A DNA stretch of 64,000 nt from Microbacterium sp. ProA8 (GTDB taxonomy: Bacteria > Actinomycetota > Actinomycetes > Actinomycetales > Microbacteriaceae), in NCBI RefSeq assembly GCF_039905635.1, contig NZ_CP157000.1, positions 4,309,777 through 4,373,776 of the forward strand, read 5' to 3'. Below the pieces are notes generated by a model. It was given only the letters and a program-made list of their open reading frames with translations, was not told where the DNA came from and searched no databases. Both the position numbers and the translations under genes were made by a program. Positions 1 through 64,000 of the stretch are shown in pieces. How positions within the stretch are numbered: the stretch's first letter is position 1; each line of letters opens with the position of its first letter.

Positions 1-289
1 GCGTCGACAGTCCGGTGCCGCGCTGATCGAGCAGCACGACCCGGTGGTGCTCGAGCGCCTCGTCCAGCCACGACGGCGCGGCCGGCGAATGGAACGCGCG
101 CGGCGCCTCGTGCCCCGGCCCGCCCTGCAGGAACACCAGGTAGGGGAGGTCGCCGCCGCCCTCGCGCGTGACCACGGCGGCGTGGATGTCGATCGTCCGG
201 CCATCCGCCGGATCGCCCCACACCAGTGGGACGGTGAGGGTGTGGTCGTCGATGGTCAGGTCCTGCATCCGGCGCGTCGTCACGGGCAT
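1..289 (-). CDS. Proline iminopeptidase-like alpha/beta hydrolase (5' part only)
   Basis: Only the first 96 codons are in the window; the rest lies off the left edge. The N-terminus reads MPVTTRRMQDLTIDDHTLTV. It is followed by the oxyanion segment FLQGGPGHEAPR and the strand/turn VVLLDQRGTGLST, which are hallmarks of the S33 family of prolyl iminopeptidases (HGGPG-like and DQRGTG motifs). The family removes N-terminal proline from peptides in the cytoplasm. The nucleophile and the rest of the triad are not visible, so activity cannot be judged. About 290 bp of intergenic DNA separate it from the cation-efflux gene on the same strand, so it probably has its own promoter. Confidence 0.75.
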   Translation of the reverse strand, partial: MPVTTRRMQDLTIDDHTLTVPLVWGDPADGRTIDIHAAVVTREGGGDLPYLVFLQGGPGHEAPRAFHSPAAPSWLDEALEHHRVVLLDQRGTGLST

Positions 290-326
290 GTGTCCGAGCC
301 TAGGTGCTGCCGCCGACGCGGCGTGG

Positions 327-425
327 GCTGCTCGGGGCACAGCCCACGGCAACGCGATGGCCGGTCGTTGACGCCGCTGCTCGGGGGCACGGCCCACGGC
401 CACGCGATGTCCGGACGTTGGCGCC
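327..425. repeat. Two tandem copies of a ~49-bp sequence
   Basis: Positions 327-375 and 376-425 are near-identical direct copies, both starting GCTGCTCGGG and ending GTTGACGCC or GTTGGCGCC. They lie in the 290-575 gap upstream of the hydrolase. A second, weaker direct repeat (CGGCGTTTCGCGACC / CGGCGTGTTGCGACC, each followed by GAACCAGC) lies just to the right. I see no gene in this gap. Confidence 0.6.
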
Positions 426-520
426 GCCGCTCGGGGGTCACGACGCGCCGTGACGTTGGGCGGGACACGGCGTTTCGCGACCGCCGAACCAGCGCCGCTA
501 TCCGGTTGTCGTGACACGCG

Positions 521-539
521 GCAACGCCCCAGGCGTTGC
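521..539 (-). terminator. Probable hairpin terminator of the cation-efflux operon
   Basis: A perfect 8-bp stem (GCAACGCC / GGCGTTGC) with a CCA loop sits 36 bp past the stop codon of the leftward cation-efflux gene. There is no clear T-tract, which is usual in high-GC actinobacteria. Confidence 0.45.
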
Positions 540-575
540 GGCGTGTTGCGACCCCTGAACCAGCCGCGTGTGGAG

Positions 576-1646
576 CTAGGGCGAGGGCGCCGTGTCGCGC
601 AGCGGACCTCCGGTGGACGGCGCCGCGGTGTGTGCGGTGACGACGAAGTCGTCGACGTTGCGGAGGTGCGCGCGCACGCTCCGCTCGGCGTCGAGGGCGA
701 TCGCCTCGGCGTCGGCGTCCGCGGTGACGGCGATGAGCGCGTCGCCCTGGAGGCGGTGTCCGACCCAGCGGAGGCGGACGCGGTCGATCCGCGCCACGCC
801 GGCGACGTGTTCCAGCGCGTGCTCGGTGCGGTCCACGAGCTCGGGCTCGACGCCGTCGAGAAGGCGACGCCCGACGCTGCGCACGGTGCCGATGAGCAGC
901 ACGAAGATCGCCGCGGCGATGATCAGGCCCACGATCGGGTCGGCGAGGGGGAAGCCGAGGAGCACCCCGATGCCTCCCAGCACCACCGCGAGCGACGTGA
1001 AGCCGTCGGTGCGGGCGTGCACACCGTCCGCCACGAGCGCGGCCGACCCGATGCGCTTGCCCACGCGGATGCGATACACGGCGACGATCTCGTTGCCGGC
1101 GAACCCGATGACACCCGCGGCGATCACCCACCCGAGGTTGTGGAGCGGCTGCGGGTGCAGCATCCGATCGATCGCCTGCCAGGCTGCCACGATCGCCGAG
1201 AGCGCGACGACGAACACGATGAACAGCCCCGCCAGGTCTTCGGCGCGTCCGAGCCCGTAGGTGTAGCGACGGGATGCCGCGCGCCGGCCGAGCACGAACG
1301 CGATCCACAGCGGCACGGCCGTGAGGGCGTCGGAGAGGTTGTGGACCGTGTCGGCGAGGAGCGCGACCGACCCGCTGAACGCGACGACGATCGCCTGCAG
1401 CACGGTGGTGGCGAGCAGGATCACGAGGCTGATCTTCAGCGCGCGGACACCGGCCGAGCTGGCCTCCATCGCGTCGTCGATCGCCTCGGCCGCATCGTGC
1501 GAATGCGGAACGAACAGCTCGTGCAGGATGCCGCGCAGCCCCGTGGGATGGGAGTGTCCATGGTCGCCGTGGCCGTGGTCGTGGCCGTGGTCGCCGTGGG
1601 CATGGCCGTGGCCGTGGTCGGGATGCCCCGCGGCCTGCGCGCTCAT
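576..1646 (-). CDS. Cation diffusion facilitator (Zn/Co-type efflux protein)
   Basis: A 356-residue inner-membrane antiporter that exports divalent metal ions in exchange for protons. The N-terminus (about residues 8-33) is a His/Asp/Gly-rich metal-binding tail. It is followed by six predicted helices and a cytoplasmic C-terminal domain. TM2 carries DTVHNLSDA and TM5 carries DGVHARTDG, the paired His/Asp transport-site motifs of CDF proteins. The start at MSAQAAGHP is set by its 4-bp ATGA overlap with the stop of the upstream ArsR gene, which implies translational coupling. Pairing with an ArsR repressor and the His-rich tail point to Zn, Cd or Co. The exact metal is inference. Confidence 0.9.
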   Translation of the reverse strand: MSAQAAGHPDHGHGHAHGDHGHDHGHGDHGHSHPTGLRGILHELFVPHSHDAAEAIDDAMEASSAGVRALKISLVILLATTVLQAIVVAFSGSVALLADTVHNLSDALTAVPLWIAFVLGRRAASRRYTYGLGRAEDLAGLFIVFVVALSAIVAAWQAIDRMLHPQPLHNLGWVIAAGVIGFAGNEIVAVYRIRVGKRIGSAALVADGVHARTDGFTSLAVVLGGIGVLLGFPLADPIVGLIIAAAIFVLLIGTVRSVGRRLLDGVEPELVDRTEHALEHVAGVARIDRVRLRWVGHRLQGDALIAVTADADAEAIALDAERSVRAHLRNVDDFVVTAHTAAPSTGGPLRDTAPSP

Positions 1647-2008
1647 TCGGCGACCTTGTCGGCGTGGTGATGGCGGGGCGTGCCGCCGAGCGAGTGCTCG
1701 GCCTGGTGGATCGCGTCGGCGACGAGGCGCGAGGCGTGCTCGTTCTCGAGCCGGTAGAACACCCGCTGCCCCTCCTGCCGCGTCGAGACGATGCGCGCGA
1801 GCCGGAGCTTCGCGAGATGCTGCGAGACCGCGGCCGGCGACTTGTCGACGATGTCGGCGAGGTGGTTCACGGACAGTTCGCCGGCGTCCTGCAAGGCAAG
1901 GACGATGCGCACGCGCGTGGCGTCTGCCAGCATCGCGAACACCTCCACCGCGAGTTCGACGAAGCTGCTGTCGACCGCGTATCCGCATCCCTGCTTATCT
2001 GCACTCAT
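1643..2008 (-). CDS. ArsR/SmtB-family metal-sensing repressor
   Basis: A 121-residue winged-helix repressor. The recognition helix region is DKSPAAVSQHLAKLR, preceded by the typical LADATRVRIVLAL. The last helix has Asp/His positions (LVADAIHQAEH) and the tail carries HHH, compatible with an alpha5-type zinc site as in CzrA/SmtB. A Cys near the N-terminus (residue 8) could also bind metal. It is first in an operon with the cation-efflux gene. A perfect inverted repeat covers its start codon, which suggests autorepression relieved by metal. Confidence 0.9.
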   Translation of the reverse strand: MSADKQGCGYAVDSSFVELAVEVFAMLADATRVRIVLALQDAGELSVNHLADIVDKSPAAVSQHLAKLRLARIVSTRQEGQRVFYRLENEHASRLVADAIHQAEHSLGGTPRHHHADKVAE

Positions 2009-2017
2009 ACGCAGATA
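1996..2017. promoter_or_regulatory. Operator-like palindrome over the arsR-family start codon
   Basis: TATCTGC-N8-GCAGATA is a perfect 7-bp inverted repeat centred on the start codon of the ArsR-family gene (ATG at 2008-2006). The half-site spacing suits a dimeric ArsR repressor. Its position would block both initiation and elongation near the start. Confidence 0.6.
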
Positions 2018-2141
2018 CTACGTCGATCGCGATAACAACGCACGCCCGCCTGCGCCTCGCGGGCAGGGCGCTCCGCGAGGATGAATTGAGCCGGGCGCTG
2101 AGGGAGGCCGGTCAGCGGGCGCGGGTGCGAAGCTAGGCAGC

Positions 2142-2660
2142 ATGCCGATCCTTCCCACCGAGCGCGATCCGCGGTTCACCACGATCCGGCGAGGCGGCAC
2201 CCTTACCGACGACGACCACCGTCTGCTCGCGGAGTGGGCGGCGCAGTGCGCCGAGCGCGTGCTGCCATTGTTCGAGAGGGAGCAGCCGGGCGACAGCCGC
2301 CCGCGCGATGCCATCGAGCTTGGCCGCGCCTGGATCCGCGGCGAGGTTCCGATGAAAGAGGCTCACCAGCGGGCGTTCGTCGCGAACGCCGCGGGCAAGG
2401 GTCTGCCCGATCCTGCGAAGTTCGCCGCCCTCGCGGCCGGGCAAGCCGTCGCCGTGGCGCACGTGGCAGCGCATGAGCTCGGTGCCGCGGCGTACGCGAT
2501 CCGGGCGGTGGTGGCATCCGTCCCCGGCAGTGAGGCGGACGCGGCGCGCCTGGCGGAACGAGACTGGCAGCGCGCGCAGCTGCCGGAGGAGATCCGCGAG
2601 CTGGTGCTCGACGACCAGCGCCTCCGCAGCCCGATCTGCTGGAACGTCTTCGACGACTGA
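2142..2660 (+). CDS. Imm-5-like putative immunity protein
   Basis: A 172-residue all-alpha protein resembling the Imm-5-like family ('putative immunity protein'). That family is recognised by an Ala-rich helical core of the type GQAVAVAHVAAHELGAAAYAI, seen here in residues 105-130. The C-terminus ends in a conserved-looking ICWNVFDD. No toxin gene lies beside it, so it is either an orphan immunity gene or has another role. It is divergent from the ArsR gene, about 130 bp away, and converges with the MATE gene. The family call rests on pattern memory and the function is unproven. Confidence 0.6.
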   Translation: MPILPTERDPRFTTIRRGGTLTDDDHRLLAEWAAQCAERVLPLFEREQPGDSRPRDAIELGRAWIRGEVPMKEAHQRAFVANAAGKGLPDPAKFAALAAGQAVAVAHVAAHELGAAAYAIRAVVASVPGSEADAARLAERDWQRAQLPEEIRELVLDDQRLRSPICWNVFDD

Positions 2661-2842
2661 CCGCACCGGCGCGCACCCCCGCACTGCACCAGTGCTCGCG
2701 CTCACGCCCGCACCGAGACAGGGGATCTGCGCCGAGACCGAGAGCACCGCCCCCTGGCTCGACGGAAATCCCCGGTCTCGACGAAACCATGGACGCCGGC
2801 CGCGAAACCCGGGTTCCACGCGGGCCGAAACCGGGGCCGGGC

Positions 2843-4372
2843 TCAGCCGCGGGCGCTGCGCCGTTCGCGCTCGGCCGCGCGCAGAGTCCTGCGCCGGCGG
2901 CGCGGGGGAGTCGGCGTCGCCGTCTGCGCCGCGGTCGGCAGCACGATCGGCTGCGTGACCACGGCGTCGACGACCATCGAGCCGTCGGTCGGACCGATGA
3001 CCGCGATCGGCGTCGTCGGCGTCATCACCATCGGCGACACGGCGGCCGTCGCGAGCTGGCGGTGCGCCACGAGGTAGGCGGGCACGAGCACCACGACGGC
3101 GCCGAGCCACGCGAGCGGATTGCTCGCGGCCACGCCGATGAAGCCGAAGATCCCGCCCAGCACGACGGCCGCGCCGACGCGCATGACGAGCTCGATCACA
3201 CCGGTGACGGTGGGGATGAGGGCGTGGCCGAGCCCCTGCAGCGCACCGCGGAGCACGAACAGGATGCCGAGGATCCAGTACGTCGCCCCGTTGATCGCGA
3301 GCATCTGCGCCGCCATCCCCACGACCTCGCCCGACCCCTCACCGACGAACAGCTGCACCAGCACCGCGCCGAACGCGATGAGGAGCGCCCCGAGCACGAT
3401 CGCAGCGGCGACCGTCATCCACGTCGCCTGGGTGACGCCACGGCGGATGCGGTCGGGCCGCCCGCCGCCATGGTTCTGCGCGACGAACATCGACACCGCG
3501 AGTCCCAGCGACTGCAGCAGCGCGACGGCGAGGCCATCGACGCGGGACGCCGCGGTGTAGGCGGCGACCGCGTCCGCGCCGAGGCCGTTGAGGGCGACCT
3601 GCACCGACAGCGTCCCGATCGCGATGATCGAGGCCTGGAAGCCCATCGGAAGCCCGAGGCGCAGGTGCTCGGCGATCTCTGCGCGGCGGACACGCCAGTC
3701 GGTGCGTCGCACATGGAGCACCGGCATCCGTCGACGGACGAACTCGAGGCACAGCAGCACCGAGATGGCCTGTGAGACGACGGTGGCGAGCGCGGCGCCG
3801 CCGACGCCCCAGCCGAGCGGGCCGACCATGAGGATCACCAGGACGACGTTCAGGCCGCACGCCAGCGTGAGGAAGACGAGCGGCGTGCGGGAGTCGCCGA
3901 TCGCGCGGATGATCGCCGAGAGGTAGTTGAAGAACATCATCGCGCCGGCGCCGAGGAAGCTGATCTGGGCGAAGACGACGGCGTCGTCCATGAGCTCGAC
4001 GGGAGTCCGCAGCAGCACCAGCAGCGGGCCGGCGAGCAGCGGTGCACCGACGGTGAGCAGCAGCGTGCACACGCCGGTGAGGATGGTGCCCACCGCGACC
4101 GAGCGACGCACCGCCGCGTAGTCGCGTGCGCCGAACGCCTGCGCGGTGGGGATCGCGAAGCCGGAGGTGAGGCCCCACGCGAACCCCAGCAGCAGGAACA
4201 GCATGCTGCCCGTCGCGCCGACCGCGGCGAGCGCGTCGACGCCGAGATGGCGCCCGACGACGACGGCATCGACGAACTGATACAGCTGCTGCACGACGTT
4301 GCCGATGAGCAGGGGGACGGCGAACACGACGATGACGCGCCACGGGCGGCCCGTCGTCAGGGCGGTGGTCAT
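2843..4372 (-). CDS. MATE-family multidrug/Na+ antiporter
   Basis: A 509-residue integral membrane protein with about 12 hydrophobic segments in two homologous halves. The N-terminal half has the MATE signatures PLLIGNVVQQLYQFVDAVVVG and GFAIPTAQAFGARD. The second half repeats the pattern (ASRVDGLAV, FVAQNHGGG). MATE proteins expel cationic drugs or metabolites using H+ or Na+. The C-terminal ~50 residues are a basic cytoplasmic tail ending in RRRRRTLRAAERERRS, longer than usual. It converges with the Imm-5-like gene and is followed upstream by an EamA exporter on the same strand, with a 99-bp gap. Confidence 0.9.
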   Translation of the reverse strand: MTTALTTGRPWRVIVVFAVPLLIGNVVQQLYQFVDAVVVGRHLGVDALAAVGATGSMLFLLLGFAWGLTSGFAIPTAQAFGARDYAAVRRSVAVGTILTGVCTLLLTVGAPLLAGPLLVLLRTPVELMDDAVVFAQISFLGAGAMMFFNYLSAIIRAIGDSRTPLVFLTLACGLNVVLVILMVGPLGWGVGGAALATVVSQAISVLLCLEFVRRRMPVLHVRRTDWRVRRAEIAEHLRLGLPMGFQASIIAIGTLSVQVALNGLGADAVAAYTAASRVDGLAVALLQSLGLAVSMFVAQNHGGGRPDRIRRGVTQATWMTVAAAIVLGALLIAFGAVLVQLFVGEGSGEVVGMAAQMLAINGATYWILGILFVLRGALQGLGHALIPTVTGVIELVMRVGAAVVLGGIFGFIGVAASNPLAWLGAVVVLVPAYLVAHRQLATAAVSPMVMTPTTPIAVIGPTDGSMVVDAVVTQPIVLPTAAQTATPTPPRRRRRTLRAAERERRSARG

Positions 4373-4471
4373 GAAGGCGGCTCTCGAAGGAGAAGGCGAG
4401 GAGGGGGACGGATGCCGCGGCAGCGGGTGGTGCGCGAAGACGAGGGTGCGCGGGTGCGAAGCGACAGTCGC

Positions 4472-5392
4472 CTAGTGTATCGAATCGATTCGGCCTATAC
4501 CTGACGTTGTCCGCTGAATGACACGCCGACCGGGCAGGCCCGTCACGAGCACCCCGCCCACAAGCAGGACGCCGCCGCCGATCTCTGCCGGCGTCGGGAT
4601 CTGCCCGAGCAGGAGCGCGGCCGACGCCATCGCGACGACCGGCGCGAGCAGCACCCACGGCACGACGGCCGCCGACTGGTTGCGAGCCAGCAGGCCGTTC
4701 CAGATCGAGTAGCCGATGATCGTGCACAGCACCGCGGTGTAGAGCGTCGAGACCAGCGACTCCCAGCCGAAGGCGGTGATCCCCGCGGCGATCGCCTGCG
4801 GTCCCTCGACCACGAGCGACAGCGCGAGCGCGGGTACCGGCACGACGAGGGCCGACCACACCGTGAGCGAGAGCGAGCCGAGCCGTCCCGCTCCGCTCAC
4901 CACGCCCGCCCGGCGTGAGATGACGTTGCCGATGCCCCACGAGAACGCCGCGGCGAGCGCCAGTGCCACGGCGAGCGCCGGAGCATCGCCGCCGCGTCCG
5001 GTCGCCACGATCGCGAGCCCGATGACCCCGATGGCGACCCCGACGGCCTGCGGGATGGTCGGGCGCTCGCGCAGCACCGACGCTGCGATGAGGATGGTGA
5101 ACACCGCCTGCGCCTGCAGCACCAGCGCCGCCAGGCCCGGCTGCAGTCCCAGCGCCATCGACGTGTAGAGCAGGCCGAACTGCCCGAGGCTCATGAAGAG
5201 CCCCACGCCGATCACGGTGCGCCACGAGGTGCGGGGACGAGGGACCACCACGACCGCGAGCGCGACGACCAGGAAGCGGATCGCGACGAAGAGCAGCGGC
5301 GGCACCCCGGTCATGCCCCAGTCGATCACGACGAAGTTGAATCCCCAGAAGGATGCCACGGCCGCCGCCAGCACCATGTCGCGTCTGTTCAC
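4472..5392 (-). CDS. EamA/DMT-family metabolite exporter
   Basis: A 306-residue, ten-helix protein made of two EamA domains. The N-terminus (VNRRDMVLAAAVASFWGFNF) matches the family start WG(L/F)NFV, so I chose the GTG at 5392 over an upstream TTG at 5428. The DMT superfamily exports amino acids or related small metabolites; EamA of E. coli exports O-acetylserine/cysteine. It is divergent from a LysR-type regulator whose start is 74 bp away, a common pairing in which the regulator controls the exporter. The substrate is unknown. Confidence 0.85.
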   Translation of the reverse strand: MNRRDMVLAAAVASFWGFNFVVIDWGMTGVPPLLFVAIRFLVVALAVVVVPRPRTSWRTVIGVGLFMSLGQFGLLYTSMALGLQPGLAALVLQAQAVFTILIAASVLRERPTIPQAVGVAIGVIGLAIVATGRGGDAPALAVALALAAAFSWGIGNVISRRAGVVSGAGRLGSLSLTVWSALVVPVPALALSLVVEGPQAIAAGITAFGWESLVSTLYTAVLCTIIGYSIWNGLLARNQSAAVVPWVLLAPVVAMASAALLLGQIPTPAEIGGGVLLVGGVLVTGLPGRRVIQRTTSGIGRIDSIH

Positions 5393-5465
5393 GCGTCTCA
5401 GCCCAGCGGACTGGTGGATGAAGTACAAGCGATGCTTTTCTCATGGAACCGTGTAGCGTTGCTTC

Positions 5466-6377
5466 ATGATCGATCTGGAAGCCGTGCTGTCGCTGCGCGC
5501 GGTGGCCACGCAGGGCAGCGTCGTCGCTGCGGCGACGAGCCTCGGGTACACGCCGTCCGCGGTGTCTCAGCAGGTCAAGAGGCTCGAACGCGAGACGGGC
5601 ATCACCCTCCTCGAGCGCGCGGGGCGCGGGGTCATCCTCACCGAGGCGGGTACGCGCCTGGTCGTGGCGTCCACGCCGATCCTCGCCGACCTCGAGCGCC
5701 TGCGGGCCGACCTCCAGCTCACCGCCGGCGCGGACGACCGGGTCGTGGGTGAGATCCGGCTCGCGGCCTTCTCCACCGTCGTACGGGGGCTCGTCATCCC
5801 GGTGCTGAGCGACCTGGCGGGGCGGCATCCCGACCTGTCACTGCCCCTCCGCGAGAGCGAGCCGTGGGAGTCGATCGCACTCGTCGCGTCGGGCCAGCGA
5901 GACCTCGGCATCGTGCATCGCTGGGGCGGCGTCGCGCTGGCGATGCCCGATCATCTCGTCTCGACACCGCTGTTCACCGATGTCGCCGACGTCATCCTGC
6001 CGCGTGACCACCCGCTCGCGGGTCGCTCAGCCCTGCGACCGGAAGAGCTCGCGGGCGAGAACTGGGTCGCGACGTTCGAGGCGACGATCTGCCGCCAGTG
6101 GCTGCGGCGGCTCTTCGACGGCGTCCCCAACGCCCCGCGCATCGTGCACGAGTCGATGGAGTTCCAGAATCACCTGGAACTCGCCCGCGCAGGACGCGCC
6201 GTCGCGCTGGTGCCGCGCCTGGGCCGCGGCGACATCGGCCCGGACCTGGTGGCGATCCCGACCGTCGCGCCGGCATCCACCCGCGACGTCCTCGCGGTGC
6301 ACCGTCGTTCGCAGGAGGATTCGCCGGCCCTGCGCACCGCGCTCGACGCGTTCGTGGAGCACTCGCGCACGATGTGA
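5466..6377 (+). CDS. LysR-type transcriptional regulator
   Basis: 303 residues. An N-terminal HTH spans residues 1-60 (LEAVLSLRAVATQGSVVAAA..GYTPSAVSQQVKRLERE), followed by a periplasmic-binding-like effector domain (about 88-295). The opening MIDLEAVLSLRAVA is typical for the family. The divergent EamA exporter shares its promoter region (5393-5465) and is the likely target, probably induced by its own substrate. It converges with the MFS gene (30-bp gap). Confidence 0.9.
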   Translation: MIDLEAVLSLRAVATQGSVVAAATSLGYTPSAVSQQVKRLERETGITLLERAGRGVILTEAGTRLVVASTPILADLERLRADLQLTAGADDRVVGEIRLAAFSTVVRGLVIPVLSDLAGRHPDLSLPLRESEPWESIALVASGQRDLGIVHRWGGVALAMPDHLVSTPLFTDVADVILPRDHPLAGRSALRPEELAGENWVATFEATICRQWLRRLFDGVPNAPRIVHESMEFQNHLELARAGRAVALVPRLGRGDIGPDLVAIPTVAPASTRDVLAVHRRSQEDSPALRTALDAFVEHSRTM

Positions 6378-6406
6378 CGCACGAGTGCCGCGGCGATGAC
6401 CCTGAC

Positions 6407-7654
6407 TCAGTCCGAATCGGGGAGGGCTCGCATCTCCCGAAGCGGGGGCGAGAGCGCCGCCACGAGCGCAGCGACCGCGAAGACGACCATCACGACGACG
6501 AGCGTCCACTCATCTCCGATGATCGCGGCCGCCGCACCGCCCGCAAGGGCGCCGAGCGCTGCGGCCGTCCGGTTGGCCGAGCGGATGTTCGCGTTCACGC
6601 GTCCCAGCAGGGCATCGGGCGTGACCGCCTGCCGGAGGCCCATCTCGTTGGCGTTCTCGACACCGGCCGCAAGCCCGTGGATCGCGAGCGCTATATAGAG
6701 GAGTACGGGTCCCGCCGGCAGCCATGCCGTCGCCGCGACCAGCAGCCACGCGATCGGATAGGCCGCACGGGCGACGATGATCGCCGGCCCGGTGCCCAGC
6801 CACGACCCGAGTCTCGCCGCGAAGGTCGCACCGAGCAGAGCCGCCGATCCCGAGACCGCCAGCAGCAGCCCGAAGGTGAAGGCGGTGAAGCCGAGCGACC
6901 GCAGCGCCAGCAGCGAGAGCACGGTGAATGCGATGCCGTTCGCGAAGAACCAGATATGCGTCGACACCGCGAGGGGGCCGAGTGTCCGGTGCGCGTAGGC
7001 CCAGCGCAGCCCCTCGCGGATCTCGCGGAGCAGATGGCGCTCGGGGCGGCGCTCGCGCGGCTCATCCACGCGGATTCCCGCGTTCAGCAGGGCATCGACG
7101 AGGTAGCTGACGGCGTCGACCAGGAGTGCGAGGGGCGCGCCGAGCAGGCCGACGAGCCCGCCGCCCAAGGCCGGGCCGACCGTCTGGGCTGCGGCATCCG
7201 TCTGATCCAATCGCGCGTTCGCCACCACCAGGCGCGACCGCGGCACGAGCCGGGGGAGGAACGACTGCGTGGCCGCGAACCCGAACACCGAGAACGAGCC
7301 GAAGAGCAGCAGGAGCACCACCAGCATCCAGATCTCGAGCGTGCCGGTCAGCCACAGCACCGGGATCGCGCCGAGCGACACCGCCCTGCCGACGCTGGAC
7401 CAGACCAGGATCGGCTTGCGGCGCCAGCGATCCGTGTACGCGCCGGCGATCAGCCCGAGCACGGCGTACGGCACGAACTGCGCCGCGTTGACGATGCCCA
7501 CCTCGAACGGGCTCGCGTGCAGCAGCTGCACCACGAGCACCGGCAGCGCGACCGCGGTGACGGCCGTGCCGAACGAGCTGATCGCGGCCGCCGTCCAGTA
7601 CCGCGCGAACGAGCCGCGGGGCGCGGCGGCGGCGTCAGCGGCGTGGGCGGTCAC
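6407..7654 (-). CDS. MFS transporter (EntS-like drug/siderophore exporter)
   Basis: A 415-residue, 12-helix major facilitator. Residues 13-60 hold TM1 and the loop (SFARYWTAAAISSFGTAVTAVALP). The cytoplasmic loop 2-3 motif is AGAYTDRWRRKPIL, the family A motif. Its length and the split by a charged central loop (about residues 195-225, RERRPERHLLREIREGLRWA) match the EntS/MefA-type subgroup. It starts at a GTG 12 bp after the amidohydrolase stop, so it is the third gene of an operon with a DHFR-like protein and the amidohydrolase. Confidence 0.85.
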   Translation of the reverse strand: MTAHAADAAAAPRGSFARYWTAAAISSFGTAVTAVALPVLVVQLLHASPFEVGIVNAAQFVPYAVLGLIAGAYTDRWRRKPILVWSSVGRAVSLGAIPVLWLTGTLEIWMLVVLLLLFGSFSVFGFAATQSFLPRLVPRSRLVVANARLDQTDAAAQTVGPALGGGLVGLLGAPLALLVDAVSYLVDALLNAGIRVDEPRERRPERHLLREIREGLRWAYAHRTLGPLAVSTHIWFFANGIAFTVLSLLALRSLGFTAFTFGLLLAVSGSAALLGATFAARLGSWLGTGPAIIVARAAYPIAWLLVAATAWLPAGPVLLYIALAIHGLAAGVENANEMGLRQAVTPDALLGRVNANIRSANRTAAALGALAGGAAAAIIGDEWTLVVVMVVFAVAALVAALSPPLREMRALPDSD

Positions 7655-7666
7655 AACGGCGGCGGC

Positions 7667-8905
7667 TTACGCCATCCAGGACGTGCGACCGAAACGCTCC
7701 CAGCGCTCGACGACGCGCGGGGCTGCGGCATCCGGAACCGGCTCGTAGACCGCGCGGCCCTCGATGAACACGCGCTGCACGCGCGAATCGACGGCGAGCG
7801 GATCACCGGACCACACCACGACGTCACCGTCGCGCCCGGGCTCGAGTGCGCCGACCCGCTCGTTCAGGCGGAGGATGTCGGCCGGATTCGTGGTCAGCGC
7901 CGCGAGCGCCGTCCCGGCGGCCAGACCCTCGCGCACCGCGAGGATCGCCTGCAGCCGGAGCTGATCGATCGGCACCACGGGATGGTCGGTCGTGATGGCG
8001 ATCTTGACGCCCGCCTCGGCGATGAGGGCGAGATTGCCGATCGCGCGGTCGCGCAGCTCCACCTTCGAGCGCGAGGTCAGCAGCGGCCCGAAGATCACCG
8101 GGACCTGCTTCTCGGCGAGCACGTCGGCGATCTTGTGCGCCTCGGTGCCGTGGTTCACGATCAGGCGGTAGCCGAACTCCTCCGACAGCCGGATCGCCGT
8201 CGCGATGTCGTCGTGACGATGGCAGTGCTGGTCCCACAGGAGCTCGCCGGCCAGCACCGCGGCGAGCGTCTCCTTGCCGAGGTCGCGCTCGAACGGCTCG
8301 TCCTTGTCGGCGGCCGAGGCGCGCTTGTCGGCGTAGGTCTGCGCGGCGACGAACGCGTCGCGGAGGACGGATGCCACGCCCAGGCGCGTCGACGGCGTCT
8401 GCTTCCGGTCGCCGTACACACGCTTCGGGTTCTCGCCGAGCGCAGACTTGACCGACACGTCGGTGGCGAGGATCTGCTCGTCGACCGTGCGCCCGCCCCA
8501 GGTCTTGATGGCGACCGTGCGGCCGCCGATGGGGTTGCCCGAGCCGGGCTTGATGACCGCCGTCGTCACGCCGCCGCGCAGCGCATCTCGGAAGCCGACC
8601 TCTTCGATGTCGATGCCGTCGAGTGCCCGGAATCGCGCGCCGTTCGGGTCGGTCATCTCGTTCGTGTCGTTGCCCGACCAGCCCTCGCCGTCCTCGTGCA
8701 CGCCGAGGTGGCCGTGCGCCTCGACGAACCCCGGAACGACCCAGCTGCCTGAGGCGTCCACCACTTCCGCGCCCTCGGGCACCGCGGTGTCCGACCCGCC
8801 GACGGCGGTGATGACGCCATCCGTGACGATCACGGTGCCGTTCTCGATGGGGTCGGAGCTGACAGGGACGACGTAGCCACCGGTGACGGCGAGGATGCGA
8901 GCCAT
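7667..8905 (-). CDS. Imidazolonepropionase-like amidohydrolase
   Basis: A 412-residue metal-dependent hydrolase of the amidohydrolase superfamily. The metal-binding HxH-type motif is at VPGFVEAHGHLGVHEDG. Later signatures are VNHGTEAHK (metal His) and ITTDHPVVP (the late Asp). The N- and C-terminal strands form the small beta-sandwich, and the gene ends with the usual GRDGDVVVWSGDPL. Start M at MARILAV is preceded by GGAGGG. The superfamily hydrolyses cyclic amides, dipeptides and similar; the substrate here is unknown. It is the middle gene of an operon (27 bp after the DHFR-like gene, 12 bp before the MFS gene). Confidence 0.85.
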   Translation of the reverse strand: MARILAVTGGYVVPVSSDPIENGTVIVTDGVITAVGGSDTAVPEGAEVVDASGSWVVPGFVEAHGHLGVHEDGEGWSGNDTNEMTDPNGARFRALDGIDIEEVGFRDALRGGVTTAVIKPGSGNPIGGRTVAIKTWGGRTVDEQILATDVSVKSALGENPKRVYGDRKQTPSTRLGVASVLRDAFVAAQTYADKRASAADKDEPFERDLGKETLAAVLAGELLWDQHCHRHDDIATAIRLSEEFGYRLIVNHGTEAHKIADVLAEKQVPVIFGPLLTSRSKVELRDRAIGNLALIAEAGVKIAITTDHPVVPIDQLRLQAILAVREGLAAGTALAALTTNPADILRLNERVGALEPGRDGDVVVWSGDPLAVDSRVQRVFIEGRAVYEPVPDAAAPRVVERWERFGRTSWMA

Positions 8906-8932
8906 GCCCTCCAACCTACGCGGGCTGTCGGT

Positions 8933-9499
8933 TCACCCGAGCGGCGGGCCCTCCAGCACGGTCGGCACGTACTCGAGCAGCTGGCTGCGCTGATCGAAGG
9001 TGCGAGCCTCGACAAGGTCGAGCCGCACGTCGGGGTAGCCGTCGAAGATCCGGTCCGAGCCGGTCGCCCCCGTGATGACGGGGAACACGACGACGCGGTA
9101 GCGGTCGACCAGCCCCGCCAGCAACAGGTTGCGGCAGAGCGCGACACTGCCGAGGGTGCGCAGCGGCCGGTCGGACGCCTCCTTCAGCCGCCGCACGAAG
9201 TCGATCGCGTCCTCGCGCACCAGCACCGAGTTCGCCCAGCTGAGCGGCTCCTCGAGCGTCGACGAGAAGACGTACTTCTCCACGTCGTCGAGCACGTCGG
9301 TGCCCTCCTCGCCGCCGGCGGTGAGCTCCGACATGAGGCGATACGTCCTCGCGCCCATCAGGATCGGATGGTCCTGCTCCGGCAGCTGCTCCAACCAGCC
9401 GAGATACTCGGGACCCTCGAGCCCCCACCATCCCGGCCACCCTTCGGCGGCGCCGTAGCCGTCGAGCGACATGATGAAGTCGATCGTCAAGGTCTGCAT
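8933..9499 (-). CDS. RibD C-terminal/dihydrofolate-reductase-like protein
   Basis: 188 residues with the DHFR fold as found in the RibD reductase domain. It has an N-terminal strand TLTIDFIMSLDGYGAA, the segment PILMGARTYRLMSEL and the nucleotide-loop-like LRTLGSVALCRNLLLAGLVDRYRVVVFPVI. Standalone proteins of this kind are common in actinobacteria and are presumed NAD(P)H-dependent reductases of unknown substrate. It is the first gene of the leftward operon with the amidohydrolase and MFS exporter. Confidence 0.85.
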   Translation of the reverse strand: MQTLTIDFIMSLDGYGAAEGWPGWWGLEGPEYLGWLEQLPEQDHPILMGARTYRLMSELTAGGEEGTDVLDDVEKYVFSSTLEEPLSWANSVLVREDAIDFVRRLKEASDRPLRTLGSVALCRNLLLAGLVDRYRVVVFPVITGATGSDRIFDGYPDVRLDLVEARTFDQRSQLLEYVPTVLEGPPLG

Positions 9500-9619
9500 G
9501 CGAGCCTCCTGCGCGTTCCGTCGCCCCGCGCGATCGCTCGGGGCGTCACTTCTCGGGTGGATGCCTCGGGCACGAGGGTAATCGCGGGCTCGACGTGAGG
9601 GAACCCCGGTGGTGAACGC

Positions 9620-10411
9620 TCAAAGGATCGCGGTGAGGGTTCCGCCGTCGGCCCGGAGCGCCGCGCCGTTCGTCGCCGAGGAGCGAGGACTCGCCAGGTA
9701 GGCCACGAGGTCCGCGATCTCGCGGGGCTCGAGGAAGCGCTCCAGCAGGGATGTCCGGTTCCCGGCCGCGATGGCGCTCTTGAGATCCTCGAGCGACATG
9801 TTCTGCGCGTCGGCGATCTGCGTCACGGCCTGCGCGACGCCGTCCGAGTAGGTGGGTCCCCCGAGAACGGTGTTGACGGTGACACCGGTGCCCCGCGTGA
9901 GCTTGGCGAGTCCGTTTCCCAGCGCGAGCATGGCCGCCTTGGTGACGCCGTAGTGGATCATGTCCCCCGGGACGTTCACACCCGACTCGCTGGCGACGAA
10001 CACGACGCGCCCCCACCCGACCTCGAGCATGCGTCCGAGCAGCCGACGCGACAGCTGGACGCCGCTCATCACGTTGATGTCGAAGTAGCGGTGCCATTCG
10101 TCGTCGGTGATGTCTCCGAACTCCTTGACGTCGAACACGCCGACGTTGTTGACGAGGATGTCGACCTCACCGAGCGATCCCAGCAGCCGGTCCACCTGCG
10201 CCGGGTCTGCGAAGTCGGCGGCGATGCCGGTGACGCCGGCGCCCGCGACCGCCGTGCGCAGCCGCTCCACCGCCGCGTCGACGCGATTCTGGCTGCGCCC
10301 GTTGAGGATGACCGTCGCACCCTCCTGCAGGAGCGTCTCCGCGATCGCGTAGCCGATCCCCTGCGTCGATCCGCTCACCAAGGCGCGCTTGCCCGCCAGA
10401 TCCAGTTCCAT
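9620..10411 (-). CDS. Short-chain dehydrogenase/reductase
   Basis: 263 residues. The Rossmann dinucleotide motif is SGSTQGIGYA (residues ~12-21), the structural NNVG is present (DILVNNVGVFD), and the catalytic Ser and Tyr-x3-Lys are in VASESGV and HYGVTKAAM. It ends with the usual YLASPRSSATNGAALRADGG. It is a classical SDR that oxidises or reduces an unknown carbonyl/alcohol substrate with NAD(P)(H). It is divergent from a MarR-type regulator and the shared 116-bp region holds a perfect palindrome, so the SDR is the probable target of that regulator. Confidence 0.9.
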   Translation of the reverse strand: MELDLAGKRALVSGSTQGIGYAIAETLLQEGATVILNGRSQNRVDAAVERLRTAVAGAGVTGIAADFADPAQVDRLLGSLGEVDILVNNVGVFDVKEFGDITDDEWHRYFDINVMSGVQLSRRLLGRMLEVGWGRVVFVASESGVNVPGDMIHYGVTKAAMLALGNGLAKLTRGTGVTVNTVLGGPTYSDGVAQAVTQIADAQNMSLEDLKSAIAAGNRTSLLERFLEPREIADLVAYLASPRSSATNGAALRADGGTLTAIL

Positions 10412-10443
10412 GATGACCTTTCCGTGCTCGCTGCGCGCGAGAT

Positions 10444-10465
10444 TTCACTTGCTCAGTCAAGTGAA
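10444..10465. promoter_or_regulatory. MarR-type operator between SDR and MarR genes
   Basis: TTCACTTG-N6-CAAGTGAA is a perfect 8-bp inverted repeat. A second copy of the core (ACTTGCTTAG on the minus strand, about 10485-10494) lies 20 bp away, next to the MarR gene. Two related sites in a divergent promoter region are what a MarR dimer controlling both genes would need. Confidence 0.6.
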
Positions 10466-10527
10466 TCTATCCACGATGAGTTTCCTAAGCAAGTCAAGCA
10501 GGGCTCAGCCCGTCTACAGTGGCAGTC

Positions 10528-11031
10528 ATGACGCAGCCCCTTGTGCCGGCAGAGTTGACCCGAGAAGAGCTCGAGACCTGGGCGGCGCTGGCCACGGTGC
10601 TCGAGTGGCTGCCGTCCGCGCTCGATGCGCAGCTGCAGCGCGATGCGCAGCTGACGCACTTCGAGTACGGCGTGCTGTACGCCCTCGCCGACGCTCCCGA
10701 CAGGACCCTGCGCATGAGCGTCCTGTCCGGCTACGCGAACAGCTCGCTCTCGCGCTTGTCGCGTGCGGCGACGAGATTGGAGTCCAAGGGGTGGATGCGA
10801 CGGCGGCCGGATCCCGCGGACGGCCGCTTCACGTTGGCGATCCTCACCGACCTCGGTCAGCAGAAGGTCGACGAGGCGGCGCCGGGGCATGCCGAGTTGG
10901 TGCGCGGTCTGGTGTTCGATCGCCTGACGAGCGCACAACAGCGGCAGCTGCGCGAGATCTCGCGCCGGATCACCGGCGCGATCCGGTCTGAGGAGGGCTG
11001 GGCGCCTGCCGCGAACACGCCTGCTCGCTAG
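10528..11031 (+). CDS. MarR-family transcriptional regulator
   Basis: A 167-residue winged-helix protein. The recognition region is MSVLSGYANSSLSRLSRAATRLESKGWMRR and the wing is PADGRFTLAILTDLGQQKV, both standard MarR features. The start at MTQPLVP was preferred over the upstream TTG-type codon. It is divergent from an SDR enzyme with palindromic operator sites between them, so it probably represses the SDR and itself until a small aromatic or related ligand binds. Confidence 0.9.
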   Translation: MTQPLVPAELTREELETWAALATVLEWLPSALDAQLQRDAQLTHFEYGVLYALADAPDRTLRMSVLSGYANSSLSRLSRAATRLESKGWMRRRPDPADGRFTLAILTDLGQQKVDEAAPGHAELVRGLVFDRLTSAQQRQLREISRRITGAIRSEEGWAPAANTPAR

Positions 11032-11127
11032 CAGCGCCTTCGCGATGCGCCACCCGCCACGTGGCTGAACCTCGTCCCCCGTCGGTCGAACGCCTAGCGG
11101 CGGCCGCCTCCGACTCCGGGTCACGCA

Positions 11128-12078
11128 ATGTCCCCGGTTCATGGCAATGTCGACGGCATGGAGCGGCCTGCAGCATCTCCGGGTGAGCGCGCGGGCGCAT
11201 CCTCAGCCTGGGGGGTCGTCGGTGTGCCGTCGAGCGCCGCGGCACACTGGGCAGGGATCGAAAAGGGACCAGCCGCGCTGCGAGCGGCTGGACTCGTGGA
11301 GGCCTTGGCCGACGGATCCGCCGCGGTGACGGACTTCGGTGACCAGCAGGTCGCCCATTGGGCAGCCCGCAGGACGGGGAACGGGGCGAACAACGTCGAG
11401 GCTGTACGCGCGGTGCTCGATGAGACACGTCAGCGCATCGTCGATGTGCTGCGGGACGGTCTTCGCCCGTTCGTCATCGGCGGAGAGTGCACGCTGGCGG
11501 TCGCGATGGTGAGTGCGTTCGCCGAGTGCGGCCGCGACGTAGGGGTCGTGTACGTCGACGGCGGGCAGGACCTGATGACCCCCGTCGACAACCGCGACGA
11601 ACCCATCCTCGACGGCATGGGTGTCGCGCATATGCTCGACCTTCCCGGCACAGAGGGCGTCATCTCCGGCATCGGCCCGCGGCGGCCGCTCCTCCGCGAC
11701 TCGGACATCGTCTTCCTCGGATACTCCGACGAGGAAGAGGACATTCACGACGTTGTGCACAGTGAGCGCATTCCTTCGTCGCTCCTCAGCGCCGATCCGG
11801 AAGCAGCCGCGTTCCGTGCGTTGACGGCGCTCCGCGCAGCCAGCATCGTCATCCACATCGATGTCGACGTGCTCGACTTTCTGCAGGTCCCAGCGGCCGA
11901 CATCCCGACCTACGGACGCGGACTCTCCATCGAAGACCTCTCCGCCACTCTCCGAATCCTCTTCAGCGACCCGCGCTGCGCCGGTGCGCTTCTTGTGGAG
12001 TACAACCCCGATCACGACCGGCTGGGACGCGCTGCAGCACAACTTGTCGAGATGATACGGGCCACCGCAAGCGGGTGA
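11128..12078 (+). CDS. Arginase-fold protein lacking both metal-ligand histidines
   Basis: A 316-residue ureohydrolase-fold protein. The four family motifs are in order but altered. GGDHS is IGGECTL, DAHxD is YVDGGQDLMTP, and DxDxxDP is HIDVDVLDFLQ. The two His that help hold the Mn pair in arginase and agmatinase are Cys and Gly here, while the four Asp ligands remain. It may be non-catalytic, use another metal, or act on another substrate. Start is uncertain: ATG at 11128 or 11158, both without a clear Shine-Dalgarno; the conserved domain begins near residue 28. It stands alone downstream of the MarR gene. Confidence 0.75.
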   Translation: MSPVHGNVDGMERPAASPGERAGASSAWGVVGVPSSAAAHWAGIEKGPAALRAAGLVEALADGSAAVTDFGDQQVAHWAARRTGNGANNVEAVRAVLDETRQRIVDVLRDGLRPFVIGGECTLAVAMVSAFAECGRDVGVVYVDGGQDLMTPVDNRDEPILDGMGVAHMLDLPGTEGVISGIGPRRPLLRDSDIVFLGYSDEEEDIHDVVHSERIPSSLLSADPEAAAFRALTALRAASIVIHIDVDVLDFLQVPAADIPTYGRGLSIEDLSATLRILFSDPRCAGALLVEYNPDHDRLGRAAAQLVEMIRATASG

Positions 12079-12175
12079 CGGGCAGTCAGCTGAGATCTCC
12101 GTCTTGCTGCAGCGCTGGACGGCAAGAGTGATGCGACGGGGCGGGTTCAGTCGAGCGCGGCGCCCGCAGATGGGA

Positions 12176-12355
12176 CTACTCCTCGGCGGTGACCAGCCGG
12201 CGCCGGCGGTCGACGATCCCGCGAGCAAGCGCCGCCCCGCTCGCGACGAACAGGATCACGACAGTGACGATCGACCACCACACCGGTTCGACCTCTACGA
12301 GTCGCCACATTGCGATCGCGAAGAAGAAGGCGGCCGTCCCGAACCACGAGTTCAT
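12176..12355 (-). CDS. Small two-helix membrane protein
   Basis: A 59-residue ORF beginning MNSWFGTAAFFFAIAMWRLV. Helix 1 covers about residues 3-19. Helix 2 covers about 27-45 (WWSIVTVVILFVASGAALA), followed by a basic tail (DRRRRLVTAEE). The clean two-helix hydropathy with a positive-inside tail argues for a real gene although it is very short. I do not recognise a family. It lies alone between the arginase-fold gene and the LysM-like gene; the rest of 12079-12511 shows nothing else. Confidence 0.6.
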   Translation of the reverse strand: MNSWFGTAAFFFAIAMWRLVEVEPVWWSIVTVVILFVASGAALARGIVDRRRRLVTAEE

Positions 12356-12511
12356 GAGGGCATGCTATCCCGGCCCCAGTAGCTGATCCATCGAGGGAGT
12401 GGAGCATTACCGGGTCAGCTGGCGGCGATGTGTCGCCCGCCGCGCCGAGCGGTGGAGGCCCTGCTCATCTCACTCGCGAAACGGAGATCCTCGCGGCCCG
12501 GTGGTCCTGGG

Positions 12512-13285
12512 CTAGGCGAACATCTGGCGCAGCACGTCGAGGTCGCCGACGTCGAGAGCCCGCGCGATCACCTCGGCCTCAGCGGGGTCGGGGAACAGGC
12601 CGGACAGCTCGTGCGCGAAGATGCTGCGCATCCGGTCCAGGTCACCCGCGTGGGCCGCGGCGCTCATCGCCTCGACGGCGAGCTGGTATGGAATCTGCTG
12701 GTATCCGTCGGGCGTGGTCACGGGGTTGTAGTACGGCACCCACGGGATCGAACTGTCCGGGTGAAGCAGCAGCACCTCGCCGGGCTGGATCGTGCGCGTG
12801 TGGTTGAGGGTCGCGAGCGTCAGCGCGTTGGCGATGCAGAACCGGTCCCCGATCGCGAACAGCGCGTCGCCCGGCGCGACGGTGTACGTCTTGATCCGAC
12901 CCTCGTCGTCGAGGCCCACGGTGCCCGCCGCGAACTCGCGCTCCCCACGGTCGGTCAGGTCGCCGTTCAGGCGCGCGCTCGTCTGCCCCATGTGGAGCCA
13001 GATCGGGTTCTCGCAGCCCTCGGGCGTGTTCTTCGGGATTGCGGTGCCGTTGCCGACATACACGTAGCCGTCGCCCAGCTCATCGATCATCTTCTCGCCG
13101 ATCGGGTCGTCCTCCGCGGACGCCGACTCCTCGGTTGGCCCCTCGGTCGCGTCCTCAGTCGGCTGGAAGATCGCCCAGGACGACATCTCGGAGTACGCGC
13201 CCGACACGGTCGGCACAGCGATGGCCACGAGACCGCCGACGAGGAGCACGGCGACGCCCGTGGTGATCTTGGCGGCGAGGTTCAT
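12512..13285 (-). CDS. LysM-like exported/anchored protein
   Basis: 257 residues. The N-terminal signal anchor is MNLAAKITTGVAVLLVGGLV (positively charged start, then a hydrophobic core to about residue 28). An acidic linker (PTEDATEGPTEESASAEDD) and an extracytoplasmic domain follow. Residues ~132-175 resemble a LysM module (TYTVAPGDALFAIGDRFC...NHTRTIQPGEVLLL), the peptidoglycan-binding repeat. There are Cys residues outside the membrane (C91, C149 approximately) that could pair. The C-terminal helical part is not recognised. No operon partner is obvious. Confidence 0.7.
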   Translation of the reverse strand: MNLAAKITTGVAVLLVGGLVAIAVPTVSGAYSEMSSWAIFQPTEDATEGPTEESASAEDDPIGEKMIDELGDGYVYVGNGTAIPKNTPEGCENPIWLHMGQTSARLNGDLTDRGEREFAAGTVGLDDEGRIKTYTVAPGDALFAIGDRFCIANALTLATLNHTRTIQPGEVLLLHPDSSIPWVPYYNPVTTPDGYQQIPYQLAVEAMSAAAHAGDLDRMRSIFAHELSGLFPDPAEAEVIARALDVGDLDVLRQMFA

Positions 13286-13336
13286 GTGACAGAACCTAAT
13301 GGGACTGGGCGTCCCGACGCCATGCTCGCCCCCTGA

Positions 13337-14089
13337 TCAGACGGGCCTCCGGACGACGACGTAGCGTTCGTGCTCCTCGGCGGGTGCGAAGCCGCGCACA
13401 TCGAACATCGAACGGGGACCACAGAACGCCCCGGAATCGTGGCCGGTTTCCACTCGGCGCGGGTATCCCTCGACGAACCGTGCGCCGCGCGCTTCACCGT
13501 CGGCGACGACGCGATCCAGGAGCGCCGATGAGACGCCGTGGCGCCGGTAGGGCGGGGCGATGACGAAGCAGGAGACGCCCACCACCGTGTCGGGGGCCGG
13601 CCCCTCGGGATCGACGCCGTCGTACTTCGCGTACGTCGATCGGCGCGACGCATTGACCCAGCCCGCCGGGCTGCCGTCGACGTACGCGAGGTACCCGAGC
13701 GTCGCTCCGGACCGCAGCCGCTCGACCATCTCGGCACGCACATCACGCCACGGCCGCTCGGGAACGTCGCCGGTGTGGGGATGCAGGCAGTAGCAGGATC
13801 CCCAGTCTGGATTGTCGGGAAAGGCGTCGCGGTCGAAGAACCGCAGCCAGTCGTCGATGCGCTCCTCCGTGACGGGATGCACCTCTATCGAGCCGATCGA
13901 GGGAAGTCGCTCGACCGGGCCGTCCTCGCGTGCCGAGGCATCCGCGAAGTTGCGCGCCCACAGTCGCACCTCTTCGTCGGGGTAGGGGACGTCGTGCGCC
14001 CCGCGTACGTGTGCGACGAACTGCTCGACGAGCGACTCGACGTCCTCGCCGTCGAATCGCGCGTCCTTCTCGAAGCACTCGATCCACAT
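13337..14089 (-). CDS. GNAT acetyltransferase with an N-terminal DUF1059-like domain
   Basis: 250 residues in two parts. Residues 1-60 (MWIECFEKDARFDGEDVESL...VEQFVAHVRGAHDVPYPDEE) resemble the small DUF1059 module. Residues ~68-245 are a GNAT domain. Its acetyl-CoA loop is FVIAPPYRRHGVSSALL (pattern V-x-P-x-x-R-x-x-G), and the preceding strand is GVSCFVI. The substrate is unknown. A 45-bp gap separates its start from the upstream phosphoesterase-like gene on the same strand, so the two may be co-transcribed. Confidence 0.8.
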   Translation of the reverse strand: MWIECFEKDARFDGEDVESLVEQFVAHVRGAHDVPYPDEEVRLWARNFADASAREDGPVERLPSIGSIEVHPVTEERIDDWLRFFDRDAFPDNPDWGSCYCLHPHTGDVPERPWRDVRAEMVERLRSGATLGYLAYVDGSPAGWVNASRRSTYAKYDGVDPEGPAPDTVVGVSCFVIAPPYRRHGVSSALLDRVVADGEARGARFVEGYPRRVETGHDSGAFCGPRSMFDVRGFAPAEEHERYVVVRRPV

Positions 14090-14134
14090 GTCAAACTCCT
14101 TCGTCGGGTCGGCGGGACGAAATCGAACTGCTGA

Positions 14135-14914
14135 TCAGACGGGTTCGGTGAAAGAGACCGGCTTGCCGGCGGCGTGGGCATATGCGACCTCCGTTCGCGT
14201 GGACTCACCGATGTACCCGCCGGGGTTGACCACCAGAATCCGGTCGGCAAGGTCGATCTTGCGCAGGTGGAGCGCATCAAGCAAGGTCTTCTGCTCGTGC
14301 GAGATCAGCTCGCCCGCTTCGCCGGGCGCGAGGACGATGACGCCCGCGAAAGTCAGAGCACGGTTCGCCGCGCGCATCTCTTCAACGAACCGGGCGGAAC
14401 CGCAGAGGCAGACGATCTCTGGCCGATCCATCGGACCGATCTCGATGCACGCCACGATCTCAGCTGTTTCCCCATCCAGCCTTGCGACCGCAACGTGTGA
14501 CGCTGTGCGGATCTCTCCCTCGAAGGCAGCGATGCTCGGCCGAAGCGTCAGGTGCGCGCGGTAGCCCTCGCGCCAATGGGATGGCTCGTCGGCCTCGAAT
14601 CCCCGTAGGCGACCAAGGTGATGCGCGAGATCCTGATGTGCGTCTTCGACATGCGGTGAGTCCACCAGCCGGACCGGAACAGTCCGCTGCGGGCCGAACT
14701 GCGCAAGCCTCCCGATTCGGAATGCCAGCGGCCGGTCGACGACCCTCGCGTCATGGACGGCCTCGACCACCTGCTCGACCGACTCTGCGACCAGGAAGTT
14801 GGAGGCGAGCGTGACATGCGCCGGCCACGCGCTGCGCGCGAACCGGTCGCCGACATCCATCGGCTCGAAGAGCGCCACCACGCAGTATCGGGGAGACTTC
14901 GGCGTCGACTGCAC
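14135..14914 (-). CDS. 2H phosphoesterase fused to a nucleoside 2-deoxyribosyltransferase-like domain
   Basis: 259 residues. The N-terminal domain (1-~160) has the paired HxT motifs of the 2H/2'-5' RNA ligase-like superfamily: HVTL at 33-36 and HLTL at 121-124. The C-terminal domain (~165-259) starts VCLCGSARFVEEMRAANRAL. It contains VVNPGGYIGESTRTEVAYA, which resembles nucleoside 2-deoxyribosyltransferase/DUF4406 proteins, where the Glu after the Gly-Tyr motif (here E242) is catalytic. Both domains act on nucleotides or RNA ends in known relatives, so a role in nucleotide or RNA-end processing is reasonable but unproven. Confidence 0.7.
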   Translation of the reverse strand: MQSTPKSPRYCVVALFEPMDVGDRFARSAWPAHVTLASNFLVAESVEQVVEAVHDARVVDRPLAFRIGRLAQFGPQRTVPVRLVDSPHVEDAHQDLAHHLGRLRGFEADEPSHWREGYRAHLTLRPSIAAFEGEIRTASHVAVARLDGETAEIVACIEIGPMDRPEIVCLCGSARFVEEMRAANRALTFAGVIVLAPGEAGELISHEQKTLLDALHLRKIDLADRILVVNPGGYIGESTRTEVAYAHAAGKPVSFTEPV

Positions 14915-14975
14915 CTGAAGAGCTTCGCCCGCGCTGTCCGGACGCGCAACACATCCCGAGATGCCACTCCGGACA

Positions 14976-14997
14976 TCGCGGGATACTTCACCCGCGA
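14976..14997 (-). terminator. Hairpin downstream of the amidohydrolase
   Basis: TCGCGGG / CCCGCGA, a perfect 7-bp stem with an 8-nt loop, 50 bp past the stop of the leftward amidohydrolase and before the next gene. The right half (GATACTTCACCCGCGA) recurs at about 18477-18492 next to another gene end. Confidence 0.4.
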
Positions 14998-15046
14998 ATG
15001 CCGGTGATCGGCGCCGCTTCCCGCCGCGCTGCTGGACGGCCGTCGC

Positions 15047-16288
15047 TCAGGCAGCGGACTGACGGATGCCGCGGCGCCAGACCTCGCGAATGTTCAGCGT
15101 GTCGCCGATCGTCGTCGTCGGGTCCCCGTCGACCAGCAACAGATCGGCGCGCTGACCCACCGCGATGGATCCCCGATCGGTGAGGCCGAACCGACGAGCG
15201 GTCACTGCCGTGGCAGCGCTCAGCGCCCTGGTCGGCGTCACGCCCGCATCGACGAAGTACTGCAGCTCCTGGTGCACGCTGGCGCCGTGCGCGAGACCGC
15301 CGAGGAAGGGCAGCGGCTGGGAGACATCGGTGCCGACGAGGAGGTCGACGCCGGCTGCCTCGAGGGCGCGCACGGTGGCCAGAACGTCATCGAGGCGACC
15401 CTGCGGATAGTGGTTGAAGCTGCTGCGCAGCGTCGAGTCCCATTCCGGTGAGAGCTTCGAAGCGACGCGTGGGTCGTCAGCGAGCCCAGATCCGGTGATG
15501 CCCATCATCGAGGCGTCGAGCACCACGCAGGCTACGACGAAGGCACCGGACTGCGCGATGGCGTCGATGATCTGGGACGTGTGCGGTCGGTCCATGAAGA
15601 GGTGGGCCAGGCCGTCGATGCCGGCGTCGATGCTCATCTGCGTGGCTTCGATGGTGAGCGCGTGCGCCACCGTCAGCATGCCGAGGCGCTGGGCTTCGGC
15701 GACACCCGCGTTCAGCGTCTCCTGGTCGAGCATGGGGAGGCCCGGGTGTCCCTCGACGGACCCATCGTCGACCATGAACTTGATGTAGTCCGAGCCGGCG
15801 TCAGCCAGCTGGCCGACCACGTCGACCGCTTCCTGCGGGGTGGTGACCTTGGCGCGCACGATCGGGTCGACACGCTCGGGGCCCGCGGGGCGGCCGCCGG
15901 GACCGCCGCGCTGGGGGTGGAAGTCCTTGGGGAACAGTTCCTCGGGGTGCCCTCCGGGAGGGGTGAGTCCGAATCCTGCGGAACGCACATCGGCGAGGTT
16001 GTCGTCCTGCGTGATGTGGTCACGGTCGCGAGCGGTGTTCGCCCCCTGCATCTCGAGCTCCGTCGTCACACCGAACTGCAACGCCATTCGCAGGCCCGCG
16101 GTATCGGTGTGCACGTGCGCGTCGATGAGACCGGGAAGCAGCGTCGCGCCGGGAGACTCGATGAGCAGCGCGTCCGCGGGAGCCTGATCACCGATGGACT
16201 CGATCACCCCGTCCGAGATCACCACGGTCTTGGGCCCGAGGTTCTTGGTGCCGTCGAAGACCCTCCCGGCCACAATTGCTGTGCGCAT
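15047..16288 (-). CDS. Amidohydrolase (imidazolonepropionase-like)
   Basis: A 413-residue metal-dependent hydrolase. The first metal motif is GLIDAHVHTDTAG (HxH), the bridging Lys region is DYIKFMVDDGS, His ligands are in TVAHALT and GLAHLFMDRPH, and the late Asp is in LLVGTDVSQPLP. The start MRTAIVAGRVFDG begins directly with the conserved N-terminal strand. It is divergent from a MarR regulator with an AT-rich inverted repeat between them, so it is probably regulated by it. The substrate is unknown. A central insertion (HPQRGGPGGRPAGPERVDP) looks like a flexible loop. Confidence 0.85.
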   Translation of the reverse strand: MRTAIVAGRVFDGTKNLGPKTVVISDGVIESIGDQAPADALLIESPGATLLPGLIDAHVHTDTAGLRMALQFGVTTELEMQGANTARDRDHITQDDNLADVRSAGFGLTPPGGHPEELFPKDFHPQRGGPGGRPAGPERVDPIVRAKVTTPQEAVDVVGQLADAGSDYIKFMVDDGSVEGHPGLPMLDQETLNAGVAEAQRLGMLTVAHALTIEATQMSIDAGIDGLAHLFMDRPHTSQIIDAIAQSGAFVVACVVLDASMMGITGSGLADDPRVASKLSPEWDSTLRSSFNHYPQGRLDDVLATVRALEAAGVDLLVGTDVSQPLPFLGGLAHGASVHQELQYFVDAGVTPTRALSAATAVTARRFGLTDRGSIAVGQRADLLLVDGDPTTTIGDTLNIREVWRRGIRQSAA

Positions 16289-16337
16289 ACGACTTTCCGT
16301 TCCATGCGGGAGCGCCACCAGTTGGACGCCCATTTAC

Positions 16338-16351
16338 GTGTAAAATAACAC
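16338..16351. promoter_or_regulatory. Candidate MarR operator (GTGT-N6-ACAC)
   Basis: GTGTAAAATAACAC, in an unusually AT-rich 60-bp stretch between the amidohydrolase and the MarR gene. A neighbouring TGTGCA/TGCACG pair lies just to the right. The AT content suggests that overlapping divergent promoters are here as well. Confidence 0.4.
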
Positions 16352-16408
16352 ATATGTGCACAATGCACGCATTTGAGGAGCCGTTATGAGTGATCGCGAC
16401 GAGCCCCC

Positions 16409-16861
16409 ATGGACCTCCCGAGCGACGACGATCTGCTGGAGAACATCGGGACAGCGTTCTCGAGACTGCGGCGCCGCGCGAGCAGCGTGCCTCTCGACAT
16501 GCAGGTCGCGCGGCCCGACGTGCGCCGCGATCTTCTGCTCGCGATGGTGGAAGAGGCCGACGGACTGCTGAGCGTCAACGAGCTCGCTGCCGCACTCGGG
16601 ATGGAGCGCACCTCGGTCAGTCGCCTTGCGGCATCCTGCGTGAGCGAGGGCCTCGTCGAACGCGTGGCCTCCCAGACCGACGGGCGCAGCATCACGCTCC
16701 GCCTGACATCGCAAGGACGCGAGGTGCTTGCCCGCGCGAGACACCAGCAACGCCGAGCCTTCGAATACATCACCCGCCAGTGGGACGACGACGAGCGGCT
16801 CGAGTTCGCCAGGCTTCTGCATAAGTACGTGTCCAGCGCGAGCCGCGAAGCATCCGAATAA
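16409..16861 (+). CDS. MarR-family regulator
   Basis: 150 residues with a winged helix: LLSVNELAAALGMERTSVSRLAA (recognition) and SQTDGRSITLRLTSQGREV (wing). It is divergent from the amidohydrolase. The start is odd. A good Shine-Dalgarno (GAGGAG, 16375-16380) points to an ATG at 16386 that is out of frame with the domain. The in-frame ATG at 16409 has no Shine-Dalgarno. One extra C in the C-run at 16404-16408 would join MSDRDEPP to MDLPSDDD in one frame. So the annotated start may reflect a natural or sequencing one-base deletion. Confidence 0.85.
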   Translation: MDLPSDDDLLENIGTAFSRLRRRASSVPLDMQVARPDVRRDLLLAMVEEADGLLSVNELAAALGMERTSVSRLAASCVSEGLVERVASQTDGRSITLRLTSQGREVLARARHQQRRAFEYITRQWDDDERLEFARLLHKYVSSASREASE

Positions 16862-16943
16862 GCCCTCGCTGCTCGCGAACGACCAGCCTCCCCGACCGAC
16901 ACCCGACGCGCGCGGGGCTGCTCCGAAGCTGAAGCGCGGTCGC

Positions 16944-17528
16944 TCAGCGCAGAAGCGGGGTCAGCAGTTCGGTGATCGCCAGCTCGGTCTGCGCCGAGGA
17001 CAGGTCGCCGTCGAATCGCAGGATGCGCCAGGTGGTCGCATCGCAGATTGACACGATTTGCGCGAGCCGCCGCTGTCGAGACGCATCGTCGGGCTGCGGC
17101 GGAAGGTGCTCCGAGAAGGCGCGGCGGCACCAATCGAGGTGATACGCCCTCCCGCGCACGACGATCTCCGGCAGCCCCGGCACGAGTGAGGCCTCGGAGT
17201 AGGTCTTCAGGATCAGCAGTCCGTATTCGTCGTAGTGCTCCACCAGCGCTCGAATCGTCTCTGCGGAACTCGACCGCAGCGCCGCCTCGCGCTTCGCCGC
17301 GATGCGTCCCAGTTCCCGTTCGACGGTTGTCGTCATCAGCACCGGCTTGCTGCCGAAACGGCGGATCACCGTCTGCGAGGTCACGCCGGCGTCCGCGGCG
17401 ACATCGTCGAGCCTGATCCGCTCGTACGGAGTGGTGCGCAGCCGATCCAGCATGCAGTCGATGATCCGCTGACCTGTCAGCTCAGCGGCGTCTGCTCGGG
17501 CCGACATCCGGTACTTGCGCTCTTTCAT
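16944..17528 (-). CDS. TetR-family regulator
   Basis: 194 residues. The N-terminal HTH is RIRLDDVAADAGVTSQTVIRRFGSK (about residues 37-61), followed by a helical ligand-binding domain. A start three codons upstream (17537) would lie inside the palindromic operator, so I chose MKERKYRM at 17528; the mRNA may be leaderless. It is divergent from an alpha/beta-hydrolase-fold gene with 23 bp between, so both are probably controlled through the single operator there. Confidence 0.85.
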   Translation of the reverse strand: MKERKYRMSARADAAELTGQRIIDCMLDRLRTTPYERIRLDDVAADAGVTSQTVIRRFGSKPVLMTTTVERELGRIAAKREAALRSSSAETIRALVEHYDEYGLLILKTYSEASLVPGLPEIVVRGRAYHLDWCRRAFSEHLPPQPDDASRQRRLAQIVSICDATTWRILRFDGDLSSAQTELAITELLTPLLR

Positions 17529-17543
17529 GTTAGTCATGCTAAC
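17529..17543. promoter_or_regulatory. TetR operator-like palindrome
   Basis: GTTAG-TCATG-CTAAC is a perfect inverted repeat immediately upstream of the TetR start and 9 bp before the divergent hydrolase-fold gene. One site could repress both genes. Confidence 0.6.
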
Positions 17544-17551
17544 GTGAAATT

Positions 17552-18412
17552 ATGGAAACCTTCACCGAACGCGCCGCCCGGGTCGACACCCGCCTCGGTT
17601 CACTCGCCGTGCGTCGCGTCGGCGCGGGCGACATGACCGTGCTGTGGTCATCGATGTTCGTCGACAGCCACACCTGGGACACCGTCCTGCCGCTGTTGCT
17701 GGCCGGCGCACCAGAGCGCGAGCTCGTGCTCATCGACCCGCCGGGATTGGGTCTCAGCGATCCGCTTTCGCGGCGCAGCAGCATCGCCGAAGCAGCGGAT
17801 GCTGCGCGAGACGCCCTGGCGCAGCTCGGCGCCACCGCCCCTGTGGACTGGGTGGGCAACGCGTTCGGCGGGCACGTCGGCTACCAGCTGGCGACCGACC
17901 CCTCCACCATCCGGAGTTTCGTTGCGATCAGCGCGCCCACCGAGCCGGTACCCGCTCACCTCCGGCGCCAGATCGCCTTGCTGCATCCGATCCTGCGCCT
18001 CATGGGAGCGGTCCGACCGGTCCGCGAGGCAGTGATCTCGGCGATGCTGACGGATGCCTCGGCCGCGACTCCCGGCATCCGTGACGTGGTCGTCGACAGC
18101 CTCAACCGACCCACGCGGGCAAGCATGAGCCATGCGCTGCGCTCGTTCATCATCGATCGAACCGACGTGACCGATCGCCTCCCGGGCATCGGCGTGCCCA
18201 GCCTGTTCATCGCATCCGATGACCGGGGAGACTGGAGCCCGGAGGATGCTCGACGCGCGGCGGCTTCCTCGCCGCACGCCACATCGGTCACGATCGCCGG
18301 GGCCCGCACACTCATTCCCCTCGAGCAGCCGCTCGCAGTCGCGCAGGCGATCCTCGCATTCTGGGCAGCCAACGAGGATGAGGGGCCCAGGCTCTCCGAC
18401 ATCGCGGAGTGA
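17552..18412 (+). CDS. Alpha/beta-hydrolase-fold protein without catalytic Ser and His
   Basis: 286 residues with the canonical fold order: strand LVLIDPPGLGLSDP, nucleophile elbow at VDWVGNAFGGHVG, acid-loop region at PSLFIASDDRGDW, and C-terminal segment IAGARTLIPLEQP. The elbow reads G-N-A-F-G, so the nucleophile Ser is Ala104. The usual catalytic His of the GH-x-P/E segment is Ala251. It is therefore unlikely to be a serine hydrolase and may be a binding protein or use other chemistry. It is controlled with the divergent TetR gene, which could sense the same ligand. I recall similar elbows in other actinobacterial proteins but cannot check. Confidence 0.8.
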   Translation: METFTERAARVDTRLGSLAVRRVGAGDMTVLWSSMFVDSHTWDTVLPLLLAGAPERELVLIDPPGLGLSDPLSRRSSIAEAADAARDALAQLGATAPVDWVGNAFGGHVGYQLATDPSTIRSFVAISAPTEPVPAHLRRQIALLHPILRLMGAVRPVREAVISAMLTDASAATPGIRDVVVDSLNRPTRASMSHALRSFIIDRTDVTDRLPGIGVPSLFIASDDRGDWSPEDARRAAASSPHATSVTIAGARTLIPLEQPLAVAQAILAFWAANEDEGPRLSDIAE

Positions 18413-18533
18413 GGCGGCGTGCCGTCAGGAACCGCGTCGGTCCTCATCCTGCTCTCGCGGCTTGACCCATCGAGGAGATACTTCACCCGCGAGATGGACG
18501 GCTCAAGAAAACCCGTACAGTCGCCGCGCTCGG

Positions 18534-19964
18534 TCAGGCGGTCGGTGTGATGTCACCCAGCTTCCAGGTGCGGTCGAAGTAGGGCTCGAGGGGGCCGTAG
18601 AGCCGGAAGTAGCTGAACCAGTGTTTGCCGGGGATGGTCTGTACCCAGTTGGTCTCCCCGGACGCGGGAGCGGTCGGGCCGAAGTGGAGATCGACGGAGC
18701 CGTCCGCGTTGGCGACGAGTTCAGGGTCGCGGGATCCGCGGTCGCCGCGTTGCTGGTCGTTGTCGATGAGGCAGCGCGTGGCGACGTCGTAGACGGTCGC
18801 GGACCAGAAGAGCTTGGCCGGGACGTGGGCGGGAATGTGGAGGGTGTACTGGCGGGCTCCGTCCAGCCAGTCGCCGTTGCCGTCGGTGTAGGAACCCAAG
18901 TAGGCCTGCCCGACGCCGGGAGTGGTGCTCTTCATGGCCACGGAGAAGCTGACCGCTTCGTAGAACCACGACGCTCGTTCGAGCAGTTCGTCGTAGCCGT
19001 TACCGCGCTGAGCCGAGTTGTCCAGCACGATGGCCTGTTCCCAGGCGCGGTCGGCCCAGTACGGTCCTTGGTCGAATCGCTTCGCGAAGGTGTTGGCCTG
19101 AGCCATCAGCTCTCCCGCGGCCGCGCCTTGTTCGAGGATCCGGGTGAGCCGGTCGTCCGGCTCGAATGGCTTCCCCTTCTCGATACCGAGCTGCTTGAGC
19201 ATCGCCAGGTAGAACCGATCGCGTTCCTCGATGACTTCGCTCTGGTAGATCTGGTGCAGACGCCGCCAGTACTCCAGGCCGCGAGGTTGATCTCCGCTCC
19301 ATGCCTTCCCGTCCGGGGATACGATGCGGGTCGGTGCGGGGTCTGCCCGCCGTTCGTACGGGTAGATGCGCACGGCGTGGACGAGCTCATCCGATCGCGC
19401 GGGATCGGGATCCAGTGTGCGGAACCCGAACATGATGTTCACCCCGGAGGACGCCAGCACCCGGTATTCCTCGGTGAGATCGGCGGGCGCGTCGACGCCG
19501 GGCGCGAGCACGATGTACTTGCCGCCCTCACCGCGATCCGGGCCCATTTCTCCCATCGCACCGACCTCGCGCTGCCAGAAGTCCGACACCCCTCCCGCAG
19601 TCGGACCTGGCGGCAGCTCGATGACGAGCGGGCCGGTCTCCGACAGGTCGAAGAAGTTGAGGATGTACGGAGTCGTGGCGTTCGCGGTGATCAGACCCAG
19701 CCGGTCCTGGTAGGAGAGGTACCGCACGAGGTCGCTGCTCGTTGCACCGAACACGTTGTAGTGCTGCGTCTTCCACTGTGCGTAGGAGACGATCGGGAGC
19801 GCCCACAGGTATGCCTGACACGCGAACTGATAGTCGAGCTCATCGAAGATCACCGGGATCGCCGGGCGCGCCGGCAGATCCCCGTCCATCAAAAGACCGC
19901 CAAGCCCACCGGGCAACTCGTTCACCACGCCTGAGTCCTCTCCGTAGCCGTCGCTGCCGATCAT
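18534..19964 (-). CDS. DUF1254/DUF1214-domain protein
   Basis: A 476-residue protein of the DUF1254 (N-terminal) plus DUF1214 (C-terminal) type. DUF1254 is seen in LDYQFACQAYLWALPIVSY and the following 120 residues. DUF1214 is seen in YTLHIPAHVPAKLFWSATVYD and the closing FRLYGPLEPYFDRTWKLGDI. The family is widespread and its biochemical function is unknown. No signal peptide is visible, unlike many proteobacterial members. Start is uncertain: I used MIGSDGYGED; a GTG 12 codons upstream is also open. Confidence 0.8.
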   Translation of the reverse strand: MIGSDGYGEDSGVVNELPGGLGGLLMDGDLPARPAIPVIFDELDYQFACQAYLWALPIVSYAQWKTQHYNVFGATSSDLVRYLSYQDRLGLITANATTPYILNFFDLSETGPLVIELPPGPTAGGVSDFWQREVGAMGEMGPDRGEGGKYIVLAPGVDAPADLTEEYRVLASSGVNIMFGFRTLDPDPARSDELVHAVRIYPYERRADPAPTRIVSPDGKAWSGDQPRGLEYWRRLHQIYQSEVIEERDRFYLAMLKQLGIEKGKPFEPDDRLTRILEQGAAAGELMAQANTFAKRFDQGPYWADRAWEQAIVLDNSAQRGNGYDELLERASWFYEAVSFSVAMKSTTPGVGQAYLGSYTDGNGDWLDGARQYTLHIPAHVPAKLFWSATVYDVATRCLIDNDQQRGDRGSRDPELVANADGSVDLHFGPTAPASGETNWVQTIPGKHWFSYFRLYGPLEPYFDRTWKLGDITPTA

Positions 19965-20092
19965 TGCAGTGCCGCGACGCAACCCACACTTCCATGTCAC
20001 ACGTCAGCGGGCGATCAACGACGCCGATGTCGTGCAGTGCGCACTGGGTCGACAGCTTCGACCCCTCAGACGCCACGGTGGCCGTCTGACAA

Positions 20093-21466
20093 CTATCCGA
20101 AGTCGCCTGGGGCCATATCCGTGAAGCGCGAGAAGTGGCCCTGGAAGGCGACGGTGATCGTGTCGGTCGGGCCGTTGCGGTGCTTGGCGACGATGAGGTC
20201 GGCCTCGCCGGCGCGCGGGGAGTCCTTCTCGTACGCCGCTTCGCGGTGCAGGAGCACGACCATGTCGGCGTCCTGCTCGATCGAGCCCGACTCGCGGAGG
20301 TCGGACAGGGCGGGCTTCTTGTCGGCGCGCTGCTCGGCACCACGGTTCAGCTGCGAGAGCGCGATGACCGGAACGCCGAGCTCCTTGGCGAGGAGCTTGA
20401 GCGCTCGCGAGAATTCCGAGACCTCCTGCTGGCGCGACTCGACGCGCTTGCCCGAGGTCATGAGCTGCAGGTAGTCGATGACGACGAGCTTCAGGCCCGC
20501 GCGCTGCTTGAGCCGCCGGCACTTCGCCCGGATCTCGACGAGGGTCATGTTCGGGCTGTCGTCGATGTAGAGCGGCGCGTCGTTGATGCGGCCGCGGGTC
20601 GCGGCGACGGTGGTCCAGTCGCGCGAGTCGAGCGTGCCCTTGCGCATCGACTGCAGCGGGATGGCACCCTCGGCGCTCAGCAGGCGCATCGCGATCTCGC
20701 TGCGCCCCATCTCGAGCGAGAAGAAGATCGTGGGCATGTCGTGCTTGATCGCGGCCGAACGGGCGAAGTCGAGGGCGAGCGTCGACTTACCCATGGCGGG
20801 TCGCGCCGCGATGATGATCATCTGACCGGGGTGCAGGCCGTTGGTGAGGGAGTCCAGACCGGAGAAACCGGTCGGGATGCCGGTCATCTGACCGTCGCGA
20901 CCGCGCGCGGCCTCGATCTCTTCCACCGCGGCATCCACCGCGATGGTGAGCGGGACATAGTCCTCGGCGGCTTCGGCACCGGTCACCGAATAGATCTCGG
21001 CCTGGGCGTTGTTCACGAGGTCGAGCGCCTCGCCCTGACCCGAGTACCCCATCTGCACGATGCGGGTACCGGCATCGACGAGGCGGCGCAGCAGCGCACG
21101 CTCCGACACGATCGAGGCGTAGTAGCCGGCGTTGGCCGCGGTCGGCACGATCGAGGTGAGCGTGTGCAGGTAGTCGGCACCGCCGGCGCGCTGCAGCTCG
21201 CCGGTCTTGATGAGCTCGTCGGTGACCGCGACGACGTCGGTGGGCTCGCCGTGAGAGTAGAGGGTGAGGATCGCCTCGAAGATCAGCTCGTGCTTGGGCA
21301 CGTAGAAGTCGGCACCCCGGAGCGTCTCGATGACGTCGGCGACGGCATCCTTCGAGAGCAGCATGCCGCCGAGCGCACTCTGTTCGGCGAGCTGGTCGTG
21401 TGGGGGAGTGCGCTCGAAGTCACGGGGACCCCCCATGCGCTCTTCGGAGATGTCGGCGATCGACAT
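20093..21466 (-). CDS. dnaB: Replicative DNA helicase DnaB
   Basis: The 457-residue hexameric 5'-3' helicase of the replication fork. The N-terminal domain begins after DFERTPPHDQLAEQSALGGMLLSKDAV. The RecA-like ATPase core has Walker A ARPAMGKST and Walker B LKLVVIDYLQLMT. The DnaB signature QEVSEFSRALKLLAKEL and the C-terminal VALSQLNRG...SDLRESGSIEQDAD are intact. No intein is present. It lies on the strand shared with the rplI cluster further right, separated by two surface-protein genes and an Eis-like gene on the opposite strand. Confidence 0.97.
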   Translation of the reverse strand: MSIADISEERMGGPRDFERTPPHDQLAEQSALGGMLLSKDAVADVIETLRGADFYVPKHELIFEAILTLYSHGEPTDVVAVTDELIKTGELQRAGGADYLHTLTSIVPTAANAGYYASIVSERALLRRLVDAGTRIVQMGYSGQGEALDLVNNAQAEIYSVTGAEAAEDYVPLTIAVDAAVEEIEAARGRDGQMTGIPTGFSGLDSLTNGLHPGQMIIIAARPAMGKSTLALDFARSAAIKHDMPTIFFSLEMGRSEIAMRLLSAEGAIPLQSMRKGTLDSRDWTTVAATRGRINDAPLYIDDSPNMTLVEIRAKCRRLKQRAGLKLVVIDYLQLMTSGKRVESRQQEVSEFSRALKLLAKELGVPVIALSQLNRGAEQRADKKPALSDLRESGSIEQDADMVVLLHREAAYEKDSPRAGEADLIVAKHRNGPTDTITVAFQGHFSRFTDMAPGDFG

Positions 21467-21715
21467 AGGCTGCGAGTCCTCCCTATCGTTCGTTCACATC
21501 GTCCGAGTTGTCATGGCACGTGCGGGCTCGGCTCGCCGGTCACGCAAGTCTGCGTGCACGACGTGCTTGCGGGATGCCGCAGCACTCCCGCTCCCCGCCC
21601 TACCCCCGTGTGCCTGCCCCTGCCGTCATCACGCCGTCGTGTCCAGCACGGAGTCACGCGCACGAGTGAGCCGCACCCCACGCTAAGGACGGCCTCCGAC
21701 ACCCGCAACACGGCC

Positions 21716-21724
21716 TGTGGATAA
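21716..21724 (-). promoter_or_regulatory. Perfect DnaA box (TTATCCACA)
   Basis: TGTGGATAA on the plus strand is the exact consensus DnaA box on the minus strand, about 250 bp upstream of dnaB. Looser TGTGGA elements follow within 60 bp. It may let DnaA regulate dnaB, or titrate DnaA; one box can also occur by chance. Confidence 0.45.
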
Positions 21725-21978
21725 CTCTGTGGAGAGCCTGCGTGAAACGCCGACACGCCTGTGAACAACCGCTGTGGAGAACTTGCTGCTTTTGAAGCAC
21801 GATCTCGTCGAAAATCGCTGCTGACCGGGCATTGCGTATTGCACAGCCTGTGGAGGGGGATGTGATTGAAGTCAGGGTTGAAGGTTGGGCTGCGCTTCGG
21901 GCCCTGTGCACAATTCCGGGGACAACGCCACCACCGTGCGCGCGCACCTCATGGGGCCGACTCCGCGCGAAAGGGGTC

Positions 21979-22008
21979 TGGACAGACCGCTGACGGACCC
22001 GGTATCGT
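21979..22008 (+). promoter_or_regulatory. Candidate sigma-70-type promoter for the secreted-protein gene
   Basis: TGGACA, an 18-bp spacer and TATCGT. The -10 ends 68 bp before the GTG start of the next rightward gene. Confidence 0.35.
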
Positions 22009-22076
22009 CGCAGGTCCAGGCACCCTCACGCACGATCCGTTCGGAACGTGCGGCTCTTTCGTCGTGGGAGGTGAAC

Positions 22077-23087
22077 GTGGAGATCGCAACCTCGCAGCTG
22101 CCGAGGATCGTGCGGCTGGCCCTCATCGGGGTCGGGACCGCGTTCGCCTGGATCGTCGTCTCGCTGACCCTCGGCCTCGGCCTCGGGCAGGCGCACGCCG
22201 ACGAGCCCGAAGGCGGAGGACTGCTCGGGGGTGCCCTCGGTGCCGTGACCTCGCTGGTCGACACGACCGCGACGAGCGTCACCACCACCGTCTCGACCGT
22301 GACGACAGGCGTCACCGGCGTCGTCAACGACGTGGTCGCCGTCGCTCCCGCACCCGTTCAGCAGCCCGTGAGCCAGGTCGTCCAGACCGTCGGCACCGTC
22401 GTCACCAGCGTGACGCAGCCGGTCTCGAACGTCGTCTCGGGCGGGGTCGTGGGCAGTGTCACGCAGCCCGTGGTCGACCTCGTGACCGACGTTCCGATCG
22501 TCGGCGGCATCGTCACGGGCATCGGCCTCGACGATGCCGTGACCGACCTCGGCGGCACGGTCGACGAGACGCTGGGCGGCATCGTCGACGCCGTCGACGA
22601 GACCGGCGCGACGGTCGGATCGCCGCCCACCGGCGCCGTCGAGGTACCGGTTCTTCCCGGAGATCCCGCGATTCCCGGCCTCCCCGCACTCCCCGGCCTG
22701 GCAGCCGAAGCGGACGCCTCGACGGTTGCCGCGGCGGGCTCGATCGCCGGGCAGATGGATGCGCAGACGGATGCCGCAGCCACCCTCTTCTCGACGACCG
22801 CCGGCTCGATCGGCGCGTGGGCCGCGGCATCCGTGTCGCGCGCCGGCGCCGTCATCACCGTCGTCGCCTCGTCCGCCGCGCTGGCCGTGAGCGGACCCCT
22901 GAACTCCGCAGGCGGACTCTGCCTGCCGACGTCTTCCGCGGGACCCGGTGGTGCGGGTCCCGGCGCCTGGGCGCTTGCCGCCTTCCTCCCGCTTGTCGCG
23001 CACCGTGCCTGGGTGCGGCGAGCAGGCCCGGAAGACGAGCACGCGCCGCCGGCGCCCGTCGGCTCCACCGACGTCTCCCCCGACTGA
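22077..23087 (+). CDS. Secreted/membrane-anchored Val/Thr-rich surface protein
   Basis: 336 residues from a GTG start with a strong GGGAGG 5 nt upstream. A signal peptide (about residues 12-40: ...LIGVGTAFAWIVVSLTLGLGLGQAHA) is followed by a low-complexity region of repeated TSVT/VVxPVxxVV segments (VSQVVQTVGTVVTSVTQPVS, GSVTQPVVDLVTDVPIVG). Then come a Pro-rich stretch (LPGDPAIPGLPALPGL), an Ala-rich helical part and a probable C-terminal membrane helix with a basic end (WALAAFLPLVAHRAWVRR). I do not recognise a domain. It is directly upstream of the chaplin-like gene on the same strand, and the two may work together at the cell surface. Confidence 0.75.
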   Translation: MEIATSQLPRIVRLALIGVGTAFAWIVVSLTLGLGLGQAHADEPEGGGLLGGALGAVTSLVDTTATSVTTTVSTVTTGVTGVVNDVVAVAPAPVQQPVSQVVQTVGTVVTSVTQPVSNVVSGGVVGSVTQPVVDLVTDVPIVGGIVTGIGLDDAVTDLGGTVDETLGGIVDAVDETGATVGSPPTGAVEVPVLPGDPAIPGLPALPGLAAEADASTVAAAGSIAGQMDAQTDAAATLFSTTAGSIGAWAAASVSRAGAVITVVASSAALAVSGPLNSAGGLCLPTSSAGPGGAGPGAWALAAFLPLVAHRAWVRRAGPEDEHAPPAPVGSTDVSPD

Positions 23088-23221
23088 TCGGCTCCCCGCC
23101 GCCTTCGCTCATCCGAGTCCAGGCGGCAGAGCAGCAGCGCGCCCTCACGCGCTGTGCAGCGCTCCTTGCGTTCTCTGAGACGCCTGCGCTGCGAACCGAT
23201 CAATCCACAAAGGGGAACACC

Positions 23222-24940
23222 ATGCGTACTTTCTACAAGCGCGCCCTCTGGGGCACGCTCCTCGCCGGCGGCATCACGCTGCTCGGCGCGACGGTCGCCA
23301 ACGCGGCCGAGACGAACGGTGACGACGGGCTGCTCTCGGGCACCCAGGCGATCATCGACGTCAACCTTCCGATCAACATCAGCGGCACCTCGCTTTCGGT
23401 ACTGGGCGACTCGTCCAGCACCGGTGCCACCACGGCGGCACCCGCGCCCGCTCCGGCTCCGGCTCCGGCTCCGGTCGTGGCGACGACGAGCGGCTCCGAC
23501 GGCATCGGCTCGGGCACGCAGGGCCTCGTGTCGGTGAACGTGCCGATCACGGTGTCGGGCAACGCGGTCTCGGTCGTCGGCGACAGTTCGTCGACGGATG
23601 CCGCGACCACCGCTCCCGCGCCGGCGACCGCGCCGGCGGCTGCCGAGACGTCGGGCGAGGACGGCCTGCTCTCGGGGCTCCAGGGGATCGTCTCGATCGC
23701 CGCTCCGGTGACCGTCTCGGGCAACGCGATCTCGGTCGTCGGCGACAGCACGAGCGAGGGCGCCACGACGGCTCCCGCCGGCGCGGGCGGCGCTGCCGGC
23801 GCCGCTGCCTGGACGACCGGCGAGGACTCGATCCTCGGGGGCACCCAGATCGTCGCACCCGTCACCGCCCCGGTCACCGTCAGCGGCAACGCGATCTCCG
23901 TCATCGGGGACAGCGCGTCGACCGATGCCACCACCGCCACCGCCGGCACGGGTACGCCGTCGGCCGGTGCGATCGGCACCACGGACGGCGAGGACTCGAT
24001 CCTCGGCGGCACCCAGGTGCTCGCACCGATCACCGCCCCGATCACCGCGGTCGGCAACGCGATCTCGGTCATCGGCGACAGCACGAGCGAGGACGCCGCC
24101 ACGGCGCCCGCAAGCTCGGGCGGAGCCGCCGGATCCGACGCCTGGACGAACGGCGAGGACTCGATCCTCGGCGGCACCCAGGTGCTCGCACCGATCACCG
24201 CGCCCATCACCGCGGTGGGCAACGCGATCTCCGTGATCGGCGACAGCGAGTCGACGGATGCCGCCACCACGGCACCCGCGACGGGAAACACCGGCGGTGC
24301 CACCAGCGGCACCACCGACGGCACGGACTCGATCCTCGGCGGCACCCAGGTGCTCGCACCGATCGCGGTTCCGGTCACGGTCGTCGGCAACGCCATCTCA
24401 GGGATCGGCGACAGCACCTCCACGGGCGCGGTCGCAGCTCCGGGCACCGGCACCGGCGGCACCACCGCCACCACCGGCGGCCTGGGCTCGATCCTCGGCG
24501 GCACGCAGATCCTGGCGCCGATCGCGCTTCCCATCACCATCGGCGGCAACGCCATCTCGGTGATCGGCGACAGCGTGACCACCGGCCCGGTCGTGCCGAC
24601 CGATCCCACGGACCCGACCGATCCGACCGATCCCACGGACCCGACGGACCCGACCGATCCGACGGACCCGACCGATCCCACGGACCCGACCGATCCCACG
24701 GACCCGACCGATCCCACGGACCCGACCGACCCGACCGACCCGACGAACCCCGCCAACCCGGGGACCGGCGGGACGTCCGGTGACGGCTCGGCCACGGTCA
24801 CGGGCGCGTCGGCCTCGGCCGGCGCGGCCACCCAGCTCGCCACGACAGGAGGAGCGGGCGCGATGCCGTTCCTGCTGCTCGGGCTCTCGCTGCTCGCAGC
24901 GGGCGCCATCGCGCGCGTGTCGCGGCGACGCTCGGCGTGA
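23222..24940 (+). CDS. LAxTG-anchored protein with eight chaplin-like repeats
   Basis: 572 residues; start ATG after GGGGA. Signal peptide 1-28 (LLGATVANAAE). About residues 34-455 hold eight copies of a ~55-residue unit: G(T/L)Q-x6-P(I/V)-x4-GNAIS-V(I/V)GDS, joined by Ala/Thr/Gly linkers. The pattern P-I/V...GNAISVIG closely resembles the chaplin domain, but the two chaplin Cys are absent. Residues 461-508 are 16 DPT triplets, a rigid stalk. The end has LATTG (539-543), a hydrophobic helix and RVSRRRSA, a sortase-E-type LAxTG sorting signal as in long chaplins. Predicted role: amyloid-like or hydrophobic cell-wall coat; inference. Confidence 0.8.
   Translation: MRTFYKRALWGTLLAGGITLLGATVANAAETNGDDGLLSGTQAIIDVNLPINISGTSLSVLGDSSSTGATTAAPAPAPAPAPAPVVATTSGSDGIGSGTQGLVSVNVPITVSGNAVSVVGDSSSTDAATTAPAPATAPAAAETSGEDGLLSGLQGIVSIAAPVTVSGNAISVVGDSTSEGATTAPAGAGGAAGAAAWTTGEDSILGGTQIVAPVTAPVTVSGNAISVIGDSASTDATTATAGTGTPSAGAIGTTDGEDSILGGTQVLAPITAPITAVGNAISVIGDSTSEDAATAPASSGGAAGSDAWTNGEDSILGGTQVLAPITAPITAVGNAISVIGDSESTDAATTAPATGNTGGATSGTTDGTDSILGGTQVLAPIAVPVTVVGNAISGIGDSTSTGAVAAPGTGTGGTTATTGGLGSILGGTQILAPIALPITIGGNAISVIGDSVTTGPVVPTDPTDPTDPTDPTDPTDPTDPTDPTDPTDPTDPTDPTDPTDPTDPTDPTNPANPGTGGTSGDGSATVTGASASAGAATQLATTGGAGAMPFLLLGLSLLAAGAIARVSRRRSA
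24602..24745 (+). repeat. Sixteen tandem 9-bp units encoding Asp-Pro-Thr
   Basis: GACCCGACC/GATCCCACG-type units run in phase for 144 bp inside the chaplin-like gene. Synonymous variation between units shows selection for the peptide. Slippage here would change stalk length between strains. Confidence 0.9.
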
Positions 24941-25001
24941 GTCGACGGGGCAAGTCGACGTTCCCCAGGCGCCCCTCGCCCCGACTCGCGTGAGAGCACC
25001 G

Positions 25002-25030
25002 CGGGAGGGCCGTCCCCAGCGGCCCTCCCG
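25002..25030 (+). terminator. Terminator of the chaplin-like gene
   Basis: A perfect 10-bp stem (CGGGAGGGCC / GGCCCTCCCG) with a 9-nt loop, 61 bp after the stop. A second inverted repeat (CCCCCGATCG 25042-25051 with CGATCGGGGG 25084-25093) follows. Confidence 0.6.
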
Positions 25031-25164
25031 CCCTTGAACCGCCCCCGATCGTGAACGCCGGATCTTGCCTGGACCGGTGCCCGCGATCGGGGGTGCCACA
25101 CCCATCTCCTCCCGCAGCGTCCGGCCATGCCTGGACCCGTGCGGTGCGGGGGGAGATGCAACGA

Positions 25165-25200
25165 GCGGATGCCGCGACCCGGGGGGCTCGCGGCATCCGC
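25165..25200. terminator. GGATGCCGC-type hairpin
   Basis: GCGGATGCCGCGA / TCGCGGCATCCGC, a perfect 13-bp stem with a 10-nt loop between the chaplin-like and Eis-like genes. It is the same motif class as the 26605 hairpin and recurs through this genome segment. Confidence 0.5.
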
Positions 25201-25278
25201 TTCGTCATGCCCGCCGCGCGCAGCCACGTGGGCGCCGGCCGCGTTGCGCATCCCCCGGCCGCTCGCCAGAGTAGGGGG

Positions 25279-26553
25279 GTGCCCGTACCCGAGCCCTACG
25301 TCCTCACCCCCGTCGGCCATGACCGCCTCGACGACGTTCTCCGTCTGGACGTCTGGGCTTTCCCCACCGAGCGCTCGGTGGAGGCACTGCGCGAGCTGCC
25401 CAGCCCCCTCAGCTGGCACCGCACGTACGGCGTCGCGCATGTCGACGACGACGACATGCTCGCCGGGTTCCACGGCGCGTATCCGCTGCGCGCGTACCCG
25501 GTACCAGGGGCCGAGGTGTCGTGCGGCTGGCTGACGTGGGTGGGCGTGCACCCCGGCCACCGTCGCCGCGGCATCCTGCGCGGCATGATCGAGCACCACT
25601 TCGCCGACTGCCTCGCGCACGGCGAGGCGATCTCGGGCCTGATGGCGGCCGAGACGCCCATCTACGGCCGCTTCGGCTACGGCATGGCGTCGACGCAGCT
25701 GAGCCTGACGATCCCCCGCGGCGCCGCGCTTCGCCCGGTGCCCGGTGCGGCCGAGCTCGAGGTCGCCCTGGAGGAGTGGGATGCCGAGGCCCACGGCGAC
25801 CTCGTCGCCGCGATCCATCGCGACTACGCGCGGCTCCCCGAAGGTCTGGGGCGCCCGGGCTGGGCGACCCGCGAGACCGCCGAGCAGCGCGCGGCGCGTG
25901 AGGCCGACCCCGCGGCGCTGCGCGGCGGCAAGGAGGCGCTGCGCCTGCTGCTGGTGCGCGACGACACCGACGCGGTGCTCGCGTACGCGACGTTCCGCCG
26001 CACCATGTCGTGGGTGCGCGCCGGCTCCGAGGGCACCGTGCACGTGCGGGACGCCGTCGCGCTGACGGCCGCAGCCGCGCACCGCATGTGGTCGGTGCTG
26101 CTCGATCTCGACCTGACCACCCGCGTCCAGGTCCCGCACCTGCCCGTGGACGACCCCATCGTGTCGCTCCTCGTCGACGTCCGGGGCGCCGCCCCGGATT
26201 ATCAGGACAACTCATGGATCCGCATCGTCGACCTGCCCGCCGCGCTCGCGCAGCGCCGGTACGCCGGCGACGTCGACGTCGTGCTCGAGGTGACCGACGC
26301 GATGCTGCCCGCCAACGCCGGTCGCTGGCGCGTGCGCGCCGAGGCGTGGGGCCACGCCGATGTCACCCGCAGCGACGACGAAGCGGACCTCACCCTCGAC
26401 ATCCGCGAGCTCGGCGCGGCGCACCTCGGCTCGATCACGCTCAGCTCACTCGCTCAGGCGGGCCTCATCGAGGTGCGCTCGCCCCAGGCGCTGCGCACGG
26501 CCTCCGCCGCCTGGTCGTGGCCGGTCGCCGCCGGCGCGAACTGGGTCTTCTGA
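25279..26553 (+). CDS. Eis-like N-acetyltransferase
   Basis: A 424-residue GNAT of the Eis (enhanced intracellular survival) type: two GNAT-fold regions plus an SCP2-like C-terminal domain. The acetyl-CoA site is WVGVHPGHRRRGILRGMI (about residues 91-108), followed by AAETPIYGRFGYG, a conserved Eis segment. The C-terminus is ...WVF, and in Eis enzymes the terminal carboxylate is the catalytic base. Eis acetylates amines of aminoglycosides and peptides. The start is GTG at 25279, after a G-run; this leaves the N-terminus (PYVLTPVGHDRLDDVLRLD) in register with family members. Confidence 0.85.
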   Translation: MPVPEPYVLTPVGHDRLDDVLRLDVWAFPTERSVEALRELPSPLSWHRTYGVAHVDDDDMLAGFHGAYPLRAYPVPGAEVSCGWLTWVGVHPGHRRRGILRGMIEHHFADCLAHGEAISGLMAAETPIYGRFGYGMASTQLSLTIPRGAALRPVPGAAELEVALEEWDAEAHGDLVAAIHRDYARLPEGLGRPGWATRETAEQRAAREADPAALRGGKEALRLLLVRDDTDAVLAYATFRRTMSWVRAGSEGTVHVRDAVALTAAAAHRMWSVLLDLDLTTRVQVPHLPVDDPIVSLLVDVRGAAPDYQDNSWIRIVDLPAALAQRRYAGDVDVVLEVTDAMLPANAGRWRVRAEAWGHADVTRSDDEADLTLDIRELGAAHLGSITLSSLAQAGLIEVRSPQALRTASAAWSWPVAAGANWVF

Positions 26554-26604
26554 CCCACAACACCGGCAGGCGGCATCCACGCCGCGACGGACGCTCGAAA
26601 CGAC

Positions 26605-26651
26605 GGATGCCGCGGGCCCGTGCTCGTGAAGAGCACCGGCCCGCGGCATCC
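26605..26651. terminator. Bidirectional terminator between the Eis-like gene and rplI
   Basis: A 21-bp stem with one mismatch. The outer arms are GGATGCCGCGGGCC / GGCCCGCGGCATCC, the inner arms GTGCTC / GAGCAC, and the loop is GTGAA. It sits between two converging genes. Confidence 0.75.
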
Positions 26652-26664
26652 ATCCGCGCCAGAG

Positions 26665-27117
26665 TTACTTGGCGGCGACCACCTGCAGGGTGATCACGGC
26701 GGTGAGGTCGTCACGCAGGCGGATCGTCGCCTCGTGCTCGCCCACCGACTTGATCGGGGAGGTGATGTGGATCTTGCGCTTGTCCAGGTCGCCGAGGCCG
26801 GCGGCCTTCACGGCGTTCGCGACGTCGACCGTCTTGACCGCGCCGAACAGGCGACCCTCGGCGCCGGCCTTGACCGACAGCTTGACCTTGTTGGTCTCGA
26901 GGGCGTTCTTGAGCGCCACGGCCTCTTCGTGGTCGTGGATCGCACGGGACTCGCGAGCGGCGCGGATCGACGCCACCTGCTTCTCGCCACCGCGGGTCCA
27001 GGCCACAGCGAAGCCCTGGGGGATGAGGTAGTTGCGGGCGAACCCGTTCTTGACCTCGACAACGTCTCCGGCGCTTCCGAGCCCGGCGACCTCATTCGTG
27101 AGAATCAGCTTTGCCAT
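26665..27117 (-). CDS. rplI: 50S ribosomal protein L9
   Basis: 150 residues. [20 protein letters not shown] opens the N-terminal rRNA-binding domain, followed by [21 protein letters not shown] long helix and the C-terminal domain ([20 protein letters not shown]) follow. It binds 23S rRNA near the L1 stalk base and helps keep frame. It is last in the operon rpsF-ssb-rpsR-rplI, 10 bp after rpsR. Confidence 0.98.
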
Positions 27118-27127
27118 TGGGTGCTCC

Positions 27128-27382
27128 TTAGCGGCCAGCGCCGGCGTAAGGCAGGAGCGCCATTTCGCGCGCGTTCTTGATCGCCTTGGCGATCAGACGC
27201 TGCTCCTGCACCGAGACACCGGTGATACGACGGGCGCGGATCTTGCCACGCTCCGAGATGAACTTGCGAAGAGTCGCGACGTCCTTGTAGTCGATGAGAC
27301 CGACACGGATCGCCTTCGCGGGGGCCGCGTTCTTCGCGCCCTTCCGCGGCTTCCGGCGGTCGCCGGTTGCCTTTCCAGCCAT
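27128..27382 (-). CDS. rpsR: 30S ribosomal protein S18
   Basis: 84 residues. A basic N-terminus ([16 protein letters not shown]) is followed by [20 protein letters not shown] and [29 protein letters not shown], the S18 core. It binds 16S rRNA as a dimer with S6. No zinc-binding Cys are present, so this is the C-minus form, often paired in actinobacteria with a second copy elsewhere. Confidence 0.98.
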
Positions 27383-27454
27383 GGTGGTTCCTTACGTTTC
27401 CTTGATCGGATGCCTCGTGCCGAGGCATCCGGAATCTGCTTCTGAGATCGACCC

Positions 27455-27988
27455 TTAGAAGGGGGTGTCGTCGCCGTAGGCGCCGGGAGCCGCCCAGGCG
27501 TCGCCGCTCGCGGCGCCGCCGTTCGCCGAACCGGGCGTCGACCACGGCTCGTCGGCGACCTGGGCCGGGCGAGCCTGACCGCCACCGCCACCGCCGCCGA
27601 AGCTGCCGCCGCCGCCCGAGCCGCCCGCAGCGCGGGTGACCTGTGCGGTCGCGTAACGCAGCGACGGGCCGATCTCGTCGACCTCGAGCTCGATCGCGGT
27701 GCGGTTGTTGCCTTCGCGGTCCTGGTAGCTGCGCTGCTTGAGGCGGCCGGTCGCGATGACCCGCATGCCCTTGGTCAGCGAGCCGGCCACGTGCTCGGCG
27801 AACTCGCGCCACACGCTCGCGCGGAGGAACAGCGCTTCGCCGTCCTTCCACTCGTTCGCCTGACGGTCGAAGTTGCGCGGCGTCGACGCGATCGTGAAGT
27901 TCGCGACGGGGAGGCCGTTCTGCGTGTACCGCAGCTCGGGATCAGCCGTGAGGTTTCCCACGACGGTGATGATCGTCTCGCCGGCCAT
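27455..27988 (-). CDS. ssb: Single-stranded DNA-binding protein
   Basis: 177 residues. An OB-fold occupies residues 1-~110 ([41 protein letters not shown]). A Gly-rich flexible linker follows (runs of G around residues 120-140). The C-terminal tip is DDTPF, the acidic peptide that recruits replication and repair partners. It is 5 bp after rpsF and 72 bp before rpsR. Confidence 0.97.
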
Positions 27989-27993
27989 CAGCC

Positions 27994-28362
27994 TTACGCC
28001 TTCGCTGCCTTGGCAGACTTGCGGGCGGCACGCTCGTCGGCGCGCTGCTTCTCAGAGGCGATCATCGCGATGGCCTCTTCGGCACGCAGCACCTTGGTGC
28101 GCATGATCTGCTCGTTGAGGTTGAGCTGACGGTCGAGTTCCTGCGTCGTCGCGGCGGTCGCCGTGAAGTTGACGACGGCGTAGATGCCCTCGTTCTTCTT
28201 CTGGATCTCGTATGCGAGACGGCGCTTGCCCCAGATGTCGATGTTCTCGATGGTGCCGCCGTCGGTCGTGATGACCTTCAGGAACTTGTCGAGGTTGGCG
28301 CCGACCTGGCGCTCGTCGATCTCGGGGTTCAGGATGACCATGAGTTCGTACTGGTGCGTCAC
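27994..28362 (-). CDS. rpsF: 30S ribosomal protein S6
   Basis: 122 residues; GTG start behind [28 protein letters not shown] and [28 protein letters not shown] are the S6 ferredoxin-like fold signatures. The C-terminal ~25 residues are a basic tail ([15 protein letters not shown]). It partners S18 on the 30S platform. First gene of the operon. Confidence 0.97.
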
Positions 28363-28480
28363 TAACCCACCTCCTTCGGACTAGAACGGCTGCCGGGCAT
28401 TTCCCGACAGCAGGAGGGTGTGTGTGCACGTCATCCGGAAGGCACGCAGGTGCGCACGTACACGGACAACCCTCCTATGG
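28363..28480 (-). promoter_or_regulatory. rpsF leader with two hairpins and candidate promoter
   Basis: Reading leftward: a -10-like TACCAT at about 28475-28480, then AGGAGGGT (complement of 28469-28476) that can pair with ACCCTCCT (28422-28429), then a stem GCTGTCGGG / CCCGGCAGC near 28387-28412, then the GGAGG of rpsF. S6:S18 autoregulatory leader RNAs are known in this operon in many bacteria. Whether this hairpin is one is inference. Confidence 0.35.
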
Positions 28481-28534
28481 TACCGGATCGCCGCCCAGAC
28501 GCCGAACCTGCCCCGATCCGCGGTCGTGGAGCCG

Positions 28535-29734
28535 TCAGCGGAACGCGTCGAGGCCGGTGAGGTGCTGGCCGAGGATCAGGGTGTGCACCTCGTCGGTGCC
28601 CTCGTACGTGCGCACGGACTCGAGGTTCGCGGCGTGGCGGATGGGGGAGTTCTCCAGCAGCACGCCGTCGCCGCCCAGGATCGTGCGGGCCTCGCGCGCG
28701 ATCGCGATCGCCTCGCGCACGTTGTTGAGCTTGCCGAGCGAGATCTGCGTCGGAGTGAGGGTGCCGGCATCCTTCGCTCGTCCGATGTGCAGCGCGAGCA
28801 ACGCGCCCTTCTGCAGCTCGACCACCATGTCGACGAGCTTGCGCTGAGTGAGCTGGAACCCGGCGATGGGGCGCCCGAACTGCTCACGCCGGAGTGCATG
28901 GCGCAGCGCCGCCTCGTAGCTGTCGCGCGCCGCGCCGAGCGCGCCCCATACGATCCCGTAGCGCGCCTCGTTGAGCGCCGAGAACGGTCCACGCAGGCCC
29001 CGCGCCTCGGGCAGGAGAGCGGATGCCGGCAGCCGCACGCCGTCGAAGTGCAGCTCGGTCTGCACCGAGGCCCGCATCGACCCCTTCGGCTCGAGCACGC
29101 TCACCTCGAACCCCGGTGTGCCGGTCGTGACGAGGAAGCCGCGGACGCCGTCGTCGGTCTGCGCCCAGACGACCACGAGCTGTGCGACCGAGGCGAGGCC
29201 GATCCAGCGCTTCGCGCCGTCGAGGATCCAGTCCGATCCGTCGCGGCGCGCGTGCGTCTTCATGCTCGAGGGGTCGGACCCGGCGGTCGGCTCGGTGAGC
29301 GCGAAGCCGGCGATCGCCTCGCCCGCAGCCAGGCGCGGCAGCCACTCCGACTTCTGCTCGTCGCTGCCCCAGCGGTGGATCGAGCCCATCGCGAGCGAGC
29401 CCTGCACCGAGACGAACGTGCGGATGCCCGAGTCCCCGGCCTCGAGCTCGAGCGCGGCCAGGCCGTACTCGACGGCGGTGCGGCCGGGGCATCCGTAGCC
29501 GTCCAGGGTCATGCCGAGCACGCCCAGGCGTCCGAGGGAGGGCGCGAGCTCGACGGGGAAGTGGCCCCGGTCGAACCAGTCGGCGATGTGCGGGCGGATC
29601 TCTGCGTCGACGAGGGCCCGCACGCGGTCGCGGACGCCGCGCTCGTCCGCGGTGAGGAGCGCGTCGATGCCGAGGATGTCGCTCGCGGCGCGCAGCGCGT
29701 CGAGATCGTCGGGGTTCCGGCCGGCATCGGTCAT
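28535..29734 (-). CDS. Acyl-CoA dehydrogenase (glutaryl-CoA dehydrogenase-like)
   Basis: A 399-residue flavoenzyme that introduces a 2,3-double bond into an acyl-CoA and passes electrons to ETF. Signatures: GFALTEPTAGSDPSSMKT (FAD/substrate loop), REQFGRPIAGFQLTQRKLVDM and RTYEGTDEVHTLILGQHLTG. The catalytic base region YEGTDEVH places Glu where glutaryl-CoA dehydrogenases have it, and overall similarity is to that subgroup; decarboxylation is possible but unproven. Start M at MTDAGRNPDDL. No CoA-pathway neighbours are present. Confidence 0.85.
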   Translation of the reverse strand: MTDAGRNPDDLDALRAASDILGIDALLTADERGVRDRVRALVDAEIRPHIADWFDRGHFPVELAPSLGRLGVLGMTLDGYGCPGRTAVEYGLAALELEAGDSGIRTFVSVQGSLAMGSIHRWGSDEQKSEWLPRLAAGEAIAGFALTEPTAGSDPSSMKTHARRDGSDWILDGAKRWIGLASVAQLVVVWAQTDDGVRGFLVTTGTPGFEVSVLEPKGSMRASVQTELHFDGVRLPASALLPEARGLRGPFSALNEARYGIVWGALGAARDSYEAALRHALRREQFGRPIAGFQLTQRKLVDMVVELQKGALLALHIGRAKDAGTLTPTQISLGKLNNVREAIAIAREARTILGGDGVLLENSPIRHAANLESVRTYEGTDEVHTLILGQHLTGLDAFR

Positions 29735-30053
29735 GGCGCCTCCTCGCGCAGAGCGGTGGCGCCCGCGTTCTCGCCCGGCGCTCTCCTGATTCTGCCCGCT
29801 CTGCGCGCTCCTGCGCTGACCCGGCTCGGAGCCCCCGGCCAGCGCCGCGAGCGTATGCTGTCGGGCGTGCATTCGACGTTCACGACGCCCGGCGGGCGTG
29901 AGGGGGTCCTCGGCGCTGCGTGCGCCGAGCGGAGGTAGCCGCGCGCGTCGCCCGGTCTGAGCCGAGCGCGACGCCGTCGACTCTCCGCAGGCCGCCGGCC
30001 TGCGGCATCCGCTCTTCGTCGTACCGCGACGACCCTCCGTGAAACAAGGAACC
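29735..30053. other. 319-bp divergent intergenic region
   Basis: It separates the acyl-CoA dehydrogenase and FBP-domain starts. It has a perfect 8-bp stem (CTCGGCGC / GCGCCGAG, 29909-29929) and no convincing ORF. Promoters for both genes must lie here, but I cannot point to clear -10/-35 boxes. Confidence 0.4.
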
Positions 30054-30542
30054 ATGCACGCTTACACCCAGAAGGACATTCGCGCCTCCTTCATCAACGC
30101 CTCTCTGCGCGAACGCAACGCCCTCGTCGTCCCCGACCTTGCCGAGGTCGACTGGCAGGAACTCGACTACTTCGGCTGGCGCGACCCGAAGCAGCCGCTC
30201 GCCGGCTTCATCGTCGTGCCGGTCGACGACGAGCCGGTCGGCATCCTGCTGCGCCAGACCGAGCAGCGCACCCGCACCCGTCCGCAGTGCTCGTGGTGCG
30301 AGGACGTCACGCTCCCGAACGACGTGGTGCTGTTCGGGGCGAAGCGCGCGGGCAAGGCCGGCCGCAACGGCGACACCGTCGGCACCCTGCTGTGCGAGAG
30401 CTTCGAGTGCTCGGTCAACGCGCGCCGGCCGATGCCGCCCGCGTACCTCGGGTTCGACGTGATGGCCGCACGCCAGCGGCGCATCGAGGCGCTCCGCGCG
30501 CACGCCGAGGGCTTCGCCCGCGACATCCGCGACAGCCTCTGA
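30054..30542 (+). CDS. FBP-domain (FusB-like, EF-G-binding) protein
   Basis: 162 residues. The C-terminal part has the four-Cys zinc finger of FusB-type proteins: CSWC (about residues 82-85) and CESFEC (about 117-122). Known FusB/C bind elongation factor G and free it from ribosomes stalled by fusidic acid. Actinobacterial members are chromosomal and of unproven role. The flanking sequences WQELDYFGWRDPKQPLAGF and RRPMPPAYLGFDVMAARQ are family-like. Start MHAYTQKDI. It converges with the DUF779 gene, 17 bp away. Confidence 0.85.
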   Translation: MHAYTQKDIRASFINASLRERNALVVPDLAEVDWQELDYFGWRDPKQPLAGFIVVPVDDEPVGILLRQTEQRTRTRPQCSWCEDVTLPNDVVLFGAKRAGKAGRNGDTVGTLLCESFECSVNARRPMPPAYLGFDVMAARQRRIEALRAHAEGFARDIRDSL

Positions 30543-30559
30543 CCGGACGGGGCCGCACG

Positions 30560-30967
30560 TCACCCTGCGGCGACGTGCGGCCCCATTCCGAAGTGGTCGA
30601 GCTCGGCATCCGTCAGCATGCGCGAGCGGATGATGAAGCGGCTGCCGGTCGGCGCCTCGACGCTGAATCCCGCGCCGCGGCCGGGCACGACGTCGATGGT
30701 GAGGTGCGTGTACTTCCAGTACTCGAACTGGGCCTCCGAGATGAAGACCTCGATCGGCTCCGCCAGGCCGACATCCAGCTCGCCGAGCCGCACGTCCGAC
30801 GGCCCGGTCTGGAACATGCCGACAGGGAAGCACATCGGCGCGCTGCCGTCGCAGCACCCGCCCGACTGGTGGAACATCAGCGGGCCGTGCTCGGCGGTGA
30901 GCCGTCGCAGGAGGGATGCCGCGGCATCCGTCACCGCCACGCGCGAGTGGGTGCGGGCCTGGGCCAT
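30560..30967 (-). CDS. DUF779 protein, aldehyde-dehydrogenase partner
   Basis: 135 residues. The core HQSGGCCDGSAPMCFP carries three Cys in a likely metal- or cofactor-binding arrangement. Further family segments are SEAQFEYWKYTHLTIDVVPGRGAGFS and SRMLTDAE. DUF779 genes regularly accompany acetaldehyde dehydrogenases, as here (the dehydrogenase is upstream on the same strand). The 199-bp gap between them holds a terminator-like hairpin and an operator-like repeat, so this gene may have its own promoter. Confidence 0.85.
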   Translation of the reverse strand: MAQARTHSRVAVTDAAASLLRRLTAEHGPLMFHQSGGCCDGSAPMCFPVGMFQTGPSDVRLGELDVGLAEPIEVFISEAQFEYWKYTHLTIDVVPGRGAGFSVEAPTGSRFIIRSRMLTDAELDHFGMGPHVAAG

Positions 30968-31000
30968 TGCGTTCGCCTCGCCTCTCTATATATGCGTGTC

Positions 31001-31042
31001 CCGATTTCGGCCGCTCCGAAGGGTGCTGCCGACCGATTTCGG
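31001..31042. promoter_or_regulatory. Paired CCGATTTCGG sites upstream of the DUF779 gene
   Basis: CCGATTTCGG occurs at 31001-31010 and again at 31033-31042, exactly 32 bp apart (three helical turns). The outer flanks form an inverted repeat, TGTCCCGA (30997-31004) / TCGGGACA (31039-31046). This looks like a binding site for an activator or repressor; the GAF regulator at 33304-34683 is the obvious candidate. Confidence 0.5.
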
Positions 31043-31118
31043 GACATCAGGAGCGGGAAGTGGGACATGGGTGACCCGGGCGGAGCGGCCGGCGACTCGC
31101 TCCACCCGGGTCGGGGAC

Positions 31119-31153
31119 GCCGTCGCGCCGGCCCCCCCCCGGGACGCGACGGC
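31119..31153 (-). terminator. Hairpin after the aldehyde dehydrogenase, with a C9 run in the loop
   Basis: GCCGTCGCG / CGCGACGGC, a perfect 9-bp stem. The 17-nt loop contains nine consecutive C (31132-31140). It lies 14 bp past the stop codon of the leftward aldehyde dehydrogenase. Confidence 0.55.
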
Positions 31154-31166
31154 TGGGGAGGCCGGC

Positions 31167-32717
31167 CTAGAAGAAGCCCATGGCGCCGTCGGCGTACGAC
31201 ACGAGCAGGTTCTTCGTCTGCTGGTAGTGGTCGAGCATCTTGAGGTGGTTCTCGCGGCCGATGCCGGACTGCTTGTAGCCGCCGAACGCCGCGTGCGCGG
31301 GGTACTGGTGGTAGGTGTTCGTCCAGACGCGACCGGCCTCGATGGCACGCCCGGCGCGGTACGCGGTGTCGCCCGAGCGGCTCCAGACACCGGCGCCGAG
31401 GCCGTACAGCGTGTCGTTGGCGATCGAGATGGCGTCGTCGAAGTCGTCGAACGAGGTCACCGAGACGACGGGACCGAAGATCTCCTCCTGGAAGATGCGC
31501 ATGTCGTTCGAGCCCTCGAACACCGTCGGCGCGACGTAGTAGCCGCCCGACAGGTCGCCGCCGAGGTCGACGCGCTCACCGCCGGCGAGCAGCTTGGCGC
31601 CGCCGGCCTTGCCGATCTCGATGTACGACAGGATCTTCTCGAGCTGGTCGTTCGAGGCCTGCGCGCCGATCATGGTCGCCGGGTCGAGCGGGTTGCCCTG
31701 CACGATCTTGGCGACGCGGTCGAGCCCGTCGCCGAGGAACCGGTCGTAGATCGAGCGCTGGATGAGCGCGCGCGACGGGCAGGTGCACACCTCGCCCTGG
31801 TTGAGCGCGAAAAGCGTGAAGCCTTCGAGGGCCTTGTCGTAGTACGCGTCGCCGGGGTCGCGGGCGACGTCCTCGAAGAACACGTTCGCGCTCTTGCCCC
31901 CGAGCTCGAGGGTCACTGGGATGAGGTTCTGCGACGCGTACTGCATGATGAGCCGGCCCGTGGTCGTCTCGCCGGTGAACGCCACCTTGCGGATGCGCTT
32001 GTGCTGCGCCAGCGGCGCGCCCGCCTCGATGCCGAACCCGTTGACGATGTTCACGACACCGGCCGGCAGCAGGTCGCCGATGAGCTCGAAGAGGAACAGG
32101 ATCGAGGCCGGCGTCTGCTCGGCCGGCTTCAGCACGACGCAGTTGCCGGCGGCGAGCGCCGGGGCGAGCTTCCACGTGGCCATGAGGATCGGGAAGTTCC
32201 ACGGGATGATCTGCCCGACCACCCCGAGCGGCTCGTGGAAGTGGTACGCCACGGTGTCCTCGTCGATCTGGCTGAGCGAGCCCTCCTGACCGCGCAGCAC
32301 GCCGGCGAAGTACCGGAAGTGGTCGACGGCGAGCGGGATGTCGGCGGCCAGGGTCTCGCGGACGGGCTTGCCGTTCTCCCACGTCTCGGCGACGGCGATC
32401 TTCTCGAGGTTCTCCTCGATGCGATCGGCGATCCTGTTGAGGATGACCGAGCGCTCGGACGGCGTGGTGCGCTTCCAGGACGCGAACGCCTTCCACGCGA
32501 CATCCACCGCGCGGTCGATGTCTTCCGCCGTGCCGCGGCCCACCTCGGTGAAGGGCTTGCCGGTGACGGGGCTGATGTTCTCGAAGTACTGGCCCTTGAT
32601 CGGCTCGACGAACTCGCCGCCGATGTAGTGGCCGTAGCGGGGGCGGTAATCGGCGATCGAGCCGCGCTGCCCGGGGGCGGCGTAGATGCTCGAGACACCC
32701 TCTTCGACGATGGTCAT
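31167..32717 (-). CDS. NAD-dependent acetaldehyde/aldehyde dehydrogenase
   Basis: 516 residues of the ALDH superfamily, closest in layout to the ExaC/AldB acetaldehyde dehydrogenases. Active-site motifs: [14 protein letters not shown] (general base Glu), [11 protein letters not shown] (catalytic Cys311), and [21 protein letters not shown] (NAD site). The C-terminal [17 protein letters not shown] is the family end signature. It oxidises acetaldehyde or similar aldehydes to acids. The flanking DUF779 gene and GAF-domain regulator complete a typical alcohol/aldehyde oxidation module; no alcohol dehydrogenase is in the window. Confidence 0.93.
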
Positions 32718-32820
32718 GCTGGTCTCCTTCGACGCGTTCCGCGACGGTCGTCGTCGCGATGGGTCGAAAGTAGACCGCAGGAGGTTGCAGAACGTTGCGG
32801 CCGCGTGAGACGGGGCCGGG

Positions 32821-33237
32821 CTACTCGGCCGTTGGCGCGCGGCGAGCGCGGTCCCGCTCGACGATCTCGAGGTAATGCGGGTTCTCCATGATGCCGAGGA
32901 TGTTGCCGAATGGGTCGACCACGGCCGCGGTGTTGAAGCCGTGGCCTCGCTCGATCACCGGCTGATATTCGGTCGCCCCGAGCTCGAGCAGGCGCGCCAG
33001 GCCGGCGTGCACGTCGTCGACCGCCCACTGCATGACCGCGCCGGCCGGCCCGTCGGGCATCGGCGGACGGTACTGCGCATCGATGATGCCGAGCTCGTGC
33101 TCGTAGTCCCCGACGCGGAACTCGATGTAGGCGGGAGTGACGAAGTAGGGCTCGATGCCGAGCACCTCGGCGTACCAGCGCGAGGCCGCGTCGAGGTCGG
33201 CGGCGTAGTAGCTGATGGTGGCGAATCCGCGGAGCAT
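32821..33237 (-). CDS. VOC-family (glyoxalase-fold) protein
   Basis: 138 residues in two beta-alpha-beta3 modules: [20 protein letters not shown] with [12 protein letters not shown], then [20 protein letters not shown] with [20 protein letters not shown]. The VOC metal-site layout (Glu in the fourth strand) is partly visible. The substrate is unknown. It lies between the aldehyde dehydrogenase and its putative regulator on the same strand and may belong to the module. Confidence 0.85.
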
Positions 33238-33303
33238 GTGAGGTTCCTCTCTCTCTGTCGTGGAACCACCTTCCCGCAGGATGCGGACACATACGGTCCG
33301 CGA

Positions 33304-34683
33304 TCAGGGTGCGGCTTCGCACTTCTCGATCCGCGCCACGAGGCCGGCTCGGCGCGGCGAGCGAGCGGGCAGCATCGAGAGGCAGAGCCGCAGCAGCTCG
33401 ACGTCGTGGGCGCCGGCATCCGTCTCGGCGAACGCGAGCAGGACGTCGACGGATGCCTCGGCCAGGAGCGCCTCGCGGAGCGCCACGCGGACGGTGTCAC
33501 GGAACTCCTCCACCCCGGGGGCGACGGAGTCCGGCAGCACATCGCCGCGGTAAGCGGCGAGGGCGACACGATGAGCGCCGCGGTCGAGGAGCGACAGCAC
33601 CTGGTGCGCATCGGTCTCGATCTCGACGCCGAGCCGGTAGGGCCGCGACTCGGGCACGAGCGCGGGGGCGGAGGCCGCGAGCGCCCGGCGCAGACGCACC
33701 ATCTCGGCGCGAAGCGTGACGGACGTCGCACCGGCCGCCGCGCGGGCAGGCTCGACGGGCTCGCCGTATACGAGATCCCCCAGCCGCTCGGCCGACAGGC
33801 CCTGGCGATGCACGGCGAGCATGAGCAGCAGCTCCGCGTGGCGCGGACCGAGCTCGCACACCGTCTCGACGCCGTCGCCGGCGACTTCCAGCAGCGCACG
33901 GTCACGCCCGAGCACCCGGAGCGTCGCCCGGGTGGGTTCGGCGCGCCGCGTGGGTGGACGACGGCGGCGGGTCTCCGCTGGCCCCGCGGCGTTCCCGTGG
34001 GCGGCGCGGGCGCGAAGCCGCGCGACCAGCAGCTCTCCCTCGATCGCCCGGGCGGTGGCATCCACCAGCAGCTGCGCCTGCGGCGTCACGGCCTCGAGGC
34101 CGCCGGTCACATCGATGACGCCGAGGATGCGGCGGGTCTCGGGATCGTGCACCGGTGCGGCGCTGCACGACCACGGCTGAACGAGACGGTTGAAGTGCTC
34201 CGCGCCGGCGATCTGCACCGATCGATCGAGCGCGAGCGCCGTGCCCGGGGCGGCGGTGCCGACGGCGTCTTCCGACCAGTTCGCGCCCTCGACGAACCCC
34301 ATGTCGCCCGTGAGGCGGCGCACGTTGCGGTCGCCCTCGACCCACAGCAGCCGGCCGGCCGCATCGCCGACCGCGACGACGACGCCGGATTCGGAGGCCT
34401 CGCCCGGCAGCAGCAGCCCGCGCACCATGTCGATCACGCCCGCGAGCGGGTGCGCGCGGCGATACGCCTCGAGCTCCTCAGCGGTGAGGTCGAGGGGTGG
34501 CAGCGCTTCGGCGCCGACGAGGCTGTCGAGCGAACGCCGCCAGGACTCTCGGACGAGGCTCCGGACGTCGCCGAGACGGTGGTCGGCGGCGTTGCCCGCC
34601 ACCAGCTCTTCGTGCGCGCGCTCGATCAGCAGACGGGATGTCTCGGGCGACACCTCGCGGCGCTGCGACCAGGGTGATGACAC
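33304..34683 (-). CDS. GAF-domain transcriptional regulator (AcoR-like, aldehyde dehydrogenase module)
   Basis: 459 residues. Residues ~1-90 resemble the AcoR N-terminus (VRESWRRSLDSLVGAEALPP). A GAF-type sensor covers ~85-235 (NWSEDAVGTAAPGTALALDR, PVHDPETRRILGVIDVTGGL). Instead of an AAA+/Fis output there is a ~200-residue C-terminal part with a winged-helix-like segment (LGPRHAELLLMLAVHRQGLS ... LRAEMVRLRRAL), as in actinobacterial GAF regulators found beside aldehyde dehydrogenases. It probably senses an alcohol- or aldehyde-derived signal and controls the neighbouring dehydrogenase and DUF779 genes. Confidence 0.75.
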   Translation of the reverse strand: MSSPWSQRREVSPETSRLLIERAHEELVAGNAADHRLGDVRSLVRESWRRSLDSLVGAEALPPLDLTAEELEAYRRAHPLAGVIDMVRGLLLPGEASESGVVVAVGDAAGRLLWVEGDRNVRRLTGDMGFVEGANWSEDAVGTAAPGTALALDRSVQIAGAEHFNRLVQPWSCSAAPVHDPETRRILGVIDVTGGLEAVTPQAQLLVDATARAIEGELLVARLRARAAHGNAAGPAETRRRRPPTRRAEPTRATLRVLGRDRALLEVAGDGVETVCELGPRHAELLLMLAVHRQGLSAERLGDLVYGEPVEPARAAAGATSVTLRAEMVRLRRALAASAPALVPESRPYRLGVEIETDAHQVLSLLDRGAHRVALAAYRGDVLPDSVAPGVEEFRDTVRVALREALLAEASVDVLLAFAETDAGAHDVELLRLCLSMLPARSPRRAGLVARIEKCEAAP

Positions 34684-34773
34684 GGCGGCTCCGATCGACG
34701 TCGGTGGAGCGTGCGTCCAGTGTAGGACGGCGCCGGGTCGCCCCGACGGCGGCGGCGATCGAGCCGGGCTCCC

Positions 34774-35148
34774 TCAGCCCGCCGTGGTGACCTCGGTGCG
34801 CAGCGGCATCAGGGCGCCCGCGACCTGACCGATCGTGGCTTCGTCGACACCGGCGTCGGCGAGCGCCGTGGCCGCGTGGCCGATGACGCGATCGAAGTCG
34901 GCGTCGGTGATGCCGCGGCCGGCGTGGGCCGCCTTCATGTCGAGGCCCTTGTAGCCGTCGGGGCCGCCGGCGGCGGCAGCGAGGAAGAGCGCCATGTGGC
35001 GCTTCTGGTCGACCATGCGGGTGCCGGCGAAGTACGGGGCGAGGGTCTCGTCGCCCAGGATCAGCCGGTACATGTTGTCGACGACGGCGGCGATGCCGTC
35101 GCCTTCGCCGAGCCGCTGGTAGAGGGTCGCTTCGGTGGTGTCGGTCAT
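34774..35148 (-). CDS. Group 1 truncated hemoglobin
   Basis: 124 residues, the usual size for a TrHbN. TLYQRLGEGDGIAAVVDNMYRLILGDETLAPYF contains the B/E-helix pattern. FAGTRMVDQKRHMALFLAAAAGGPDGYKGLDMKAAHAGRGI holds the E-F region and the proximal His of AHAGRGI. These proteins bind O2/NO; TrHbN enzymes detoxify NO. It is the last gene of a leftward operon with a flavohemoglobin and a DivIVA-like coiled-coil protein. Confidence 0.92.
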   Translation of the reverse strand: MTDTTEATLYQRLGEGDGIAAVVDNMYRLILGDETLAPYFAGTRMVDQKRHMALFLAAAAGGPDGYKGLDMKAAHAGRGITDADFDRVIGHAATALADAGVDEATIGQVAGALMPLRTEVTTAG

Positions 35149-35199
35149 GCGGATGCTCCGATCGTGAGGGTGCGGATGGCTGGTGTCGGCGGGGAGATG

Positions 35200-36060
35200 T
35201 CAGCGCCCGGCGCTGCTCCGGCGCCACGAGCGCTCGTTCGAGGGCTGCTCCTCGGCGGCGAGCTGCTCCTGCGACGCCTGTGCGGCGGATGCCGGCGGGG
35301 CGGGGATCGGCGGAGTGGGCGGCAGCGCGGGGGCCTGCGCCGGCGCGGCGGGAGGCTGTGCGGGGGCCTGCGGCGATGTCTGCGCGGGGGTCGCGCCGAG
35401 TCGGCCGAGCTCGCGTTCGATCGACTCGAGGAGCGAGTGCACCTGGGCGGTGGCCATCCGGGCGAACTGGCGGGCGCGCACGACGTCGGCCGGCGATGCC
35501 GGCCCGGCGGCCGCGAGATCGTCGGTCGCGAACGCGAACGAGGGAGACGTGTCGGCCCAGTGCTCCGCCGGCCGGACGCCGGCGGCGCGTGTCGATACCG
35601 GTTCGGGCTGCACGACGGCGGCCTCGGGCTGCGCAGCGGCGACCTCGGCAACCTGCCCGGGCTGCGCGGCGGCGGCCTCGGCGGCCGCACCGGGGTGGGC
35701 CGCTGCCTGCTTCTCGATCGAGTGGGCGACGTGCTGTGCCCGCTCGATGATCTCGCGGTACTGCTTGCGAGCGGTCTCGATGAGGTCTTTGGCGTACGAC
35801 TCGGCCTCGGCGACGGCGTCGTCGGCGATGCGCTGGGCACTGCTGAGGAGCAGCACCGCGCGGCTCGAGATCTCGCCCTCTTCGGTGGTCACGCCGCTGG
35901 CGGTCAGCGCCTCGTTGTCGCGCCAGGCGACTTCGAGGGCGTCGGCGGCGGCGGCCAGCAGCGTCTGAACCTCGGCGCGGGCGTAGCCGTGGCGCTCCTC
36001 CGCGAAGGACACTCCGCGGAGCAGCTCCGGTGTGATGGATACGGATTCGGTCGCGGTCAT
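35200..36060 (-). CDS. DivIVA-like coiled-coil protein in the globin operon
   Basis: 286 residues. The N-terminus PELLRGVSFAEERHGYARAE plus the following VQTLLAAAADAL matches the DivIVA/GpsB lipid-binding start (a short hydrophobic turn, then GY-x-x-x-V-x-x-L-L). A coiled coil continues to about residue 115 (RIADDAVAEAESYAKDLIET...QYREIIERAQHVAHSIEKQ), followed by Ala/Pro/Gln-rich linkers (AAAAQPGQVAEVAAAQPE; TSPQAPAQPPAAPAQAPA). It lies 14 bp after the flavohemoglobin and 51 bp before the truncated hemoglobin. A scaffold that places globins at curved membrane is one idea; unproven. Confidence 0.75.
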   Translation of the reverse strand: MTATESVSITPELLRGVSFAEERHGYARAEVQTLLAAAADALEVAWRDNEALTASGVTTEEGEISSRAVLLLSSAQRIADDAVAEAESYAKDLIETARKQYREIIERAQHVAHSIEKQAAAHPGAAAEAAAAQPGQVAEVAAAQPEAAVVQPEPVSTRAAGVRPAEHWADTSPSFAFATDDLAAAGPASPADVVRARQFARMATAQVHSLLESIERELGRLGATPAQTSPQAPAQPPAAPAQAPALPPTPPIPAPPASAAQASQEQLAAEEQPSNERSWRRSSAGR

Positions 36061-36074
36061 TTCGCTTCTGCCCT

Positions 36075-37277
36075 CTACTGGATTCCCCGTGCGATGCCCG
36101 GCTGAACGAGTTCGGGGGAGGCTGCCGGATCGCCGATCGTGCGGGGTTGCTGGGTGAACGGGTCTTCGTACTTCTCGCTGCGGATGCTGTGCTCGTCGAA
36201 CCCTGCCTGGCGCAGGACGGCCGTGGTGTGATCCACCATGCGCGGTGAGCCGCAGACCATCGCCAGGCGGTCGTCCCATGGACCGTCTGCGGCCGCGATG
36301 TCGCCGATCAGTCCCTGGCGTCCCGGGAACGACGGGTCGTCCGACACCGCGTAGGTGACGGTCAGCCACGAGGCGTCGGCGTAGCGCTCGAGTTCCGGCT
36401 TCGCATAGAACCCCCACGGATGCCGCGCGCCGTGGTACAGCGCGACACGGGGCCCGTTCCCTCGTGCGGCGTGGCGCCCGGCGACCTGGTCGAGCACCGC
36501 GAGCAGCGGGGCCAGGCCCGTCCCACCCGCGATCAGCAGCAAGTCGGGCCATTCGCTGTCGAAGCGCAGGGTCAGCAGCTCGCCGATGGGCGGACCGAGC
36601 CGCACCCGGTCGCCTGGCTTCACGTCGCGCAGCAGCGCTCCGCTCACCTGACCGCCGGCGACGAGCTGGACGTGGAAGGTCATCGTGCCGTCGGCCCGCG
36701 GTGCGTGCGTCGGCGAGAGATAGCGCCACTGCCGCGGACGCTGCGGAATCTCCACCGCGAGCGACTGACCGGCCTGGAACCGGTACCTGTTGTCGGGCCG
36801 GATCGTGACGGTCCCGACATCCATCCCCCGCCGCTCCGTCGCGACCACCTCGCCCGACCAGGTGGCGGGCTCGGACTCGACCGCCTCGGCCGCCGTGATC
36901 ATGGTGGTCGCGATCAGGCCGTAGGCCTCGGCCCAGTCGGCGGCGAGCTCGGGGGTCCAGGCAGCGCCGAGGAAGTGCTTGAGCGTCGCGAGCAGCGAAG
37001 CTCCGACGGCCGGATAGTGACCGGCGATGGTGCCGAACTTGCGGTGGTCACGGCCGAGGTCCTCTATATAGGCGACGACGTCGCCGACGCGGTCGACGTT
37101 GCTGACCATGTGGCCGAGCGCCTTGACGAGCCGGTCGCGCTGGGCCGCCATCGCGACCGGGAACAGATCGCGCGTCTCAGGGTGGGCGAGGAAGAGGTGC
37201 GCATAGAAGTATCCGGGTACCGCGTCCCCGTGAGCCGCGACCTGAGCCCAGGTCCGCTTGAGCGCTACCGCATCCAC
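36075..37277 (-). CDS. Flavohemoglobin (NO dioxygenase-type)
   Basis: 400 residues: a globin domain (1-~135) plus FAD- and NAD(P)H-binding reductase domains. In the globin part, PGYFYAHLFLAHPETRDLFP has the B10-type Tyr and C/CD region, and LGRDHRKFG holds the proximal His. The reductase part has RYLSPTH (FAD), LIAGGTGLAPLLAVL (NAD) and MVCGSPRMVDHT. It oxidises NO to nitrate using O2 and NAD(P)H. The GTG start at 37277 puts VDAVALKRTW at the globin N-terminus; an upstream TTG (37367) is less likely. First gene of the globin operon. Confidence 0.88.
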   Translation of the reverse strand: MDAVALKRTWAQVAAHGDAVPGYFYAHLFLAHPETRDLFPVAMAAQRDRLVKALGHMVSNVDRVGDVVAYIEDLGRDHRKFGTIAGHYPAVGASLLATLKHFLGAAWTPELAADWAEAYGLIATTMITAAEAVESEPATWSGEVVATERRGMDVGTVTIRPDNRYRFQAGQSLAVEIPQRPRQWRYLSPTHAPRADGTMTFHVQLVAGGQVSGALLRDVKPGDRVRLGPPIGELLTLRFDSEWPDLLLIAGGTGLAPLLAVLDQVAGRHAARGNGPRVALYHGARHPWGFYAKPELERYADASWLTVTYAVSDDPSFPGRQGLIGDIAAADGPWDDRLAMVCGSPRMVDHTTAVLRQAGFDEHSIRSEKYEDPFTQQPRTIGDPAASPELVQPGIARGIQ

Positions 37278-37428
37278 CAGTGTCGTGTCCCATCCATCGG
37301 TCCGTCGATATCGGCCGACGCTAGCGCGTTCCACATATATCTGCAAAGCACGCACCTGCAAGTGCAACCGGATATCATGGCGGCGAACAGCGCCCGATCT
37401 GACGGCGCGTCACGGGTCGGGGGGCCTT

Positions 37429-37869
37429 ATGACCGTGGTGTTGACGAACGGGACAGTTTTCGTCGAGGAGGAGCTGCGCGAGCAGGCCGCCGAACTGGTG
37501 CGGCGTGCGCAGGACCGCGGCGCCCGCGCGTTCAGTCTCGCCGGCGACGACGGCGAGCCGGTGTCGGTGCCGCCCGACGTGAGCTCCTTCCTGATCCAGG
37601 TGCTCCGCGGACTGGCTCGCGGGCACTTCGCCGTCACCGCGCTGCCGGAGGAGCTGACCACCACCGTCGCGGCAGAGCTCGTCGGCGTCTCACGGCCCAC
37701 GCTGATGAAGCTGGTGCGCAGCGGCGAGCTGCCCTCCCGCCAGGTCGGAACCCACACGCGCCTGCGCACCGGCGACGTGCTCGCGCTGAGAAAGAGGCGT
37801 GCACAGGATCGACGCGCGGCCCTCGAGGCGCTGAGCGCGCTCGATGACGAATTCGGAGCGGATCGATAA
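37429..37869 (+). CDS. Excisionase-type HTH antitoxin of a PIN toxin-antitoxin pair
   Basis: 146 residues. Residues ~80-125 form a MerR/excisionase-like HTH: TTTVAAELVGVSRPTLMKLV then RSGELPSRQVGTHTRLRTGD. The C-terminal helix (KRRAQDRRAALEALSALDDE) probably holds the toxin. Start ATG after a G-run. The toxin follows after 23 bp. Such excisionase-like/PIN pairs are common in actinobacteria; the antitoxin is expected to autorepress the operon. Confidence 0.8.
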   Translation: MTVVLTNGTVFVEEELREQAAELVRRAQDRGARAFSLAGDDGEPVSVPPDVSSFLIQVLRGLARGHFAVTALPEELTTTVAAELVGVSRPTLMKLVRSGELPSRQVGTHTRLRTGDVLALRKRRAQDRRAALEALSALDDEFGADR

Positions 37870-37892
37870 CCGGCGCCGGGTAGCCTGACCTG

Positions 37893-38489
37893 GTGCCGCA
37901 CCGTGTGTTCGTCGACGCCGACGTCCTCGCCTCGCGCACCCCGTACGAGTGGCTGGGGCTGCTGCGCGACGAGACCGACGCGTTCCAGTTGCATTCGTCG
38001 CGGGCCGTCATGGCCGATGCCGTGCGTCTGTGGCGGAGCGGGGACCCGGCCGTGCGGGAGGCGGCGGCCCCGCGGCGTCTGGCTCTTCTCACCGCCAGTC
38101 TCGACGAGGTCGTGGACGGCGCCGGCACGGATGCCGAGCCCGGCGTCGGCGGCCGGGCCGGTGACTCCGCCGTCATGGATGCCCTCGCCAGCGGCGCGCA
38201 CGTGCTGCTCTCGGTGAGCGCCCGCACAGGCGAGGACGAGGACCGGCTGCCGTTCGAGATCTGCACGCCCGACGAGTTCCTCTGCCTCACGGACGACGCC
38301 GCCCCCGCCGCCGTGCGCGAGGTAGCGCGCCAGCGCGCCGCCGTGCGCGAGGTAGCGCGCCAGCGCGCCAACGAGCCCGAGGGAGCGCGCCAGCGCGCCA
38401 ACGAGCCGCTTGCCGATGCGCTCTTCGCCGCCGGGTGCCCGGCCTTCGCCGAGCGCGTGGCCTCTCACCTGCGAGCGACCGCCCGCTGA
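37893..38489 (+). CDS. PIN-domain ribonuclease toxin
   Basis: 198 residues; GTG start. The PIN N-terminus HRVFVDADVLASRTPYEWL carries the first acidic residues, and the later DALASGAHVLLSVS region the last. PIN toxins are Mg-dependent RNases. The C-terminal region (about residues 139-170) has three tandem 10-residue repeats (AAVREVARQR twice, then ANEPEGARQR), encoded by 30-bp direct repeats, which normal PIN domains lack. It may extend the toxin or be recent slippage. Confidence 0.8.
   Translation: MPHRVFVDADVLASRTPYEWLGLLRDETDAFQLHSSRAVMADAVRLWRSGDPAVREAAAPRRLALLTASLDEVVDGAGTDAEPGVGGRAGDSAVMDALASGAHVLLSVSARTGEDEDRLPFEICTPDEFLCLTDDAAPAAVREVARQRAAVREVARQRANEPEGARQRANEPLADALFAAGCPAFAERVASHLRATAR
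38307..38396 (+). repeat. Three 30-bp tandem repeats in the PIN toxin gene
   Basis: Units at 38307-38336, 38337-38366 (identical) and 38367-38396 (diverged in the first half) all end with GCGCGCCAGCGC. The phase of 30 bp keeps the reading frame. A fourth partial unit follows. Confidence 0.85.
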
Positions 38490-38505
38490 CCCTCGCTCCC
38501 GTCCC

Positions 38506-38559
38506 GGAATCGCGAAAGGGTATATTTCCGCGCGCAGAAATATACCCTTTCGCGATTCC
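38506..38559. terminator. Perfect 23-bp inverted repeat between converging genes
   Basis: The arms run 38506-38528 and 38537-38559 with an 8-nt CGCGCGCA loop, and all 23 positions pair. The left arm begins GGAATCGCGAAAGGG and ends TATATTTC, which is AT-rich for this genome. Location between the PIN toxin and cca ends suggests a bidirectional terminator, but there is no T-tract, and the length and perfection are unusual. Confidence 0.6.
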
Positions 38560-38570
38560 CGCGGTGCGGC

Positions 38571-39998
38571 TCAGGCCCGCGTGGCCCACCATTCCCGCAG
38601 GCGCTGCTCCGCGGCATCCGGCCCGATCACTCCTTCGTCCAGGCGCAGGTCGAGCAGGAAGCGGTACGCCTCGCCGACCTCGCGGCCCGGCGGGATGCCG
38701 AGCACCTGCTGGATGCGGTTGCCGTCGAGCTCGGGACGCATGGCCTCGAGCTCTTCCTGCGCGGCGAGCTCGGTGATGCGGCGTTCGATGTCGTCGTAGG
38801 CGCGGGCGAGGCGCGTGGCCTTCTTGACGTTGCGGGTCGTCACGTCGGCGCGGGTGAGGATGTGGAGGCGATCGAGCTCCGCATCGGCATCCCGCACGTA
38901 GCGGCGCACCGCCGAGTCGGTCCACGCCCCCTCGGAGTACCCGAAGAAGCGCAGGTGCAGCTCGATCAGCCGGGTCACGGTCGCGATGGTGGCGGAGTCG
39001 AAGCGCAGCTCCTGCAGGCGCTTGCGGGCGAGGCGTGCGCCCTTGATGTCGTGGTGGTAGAACGTCACGCCGCCGCCCGGCTCGAGCCGCCGCGTCGCTG
39101 GTTTGCCGATGTCGTGCAGCAGCGCCGCGAGCCGCAGCGGCACGTCGGGGGCGGCATCCGGATTGCGCGTCTTCTCGAGATCGATCGCCTGGCGCAGCAC
39201 GGTGAGCGAGTGCTCGTAGACGTCCTTGTGGTGGTGGTGCTCGTCGACCTCGAGCTGCAGCGCCGGGATCTCGGGGAGGAACTCGCCGATCAGCCCGGTC
39301 TCGACGAGCAGACGGATGCCGCGCACCGGGTCGTCGGTGGCCAGCAGCTTCACGAGCTCGGCCTGGATGCGCTCGGGGCTCACGATCTCGAGGGTCTGGC
39401 GCAGCTCCGCCATCGCGGCCTCGGTGGCAGGGTCGACGGCGAAGCCGAGCTGCGACGCGAAGCGCGCGGCCCGCAGCATGCGCAGCGGGTCGTCGCCGAA
39501 GCTGACCGCGGGGTCGGCAGGAGTGCGGAGGATGCCGTGCACCAGGTCTTCGAGGCCGCCGGTCGGGTCGACCAGGGTCTGCCCCGGCACCCGCAGCGCC
39601 ATGGCGTTCACGGTGAAGTCGCGGCGCGCGAGGTCGCCCTCGATGGTGTCGCCGAACTCGACCGTCGGCTTGCGGGTCACGCCGTCGTAGCTGTCGGCGC
39701 GGTACGTCGTGATCTCGACCTGCTCGCCGCGGACGCGGGCGCCGATGGTACCGAACGCCCGGCCGATGTCCCACTGCGCCGAGGAGATGGGCTTCACGAT
39801 CTTCAGGATGTCGTCGGGGCGGGCATCGGTCGTGAAGTCGAGGTCGTTCGTGCGGCGGCCGAGCAGCGCGTCGCGGACGGGCCCGCCCACGATCGCGAGG
39901 TCGAAGCCGGCGTCGGAGAAGGTCCGCGCGAGCGTGGCGACGACGGGGGACTCGGCGAGCGCGCCGAGGCGCGCGACGCCCTCGGCCATGTTGAGCAT
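38571..39998 (-). CDS. cca: CCA tRNA nucleotidyltransferase
   Basis: 475 residues. The nucleotidyltransferase domain has FDLAIVGGPVRDALLGRR and TNDLDFTTDARPD (the metal-binding DxD). The neck domain has DFTVNAMAL and GEDPLRMLRAARFASQLGF-type segments. A C-terminal HD domain is visible in RLAALLHDIGKPATR. It adds or repairs the 3' CCA of tRNA. Start MLNMAEG, 5 nt after GGAG. It is the conserved left member of the actinobacterial cca-murJ-trxB-parB origin block. Confidence 0.95.
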   Translation of the reverse strand: MLNMAEGVARLGALAESPVVATLARTFSDAGFDLAIVGGPVRDALLGRRTNDLDFTTDARPDDILKIVKPISSAQWDIGRAFGTIGARVRGEQVEITTYRADSYDGVTRKPTVEFGDTIEGDLARRDFTVNAMALRVPGQTLVDPTGGLEDLVHGILRTPADPAVSFGDDPLRMLRAARFASQLGFAVDPATEAAMAELRQTLEIVSPERIQAELVKLLATDDPVRGIRLLVETGLIGEFLPEIPALQLEVDEHHHHKDVYEHSLTVLRQAIDLEKTRNPDAAPDVPLRLAALLHDIGKPATRRLEPGGGVTFYHHDIKGARLARKRLQELRFDSATIATVTRLIELHLRFFGYSEGAWTDSAVRRYVRDADAELDRLHILTRADVTTRNVKKATRLARAYDDIERRITELAAQEELEAMRPELDGNRIQQVLGIPPGREVGEAYRFLLDLRLDEGVIGPDAAEQRLREWWATRA

Positions 39999-40015
39999 GG
40001 GCTCCAGCCTAAGGC

Positions 40016-40117
40016 CCGGTCGTTGAGCGAGCGAAGCGAGACGAAACGCCTCGAGCCAGCTCACCGCGCCCGGATGCGCGTTTCGTCTCGCTCGTTCCTC
40101 GCTCGCTCAACGACCGG
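40016..40117. repeat. GTTGAGCGAGC inverted repeat
   Basis: Two imperfect arms of about 35-40 bp face each other. The left is CCGGTCGTTGAGCGAGCGA... to GACGAAACGC, and the right is its inverse with a 5-bp extra segment. They enclose 28 bp. The element lies between cca and the methyltransferase gene, both leftward. I recall this sequence as a common dispersed intergenic element in Microbacterium, but could not check. Confidence 0.6.
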
Positions 40118-40133
40118 TGGGAGCGGGCGCACG

Positions 40134-41714
40134 TCACCCCGCGAGCCGCAGGAATCCGGTGAAAGCCAGCTCGCGGACGCGGGGGAGAAGATCGGCGCGC
40201 AGCGCCGCGGGGTCGACCTCCAGCAGCTCGGCGATCGCATCGACGAGCGCACCGATCGACAGATCGCCGTCGCATGCGCCGACGAGCGCCGCGAGGCCCG
40301 GATCGACGCTCAGCGCACGCCCGAACCCGCCGCCCTGTCGCAGCTCGATCACGGTCGGGTCCTCTGCCCCGGGCAGGTGGTGCCGAGCTTCGGTGACGTC
40401 GGGGGCGACATGGAAGACGGATGCCGCGAGCCCCGCGTCATCGAGCCTCGCCAGGCGGTCGTGGGCGTCGAGGGCCGCCGCCAGATGGGCGCCGATGCTG
40501 TCGCCGGCGAGCGCCGTGTGCAGTGTCTCGTACCGCGAGAGGGTCGGAGCACCGGATGCGGGGCGCCGAAGCAGCAGGTAGCCGAATCCGACCTCGGTCA
40601 CCCCGCGCGCGCCGAAGTCGTCGAGCCACGCGTCGACCAGCCGCGCGAAGCCGGGCCCGCCCGCCAGCGTGCCGCCGTCGCGCACCCAGAGCTCGGCGTA
40701 CGACAGCGGGTCGAGGCTCTCGCGCTCCACCACCCAGGCGTCCAGCGGCACCGGAGACGACGCGACCCAGTCCCGCACGCGGTCCAACCCGGGGACGCCG
40801 TCGCGGGTCTCCCAGTTGCCGAGCAGCTGGGCGGTTCCGCCGGGGGCCAGGTGCGCGCCGACGCCCATGACGAACGCCGCCACGACGTCGTCGCCGACCA
40901 TGCCGCCGTCGCGGTACTCGTAGGCCGGCACATCCGCGACGCGCGGCGTGATCACGAACGGCGGGTTCGACACGATCCGGTCGAATTGCTCGCCGGCGAC
41001 CGGTTCGAAGAGGCTTCCGAGCCGCACCTCGATGCCGTCGATGCCGTTGAGCAGCGCGTTCAGCCGGGTGAAGGCGAGGGCGCGCGACGAGATGTCGGTC
41101 GCGACGACGTGGTCCACCTGCGCGCGGGCACGGAGCGCCTGGATGCCGCACCCGGCGCCGATGTCCAGCCCGCGACGCGCGGGGGTCGGTAACTGCAGTC
41201 CGGCGAGTGTCAGCGACGCGCCGCCGACGCCGAGCACGTGGTCCTCGGGCAGCGGTCCGCCGAGCGCGGCCTCGTCGAGGTCGCTCGCAATCCACCATTG
41301 TCCGGTTCCGAACGCATCCGCGTACGACTGCGGGCGCACCACCGCGAGCGGCCGCACGGTCGCCCCGGCACCCGCCCTGCTGCCGTCTGCGGCGCTGCCG
41401 TCGCCGGCCGCGGCACGGTCCTCGGCGACGGTCGCCAGGCCGAGGCGCGCGAGCCCCTCCGCGCCGGCGCGGACGAGCGCGTCATCAACGGATGCCGCGG
41501 CCTGCGGCATCCCGAGCACGAGAAGCCTGCCCAGCACGGCGAGGGCGTCGCCGCGGTCGCCGAGGGCGCGGGCGGCCGGCGTTCGCAGCCCGCGCGCGAT
41601 GGCGTCGTCGGCAGCCGGACCCCACGCGTCGCGCAGCGCCTCGGCGGTGAAGCCGGCGTCGCGGAGGTCGTCGGCGAGGTCGCGGCACAGGGCGGAATCC
41701 GGTTCAGGGAGCAC
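40134..41714 (-). CDS. Class I SAM-dependent methyltransferase (DUF7059-type N-terminus)
   Basis: 526 residues; GTG start. The N-terminal ~120 residues are an Ala/Arg-rich helical domain found in front of actinobacterial methyltransferases. The catalytic core has GLDIGAGCGIQALRA (SAM motif I), VVATDISSRALAFTRLNA and the RIVSNPPFVITP motif of N-methyltransferases (glutamine or adenine/guanine amino groups). A ~150-residue C-terminal domain follows. The NPPF motif and size suggest rRNA or translation-factor methylation; the target is unknown. It lies next to cca, divergent from the DUF6049 gene. Confidence 0.85.
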   Translation of the reverse strand: MLPEPDSALCRDLADDLRDAGFTAEALRDAWGPAADDAIARGLRTPAARALGDRGDALAVLGRLLVLGMPQAAASVDDALVRAGAEGLARLGLATVAEDRAAAGDGSAADGSRAGAGATVRPLAVVRPQSYADAFGTGQWWIASDLDEAALGGPLPEDHVLGVGGASLTLAGLQLPTPARRGLDIGAGCGIQALRARAQVDHVVATDISSRALAFTRLNALLNGIDGIEVRLGSLFEPVAGEQFDRIVSNPPFVITPRVADVPAYEYRDGGMVGDDVVAAFVMGVGAHLAPGGTAQLLGNWETRDGVPGLDRVRDWVASSPVPLDAWVVERESLDPLSYAELWVRDGGTLAGGPGFARLVDAWLDDFGARGVTEVGFGYLLLRRPASGAPTLSRYETLHTALAGDSIGAHLAAALDAHDRLARLDDAGLAASVFHVAPDVTEARHHLPGAEDPTVIELRQGGGFGRALSVDPGLAALVGACDGDLSIGALVDAIAELLEVDPAALRADLLPRVRELAFTGFLRLAG

Positions 41715-41869
41715 GGGACCATTCAACCGCGCCGCGCCGGCGCGCGTCGTCGACGGGGGTCTCGGAGGACGCGCACGGGGCGGCGTCGGGCGGGCTCGGA
41801 GGCGCGGACCGTAGAATCGCACTCGATCGTGCGGTCAGGCCATCGCACAGGAGCGAACCCCCCGACAGG

Positions 41870-44239
41870 ATGATCGTGACCCCACCGCGAGCCCTGCAGC
41901 GTCCCGCGCGCCGCGCCCCGCGTTTCGTGACCGCCGCCGTCGCGGCCGTCGCGGTGCTTGCGGGACTCCTCGTGCCCGGCGCCGGTTTCGCGGCGAGCCC
42001 CGAGCCCTCGCCGAGCCCGACGTCGACGATTCCCGCCGGCACCACCGTGTTCACGCTGTCGCCGCTCGCCAACGGCGTCGTGCGCCCGGGCGAGCCGCTG
42101 AGCGTCACCCTCTCGCTGCAGAACGGCACGGACGCCGCCACCGCCCCCTCGACCGTGACGCTGTCACTCGGCCGCACCCCGCTCGCCGACCGCGACGCGC
42201 TCGGCGACTGGCTCGACCAGGCGGAGGCGCCGCCGGAGCTCGAGCAGATCGCCACCGAGACCCTGGCCGGAGTCGAGCCGGGTGCGGTGGAACGACAGGG
42301 CATGACGATCGCGTCCGCGGATCCGGTCCTCGCAGGTCGCGCGCCCGGCGTGTACCCGCTCGCTGCGTCGTACGAGGGCGACGGCGGCACGGTGACCGCC
42401 ACGAGCGCGATGATCGTGCCTCCCGACGACGCCACGGACGTCGGCATCGGGGTCATCGTGCCGATCACCGCAGGCCCGCTGAGCGAGGGGCTGCTCACCT
42501 CGGAGCAGCTCGCCGAGCTGACGGCACCCGAGGGCGACCTGACCGTCCAGCTCGACGCGGTCACCGACACCGGGGCGATCCTCGCGGTGGACCCTGCCGT
42601 GCCGGCGGCGATCCGGGTGCTCGGCACCTCGGCGCCGACATCGGCGCTCGAGTGGCTCACGCGCCTCGAGAGCATGCAGAACTCGAGGTTCGCGCTGCAG
42701 TTCGGCGACGCCGACGTCACCGCGCAGCTGCAGGCCGGCGCCCCTCAGCCGCTCGCGCCGACGTCGTTCATCACCTACATGTCGCCGTCGGACTTCACCG
42801 CTCCCACGCCCACGCCGACCGCCACACCTGATCCCACCGCCTCCGGCACGCCGACACCGACGCCGACGCCGACACCGCAGCCGTCCGACTCGCTGCCGAG
42901 CACAGAGACGCTCCTCGCGATCGGCCCGGCCACGCGGCCGGGGGTCTTCTGGCCGGCCGACGGCACCGCCGACGCCGACATCGTCTCGCGCCTCGGCGCG
43001 CTCGGCACCGCGGCGGCACCCGCGACGACGATCGTCCCGTCGTCGACGACGCGGGCCGGAGCCGCCGGCCGCTCGGTGGCAGCCCGCGGTCTCGTCGGCG
43101 ACGCCGAGGTGCTCGTGTACGACAGCGATGTCTCGTCGGCCCTCGACGAAGCGTCGCAGAGCGACGAGCCCTGGCTCCGCGGTGCGCCCCTCACGGCCGC
43201 CACCGCGTACCTCGCCTTCGCCGCAGCCGACGCCGACGGCCCACTGCTCGTGACGGTCGGGCGCGGCGACGGACGCCCGGGCTTCGGACTGGCGGCCGCC
43301 ATCTCGGCCGCCGCGTCGGCGCCCGGCGTCACCCCCCGCACCCTCCCTGCAATCGCGGCGGCCGAGGCGCGGGAGGTCGAACTCGCCGACACCGAAGCCC
43401 CCCTGGAGCGGGCGGCTGCGGCATCCGCTCTCCTCGGCGAGGAGGGCGAGCTCGCGCGGTTCGCGACGATCCTCGACCAGCCGCCCCTGCTCACCGGCCC
43501 CGAGCGTGCCGAGATCCTGCAGGTGCTCGGCGCCGCGTGGATCGGCGACGACACCTGGCCCGCCACGATCGCCGACCACCGTGCGCAGACCGCGGACGCA
43601 CTCAACTCCGTGGCGCTGCTGCCGACCAGCCCGAGCGACCTGTACGGGTCGAGTGCCGCCCTGCGGTTCTGGGTGCGCAACGATCTGCCCTACCCCGTCA
43701 ACCTCGTGCTGTACACGACCCGCGACAACCTCCGCCTCGACGTCCAGGGCGAGACCCCCGTCGTCGCGACGCCGTCGAGCAACACGCGCGTCGAGGTGCC
43801 GGTGCAGGCGCGGGTGGGCCGAGGCGACGTCACCCTCAGCCTCCAGCTGCGCAGCCCCGCCTTCGTGGCGATCGGCGACCCGGAATCGGTCGAGATCAAC
43901 GTGTACGCCGACTGGGAGACCGCCGGCATCGCGGCCCTCGCCGTGCTTGTCGGCATCCTCCTCGTGATCGGCATCGTGCGCACCGTGCTGCGCATGCGCC
44001 GGCGACGACGGGGAACGGATGCCGTGGGCCCGGGCGCGGCTCGTGGGTCGGGCGAGGGTGCGGGCCCAGGGTCGGGCGCCGCAGTCGATCGCGCTGCGGC
44101 GGGCGACCACGCCGTGGCGGACGGTGACGCCCCTGCCGGCGGCGCCCCGCTGGACAGTGAGTCGCCGGCCAACGGCGACGCCGCGGCACCCGGCCGAGCT
44201 GTCGCCGACCCCGCCTCGAGCGACGAGCCCCAGCGATGA
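41870..44239 (+). CDS. DUF6049-family exported membrane protein
   Basis: 789 residues. Signal peptide (residues ~18-42: VTAAVAAVAVLAGLLVPGAG) and a large extracytoplasmic region. It includes a Thr/Pro linker (TPTPTATPDPTASGTPTPTP, about residues 305-340) and a late Ig-like part (NLVLYTTRDNLRLDVQGETP). A single TM helix near 690 (IAALAVLVGILLVIGIVRTV) is followed by a charged, Ala/Gly-rich cytoplasmic tail. It always sits before murJ in actinobacteria; here its stop overlaps the murJ start by 4 bp. The role is probably in cell-wall synthesis; the mechanism is unknown. A TAGAAT -10-like box lies at 41812-41817. Confidence 0.9.
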   Translation: MIVTPPRALQRPARRAPRFVTAAVAAVAVLAGLLVPGAGFAASPEPSPSPTSTIPAGTTVFTLSPLANGVVRPGEPLSVTLSLQNGTDAATAPSTVTLSLGRTPLADRDALGDWLDQAEAPPELEQIATETLAGVEPGAVERQGMTIASADPVLAGRAPGVYPLAASYEGDGGTVTATSAMIVPPDDATDVGIGVIVPITAGPLSEGLLTSEQLAELTAPEGDLTVQLDAVTDTGAILAVDPAVPAAIRVLGTSAPTSALEWLTRLESMQNSRFALQFGDADVTAQLQAGAPQPLAPTSFITYMSPSDFTAPTPTPTATPDPTASGTPTPTPTPTPQPSDSLPSTETLLAIGPATRPGVFWPADGTADADIVSRLGALGTAAAPATTIVPSSTTRAGAAGRSVAARGLVGDAEVLVYDSDVSSALDEASQSDEPWLRGAPLTAATAYLAFAAADADGPLLVTVGRGDGRPGFGLAAAISAAASAPGVTPRTLPAIAAAEAREVELADTEAPLERAAAASALLGEEGELARFATILDQPPLLTGPERAEILQVLGAAWIGDDTWPATIADHRAQTADALNSVALLPTSPSDLYGSSAALRFWVRNDLPYPVNLVLYTTRDNLRLDVQGETPVVATPSSNTRVEVPVQARVGRGDVTLSLQLRSPAFVAIGDPESVEINVYADWETAGIAALAVLVGILLVIGIVRTVLRMRRRRRGTDAVGPGAARGSGEGAGPGSGAAVDRAAAGDHAVADGDAPAGGAPLDSESPANGDAAAPGRAVADPASSDEPQR

Positions 44240-45849
44240 GCGGCATCGGGCGGGCGAGCGTCCTCATCGGCGCGGGCACGATCGTCTCGCGCTTGACCGG
44301 CTTCCTGCGCGCGGTCGTGCTGGTGTCGGCGGTGGGTGCGACCACCGCGGGGGGCAACGCGTTCGCGATCGCGAACCAGCTTCCCAACAACATCTACGCC
44401 ATCATCTCCACCGGCCTGCTGAGCGCAGTCGTCGTCCCCCAGATCGTGAAGGCCGCCGCACACGATGATGGCGGGCGGGCGTTCGTATCCAAGCTGTTCA
44501 CGCTCGGCACCGTGGTGCTGCTCGCAACCGCGGTCGTCGCCACGGTGGCCGCACCTTGGCTGGTCACGCTCTATGCGCCGGGCTTCTCGCCGGAGCAGCA
44601 AGCACTGGCGACGGCGTTCGCCTATTGGTGCCTGCCGCAGATCCTGTTCTACGGGCTCTTCGCCCTCGTCGGCGAGTCGCTCAATGCCCGCCGCGTCTAC
44701 GGCCCGTACACGTGGGCACCGATCGTCAACAACATCGTGTCGATCGCCGGTTTCGTGGCATTCATCTGGCTCTTCGGTCCGGCCGGAACGTCCACGGAGT
44801 GGACACCCACGATGGTCGCCGTGCTCGCCGGAACCGCCACGCTCGGCATCGTCGTGCAGACGGCCATCCTCTTCGCCTTCTGGCGGCGGACCGGGCTGCA
44901 CATCCGACCCGACTTCCGGTGGAAGGGCGTGGGCCTCGGCCAGATCGGAAAGCTGGCGGGCTGGACCTTCCTGATGGTCGTGGCCGGACAACTCGCCGGG
45001 ATCGTGCAATCCCAGGTGATGTCACAGGTCCCCGCGGGAGATCCTGGCGTCTTCGTCGCAGGCAACGCGTGGCTGCTCTTCATGCTGCCGTACTCGATCA
45101 TCGTGCTGTCGATCGGAACGCCGTACTTCACGCAGTTGAGCGAGCATGCCACGGCCGGACGCGACGAGGAGGTGCGCAGCGACATCAGTCGCAGCATCCG
45201 CATACTGGGCCTCTTCGTCGTCGCCGCGACCGCCGCACTGGCGGTGGCGGCGATCCCGGCGTCTCGCATCTTCACCGGAAGCCCCGCTGAGGCCACGGGC
45301 GCAGCCGGCGTCCTGCTCTGCTATCTCATCAGTCTCATTCCGCTTGCGGTGCTGTTCGTGGTGCAGCGAAGCTTCTACGCCTACGACGACACACGGACGC
45401 CGTTCATCTTCACCATCGTGCAGTGCGCGCTCGTCGTACTCACGGCCTGGGGCGCCCTCTGGGCCTTCGAAGCCGGCGTTCTGCCAGCCGCCCAGCTGAC
45501 CGCGGCGGTCGCTCTCGGCCAGTCCTTTTCCAGCGTCGTCCAGGTGATCATCGCGACCTGGCTGCTCAACCGGCGCCTCGGGGGCATCGGCGTCGGCTCG
45601 TGGCTGCTGTCGCTGGGGCGCTTCGTGCTCGCGGCGGTGCCCGCCGGTGCCGTGGGCTGGCTGGCCTTCCAGCTGATGGGCGGCGTCGATGGATGGACGG
45701 TGTCCGACAAGGTGCTCGGAGCGGTCGGTGCGGCGATCATCGGAGTGGTCGTGCTCGCGGTGTACGGCGCGATCCTCGCGCTCCTGCGCGCGCCCGAACT
45801 CTCGGTGGCGATGGGCCTCGTCCGGCGCTTCCTGCCGGGTCGCCGCTGA
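44236..45849 (+). CDS. murJ: Lipid II flippase MurJ
   Basis: A 537-residue, 14-helix MOP-superfamily flippase that moves lipid-linked peptidoglycan precursor across the membrane. Signatures: RASVLIGAGTIVSRLTGFLR (N-terminal amphipathic/TM1), GNAFAIANQLPNNIYAIIS, and the central Arg-rich loop regions. The ATGA overlap with the DUF6049 gene implies coupled translation. Unlike mycobacterial MviN it has no kinase-like C-terminal extension. Confidence 0.95.
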   Translation: MSGIGRASVLIGAGTIVSRLTGFLRAVVLVSAVGATTAGGNAFAIANQLPNNIYAIISTGLLSAVVVPQIVKAAAHDDGGRAFVSKLFTLGTVVLLATAVVATVAAPWLVTLYAPGFSPEQQALATAFAYWCLPQILFYGLFALVGESLNARRVYGPYTWAPIVNNIVSIAGFVAFIWLFGPAGTSTEWTPTMVAVLAGTATLGIVVQTAILFAFWRRTGLHIRPDFRWKGVGLGQIGKLAGWTFLMVVAGQLAGIVQSQVMSQVPAGDPGVFVAGNAWLLFMLPYSIIVLSIGTPYFTQLSEHATAGRDEEVRSDISRSIRILGLFVVAATAALAVAAIPASRIFTGSPAEATGAAGVLLCYLISLIPLAVLFVVQRSFYAYDDTRTPFIFTIVQCALVVLTAWGALWAFEAGVLPAAQLTAAVALGQSFSSVVQVIIATWLLNRRLGGIGVGSWLLSLGRFVLAAVPAGAVGWLAFQLMGGVDGWTVSDKVLGAVGAAIIGVVVLAVYGAILALLRAPELSVAMGLVRRFLPGRR

Positions 45850-46057
45850 CGCTCAGTCCTGCCGCGGGGTGTGCAGGGTCGGCGCCCGGGAGGGCACCGC
45901 CCTACGTGCCGCTCGCCGCGCCCGCAAGGGGACGGGGGACGGAATGCCGCGCGGTTACCATGTGTTGAGGCATCCGAAGCCTTCGCGTCCGTCGCGACGC
46001 GCTTCGCGAGCTTCACGAGGAGCGCCGCGAGCCTCCCAGGAAAGGAATGGTGCGCAC

Positions 46058-47044
46058 GTGCGTCAGGTCATCATCATCGGATCGGGTCCCGCGGGTTACA
46101 CGGCGGCGATCTATGCCGCGCGCGCGAACCTGAACCCGCTCGTCGTGGCGAGTTCGGTCGAGGCCGGCGGCGAGCTGATGAACACCACCGAGGTGGAGAA
46201 CTTCCCCGGGTTCCCCGAGGCGATCATGGGTCCTGACCTGATGGCCAAGATGCAGGAGCAGGCGGAGCGGTTCGGCGCCGAGGTGCTGTACGACGACGTC
46301 GTCGAGCTCGACATCGACGGCCCCGTGAAGAAGGTCACCCTCGGCAGCGGCGGCAGCCACGAGGCCGACGCGGTCATCTTCGCGACCGGTTCCGCGCCCC
46401 GCAAGATCGGCATCGAGGGCGAGTCCCGACTGTCGGGTCGCGGCGTCTCGTACTGCGCGACCTGCGACGGGTTCTTCTTCCGCGAGCGCGTGATCGCCGT
46501 CGTCGGCGGCGGCGACTCGGCGATGGAGGAGGCCACGTTCCTCACCAAGTTCGCGTCGAAGGTGTACGTCATCCACCGCCGCGACGAGCTGCGCGCGTCC
46601 AAGATCATGCAGGAGCGGGCGTTCAAGAACGAGAAGATCGAGTTCGTCTGGAACAGCGAGGTCGTCGACATCCTCGGTGAGGACGCCGTTTCGGGCATCG
46701 TCCTCAAGGACACCGTCGACGGCTTGACGCGCGAACTGCCGCTGGACGGCGTGTTCGTCGCGATCGGCTACGACCCGCGCACGCACCTGGTGCACCACAA
46801 GCTCGACCTCACGCCCGAGGGCACCATCTGGGTCGACGGCCGCTCCTCGCGCACTTCGGTGCCGGGCGTCTTCGCCGCGGGTGACGTGATCGACCCGACC
46901 TACCGCCAGGCGGTCACCGCCGCCGGCAGCGGCACCGTCGCGGCGCTCGACCTCGAGCACTACCTGGCCGGACTCGGCGAGGCGGGGGAGCCGGATGCCG
47001 CCGGTGACCAGATCGCCGGCCTTCCCGAGGTCAGCACGGTCTGA
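46058..47044 (+). CDS. trxB: Thioredoxin-disulfide reductase
   Basis: 328 residues. FAD motif VIIIGSGPAGYTAAIYAAR at the N-terminus, NADPH motif VIAVVGGGDSAMEEATFL, active-site SYCATCDG with C133/C136, and the C-terminal FAD motif GVFAAGDVIDPTYRQAVTAA. It reduces thioredoxin with NADPH in the cytosol. The GTG at 46058 lies 12 nt after AAAGGA; an ATG upstream is out of frame. trxA follows after 87 bp. Confidence 0.96.
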   Translation: MRQVIIIGSGPAGYTAAIYAARANLNPLVVASSVEAGGELMNTTEVENFPGFPEAIMGPDLMAKMQEQAERFGAEVLYDDVVELDIDGPVKKVTLGSGGSHEADAVIFATGSAPRKIGIEGESRLSGRGVSYCATCDGFFFRERVIAVVGGGDSAMEEATFLTKFASKVYVIHRRDELRASKIMQERAFKNEKIEFVWNSEVVDILGEDAVSGIVLKDTVDGLTRELPLDGVFVAIGYDPRTHLVHHKLDLTPEGTIWVDGRSSRTSVPGVFAAGDVIDPTYRQAVTAAGSGTVAALDLEHYLAGLGEAGEPDAAGDQIAGLPEVSTV

Positions 47045-47131
47045 GCCACGGGCGTGGCGACACGCCCGGGAACAATCGCGCGACCGGCGCTGTTCACACA
47101 ATCGACAGACTTCCATCGAAGGAGAAAACAG

Positions 47132-47455
47132 ATGACCGCCAAGGCGACGACCTCCGCCACGTTCGAGCAGGACGTGCTCCAGGCCGAGGGTCCGGTGCTC
47201 GTGGACTTCTGGGCGGAGTGGTGCGGCCCGTGTCGCATGGTCTCGCCCGTCCTCGACCAGATCCAGTCGGAGCACCCCGACAAGATCACCATCCTGAAGC
47301 TCAACGTCGACGAGAACCCCGATCTCGCGATGAAGTACCAGATCACCTCCATCCCCGCGATGAAGGTGTTCAACAAGGGTGCGGTCGAGACGACCATCAT
47401 CGGCGCGAAGCCGAAGTTCGCCCTCGAGAAGGACCTCGCCGCGTACATCGGCTGA
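47132..47455 (+). CDS. trxA: Thioredoxin
   Basis: 107 residues with the redox site WAEWCGPCRM (C31/C34), cis-Pro region QITSIPAMKVF and a Shine-Dalgarno AAGGAG. It reduces protein disulfides, being recharged by the adjacent trxB product. A strong hairpin follows. Confidence 0.97.
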   Translation: MTAKATTSATFEQDVLQAEGPVLVDFWAEWCGPCRMVSPVLDQIQSEHPDKITILKLNVDENPDLAMKYQITSIPAMKVFNKGAVETTIIGAKPKFALEKDLAAYIG

Positions 47456-47474
47456 GCGCTTCCCGTTCTTCACG

Positions 47475-47504
47475 AAAACCCCGTCGGTCCACCGGCGGGG
47501 TTTT
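47475..47504 (+). terminator. Rho-independent terminator of trxBA
   Basis: AAAACCCCG / CGGGGTTTT stem (9 bp) with a 12-nt loop partly self-pairing, ending in TTTT. It is 19 bp after the trxA stop and the best canonical terminator in the window. Confidence 0.85.
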
Positions 47505-47669
47505 CGCATTCTCATCGGGACTTCTCGGCGTATGCCGGCCGGGGCATCAATGATCTTTCGAACTCTCTTGCCGCCGCGTGTCGATCTGGGCGAGGCTTGT
47601 TCGACGCACAGAGTGAAGGGGCCACTCGGGCCCCGCAACCGGGCGCAGCCCCGACGGAAGGGAAACCTC

Positions 47670-48086
47670 ATGCGTTACATGCTCATCATGCAGGTCGGTG
47701 CCGAAGAGGCCGCCGCGTTCGACCCCGAGACCTACGACATGGCCGAGGCGTACGCCGCAATGGGGGCCTACAACGAGGAACTGCAGAAGGCCGGGGTGTT
47801 CCTCAGCGCCGAGGGACTGTCAGACGCCGCAGAAGGATTCCGCGTCGACTTCGACTCCGTGCCCCCCGCCGTGACAGACGGACCGTTCGCAGAAGCGCGG
47901 GAGGTGTTCACCGGTTTCTGGATCCTCGAGGTCGCCTCGCGCGAGGAGGCTGAGCACTGGGCCCGCAAGTGCCCGCTCGGACCCGGCACGGCGCTCGAGG
48001 TGCGGCGGGTGAACGACCTCAGCGACTTCGACCAGAGCGACGAGTGGGTCGCCAAGGAGCAGGAGTGGCGCGCCGCCAACGCCTGA
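47670..48086 (+). CDS. DGPF/YCII-domain protein, partner of the ECF42 sigma factor
   Basis: A 138-residue YCII-related protein. It starts MRYMLIMQVGAEEAAAF and contains the name-giving DGPF in PAVTDGPFAEAREVFTGFW, then EVASREEAEHWARKCP. DGPF proteins are the genomic partners and known targets of ECF42 sigma factors; here the sigma gene is 414 bp downstream. Their biochemical role is unclear. Start ATG after GGAAGGGAAA. Confidence 0.88.
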   Translation: MRYMLIMQVGAEEAAAFDPETYDMAEAYAAMGAYNEELQKAGVFLSAEGLSDAAEGFRVDFDSVPPAVTDGPFAEAREVFTGFWILEVASREEAEHWARKCPLGPGTALEVRRVNDLSDFDQSDEWVAKEQEWRAANA

Positions 48087-48095
48087 ACCCGCGTC

Positions 48096-48443
48096 TCAGC
48101 TCGCCTCGGCACGCACCGTCGGATCCCACCGGCGGTGCGTGTTGGCGTCGCCGAGCAGCGACCACACGGCGCGCGTGAGCGGGGGATACTCCAGGGCGAT
48201 CTGGCGCAGGACGCGATAGTGACGGCTCGCGTTGGGCCGCGACCCGCCATCCTCGGCGATGTTCTCGGCGCGCAGCAGGTACACGACCAGTTCGTCGACG
48301 GTCGGCAGGTCGTCCATGAACTCCCACGGGTCTTCGCCCGCGCGCAGCCGCTCGTGCACGAGCACCGAGAGTTCATCGGCGGCCTCTGCGCGCAGCAGTT
48401 CCAGGCTCGCTCTCCGTCGCAGGGTGTGCTCGTCGTTCGCCAC
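48096..48443 (-). CDS. Uncharacterised 115-residue acidic helical protein inside the ECF42 locus
   Basis: It reads VANDEHTLRRRASLELLRAE, later VHERLRAGEDPWEFMDDLPT and LRQIALEYPPLTRAVWSLLG, ending DPTVRAEAS. The composition is ordinary for a real soluble protein and the codon pattern is right, but I do not recognise a family. It faces the DGPF gene (9-bp gap) and is divergent from the sigma gene (57 bp between starts). It therefore shares the sigma promoter region and could be a regulator, or simply a neighbour. Confidence 0.65.
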   Translation of the reverse strand: MANDEHTLRRRASLELLRAEAADELSVLVHERLRAGEDPWEFMDDLPTVDELVVYLLRAENIAEDGGSRPNASRHYRVLRQIALEYPPLTRAVWSLLGDANTHRRWDPTVRAEAS

Positions 48444-48500
48444 CAATCCAGGGTACGACGCGATTCCGACAACGCGGGTCAGCCCGTTTACGCTGAGAGC

Positions 48501-49826
48501 ATGACCTCCGACGGGCACGCTCAGCGCGCCGTGGAGGCGGTGTGGCGCGACGAGTCCGCACGCATCGTCTCGGCCCTCACCCGCCATACCGGAGATTTCT
48601 CGTGGGCCGAGGACCTTGCGCAGGAAGCGCTGGTCGAAGCCCTGGCGACGTGGCCGAGCGGCGGCATCCCTGACAATCCGGGGGCCTGGCTCATGTCGGT
48701 CGCCAAGCGGCGGGCGATCGACGGATGGCGGCGGCGCGAGCGGATGGCTCAGCGCGAGCCGCTGTTCGTGTCGGAAGCGCTCCACGCCGAGTCGGTCGAC
48801 ACCGTTCCCGACGAGGCGGACCCCGACCACATCGACGACGACGTGCTGCGGCTCGTGTTCGTCGCGTGCCACCCTGTGCTTCCCGCACAGGCTCGGCTCG
48901 CGCTCACGCTGCGCACCGTCGCCGGCCTCACCACCGAGCAGATCGCGCGTGCGCTGCTCATGACGGTGCCGACGGTGCAGCAGCGGATCGTCCGCGCCAA
49001 GCGCGCGCTCGCGACCGAAGGCGTGGCGTTCGAAGTGCCGGATCGGGCCGAGCGGCCGGCCCGGCTCGCGAGCGTCCTGCAGGTGATCTACCTGCTCTTC
49101 ACCGAGGGGTACTCCGCCACGGAGGGGGAGGGGCTCGTGCGCCCCGACGTCGCGCGCGAAGCGGTGCGCCTCGGCCGGCAGCTCGCCGCGCTGATGCCCC
49201 GCGAACCCGAGATCTGGTCGCTGATCGCACTGATGGAGTTCCAGTCGTCGCGGTTCGGCGCGCGCATCGACGCCGAGGGACTGCCGCTGACCCTCGAGCA
49301 GCAGGACCGTCGCCGATGGGATCGTTCGGCGATCGCGCGCGGCAACGAGGCGATCGGGCGGGCGGCGCCTCCCGCCGGTCTCCCGGGCTCCGGCGCCGCG
49401 GGGGCCCTTGTCGAACGAGGCATCGGCTACTACGGACTGCAGGCGGCCATCGCACAGTGCCATGCGGTCGCCCCCACCTTCGCCGACACCGACTGGCAGC
49501 GGGTCCTCGGCCTCTACGACGCGCTCGACGCGCTCGCTCCTTCCGCCGTGGTCCGACTGAACCGCGCCGTCGCACTGTCGATGGCGGAAGGCCCCGAACA
49601 GGCCCTCCTCGAGGTGAATTCGCTCGAGTCGGAGCTGGCGGGCTTCCGCCCGCTGCCCGCCGTCCGGGCCGAGTTGCTCGAACGCCTCGGAGACACGGAT
49701 GCCGCAGCCGCCGCGTTCCTCGAAGCCGCCGCTCTTCCCGGCAACGACGCCGAGACGGCGCTCCTCCGCCGTCGTGCGGCGCAGGCCGCGTCCTCCGCGC
49801 CGGGGCGCACCCGGACCCACCGCTGA
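48501..49826 (+). CDS. ECF42-group RNA polymerase sigma factor with C-terminal extension
   Basis: 441 residues, far longer than a plain ECF sigma (~180). Region 2: WRDESARIVSALTRHTGDFSWAEDLAQEAL. Region 4: LTTEQIARALLMTVPTVQQRIVRAKRAL. After it come LLFTEGYSATEG, the DUF6596 signature, and a helical/TPR-like region to the end (IALMEFQSSRFGARID; RLNRAVALSMAEGPEQALLE). The ECF42 group has no anti-sigma gene and uses this extension for control. The DGPF gene nearby fits exactly. Confidence 0.92.
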   Translation: MTSDGHAQRAVEAVWRDESARIVSALTRHTGDFSWAEDLAQEALVEALATWPSGGIPDNPGAWLMSVAKRRAIDGWRRRERMAQREPLFVSEALHAESVDTVPDEADPDHIDDDVLRLVFVACHPVLPAQARLALTLRTVAGLTTEQIARALLMTVPTVQQRIVRAKRALATEGVAFEVPDRAERPARLASVLQVIYLLFTEGYSATEGEGLVRPDVAREAVRLGRQLAALMPREPEIWSLIALMEFQSSRFGARIDAEGLPLTLEQQDRRRWDRSAIARGNEAIGRAAPPAGLPGSGAAGALVERGIGYYGLQAAIAQCHAVAPTFADTDWQRVLGLYDALDALAPSAVVRLNRAVALSMAEGPEQALLEVNSLESELAGFRPLPAVRAELLERLGDTDAAAAAFLEAAALPGNDAETALLRRRAAQAASSAPGRTRTHR

Positions 49827-49937
49827 CGCGGGCCACGGTGTCCCACGCCTCATCCGTTAGACGTCAGTGCCCACGGCAGAGGGCGCTGAGATGCTTCCAA
49901 CCAAAGACCCGGCAGGCAGGGCCGTGGTGCCCCGCCA

Positions 49938-50915
49938 TCAAGCCGGGCCGTACTCGGTCTCTCCCAGCTCACCCAGGATGCGATTGAGGTCCTCGATGCT
50001 CGCGAAATCGATCGCGATCTGGCCTTTTCTTGCGGTCAGTGAGATCTTCACGCGGGTGTTGAGGCGGTCGCCGAGCCTTTCGGCAACCTCGTCGAGGTGA
50101 GCGCGGCGTGAGCCGGCCTGGGGTTTCACGGCGCGGTTGGGCGAGGCATCCGGAAGCTTCGCCGCAGCCTCCGCTGCACGCACCGACAGATCCTCGTTCA
50201 CGATCTTGTCGGCGAGGCGCTGCATCGCCGTGGCGTCCTCGAGGGAGAGGATCGCGCGGGCGTGACCGGCCGTCAGCACACCGGCGGCCACACGCTGCTG
50301 CACAGGCATCGGCAGCTTCAGCAGCCGGATCGTGTTGCTGATCTGCGGCCGCGAACGGCCGATGCGGGTCGCGAGCTCTTCCTGCGTGATGCCGAAGTCC
50401 TCGAGCAGCTGCTGGTACGCCGACGCCTCTTCGAGCGGGTTGAGCTCGGAGCGGTGAAGGTTCTCGAGGAGGGCGTCGCGGAGGAGGTGCTCGTCGGCGG
50501 TGTCGCGCACGATGGCCGGGATCGACGTGAGGCCGGCCTCTCGGGCGGCGCGCGTACGGCGCTCACCCATGATGAGCTCGTACTCGCCCTTCTCGTTGGT
50601 GCGCACCACGACCGGCTGCAGCACGCCGAATTCGCGCACGCTGTGCACGAGCTCCGCGAAGTGCTCGTGGTCGAAGTTCGTGCGCGGCTGGCGCGGGTTG
50701 GGAACGATGTCGTGCGGGTCGATGTGGGCGAGCCGCGCACCGGGAACCTCGACCAGGTTCTCCTGGGAGTCGGCGGTGACCGCTTCGACCGATGGTGCTT
50801 CATCGACCGCGACAGCACGCGGGAAGAAGACATCGGATGGGCGGTCGTCAGCCTGCTCGTTCGTCGGGATCAATGCGCCGATTCCGCGGCCGAGCCCTGT
50901 GCGCTTCGCAGCCAT
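49938..50915 (-). CDS. parB: Chromosome partitioning protein ParB
   Basis: 325 residues. An N-terminal region with VPNPRQPRTNFDHEHFAELV and IMGERRTRAA (the GERRxR CTP-binding motif) is followed by the HTH core (FGITQEELATRIGRSRPQIS) and a C-terminal dimer domain (AIDFASIEDLNRILGELG). It binds parS, loads CTP, and slides to form the partition complex with ParA and SMC. Its ATG overlaps the parA stop by one base. It is the expected reader of the parS sites at 52.6-61.1 kb. Confidence 0.97.
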   Translation of the reverse strand: MAAKRTGLGRGIGALIPTNEQADDRPSDVFFPRAVAVDEAPSVEAVTADSQENLVEVPGARLAHIDPHDIVPNPRQPRTNFDHEHFAELVHSVREFGVLQPVVVRTNEKGEYELIMGERRTRAAREAGLTSIPAIVRDTADEHLLRDALLENLHRSELNPLEEASAYQQLLEDFGITQEELATRIGRSRPQISNTIRLLKLPMPVQQRVAAGVLTAGHARAILSLEDATAMQRLADKIVNEDLSVRAAEAAAKLPDASPNRAVKPQAGSRRAHLDEVAERLGDRLNTRVKISLTARKGQIAIDFASIEDLNRILGELGETEYGPA

Positions 50916-52750
50916 CAGACGCCCCTTTCATTCGAGGCGCTATCGCGCCGGATCATCTCGACAGCCGCTTCGCGGTAGGCGATGGCGCCGGCCGACTGTC
51001 CATCGTAGGCGAGAACCGACTGGCCGAAGCTCGGCGCCTCGGAGACGCGGACCGATCGGGGAATGATGGTGTCGAGCACCTCCTTGGGGAAGTGCTCGCG
51101 CACCTCGTCGGCGACCTGCTGGGCAAGGCGCGTGCGACCGTCGTACATCGTCAGCATGATGGTCGACAGCTGCAGCCGCGGATTCAGGTGCTTCTGGATC
51201 ATGCGCACGGTGCCGAGCAGCTGGCTCAGTCCTTCGAGCGCGTAGTACTCGCACTGGATGGGGATCAGCAGTTCGGTGGCCGCGGTGAAGGCGTTGATCG
51301 TGAGCAGACCGAGCGAGGGCGGGCAGTCGATCAGGATGAAGTCGAGCTCTCCCTCGTGCTTCGCGAGGTAATCGTCGACGGCGACGCGCAGCCGGTGCTC
51401 TCGCGCGACCTGCGACACCAGCTCGATCTCCGCGCCGGCGAGGTGGATCGTACTCGGAGCGCAGAGGAGGTTGGGCGACTCCGGGCTGACCTGGATGATG
51501 TCGGAGAGGGGGAATTCGTCGATGAGCACGTCGTACACGCTGGGAATGTCAGCGGTGTGCGGAACCCCGAGCGCCGTAGAGGCGTTGCCCTGCGGATCCA
51601 GGTCGATCACGAGGACCCGGGCGCCGCGCTCGGCGAGGGCCGCCGCCAGGTTCACCGTCGTGGTCGTCTTTCCGACGCCGCCCTTCTGGTTCGAGACCGT
51701 CAGCACGCGGGTGCGGCCGGTGAGCTGAACCTCGGCCTCCTCGAGCGCCTTGCGGCGTGCCGTCAGGTCCGCGAGCTCGCGGGCGATCGGCGAGTCGTCT
51801 TCTTCCTGCCCGATGGTGACGCCGTGGTGCTGCGCGATGGGGGAGTCCTCTTCCTGCGTGGCGGTCGTGCTCTCGTCCGAGGCGTCGGCGGGAGTGACGT
51901 CGGGTGCCGGCTCGGGTGCCGGACCAGCGTAATCGTCGGCCGCGACATCGGCGTCGGTGCCCGTGGCGCCCGGCGGCAGTTCGTCCGGCGTGACGTCGTC
52001 GGTCGGCGCGCTGTCCTCGCCCGGCGTTGCGTGCTGGGCCGGCGTGACGTCTTCGTCCGGTGTGACCTCTTCGTCCGGCGTGACCTCTTGGTCCCGCGTG
52101 ACGTCTTCGTCCGGTGCGGCGTTCTCGTTGTGCACGACATCTTCGTTCAGCGCAACGTTGTCGTCCGAGACATCCTGCATCGGCGCGAGTCGCTCGTCGG
52201 ACGCGACATCGTCGTGCGGCGCGACGTCTTCGTTCAGCGCGACGTCTTCGTTCAGCGTGACGTCTTCGTTCAGCGTGACGTCTTCGTTCAGCGTGACGTC
52301 TTCGTTCAGCGTGACGTCTGCGTTCGGCGCGGCCCCCTCGTCAGGCGCGAAACCGTCAACCGCAGCCGCCTCAGCTTCGGCGAAGTCTTCACCCGCAGAC
52401 GTGGACGAGACCTCTTCGCTGATGCTCGTCGCGGACGCCTGGATGCTGTCGGAGACCTCGTCATCGGTGCGAGGTTCGGCTGCGCTCTGCGACGCGGTGT
52501 CCGCCTCCGGGGCGGGCGACTCTGCGGCGCCGGAGGACTCAGCAGAACCTCGGACACTGTCGTCCGAGGAAGCTGCCGGGGACTCGGTCGCCAGCGCGGT
52601 GAGCGGGCGATCGGACGAGAAGGATGCCTGAGCGTCGGTCTCGTCGGGTTGTTTCACGTGAAACTCTCCCCTTTGCGCGAGCCGCTCAACATCGCCTTCC
52701 ACCTTATCCCGCCTTCCCCCCATCCCCAGCCGTCGGAGCCAGTTGTTCAT
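50915..52750 (-). CDS. parA: Chromosome partitioning ATPase ParA with a giant acidic repeat extension
   Basis: 611 residues. The ATPase core is only the last ~265: VSNQKGGVGKTTTTVNLAA (Walker A Lys ~360), VLVIDLDPQGNAST, FILIDCPPSLGLLTINA. The first ~340 residues are unusual. After a basic start (NNWLRRLGMGGRRDK) comes a parS site read as EFHVKQ. Then there are ~260 acidic, Ser/Ala/Thr/Glu/Asp-rich residues with tandem hexapeptides of the type DVTLNE or DVTPDE. The segment before the core (SPIARELADLTARRKALEEA) is the normal ParA N-terminus of this family. The upstream start is supported by continuous frame and repeat structure, but an internal start cannot be excluded. Confidence 0.9.
   Translation of the reverse strand: MNNWLRRLGMGGRRDKVEGDVERLAQRGEFHVKQPDETDAQASFSSDRPLTALATESPAASSDDSVRGSAESSGAAESPAPEADTASQSAAEPRTDDEVSDSIQASATSISEEVSSTSAGEDFAEAEAAAVDGFAPDEGAAPNADVTLNEDVTLNEDVTLNEDVTLNEDVALNEDVAPHDDVASDERLAPMQDVSDDNVALNEDVVHNENAAPDEDVTRDQEVTPDEEVTPDEDVTPAQHATPGEDSAPTDDVTPDELPPGATGTDADVAADDYAGPAPEPAPDVTPADASDESTTATQEEDSPIAQHHGVTIGQEEDDSPIARELADLTARRKALEEAEVQLTGRTRVLTVSNQKGGVGKTTTTVNLAAALAERGARVLVIDLDPQGNASTALGVPHTADIPSVYDVLIDEFPLSDIIQVSPESPNLLCAPSTIHLAGAEIELVSQVAREHRLRVAVDDYLAKHEGELDFILIDCPPSLGLLTINAFTAATELLIPIQCEYYALEGLSQLLGTVRMIQKHLNPRLQLSTIMLTMYDGRTRLAQQVADEVREHFPKEVLDTIIPRSVRVSEAPSFGQSVLAYDGQSAGAIAYREAAVEMIRRDSASNERGV
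52221..52328 (-). repeat. 18-bp tandem repeats in the parA extension
   Basis: Six in-phase units, the first five nearly identical (plus-strand unit G(C/T)GACGTCTTCGTTCAGC, 52221-52310) and the sixth diverged. Older, more varied 18-bp units (…GTGACGTCTTCGTCCGG…) extend left to about 52010. They encode DVTLNE/DVALNE and DVTPDE-type hexapeptides. Confidence 0.9.
52651..52664. promoter_or_regulatory. parS site 1 (perfect), inside the parA coding region
   Basis: GTTTCACGTGAAAC, the 14-bp palindrome bound by ParB. It lies within codons of the ParA N-terminus (EFHVKQ). Confidence 0.9.
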
Positions 52751-53067
52751 GCGTTCCTTACCGTTGCGAGCGGGCCTGCCATCGCTCTAGTCAACATCGC
52801 AAGACCCCGTCGGCGGCGCTAACCCGCCGCTTCCGGGGAAGCCCGAGTGCCGATTGAGGCGGATGCAGCGCAGGACCGACGTGAGGGATCGCGCGGAGCC
52901 CGTCACGGCCTCGAAAATCGCTCGGTTTGCCACTTCGCCGGGGACTCCGCTTCGGAGGATCGGGCTCGCGGCGGGAGGATGATGCCTTCCTCGGACCGAA
53001 GGGATCGAAGCCGCGGCACAAGCTCCAGCGCGTGTGCACGCGGTCACAACGGGGTCCTCAGTCGATG

Positions 53068-53083
53068 TGTTTCACGTGAAACA
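53068..53083. promoter_or_regulatory. parS site 2 (perfect 16-bp)
   Basis: TGTTTCACGTGAAACA, the full 16-bp palindrome, in gene-free DNA 318 bp from the parA start. Confidence 0.95.
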
Positions 53084-53756
53084 TCATGGGATCGGCTGGC
53101 TGCGCTTCACGCTGTCCAAGCGAGACTCCCGGTGCGTTTGCGCCGGCGTGGGCTCCCTCCTTCGACGCCCTGGGGCGGCCTGTCCGAGCGCATCGCGATG
53201 CCGCACCATTGCTTGAGCCGGTTGAACCAGCATTCGCGGACGACGCCGCGGCCCGTTGTAGCGGTCCTGCTGGTCACCGAACTCGATCGGCCGGCCCGGC
53301 TTCTTGCGGCGATGCGCGCTCTGATCGCCGCGCTCCGGGTTCTGCGGCTGCCGTCACCGCGCGAATCCGCGCACCGTAGCACCGCTCCGTCGGTGAATGA
53401 ATCGGGGCGCGCGTCGAGCCCAGCGGACAACTGCAAGGGTCGTTTCGTCCACCGCCTACGGGCTCCCGAACGCGCCGCGATCCATAGCGGCAGCGCGCTC
53501 ACTCCCCTGTGGACCTGTGAAGTCACACTGTCGAGAGCCGCGCACATGATGGCGCCGCACCTGGGGCAGCGGATGGGCGCTCTCGGTCGGCGTCGTTTTC
53601 CCACACTTTGACGCCGGCGCTTCATCTCCTACGGACAGCCGCCGAGGTGGCGTGCCCGCCCTCGTGCCAACGACGCTTCCAACGCCCGCTCGGAAACGGC
53701 TTGGGCGCATCGCGTCCGCTCGAAGCAGCGCTGCGCTGCGCTGCGCTGCGGCGAGT

Positions 53757-53770
53757 GTTTCACGTGAAAC
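53757..53770. promoter_or_regulatory. parS site 3 (perfect 14-bp)
   Basis: GTTTCACGTGAAAC. A short CTGCG pentamer run lies just to the left (about 53730-53750). Confidence 0.95.
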
Positions 53771-54597
53771 GCCCGAGCCTCACCACCGGCGCCTGCTGGC
53801 CATCGGAGCTGGTGTTACCCAGGCGCCGCCCGTTAGAACTGCGGCGTCAGACATCAGGCAGTGCCTTGTCGGCTTCAGTGAGCCTTGATTCTTCGGAGAT
53901 CCGGCACGGGACCACCGTCCAGTGCGCTCAGCCGGCCGCTGCAGTGTCACGACGCCGACGCGGCGAACCGCGCCAACCGTCTTCCTCTATGTGCCAGCAC
54001 TGTCCACGACTCGAATGGTGGCGGACACCAGCCGAGCCCCCGCGACCGCTTCACTCAAGCATCCGGCAGGCAGCGACGTCGACGACGCCGCACGGCATCG
54101 TCGCGATACTCAAGAAGGTCGTTGACCCGCATGTCCGCTCGACAGCCATCTCCCACTGACACCACTGCCATACGTTCGCACGCTCACCCGATTCCCTGCT
54201 TGGCACCCACTTCGGCTCGTCTGATGGCTCCGCGGTCAGACATAGGTGCACACGCGACGCCGTCGCGTCGTGGCGCTCACCCACGCAGCGGCTGCCACTG
54301 TCGGTCGACGCGGCTCAGAGGAACAATCAGATGGAGGCTGCGCCAGCACCCACTCGAGCACGGATCGTGAGAGAGCCGCGATCAATGGGCTAGCGCTGCC
54401 TACACCGATCCGCTCCGCCGTCAGAGCCGAAACCGACCGCTCGCAGCGAGCCATCAGCGCACGAACACCACGCACCGGGGTTTTTCGCACTCGAGTGGCT
54501 GGATCCCTGACTCGGCACCCACGTCACGCCTCCGCCCGCAGGTCCGGCCACCGCGATCACAGGACGCCCTTTGTCAGACATCCAGGTAGAGCCCAGT

Positions 54598-54611
54598 GTT
54601 TCACGTGAAAC
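54598..54611. promoter_or_regulatory. parS site 4 (perfect 14-bp)
   Basis: GTTTCACGTGAAAC in gene-free DNA, 227 bp from site 5. Confidence 0.95.
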
Positions 54612-54823
54612 GTCGGGCTCTGCGCTCGTGCAGGAGGCACGCGCCGCTTGGCGATCTCTCTCCAAGCCGCCGGTACGCATGCCTACGCCAATGTCGCCAA
54701 CTCCTTGCCGTCGCGAGACTCAAGCAGCCTTCAGTAACTCTGCCCTCCGCAGAATCGATCATGGTTCGGAGCGACGTACTCCAGTCGGCTGAAGACGACC
54801 ACACCGGGCGCCTCCCGTGGCGC

Positions 54824-54839
54824 TGTTTCACGTGAAACA
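54824..54839. promoter_or_regulatory. parS site 5 (perfect 16-bp)
   Basis: TGTTTCACGTGAAACA in gene-free DNA. Confidence 0.95.
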
Positions 54840-55465
54840 TGCGCGTGACGACCGCAGGCCGAGACGTCTAGGAAGGAATCGGTGTGCCCTCGGCGACAGC
54901 CACGACAAGAACTTCGTCAATCGTCAGCAGGCGTGGACCCTCGCGCGCCCGATTCGCCTAAAGCTTCCGCGCGATCGGAGGCCAATGGTGAGCAGTCTGC
55001 GGTTCGTCGCCCGCCAGGTGGGAACCTGCCCAGCCAGCCCCACGACATGAACGGGTGGACTTTCGCACCCGTTGTCACGCCACAGTGGTGCCCGCGGACG
55101 GGCCTGCCGATGCGAGTGGCCAGCGATCTGGTCCCGGCCGCCGATCGATACTCCATTCGCGCGTGCCCTTCACGCGGCTGGTCCGGCCCACAGAAAGGGG
55201 CGCGACTGCGGCCCAGCCCTCGGAGCCACCGGATGTGTCCATGGGCGCAATCGCAAGCCCGTACCAAATCCAGCGCCTACAGCGCGGCGAGCGGTAGGAA
55301 CGGGAGGCGCCAGTCGCGCCCGCCAACCGCGCGCAGCTTGGCCGTCGTCCCGGCCGGCTCGACCACAAGTGGAGGACACCAGCCATCAACCGCAAATGCT
55401 CCCAAGCAAGGCCAGGACCGGGCGTGCAGCGGTTCATCTAGGTGCTTCTGCTCGCATTCTCGGAC

Positions 55466-55479
55466 GTTTCACGTGGAAC
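55466..55479. promoter_or_regulatory. parS site 6 (one mismatch)
   Basis: GTTTCACGTGGAAC; the right arm has G for A. It is the last site before the tandem repeat array. Confidence 0.75.
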
Positions 55480-55711
55480 GTCTGGCCATAGGCGGCATCG
55501 GTTGCGCCGAGCCAGGGGATTTGACCGCCGGCACACTCCAACCGTTCTACAACCGTCGGAACAGCCGTCAACGCTAGATCGCTCGCCGGAGTTCGATTTA
55601 GTGCCCAGCCGCCGCCTCTCACCCCTCTGCCACCTTCGGGTCGGCCGCAGCGCCGCGCACCCGCCGAGTGCCTCATGCGCGGAACAGGCGGCCACTGAAT
55701 ACGGAGGGAGC

Positions 55712-56690
55712 TCATCACCTCAAGACGGACCTGCGCGCCTCGCGCCAGCAGGAAACGAGCGGTGGGAGCCCCCGCGCCGGTGTCAAGCGACCCACAAGGA
55801 GGCGTGTGCCAACGACCGCTCGCGCGCGGAGCAGCGGCCGCGCTAATCGCGGGGGATCTCACACCTCAAGACCGGCCTGCACGCCTCGCGCCAGCAGGCA
55901 ACGAGCGGTGAGCCCCTCATCCCGCGGTCAAGCGACCCGCGAGGTGGTGTCCGCCAACGACCGCTCGCGCGCGGAACTGGCGGCCGCGCTAACCGCGGGA
56001 CGATCTCACCACTTCAACGCCGGCCTGCACGCCTCGCGCCAGCAGGCAACGAGCGGTGAGTCCCTCATCCCGCGGTCAAGCGACCCGCGAGGTGGTGTCC
56101 GCCAACGACCGCTCGCGCGCGGAACTGGCGGCCGCGCTAACCGCGGGACGATCTCACCACTTCAACGCCGACCTGCACGCCTCGCGCCAGCAGGCAACGA
56201 GCGGTGAGCCCCTCATCCCACGGTCCGCGACCCACGAGGAGACGTCCGCCAACGACCGCTCGCGCGCGGAGCAGGCGACCGCGCTAACCGCGGGACGATC
56301 TCACCACCTCAACACGGACCTGCACGCCTCGCGCCGGCAGGCCACGAGCGGTGGAAGACCTCATCCGCGGTCAAGCGACCCGCGAGGAGGTGTCCGCCAA
56401 CGACCGCTCGCATGCGCCAGCAGGCGGCCGCGCAATACGGGGGAGGACCTCACCTCAACACCGACCTGCACGCCTCGCGCCAGCAGGCAGCGAGCCGTGG
56501 AGCCCTCGTCCCGCGGTCAGGCGACCCGCGAGGCGGTGTCCGCCAATGACGCTCGCGCGCGGAGCAGGCGCCCGCGCAGTACGGGGGAGGATCTCATCAG
56601 CTCGACGCGGGCCGTCCGACGCGCGCCAACAGGCAGCGACCGGTCGGAGCCGTCGCGCCGCGGTGTGCGGCGATGCGCCCCACCTGCTGC
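55712..56690. repeat. Tandem array of ~147-bp units (six clear copies plus diverged ends)
   Basis: Unit starts at about 55712, 55859, 56006, 56154, 56301, 56448 and a diverged 56594. Each unit opens TCA(C/T)CAC(C/T)TCAA and contains CTGCACGCCTCGCGCCAGCA, ACGAGCGGTG, AAGCGACCCGCGAGG and CGCCAACGACCGCTCGC. Copies 2 and 3 are almost identical; outer copies are more diverged, so the array grew from the middle. A 3' fragment of another unit precedes it (55672-55711). There are no frame-preserving features, so it is not a protein repeat. No parS lies inside it. Confidence 0.85.
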
Positions 56691-57213
56691 CGATCCAGCC
56701 TGTCCCACACACGCGAGGCGGGCGTCACGCGAGTACGTCGAGCCGCGGCACTGGGTCAACGGACCTCGGGTGCGCCGGCACTCTCAAGGCCGTACCGACC
56801 TATGCGCGCACCTCCTGCCCCATCGTCCACCGCCCCCTGTCGCAGCGAGTGTGGTCAACCGATAACCGCGGGCGACAGAGTGACCCAAACGCCACGGCCG
56901 CCAATCATCCCGCTCACTCGCCGTGGGACGCCACCCCGCCGAGTGAGAACGGCCGCGATCGTGCTCGTCCTACGCGGGAGTTGTCAGCCAGCGAGCCGCT
57001 CTGGCATCCCACGTAGCCGCCGAGGGAGCGGTTCCTCCCTGCCCACATGAGGTGGCGGTGCTACATGGCGCTCTCGGGGATCTCGGTGACCTCGATGCCC
57101 TACTGGCGGGCGATCCCAGCCGCGCGCAGCGGCGAAACCGCCGGCGCACGCCGACGCTCAGCCCCTGGAATCCCCACGCCCCGCGCACCGTCAGCGGCCG
57201 CGGTCCGGATCAA

Positions 57214-57229
57214 TGTTTCACGTGAAACA
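57214..57229. promoter_or_regulatory. parS site 7 (perfect 16-bp)
   Basis: TGTTTCACGTGAAACA, the first site after the tandem repeat array. Confidence 0.95.
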
Positions 57230-57706
57230 CTGAGCGCGATACCGGCACCTTCAGCGGCAAACTCCCGGCCCCGCGAGCCACACCAACCAAGCGCAGGCCG
57301 CAGCCCAACCACCAGCGCCCAAACGTGTGAGCCGGGGGCGCCCGACCATGAGTCGTTCCCGACTCGACGAGCTCCGGCAACAGGCCGCACAGCTGTACGG
57401 CGCCGGCAAACGCAAACCGCGCTGGTCGGCACCCGGGGAGCCCTCGTCCAGCGCTCACAGGCGAGGTGCGTCCTCGCCTGCCGGCGCATCGCTCCGCTGC
57501 CGGGGCGCCTCGAGTCGCGTGGACCACCAGCTCTGGCACGAGCACACACGGCTACCGGCAACTCACTCCTACCCGGCCGCGGATTACGTAGCCGACGTTA
57601 CCCCGACCCTCGCACTGGCGGCACGGCCCCTGAAAGCACGGCGATTGACGCGTCCGGCGGTCGCGACAGCGAGTTCGGCCGCGACCAAGGCGGATGCAGT
57701 GGCGGC

Positions 57707-57720
57707 GTCTCACGTGAAAC
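57707..57720. promoter_or_regulatory. parS site 8 (one mismatch)
   Basis: GTCTCACGTGAAAC; the left arm has C for T. Confidence 0.75.
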
Positions 57721-58248
57721 ATTGGTAAGCGGGGTGCGTCATCCGTCGCATCCGCCGTGGCAGTACATAGAGCCTGGTGTGACCGCGGTCCGTTGGCCCG
57801 CGCGGCGAATCCCGGCTCGACAGGCCCCGGCCAGCACGGCACGCGAGCACTGTGGCTCCCCGGACGGAGCACCTAAGCGGCCGGCGCATCCATCAGCCTG
57901 CGACACGCCATGCTCCGCGGCGGCTCCCCGACGGTGGAATCTGCAGAGACCGGCGACGACGTTCGGAAGCCGACGCAGCGGCGCCAGCCCCGGCACGCAG
58001 CAAACCACGTCTCGTCACTGCAGCCCGTGCCGGCCAACCAGAGCCGAGAGCGGGTGGGTATAGCCGCCTGTCCTCCGGCGCGTTCGGCGCCCTGATCCTG
58101 ACGTTCCCTCGCTTCCCGGCAATCGACGTCGACGAGCGCCAGCGTTGAACGAAGAACCAGGGCAGCCGGTGCGGCGGTCCTGTTCTGTTCCTCGGTGCTC
58201 ACCATCCACCCAAGCCCCGTGGCGGGCTACAGCGCACGGCATCCTGAT

Positions 58249-58262
58249 GTTTCACGTGAAAC
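58249..58262. promoter_or_regulatory. parS site 9 (perfect 14-bp)
   Basis: GTTTCACGTGAAAC, 174 bp from site 10. Confidence 0.95.
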
Positions 58263-58422
58263 CACCTCGCCGCCTGCCTTCCCTTCGCCTTGACGGCACG
58301 TCGGGACAGCGCCATGGCTGGCAAGGACGAGTCGGGCTTCATAGCGCTGAGCCAGGGTGGAAATACGCGGCACCGGCACCGACGGCACAACGCCCCCGGA
58401 ACAATCGCTTGCGGGGCCGGAC

Positions 58423-58436
58423 GTTTCACGTGAAAC
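58423..58436. promoter_or_regulatory. parS site 10 (perfect 14-bp)
   Basis: GTTTCACGTGAAAC, about 260 bp upstream of the first membrane-protein gene. Confidence 0.95.
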
Positions 58437-58697
58437 ACCGGTGTTTCGCGCTGCTTGCCTCTGAGGCCGGCAAAGTCTCGCCGTCTATGTTCTCCACTGC
58501 GCTTCGCCCGGCGAAGCGCCCAAAGTTGGCGGCCTGCAGAACCGAGCTCGCACGCCATGCAACGCAGGGGGAGCGAACAGCGGAACACCGCTGCCCTCAG
58601 ACAGGCGCTCACTTCTGCGGCGGGATCCGGGAGCCGCCCACGCAGGTCCCTGGTGGAAGCAATGGCACCTTCGTGGTTGCGGGTGTACCGTGCGCAC

Positions 58698-59249
58698 ATG
58701 GGGAGCTCGCCGCCCTCGGGCGGCGCAAAACAAGTTGACGCGCGCCGTGGGAGGTTGGACTCGGCGTCCGCTCGGCGTGCGATCATCGCGCTTGGCATCG
58801 GCTTGCTCGTCGGCGTGGTGGTCGCCACCGCGGCGTTCATCGTAGAGCCGTCCACGGATGCCGACCCCACCGCGCCGGGCATCGTGGAGCCATCCGGAGA
58901 TGCCGACGCGACGCTAGAACCCACCGGAATCCCGGCAGACGAGCTGACCCTTCGACTGCTCGAGCCTCCCGAGGCAGCCCATCTGGAGATAGACCTCACC
59001 ACGCTGCGCGGCTTCGGCGACCACGATGGTGTCGACATGTGGTCCGCGTCCAACGCCTTCGGGTCGCCGTGCCTCATCGCCATTCACAGGGAGACCGCCG
59101 ACGTTCTCGGCACCTCCTGCGTCCCCACCGGCGGGACGACCTTCGTCGATACGCGGTGGCATGGGCTCCCTCCCGGCGCGGCCTACCGCTTCACACTCCG
59201 CGGGGACGCAGTCGACGTCCACCACCTTCTTCCCATGGGAGCGCCGTGA
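58698..59249 (+). CDS. Single-pass membrane protein with extracellular two-Cys domain (paralogue A)
   Basis: 183 residues. One TM helix near residues 28-50 (RAIIALGIGLLVGVVVATAA) is followed by an Asp/Pro linker (STDADPTAPGIVEPSGDADA) and an outside domain of about 95 residues. In that domain a strand pair carries Cys (SPCLIAIHRET ... GTSCVPTGGT), ending DVHHLLPMGAP. The same domain order and Cys pair recur in the next gene. I do not recognise a family. The start is chosen at MGSSPPSGG. The gene lies inside the parS-rich region and its GTGA end overlaps or abuts the next start. Confidence 0.7.
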   Translation: MGSSPPSGGAKQVDARRGRLDSASARRAIIALGIGLLVGVVVATAAFIVEPSTDADPTAPGIVEPSGDADATLEPTGIPADELTLRLLEPPEAAHLEIDLTTLRGFGDHDGVDMWSASNAFGSPCLIAIHRETADVLGTSCVPTGGTTFVDTRWHGLPPGAAYRFTLRGDAVDVHHLLPMGAP

Positions 59250-59251
59250 CC

Positions 59252-60064
59252 ATGGACACGTCCGACGACCCGACCGACACCCAACGCGAGCTCCGCGAAC
59301 TGCGGGCGCGCGCCTACGGTCCCGCGGCAGACATCGACGGCGACCCGGTGGCTCTCGCACGCCTCGCCCATCTCGAGAGACTCCAGCGGCGGGCACGCTC
59401 GTCTACCGAAGTGCCTCAAGAAGCGCTCCAGGAAACGGGAGTCGCCGCGCCGGCTGAGAACCTTCCGGCGCCGATCGACGCTATCGACAACAGCACGATG
59501 CGCGCTGAGGCCACGCGATCTTCCGCGACCCCCGGCGATGCCGATCGACGTCGCTCACGGTGGCACCGCGCTCTGACGACTCGAGGCGAACTGGTACTGC
59601 TCGCCGTGTCCGCGGCCATGACGATCATCGCCCTCGTCTACTGCGTGGATTGGCTGATGACGCCTCGCCCCGCCGCGTCTCTGCAGCCGACGGCGCCCCC
59701 CGGCGAGGGGGGAGCGGCCGGGCCCGATCGCTGGATCGTGGTGAGCAGCGAAGATGACCTGTTCGCAGAGCTGATCATCGATCAGCGGACACTCACCCCT
59801 TACGGTTCCTTTCATGGCGTCGAGGTATGGGCAGCCGACGATGACCTCGGCACCGCCTGCCTCATCCTCATCGAGGAAACAAGCCAGCAGACGCTCCAGG
59901 CAGTATGTACACCACGCTCCGGCGCATTGATCGCAGACGTCGGGGCATGGCCGTACTTTGACGACGACTTCGCCGAAGACCTCACGGCGGGGACTGTGCT
60001 GCGTTTCCAGCATCGCGGATCAACAGTCGACGCCTTCATCATCGAGGCGACCGACGCTCCCTAG
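59252..60064 (+). CDS. Single-pass membrane protein with extracellular two-Cys domain (paralogue B)
   Basis: 270 residues. A cytoplasmic helical segment (DTQRELRELRARAYGPAADI, ALARLAHLERLQRRARS) is followed by one TM helix near 110-135 (ELVLLAVSAAMTIIALVYCV) and an outside domain homologous to paralogue A (HGVEVWAADDDLGTACLILI ... QAVCTPRSGALIAD ... VDAFIIEATDAP). The Cys pair is conserved. Start: ATG at 59252, or the GTG at 59246 overlapping the previous stop as GTGA; GGGAG at 59237-59241 could serve either. Function unknown; co-transcribed with paralogue A. Confidence 0.75.
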   Translation: MDTSDDPTDTQRELRELRARAYGPAADIDGDPVALARLAHLERLQRRARSSTEVPQEALQETGVAAPAENLPAPIDAIDNSTMRAEATRSSATPGDADRRRSRWHRALTTRGELVLLAVSAAMTIIALVYCVDWLMTPRPAASLQPTAPPGEGGAAGPDRWIVVSSEDDLFAELIIDQRTLTPYGSFHGVEVWAADDDLGTACLILIEETSQQTLQAVCTPRSGALIADVGAWPYFDDDFAEDLTAGTVLRFQHRGSTVDAFIIEATDAP

Positions 60065-60187
60065 ACCCCCAGGCCAAGTGTGGTGGTACGGGCAAGCGAT
60101 GAAGCAGCCCGCAGCGGTGAAGCGCCGCCAGGCGGTGCAAGCCTGGCGTACAACAACCGCGCAGACGAGCGTCAGCCATGACACCGC

Positions 60188-60203
60188 TGTTTCACGTGAA
60201 ACA
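60188..60203. promoter_or_regulatory. parS site 11 (perfect, extended palindrome)
   Basis: TGTTTCACGTGAAACA, extended by CCGC/GCGG to a 24-bp palindrome at 60184-60207. It is the most symmetric parS in the window. Confidence 0.95.
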
Positions 60204-60330
60204 GCGGCCAACAAGAAGCGGCGGCTCCGCTACGTCGGAGGACGGCAGCTCAACCTCGGCACATTGAAACCGAGGACCCAACGCCGATGCGAGGGGAGAA
60301 AAGCCCACGGCGGCATCACGAAGTCCCGAA

Positions 60331-60344
60331 GTTTCACGTGAAAC
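60331..60344. promoter_or_regulatory. parS site 12 (perfect 14-bp)
   Basis: GTTTCACGTGAAAC, 142 bp from site 11 and 114 bp from the rsmG stop. Confidence 0.95.
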
Positions 60345-60457
60345 AACAGGAATCTCACTCGTGTCCACCGGCACACCACCGACGGATCCGGCTCACGCGG
60401 TGCAAGAGCACCCGAAACGACCATCGCTCCAGCAGCCCGCGTGGGCCCAGATCGGCG

Positions 60458-61108
60458 TCAGCGAACGGTGCCGCGAATCACCCGAGAGGGCTCCTCGAGC
60501 AGGTCCTCACCGACGACCTCGACACGCGCGTTCGTGACCTTGAACTTGCGGAGCTGCTTCTCGGCAGCCTCGATCTCGTTCGTGGCGCTCGTACCCTTGA
60601 GCAGGATGAGCTCGCCGCCGGAGCGGACCAGGGGAGCGGTGATCGGTACGAGGGTGCGCAACGCGCTCACGGCGCGGGCCGTGACGGCGTCGAGCACCGG
60701 ACCGCGCTTCCAGTCCTCGGCTCGCGCACGTACCACTTCGACGTTGGCGAGCTCGAGGGCGTCGACCTGCTCCGACAGCCATGCGACGCGTCGCTCCATC
60801 GGCTCGATCAGAACCCACTCCACGTCAGGCCGCGCGATGGCGAGCACGAGTCCCGGAAGACCGGCTCCCGAGCCCACGTCACCGACGCGACCGGAGAACA
60901 GTGGTGCGATCACGGCACTGTTCAGAATGTGGCGCGACCACAGGCGCGGCGGCTCGAGGGGGCCGATCAGGCCGCGCTCCTCGCCGTGCCGCCCGAGTGC
61001 GTCTGCGAACGCACGCGCGACCTCGATCCGATCGCCGAAGATCTCGGCCGCGGCCGCGGGCTCCTGCTCGATCTCGATCATCGACGCTTCCGAGCTCAGA
61101 TGTTCCAC
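60458..61108 (-). CDS. rsmG: 16S rRNA (guanine-527-N7) methyltransferase RsmG
   Basis: 216 residues with the SAM motif GDVGSGAGLPGLVLAI (about residues 76-91), preceded by ERGLIGPLEPPRLWSRHILN, a family signature. It modifies G527 of 16S rRNA. The GTG at 61108 lies inside a one-mismatch parS and has no clear Shine-Dalgarno. The ATG at 61081 (MIEIEQEP) follows GGAAG at good spacing and may be the true start. It follows jag by 14 bp. Confidence 0.93.
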   Translation of the reverse strand: MEHLSSEASMIEIEQEPAAAAEIFGDRIEVARAFADALGRHGEERGLIGPLEPPRLWSRHILNSAVIAPLFSGRVGDVGSGAGLPGLVLAIARPDVEWVLIEPMERRVAWLSEQVDALELANVEVVRARAEDWKRGPVLDAVTARAVSALRTLVPITAPLVRSGGELILLKGTSATNEIEAAEKQLRKFKVTNARVEVVGEDLLEEPSRVIRGTVR

Positions 61109-61115
61109 GTGAAAC
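61102..61115. promoter_or_regulatory. parS site 13 (one mismatch) over the rsmG 5' end
   Basis: GTTCCACGTGAAAC. It overlaps the GTG start codon of rsmG and lies 8 bp before the jag stop, so it sits between two cotranscribed genes. It is the parS nearest oriC. Confidence 0.75.
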
Positions 61116-61122
61116 GCGCGGC

Positions 61123-61650
61123 TCAGCCGCGGCGGATCACGGTGTGGCGGTCGGCGCCTTCGCCGTACGACTCCGACACGAAGCCGCGGTCGGCGACGAT
61201 GTCGTGCACGACCTTGCGCTCGTAGCTCGACATCGAAGGCAGCGAGGCCTGCGAGGCCTGCGAGGCACCGTCATCCAGCCGCGCGATCGCGCGGTCAACG
61301 AGGGCTTCGAGCTCGTGCTGGCGGGCGTCACGCGAACCCCCGACATCCAGGATGAGGCGGGAGAACCGGCCGGTGCGGTTCTGCACGGCGATGCGCGTCA
61401 GCTCCTGCAGCGCCTGCACGGTGTCGGGTGCCGCAATGAGGGCCACCGATCCGCCCGACGGCGCGGCGACCGAGACATACGCGCGGCCCGCGCGCACGTC
61501 GAGGTCGAGGTCGCCGTCGATGTCGGCGATGTCGAGCAGGCCTTCGATGAAGTCGGCGGCGATGTCGCCTTCTTCTTCGAGCTGCGCCACGGTGGCGGGA
61601 ACCCGCTCCTCGCGCGTTTCGACGGGTGCGTACTCAGGGGACGTGGTCAT
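61123..61650 (-). CDS. jag: Jag/KhpB-like RNA-binding protein (KH and R3H domains)
   Basis: 175 residues. The acidic N-terminus (TTSPEYAPVETREERVPATV) leads into a KH-type domain (~45-110) and an R3H domain whose Arg-x3-His is in YERKVVHDIVADRGFVSESY. It binds RNA in the cytoplasm and is a conserved neighbour of yidC. The S/A/Q run ASQASQASLP before R3H is a small local repeat. 25 bp after yidC. Confidence 0.93.
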   Translation of the reverse strand: MTTSPEYAPVETREERVPATVAQLEEEGDIAADFIEGLLDIADIDGDLDLDVRAGRAYVSVAAPSGGSVALIAAPDTVQALQELTRIAVQNRTGRFSRLILDVGGSRDARQHELEALVDRAIARLDDGASQASQASLPSMSSYERKVVHDIVADRGFVSESYGEGADRHTVIRRG

Positions 61651-61675
61651 GTCGTGATCCTCGTAAGACGGCGGG

Positions 61676-62848
61676 TCAGGAAGCGGAGCCGGCGGAGCCG
61701 GGCGATCCAGGGGAGTCGGTCTCACCGGCGGCACCGGCGCCACCGGCTGCCGGGCCGGCGGCCTTCTGCCCGGACTGCTTCTGCTGCGCCTGCTTCTTGG
61801 CGCGCTGCTTGCTCACCGGCTGCTGGCGCTTGGGGGTTGCGGCCTTGGCCTTCTCGGCCTCTTCGTACAGACGGCGCTGCTCGGCGAGGTACTTCTCCAT
61901 CGGCACGACCTTGCCCGATGCGTCGAGCGCCTTGCCCTTGCGCGCCAGGCGCTCTTCGCGCGCCTTGGCCGCGTCGGAACCGGGGGTCGGCATCTCACGG
62001 ATGACCAGGAACTGCTGGCCCATCGTCCACAGGTTCGACACGAACCAGTAGATGACGACGCCGAGCGGGAAGAAGACGCCGGAGAAGATGAAGCCCAGCG
62101 GGAGGATGTAGAGCATGATGCGCTGCATCTGGTACGCCTGGCCGGTCTTGGCCTCGGGGGAGAGGTTCTTCGAGATGATCTGCAGCTGCGTGAAGAACTG
62201 CGACGCGATCATCAGCACGACCAGCGTCAGCAGGATCGCGATGGCCGCGGTGTTGCCGGTGTTGAACGCATCGATCAGCGTCTCGTGGAGCGACGCCACA
62301 CCGAACAGCTTGGCGTTGTAGAACTCGGCCGTGAGCTCGGCGTTGAGCAGGCCGACGCCGCCGATGCCGGCGGCGTAGTGCTTGGTGACGTCGCTCAGCA
62401 CGCTGTACAGCGCGAAGAAGACGGGCATCTGCACCAGGAGCGGCAGACAGCTCGACACCGGGGTCGTGCCGTGCTTCTTGTACAGCGCCATCGTCTCGCG
62501 GCTCATGGCCTCGCGCGAGAGCTGATCCTTCTTGCCCTTGTACTTCTCCTGAACTTTCCGCAGTTCAGGAGCAATTTCCATCATCTTGCGCTGGCTCTTG
62601 ATCTGGCGCACGAAGAGGGGGATGAGGGCGGAGCGCACCACGATCACCAGGCCGACGATCGACAGCACCCAGGTGATGCCGTCCGCGGCCGGCAGGCCGA
62701 TGGCCGTGAAGAACCAGTGCCAGAAGACGAGTACCGCCTCGACGGCCCACTTCAGCGGCCAGAGGATGATCCCGAAGAGATCGAAGCCTCCGCTCGGCGC
62801 TGCGGGGGTTGGCGAGGGCGTCGAGGCCAGGGCTGACAAGAGATCCAT
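61676..62848 (-). CDS. yidC: Membrane protein insertase YidC
   Basis: A 390-residue YidC/Oxa1 insertase of the Gram-positive type without a large periplasmic domain. The conserved substrate-groove Arg is in VIVVRSALIPLFVRQIKSQR. Further signatures are SCLPLLVQMPVFFALYSVLS and LPLGFIFSGVFFPLGVVIYW. The C-terminal ~90 residues are a basic, Lys/Gln/Ala-rich ribosome-binding tail followed by a Gly/Ser/Pro-rich end. It inserts membrane proteins with or without SecYEG. Confidence 0.97.
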   Translation of the reverse strand: MDLLSALASTPSPTPAAPSGGFDLFGIILWPLKWAVEAVLVFWHWFFTAIGLPAADGITWVLSIVGLVIVVRSALIPLFVRQIKSQRKMMEIAPELRKVQEKYKGKKDQLSREAMSRETMALYKKHGTTPVSSCLPLLVQMPVFFALYSVLSDVTKHYAAGIGGVGLLNAELTAEFYNAKLFGVASLHETLIDAFNTGNTAAIAILLTLVVLMIASQFFTQLQIISKNLSPEAKTGQAYQMQRIMLYILPLGFIFSGVFFPLGVVIYWFVSNLWTMGQQFLVIREMPTPGSDAAKAREERLARKGKALDASGKVVPMEKYLAEQRRLYEEAEKAKAATPKRQQPVSKQRAKKQAQQKQSGQKAAGPAAGGAGAAGETDSPGSPGSAGSAS

Positions 62849-62856
62849 GTGGAGGA

Positions 62857-63213
62857 TCAGTCCTTTCCGGTGGGGGCAGGCACGACGTACCCGTGACGGG
62901 TCAGCTCGTGCCGGAAGTTCTGGTGAGGCGGCACGTCATCGACGCCGCCGACGGCCCACGGGTGGCAGCGGGCGAGGCGCGCTGCTGTGAGCGCCGCACC
63001 CTTCACGGCACCGTGCTGCTGCACAGCGCCGACGGCATACGCCGAGCACGAGGGGTAGTACTTGCAGACGTCGCCATAGGTGTGAGAGATCGTGGCGCGG
63101 TAGCCGTGCAGCAGTGCGAGGACCGCGTTGCGGGGGAGAAGCGGGATGCTGCGGAGAGAATCGGATGCCGAGAACTCGGCGTCGCCGAGGGCGTAGGCGG
63201 GAAGGACGCTCAT
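62857..63213 (-). CDS. yidD: Membrane insertion efficiency factor YidD
   Basis: 118 residues. The core YRATISHTYGDVCKYYPSCSA with YAVGAVQQHGAVKGAALTA and ARLARCHPWAVGGVDDVPPH holds the conserved Cys and RC-x-P motifs. The start overlaps the rnpA stop (ATGA). It probably aids YidC-dependent insertion; amphipathic N-terminal region. Confidence 0.95.
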   Translation of the reverse strand: MSVLPAYALGDAEFSASDSLRSIPLLPRNAVLALLHGYRATISHTYGDVCKYYPSCSAYAVGAVQQHGAVKGAALTAARLARCHPWAVGGVDDVPPHQNFRHELTRHGYVVPAPTGKD

Positions 63214-63545
63214 CGGGTCCTCCGTGCGAGGCACTTCTCGACGTCGCTGCGCAGATCGGCGAAGGACGCGGATGCTGCGCTGGGCAGCGCGCGGATCACG
63301 ATGTCATCGCCGGGCGGGACGGAGGCGAGGGACTCGAGGCAGAGGGCCTTGAGGCGACGGCGGACGGTGTTGCGCACGACCGCGCCACCCACCTGCCGGC
63401 TCACGATGAAACCGAACCGCGCCGGACCATCGGTCACGGCGCGGTTCACGTATGTCACGGTGTGCGCTCCGGCACACCGACGGCCCCGACGGACGACGGC
63501 CTTGTACTCCGCTCCGCGGGTGAGTCGGTTCCGCCTCCCGAGCAC
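63210..63545 (-). CDS. rnpA: Ribonuclease P protein component
   Basis: 111 residues; GTG start 8 bp after rpmH. RRNRLTRGAEYKAVVRRGRR opens the fold and FIVSRQVGGAVVRNTVRRRL is the RNR signature (R-N-x-x-R-R). It is the protein subunit that helps RNase P RNA trim tRNA 5' ends. Confidence 0.96.
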   Translation of the reverse strand: MLGRRNRLTRGAEYKAVVRRGRRCAGAHTVTYVNRAVTDGPARFGFIVSRQVGGAVVRNTVRRRLKALCLESLASVPPGDDIVIRALPSAASASFADLRSDVEKCLARRTR

Positions 63546-63553
63546 CGCTCGGC

Positions 63554-63691
63554 TCAGGCCGAGAGCTCGGTGCGCCCCTTGGCGCGACGAGCCGAAAGGA
63601 TGCCGCGGCCCGCGCGCGTACGCATGCGGGCACGGAAGCCGTGCTTCTTGGCACGACGGCGGTTGTTGGGCTGGAAGGTGCGCTTGCTCAT
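63554..63691 (-). CDS. rpmH: 50S ribosomal protein L34
   Basis: 45 residues: [20 protein letters not shown] followed by [20 protein letters not shown] and a short TELSA end, all standard L34. First gene of the rpmH-rnpA-yidD-yidC-jag-rsmG operon, reading away from the origin. Confidence 0.98.
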
Positions 63692-64000
63692 GGGAACTAC
63701 TTCCGATCAGGTGTCACCGGGACGCTCGAGACCGGGGACGTGTGTACAGGGGCGACTGCCGCGAGGGCATAAGTCAACCGATTAAGGCTACGTCGTGTTG
63801 CCTGAGAACTCAAACCGAGCGCAGAACGTGTCATTATGCACCGCGGATGCATTGCACCCTGGCACCGACACGCAGGGCGGATCTACAGTGGAGTTTGCTC
63901 ACGCGACGCCTCCTGACTAGCGTGGCTCCGGCAGTTATCCACAGGCCTGGACGGACGTTTCAGCGGCTTCCGGTGGAATCATCGACAACCCGGGGGGGCC
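63692..64000. other. Origin-side intergenic region (rpmH-dnaA), partial
   Basis: 309 bp up to the window edge with no ORF. It contains a perfect DnaA box and sequence rich in TTATnCAC-like elements (e.g. TTATGCACC near 63834). It must hold the rpmH promoter. In this position actinobacteria have oriC, whose main box cluster usually lies on the other side of dnaA or extends here; the rest is outside the window. Confidence 0.7.
63935..63943 (+). promoter_or_regulatory. Perfect DnaA box
   Basis: TTATCCACA, exact consensus, in the rpmH-dnaA intergenic region next to the expected origin. Confidence 0.75.

Follow-up and report, generated by a model that had tools for sequence, protein, structure and literature searches.

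A parS array beside parAB in Microbacterium sp. ProA8: conserved sites within a fast-changing spacer

What can related genomes tell us about why bacteria retain many parS sites? The part of a review drawn on here asks why the number of sites varies when one often suffices, and what drives their clustering (PMC7333895). In Corynebacterium glutamicum, according to the available part of one study, ten sites (parS1-10) form a single origin-side cluster, nine of the ten outside genes; SMC is loaded at this cluster by ParB, and a single parS supports normal laboratory growth (PMC7083940). The array of Microbacterium sp. ProA8 described here resembles that system in being an actinobacterial ParABS locus with many parS in one origin-side cluster, but whereas the C. 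glutamicum cluster spans 35 kb, 73 kb from oriC and among genes (PMC7083940), the Microbacterium array covers 8.5 kb at 3-11 kb from dnaA, mostly within one long non-coding gap beside parA. Streptomyces, likewise actinobacteria with many parS near oriC and on one side, differ in that predicted sites number 11-65 per genome, with a mean of 22.8, and that some 45% of them share an island of about 50 kb while the others lie beyond it, as given in the accessible part of the source (PMC8743542); here there are 13, all in 8.5 kb. The ProA8 array thus appears to be a known kind of centromere in an unusual form, and what is new about it is evolutionary: the sites were kept and the spacer was not. As such, it bears on why bacteria retain many parS.

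Extent and setting of the array

The window, that is the whole stretch analysed, comprises the final 64 kb of the single 4.37-Mb contig of the genome. A motif scan of it returned 13 matches to GTTTCACGTGAAAC at 52651-61115, in the 8.5 kb adjoining parAB, ten of them exact and three with one mismatch, all on the plus strand. Two touch reading frames: parS 1 (52651..52664, perfect) lies inside the 5' part of parA, and parS 13 (61102..61115, one mismatch) overlaps rsmG at its called start. The other eleven fall in the parA-rsmG gap, nine of them perfect (parS 2 at 53069..53082, parS 3 at 53757..53770, parS 4 at 54598..54611, parS 5 at 54825..54838, parS 7 at 57215..57228, parS 9 at 58249..58262, parS 10 at 58423..58436, parS 11 at 60189..60202 and parS 12 at 60331..60344) and two with one mismatch (parS 6 at 55466..55479 and parS 8 at 57707..57720). 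Tolerating up to three mismatches added no site in the window, relics with two or three mismatches included, while shuffled windows gave a mean of 1.07 matches at this threshold and reached 13 in none of 100 shuffles. The whole genome (one contig, 4,373,776 bp) holds no other parS at 0-1 mismatch, the reversed pattern, used as control, giving no match either; the shuffles and the absence elsewhere in the genome rule out a chance or genome-wide motif.

The original prediction had the same count, coordinates and split into perfect and one-mismatch sites, the same uneven spacing (142 to 1766 bp) and no further sites in the window. Its view of a single parS centromere cluster for the chromosome also stands, as the cluster lies beside parAB and near dnaA, no other parS at 0-1 mismatch was found, and a search for equal parS density elsewhere in the chromosome found none. 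It had placed the sites between parA and jag, which describes the cluster but needs amending at both ends, since parS 1 falls within parA and parS 13 reaches into rsmG as called. Measured from the contig end, the array extends from 2.9 kb to 11.3 kb, and dnaA starts at base 1; these distances refer to the contig end and dnaA rather than to a mapped oriC and assume a circular chromosome.

Pfam identifies parA, parB, rsmG, jag and yidC in the neighbourhood. The product of parB (49938..50915, minus strand) has ParB_N, HTH_ParB and ParB_C above the Pfam cut-off and a GERRTRA motif, and its best solved relative by sequence is 6sdk_A, Stage 0 sporulation protein J (E 5.5e-51); on these sequence grounds it is a Spo0J/ParB family member with the GERRxRA motif. 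This motif has been linked to CTP, as stated in the part of the review used here (PMC7333895). The ParB homology together with the GERRTRA motif predicts that many ParB clamps would be held on the array. In the protein encoded by parA (50915..52750, minus strand), Pfam AAA_31 covers residues 348-527 and is preceded by about 335 residues, encoded in part by 18-bp tandem repeats (51980-52329). Between parA and jag lies rsmG (gidB; 60458..61108, minus strand; Pfam GidB, 1.4e-44). As the genome encodes SMC (one SMC_prok_B match over the family cut-off) and a ScpB-family protein (one match over cut-off to TIGR00281, which we take to be ScpB), SMC loading at the array is possible. A parS in the 5' part of the parA frame recurs in 80 of 89 relatives' loci, and one at most 90 bp from the rsmG start in 61 of the 89; these are the 93 genus loci minus four without parA, from a sample with rsmG in 95 of 99 genomes, from which G003 and G065 were left out because of contig ends.

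The parA-rsmG gap (52751..60457, 7.7 kb) combines eleven parS with fast-changing spacer. From about 52.8 to 58.6 kb the codon-position GC spread is 0.090, against 0.345 for window positions 1-49800 and 0.078 (sd 0.0075) for shuffles, and the longest low-periodicity runs in 204 kb of neighbourhood, 3.87 and 2.19 kb, both fall here, the third measuring 0.99 kb. For this part the description of the block as nearly gene-free is borne out by the low codon periodicity; a fully gene-free block is ruled out by a pair of gene-like frames on the plus strand (58674..59249 and 59252..60064, starts chosen by us), the second distantly similar to the first and neither with a Pfam or NCBIfam match. Also present is a relic of an IS5-family transposase (53173..53342). 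Many copies elsewhere in Microbacterium match it at 73-85% identity, along at most 170 bp, and six of the eight plasmid records listed carry the annotation IS5 family transposase. A 148-bp tandem array (55711..56577, plus strand) has 5.9 copies devoid of parS and a weaker extension to 56664; a 303-bp probe from it matches nowhere else in its own genome. Searches returned no Rfam family or tRNA in the window, and no phage match. A count of 8-mers across the 78 blocks that measure 1.5 kb or more found no extra element shared by the spacers, since the top 25, which resemble a dispersed repeat, each occur in at most 27 of the 78 species. A DnaA-titrating locus finds no support, as TTATCCAC and TTTTCCAC, which we take to be DnaA boxes, occur twice (0.8 expected) and not at all (1.4 expected) in the 78 masked blocks.

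Sites and spacer in related species

Microbacterium sp. B35-30, the nearest relative identified, shares 92.7% coding identity with ProA8 and 83.0% identity at fourfold sites (7,997 sites), with one coding outlier, a gene at 44236-45849 whose fourfold identity is only 0.51. Against this background, nine of the ten inter-site intervals align with an excess over shuffles of merely -0.02 to 0.10, and the tenth, which holds the accessory gene pair, with 0.26. For 45 intergenic controls the excess spans 0.07 to 1.03, with a median of 0.85 among the 38 whose length is comparable, although codon periodicity is strong in some of the longer controls, which the gene caller probably missed as genes. Only one control is as low as the spacers, the 111-bp stretch immediately downstream of parB. 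Eight of the ten intervals nevertheless score highest in their row against their own B35-30 partner, so by sequence similarity most intervals share common ancestry with their partners, and in two of the ten no homology to the partner was detectable.

The sites behave differently. Every one of the eleven gap sites has a B35-30 partner at 0-1 mismatch, with four differences in 154 bases (parS 6 and parS 8 have perfect partners, parS 12 one with a mismatch), where survival by chance at 70% identity would leave about 0.5 of 11 by our own arithmetic. Partners were assigned by order and spacing, the agreement in spacing being modest (P 0.012, permutation), and one B35-30 site with one mismatch stays unpaired. 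In a second species pair (L191/L192), nine paired sites show two differences in 126 bases, with an excess of 0.12-0.39 in six fast intervals. In both comparisons parS is conserved beyond its surroundings, although close pairs are few and not independent. Together, this suggests that evolution has retained the sites almost completely while the intervening DNA has become almost unrecognisable. Conservation is better in the compact blocks of four other pairs, whose excess is 0.25-0.76, so the fast change belongs to expanded blocks rather than to all parS loci.

How unusual is the array? From 149 unique loci we obtained 138 blocks, 137 of them with all four proteins, and among these 137 species the gap of ProA8 is the second longest, while its eleven gap sites rank 11th. 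The claim of an unusually large cluster therefore holds for length but only in part for count: at least 13 parS occur in seven of 98 other sampled Microbacterium genomes, with a maximum of 18, and in four of 146 sampled family members outside the genus, which rules out a record. Across the genus, loci have 3-18 sites and gaps of 4 bp to 11.3 kb; M. trichothecenolyticum DSM 8608, a relative available in culture, has 10 sites. Over the 137 species gap length and site number go together (independent-contrast r 0.70; signs 94 same versus 27), whereas a link between gap and length of the ParA extension is weak only (contrast r 0.20; signs 56 versus 53) and was dropped.

Proposed mechanism and alternatives

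In our judgement the locus is probably a canonical ParABS centromere array, with individual parS under selection and set in sequence-indifferent spacer. Such an origin-proximal array would have expanded from few sites, as in compact relatives. Every parS would serve as an entry point for ParB dimers, which would then shut into CTP clamps and spread by sliding across the gene-poor spacer. The result would be a single large partition complex, which ParA would move and from which SMC-ScpAB would be loaded. Selection would act on single parS sites and not on the spacer sequence, and the spacer would drift through substitutions and through frequent insertions, deletions and duplications, the same events adding and removing parS copies.

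Could the spacer instead diverge because a load of ParB and SMC raises the mutation rate of the DNA? In simulations with random sequence the excess falls to 0.02-0.10 only at about 0.6-1.0 substitutions per site, 0.2 giving 0.50-0.62, and fourfold sites have undergone only about 0.19 (Jukes-Cantor, our arithmetic), so that mutation rate rather than a mere lack of constraint might be at work. However, fourfold identity is 0.79 in rsmG (138 sites) and 0.81-0.85 in parB, parA and yidC, near the average of 0.83, and a regional rise in mutation should reach these flanking genes. Moreover, few-gap stretches in the accessory gene pair and in L191/L192 are about 68-72% identical, roughly twice the fourfold divergence, which could fit unconstrained DNA if codon bias slows fourfold sites, and heavy indels can also lower the excess; we regard local hypermutation as unlikely. 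Quite unlikely, in our view, is a replacement of whole parA-rsmG gaps by recombination, leaving unrelated spacers between conserved genes. In several pairs the similarity does collapse sharply at either end of the gap, and ProA8 and B35-30 also differ wholly in other segments whose flanks are collinear (e.g. 4,360 versus 4,043 bp), but weak homology persists in most partner intervals, and the accessory gene pair lies in a collinear stretch, intact here and broken in B35-30. Neither did a donor for 52930-58600 emerge: in 366 Microbacterium genomes (two candidates scored per genome) the only long outside match was the IS relic and all others were short, the plasmid matches among those listed were this same relic, and phages gave none; block import was rejected on these grounds.

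A better prospect, if still a tentative one, is that the gene-poor length is itself selected as a runway or insulation for sliding ParB, away from transcription, with its sequence free. All nine nearest species keep gaps of 4.6-7.1 kb and 6-16 sites despite spacers that can no longer be aligned, the 204 kb of neighbourhood contain no other non-coding DNA of such length, and a consensus scan revealed no sigma-70-like promoter and three terminator-like sites (3.5 expected). On the other hand, the tenth to thirteenth nearest species have gaps of 1.7 to 5.5 kb, L126, a close species, has only 1.7 kb and L030 3.1 kb, the gap has taken in genes and an IS relic, and shared descent alone could explain similar lengths. 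The suggestion in the original prediction that the block acts as a spacer gains some indirect support from the loss of spacer sequence around kept sites and from the nine nearest gaps, and sits less well with the next four species and the range across the genus. It might in addition hold sliding ParB away from essential genes, but rsmG itself, lying between two parS sites, speaks against strict avoidance of genes. Improbable to us is a purely neutral accumulation, in which duplicated parS are tolerated only near the origin and most are individually dispensable. One site is enough for growth in C. glutamicum (PMC7083940), and the review describes a "self-reinforcing" expansion and added parS that are tolerated only near the origin (PMC7333895), both as given in the parts of these sources used here. 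Tandem units of about 130 bp in L172/L174 carry parS, and the part that the two loci share has four sites in L174 and three in L172 (the L174 contig stops about 550 bp from rsmG). Fragments of the parS word exceed expectation in the spacers of 78 blocks, with 33 occurrences of TTCACGTG against 9.6 expected, as for decayed copies. The window, however, is free of relics with two or three mismatches, and tolerance alone does not predict that gap sites are kept amid near-shuffled surroundings.

Relation to known centromeres

The comparison of close species amounts to a long natural experiment in which the spacer approached saturation and the sites stayed. If this is true in more pairs, "redundant" parS would each be worth keeping in nature, a value missed by a laboratory growth test, and the genus series, with its range of site numbers and gap lengths, suits the study of ParB condensates and SMC loading. 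It is possible, although we advance it with reserve, that the array is a regional bacterial centromere, in which selection maintains the length, the number of sites and the scarcity of genes but leaves the sequence free, and in which the dozen or so seemingly redundant parS are each selected; if so, the centromere paradox, in which function is conserved while the DNA changes fast, would have its counterpart in bacteria.

The compact loci of other Microbacterium have, as here, sites of the same motif in and between parA and rsmG, but only 3-4 of them and a gap of down to a few bp; the loci form a continuum, with the ProA8 array towards its expanded extreme. The mycobacterial parA-parB locus presumably also has gidB in its neighbourhood; compared with such a gidB-parA-parB locus, rsmG/gidB and parA are here split by 7.7 kb with eleven sites. 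In the part of the mycobacterial source used here, parA and parB form one operon, as a likeness to this locus, and parS are few (PMC2346475). Eukaryotic centromeres, by way of analogy only, conserve their function in segregation on fast-changing DNA, according to the available part of the source (PMC12925627); unlike there, the predicted ParB-binding sites of the Microbacterium array are themselves conserved.

The parS array and its gap

Thirteen copies of the 14-base parS palindrome, ten perfect and three with one mismatch, lie at 52651-61115 of the window, in which a motif scan found no copies with two or three mismatches; none of 100 shuffled sequences attained 13 sites, and no additional copy with up to one mismatch occurs in the whole genome (one contig of 4,373,776 bases). 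On the minus strand, parB (49938-50915) and parA (50915-52750) are separated by a gap (52751-60457), which holds 11 of the sites, from rsmG (60458-61108) on its other side, followed by jag (61123-61743) and yidC (61676-62848). Base 1 of this contig is the start of dnaA, so that the array would be 2.9-11.3 kb from this gene if the chromosome is circular. The genome encodes one SMC and one ScpB-family protein, and the ParB of the window carries the GERRxRA motif and can be aligned with structures of Spo0J/ParB. In ParA, about 335 residues precede the AAA domain, with partly degenerate 18-bp tandem repeats at 51980-52329; the length of this extension differs across the genus, from a few tens of residues up to 465.

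Codon periodicity is absent from about 52.8 to 58.6 kb, the longest DNA without it among the 204 kb examined. Here we find an IS5-family transposase relic (53173-53342), which shows 73-85% identity with copies found on plasmids and in other genomes of the genus, and a tandem array of about six 148-bp copies without parS (55711-56577, up to 56664), which was not found elsewhere in the genome and, 148 not being a multiple of 3, is no simple coding repeat. Two related accessory frames with a predicted-looking hydrophobic stretch follow at 58674-60064 (58674-59249 and 59252-60064, plus strand), both without a match in Pfam and NCBIfam. The first has relatives in 9 of 99 genus genomes, ProA8 included; in the 8 others these lie on different contigs or distant from rsmG, and the pair therefore looks like an insertion. 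The spacers of some species are enriched in words such as CGTATCGA and CTACTCAA; in the window, at about 2697-2899, a dispersed, palindrome-like repeat has matches in both orientations on several contigs of the relative B35-30.

Spacers and sites between relatives

Between relatives, the spacer changes while the parS sites are preserved. The nearest relative identified, Microbacterium sp. B35-30, is 94-95% identical over rsmG-yidC, with 92.7% coding and 83.0% fourfold-site identity in the collinear neighbourhood; blastn of 52923-58668 against it gave no match above 60 bits. When the spacer was aligned per interval between parS sites and scored as the excess over shuffled sequence, nine intervals gave -0.02 to 0.10, and the one with the accessory frames, which are 72.5% and 68.0% identical in B35-30 and broken there, neither being intact, gave 0.26. 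The excess was 0.07-1.03 in 45 intergenic controls from the same neighbourhood, some of the longer of which are probably missed genes, with a median of 0.85 in the 38 of comparable length and a range of 0.18-1.01 in the 22 with periodicity below 0.15; the lowest value, on a par with the spacers, came from a gap of 111 bp next to parB. The inter-site intervals are nonetheless homologous: for 8 of 10, their own partner scores best of the ten in its row, in 5 above every off-partner score, and site spacings agree more closely than shuffled orders (P 0.012). All 11 gap sites have a B35-30 partner, with 4 differences in 154 bases, and one B35-30 site is left without one. A gene at 44236-45849 has a fourfold identity to B35-30 of only 0.51, against 0.83 on average, possibly through replacement or local divergence.

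In Leaf320 and Leaf159, nine paired sites differ at 2 of 126 bases; of their intervals, the first two (excess 0.82-0.83) are conserved and the following six give 0.12-0.39. Among 16 pairs with codon identity above 0.90, several of which share species and are hence not independent, the excess was 0.016-0.263 in the 12 with both gaps above 3 kb and 0.247-0.760 in the 4 with shorter gaps, at similar or lower fourfold identity. Two further Microbacterium loci, L172 and L174, have tandem repeats of units of about 130 bp with parS inside, and their shared 550 bp holds 4 sites in L174 and 3 in L172.

Causes of spacer change

What drives this divergence? In simulation, an excess of 0.02-0.10 corresponds to about 0.6-1.0 substitutions per site, while stretches aligned without gaps point to about 0.4, some two times the value at fourfold sites. 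Fourfold identity is an ordinary 0.79-0.85 in the neighbouring genes, among them rsmG, which is itself flanked by two parS sites, and this speaks against a regional rise in mutation. Exchange of whole blocks would call for a donor, and none was seen in comparisons with Microbacterium genomes, plasmids and phages. Unconstrained DNA could attain about 0.4 per site if the fourfold sites are codon-biased, and the remaining divergence would be indels. Taken together, these observations favour a spacer free of constraint, in which indels and duplications cause strong turnover.

Array size and proposed working

At least one parS site is present in 96 of 99 genus genomes, ProA8 included, and sites occur in 144 of 149 family genomes, a sample including ProA8 and two other genus members. 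At least 13 sites occur in 7 of the 98 other genus genomes (maximum 18) and, outside the genus, in 4 of 146 family genomes (maximum 17). The standout feature of the locus is the length of its gap, which ranks second over 137 species (4 bp to 11.3 kb). Longer gaps hold more sites (Spearman 0.82 in 89 loci and 0.86 in the 137 species; still 0.70 by phylogenetic contrasts in the latter), with density dropping from 10.4 per kb in gaps below 0.5 kb to 1.5 per kb in those above 5 kb. Spacing may be under selection too: the nine nearest species each have gaps of 4.6-7.1 kb, but a slightly more distant one (L126) has 1.7 kb. Sites within the 5' part of the parA frame (80 of 89 loci) and at most 90 bp from the rsmG start (61 of 89) may be ancestral. 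In M. allomyrinae, 8 sites are found beyond parB (4607-6580, reverse-complement coordinates), and parAB is thus inside the cluster. Among the matches listed in open-licence PMC, none dealt with parS arrays of Microbacterium or with parS spacers that change fast, a weak indication of novelty.

Each parS site is evidently under selection. For ParABS systems it is established that parS is where ParB loads, to close with CTP and then slide, that ParA moves the complex, and that SMC is recruited there (PMC7333895); the 13 sites would here form one dense ParB loading zone. The parS sites of most bacteria are reported to lie within 5-40 kb, and distant sites to raise SMC collisions (PMC8357415), so that a clustered array such as this one would suit SMC.
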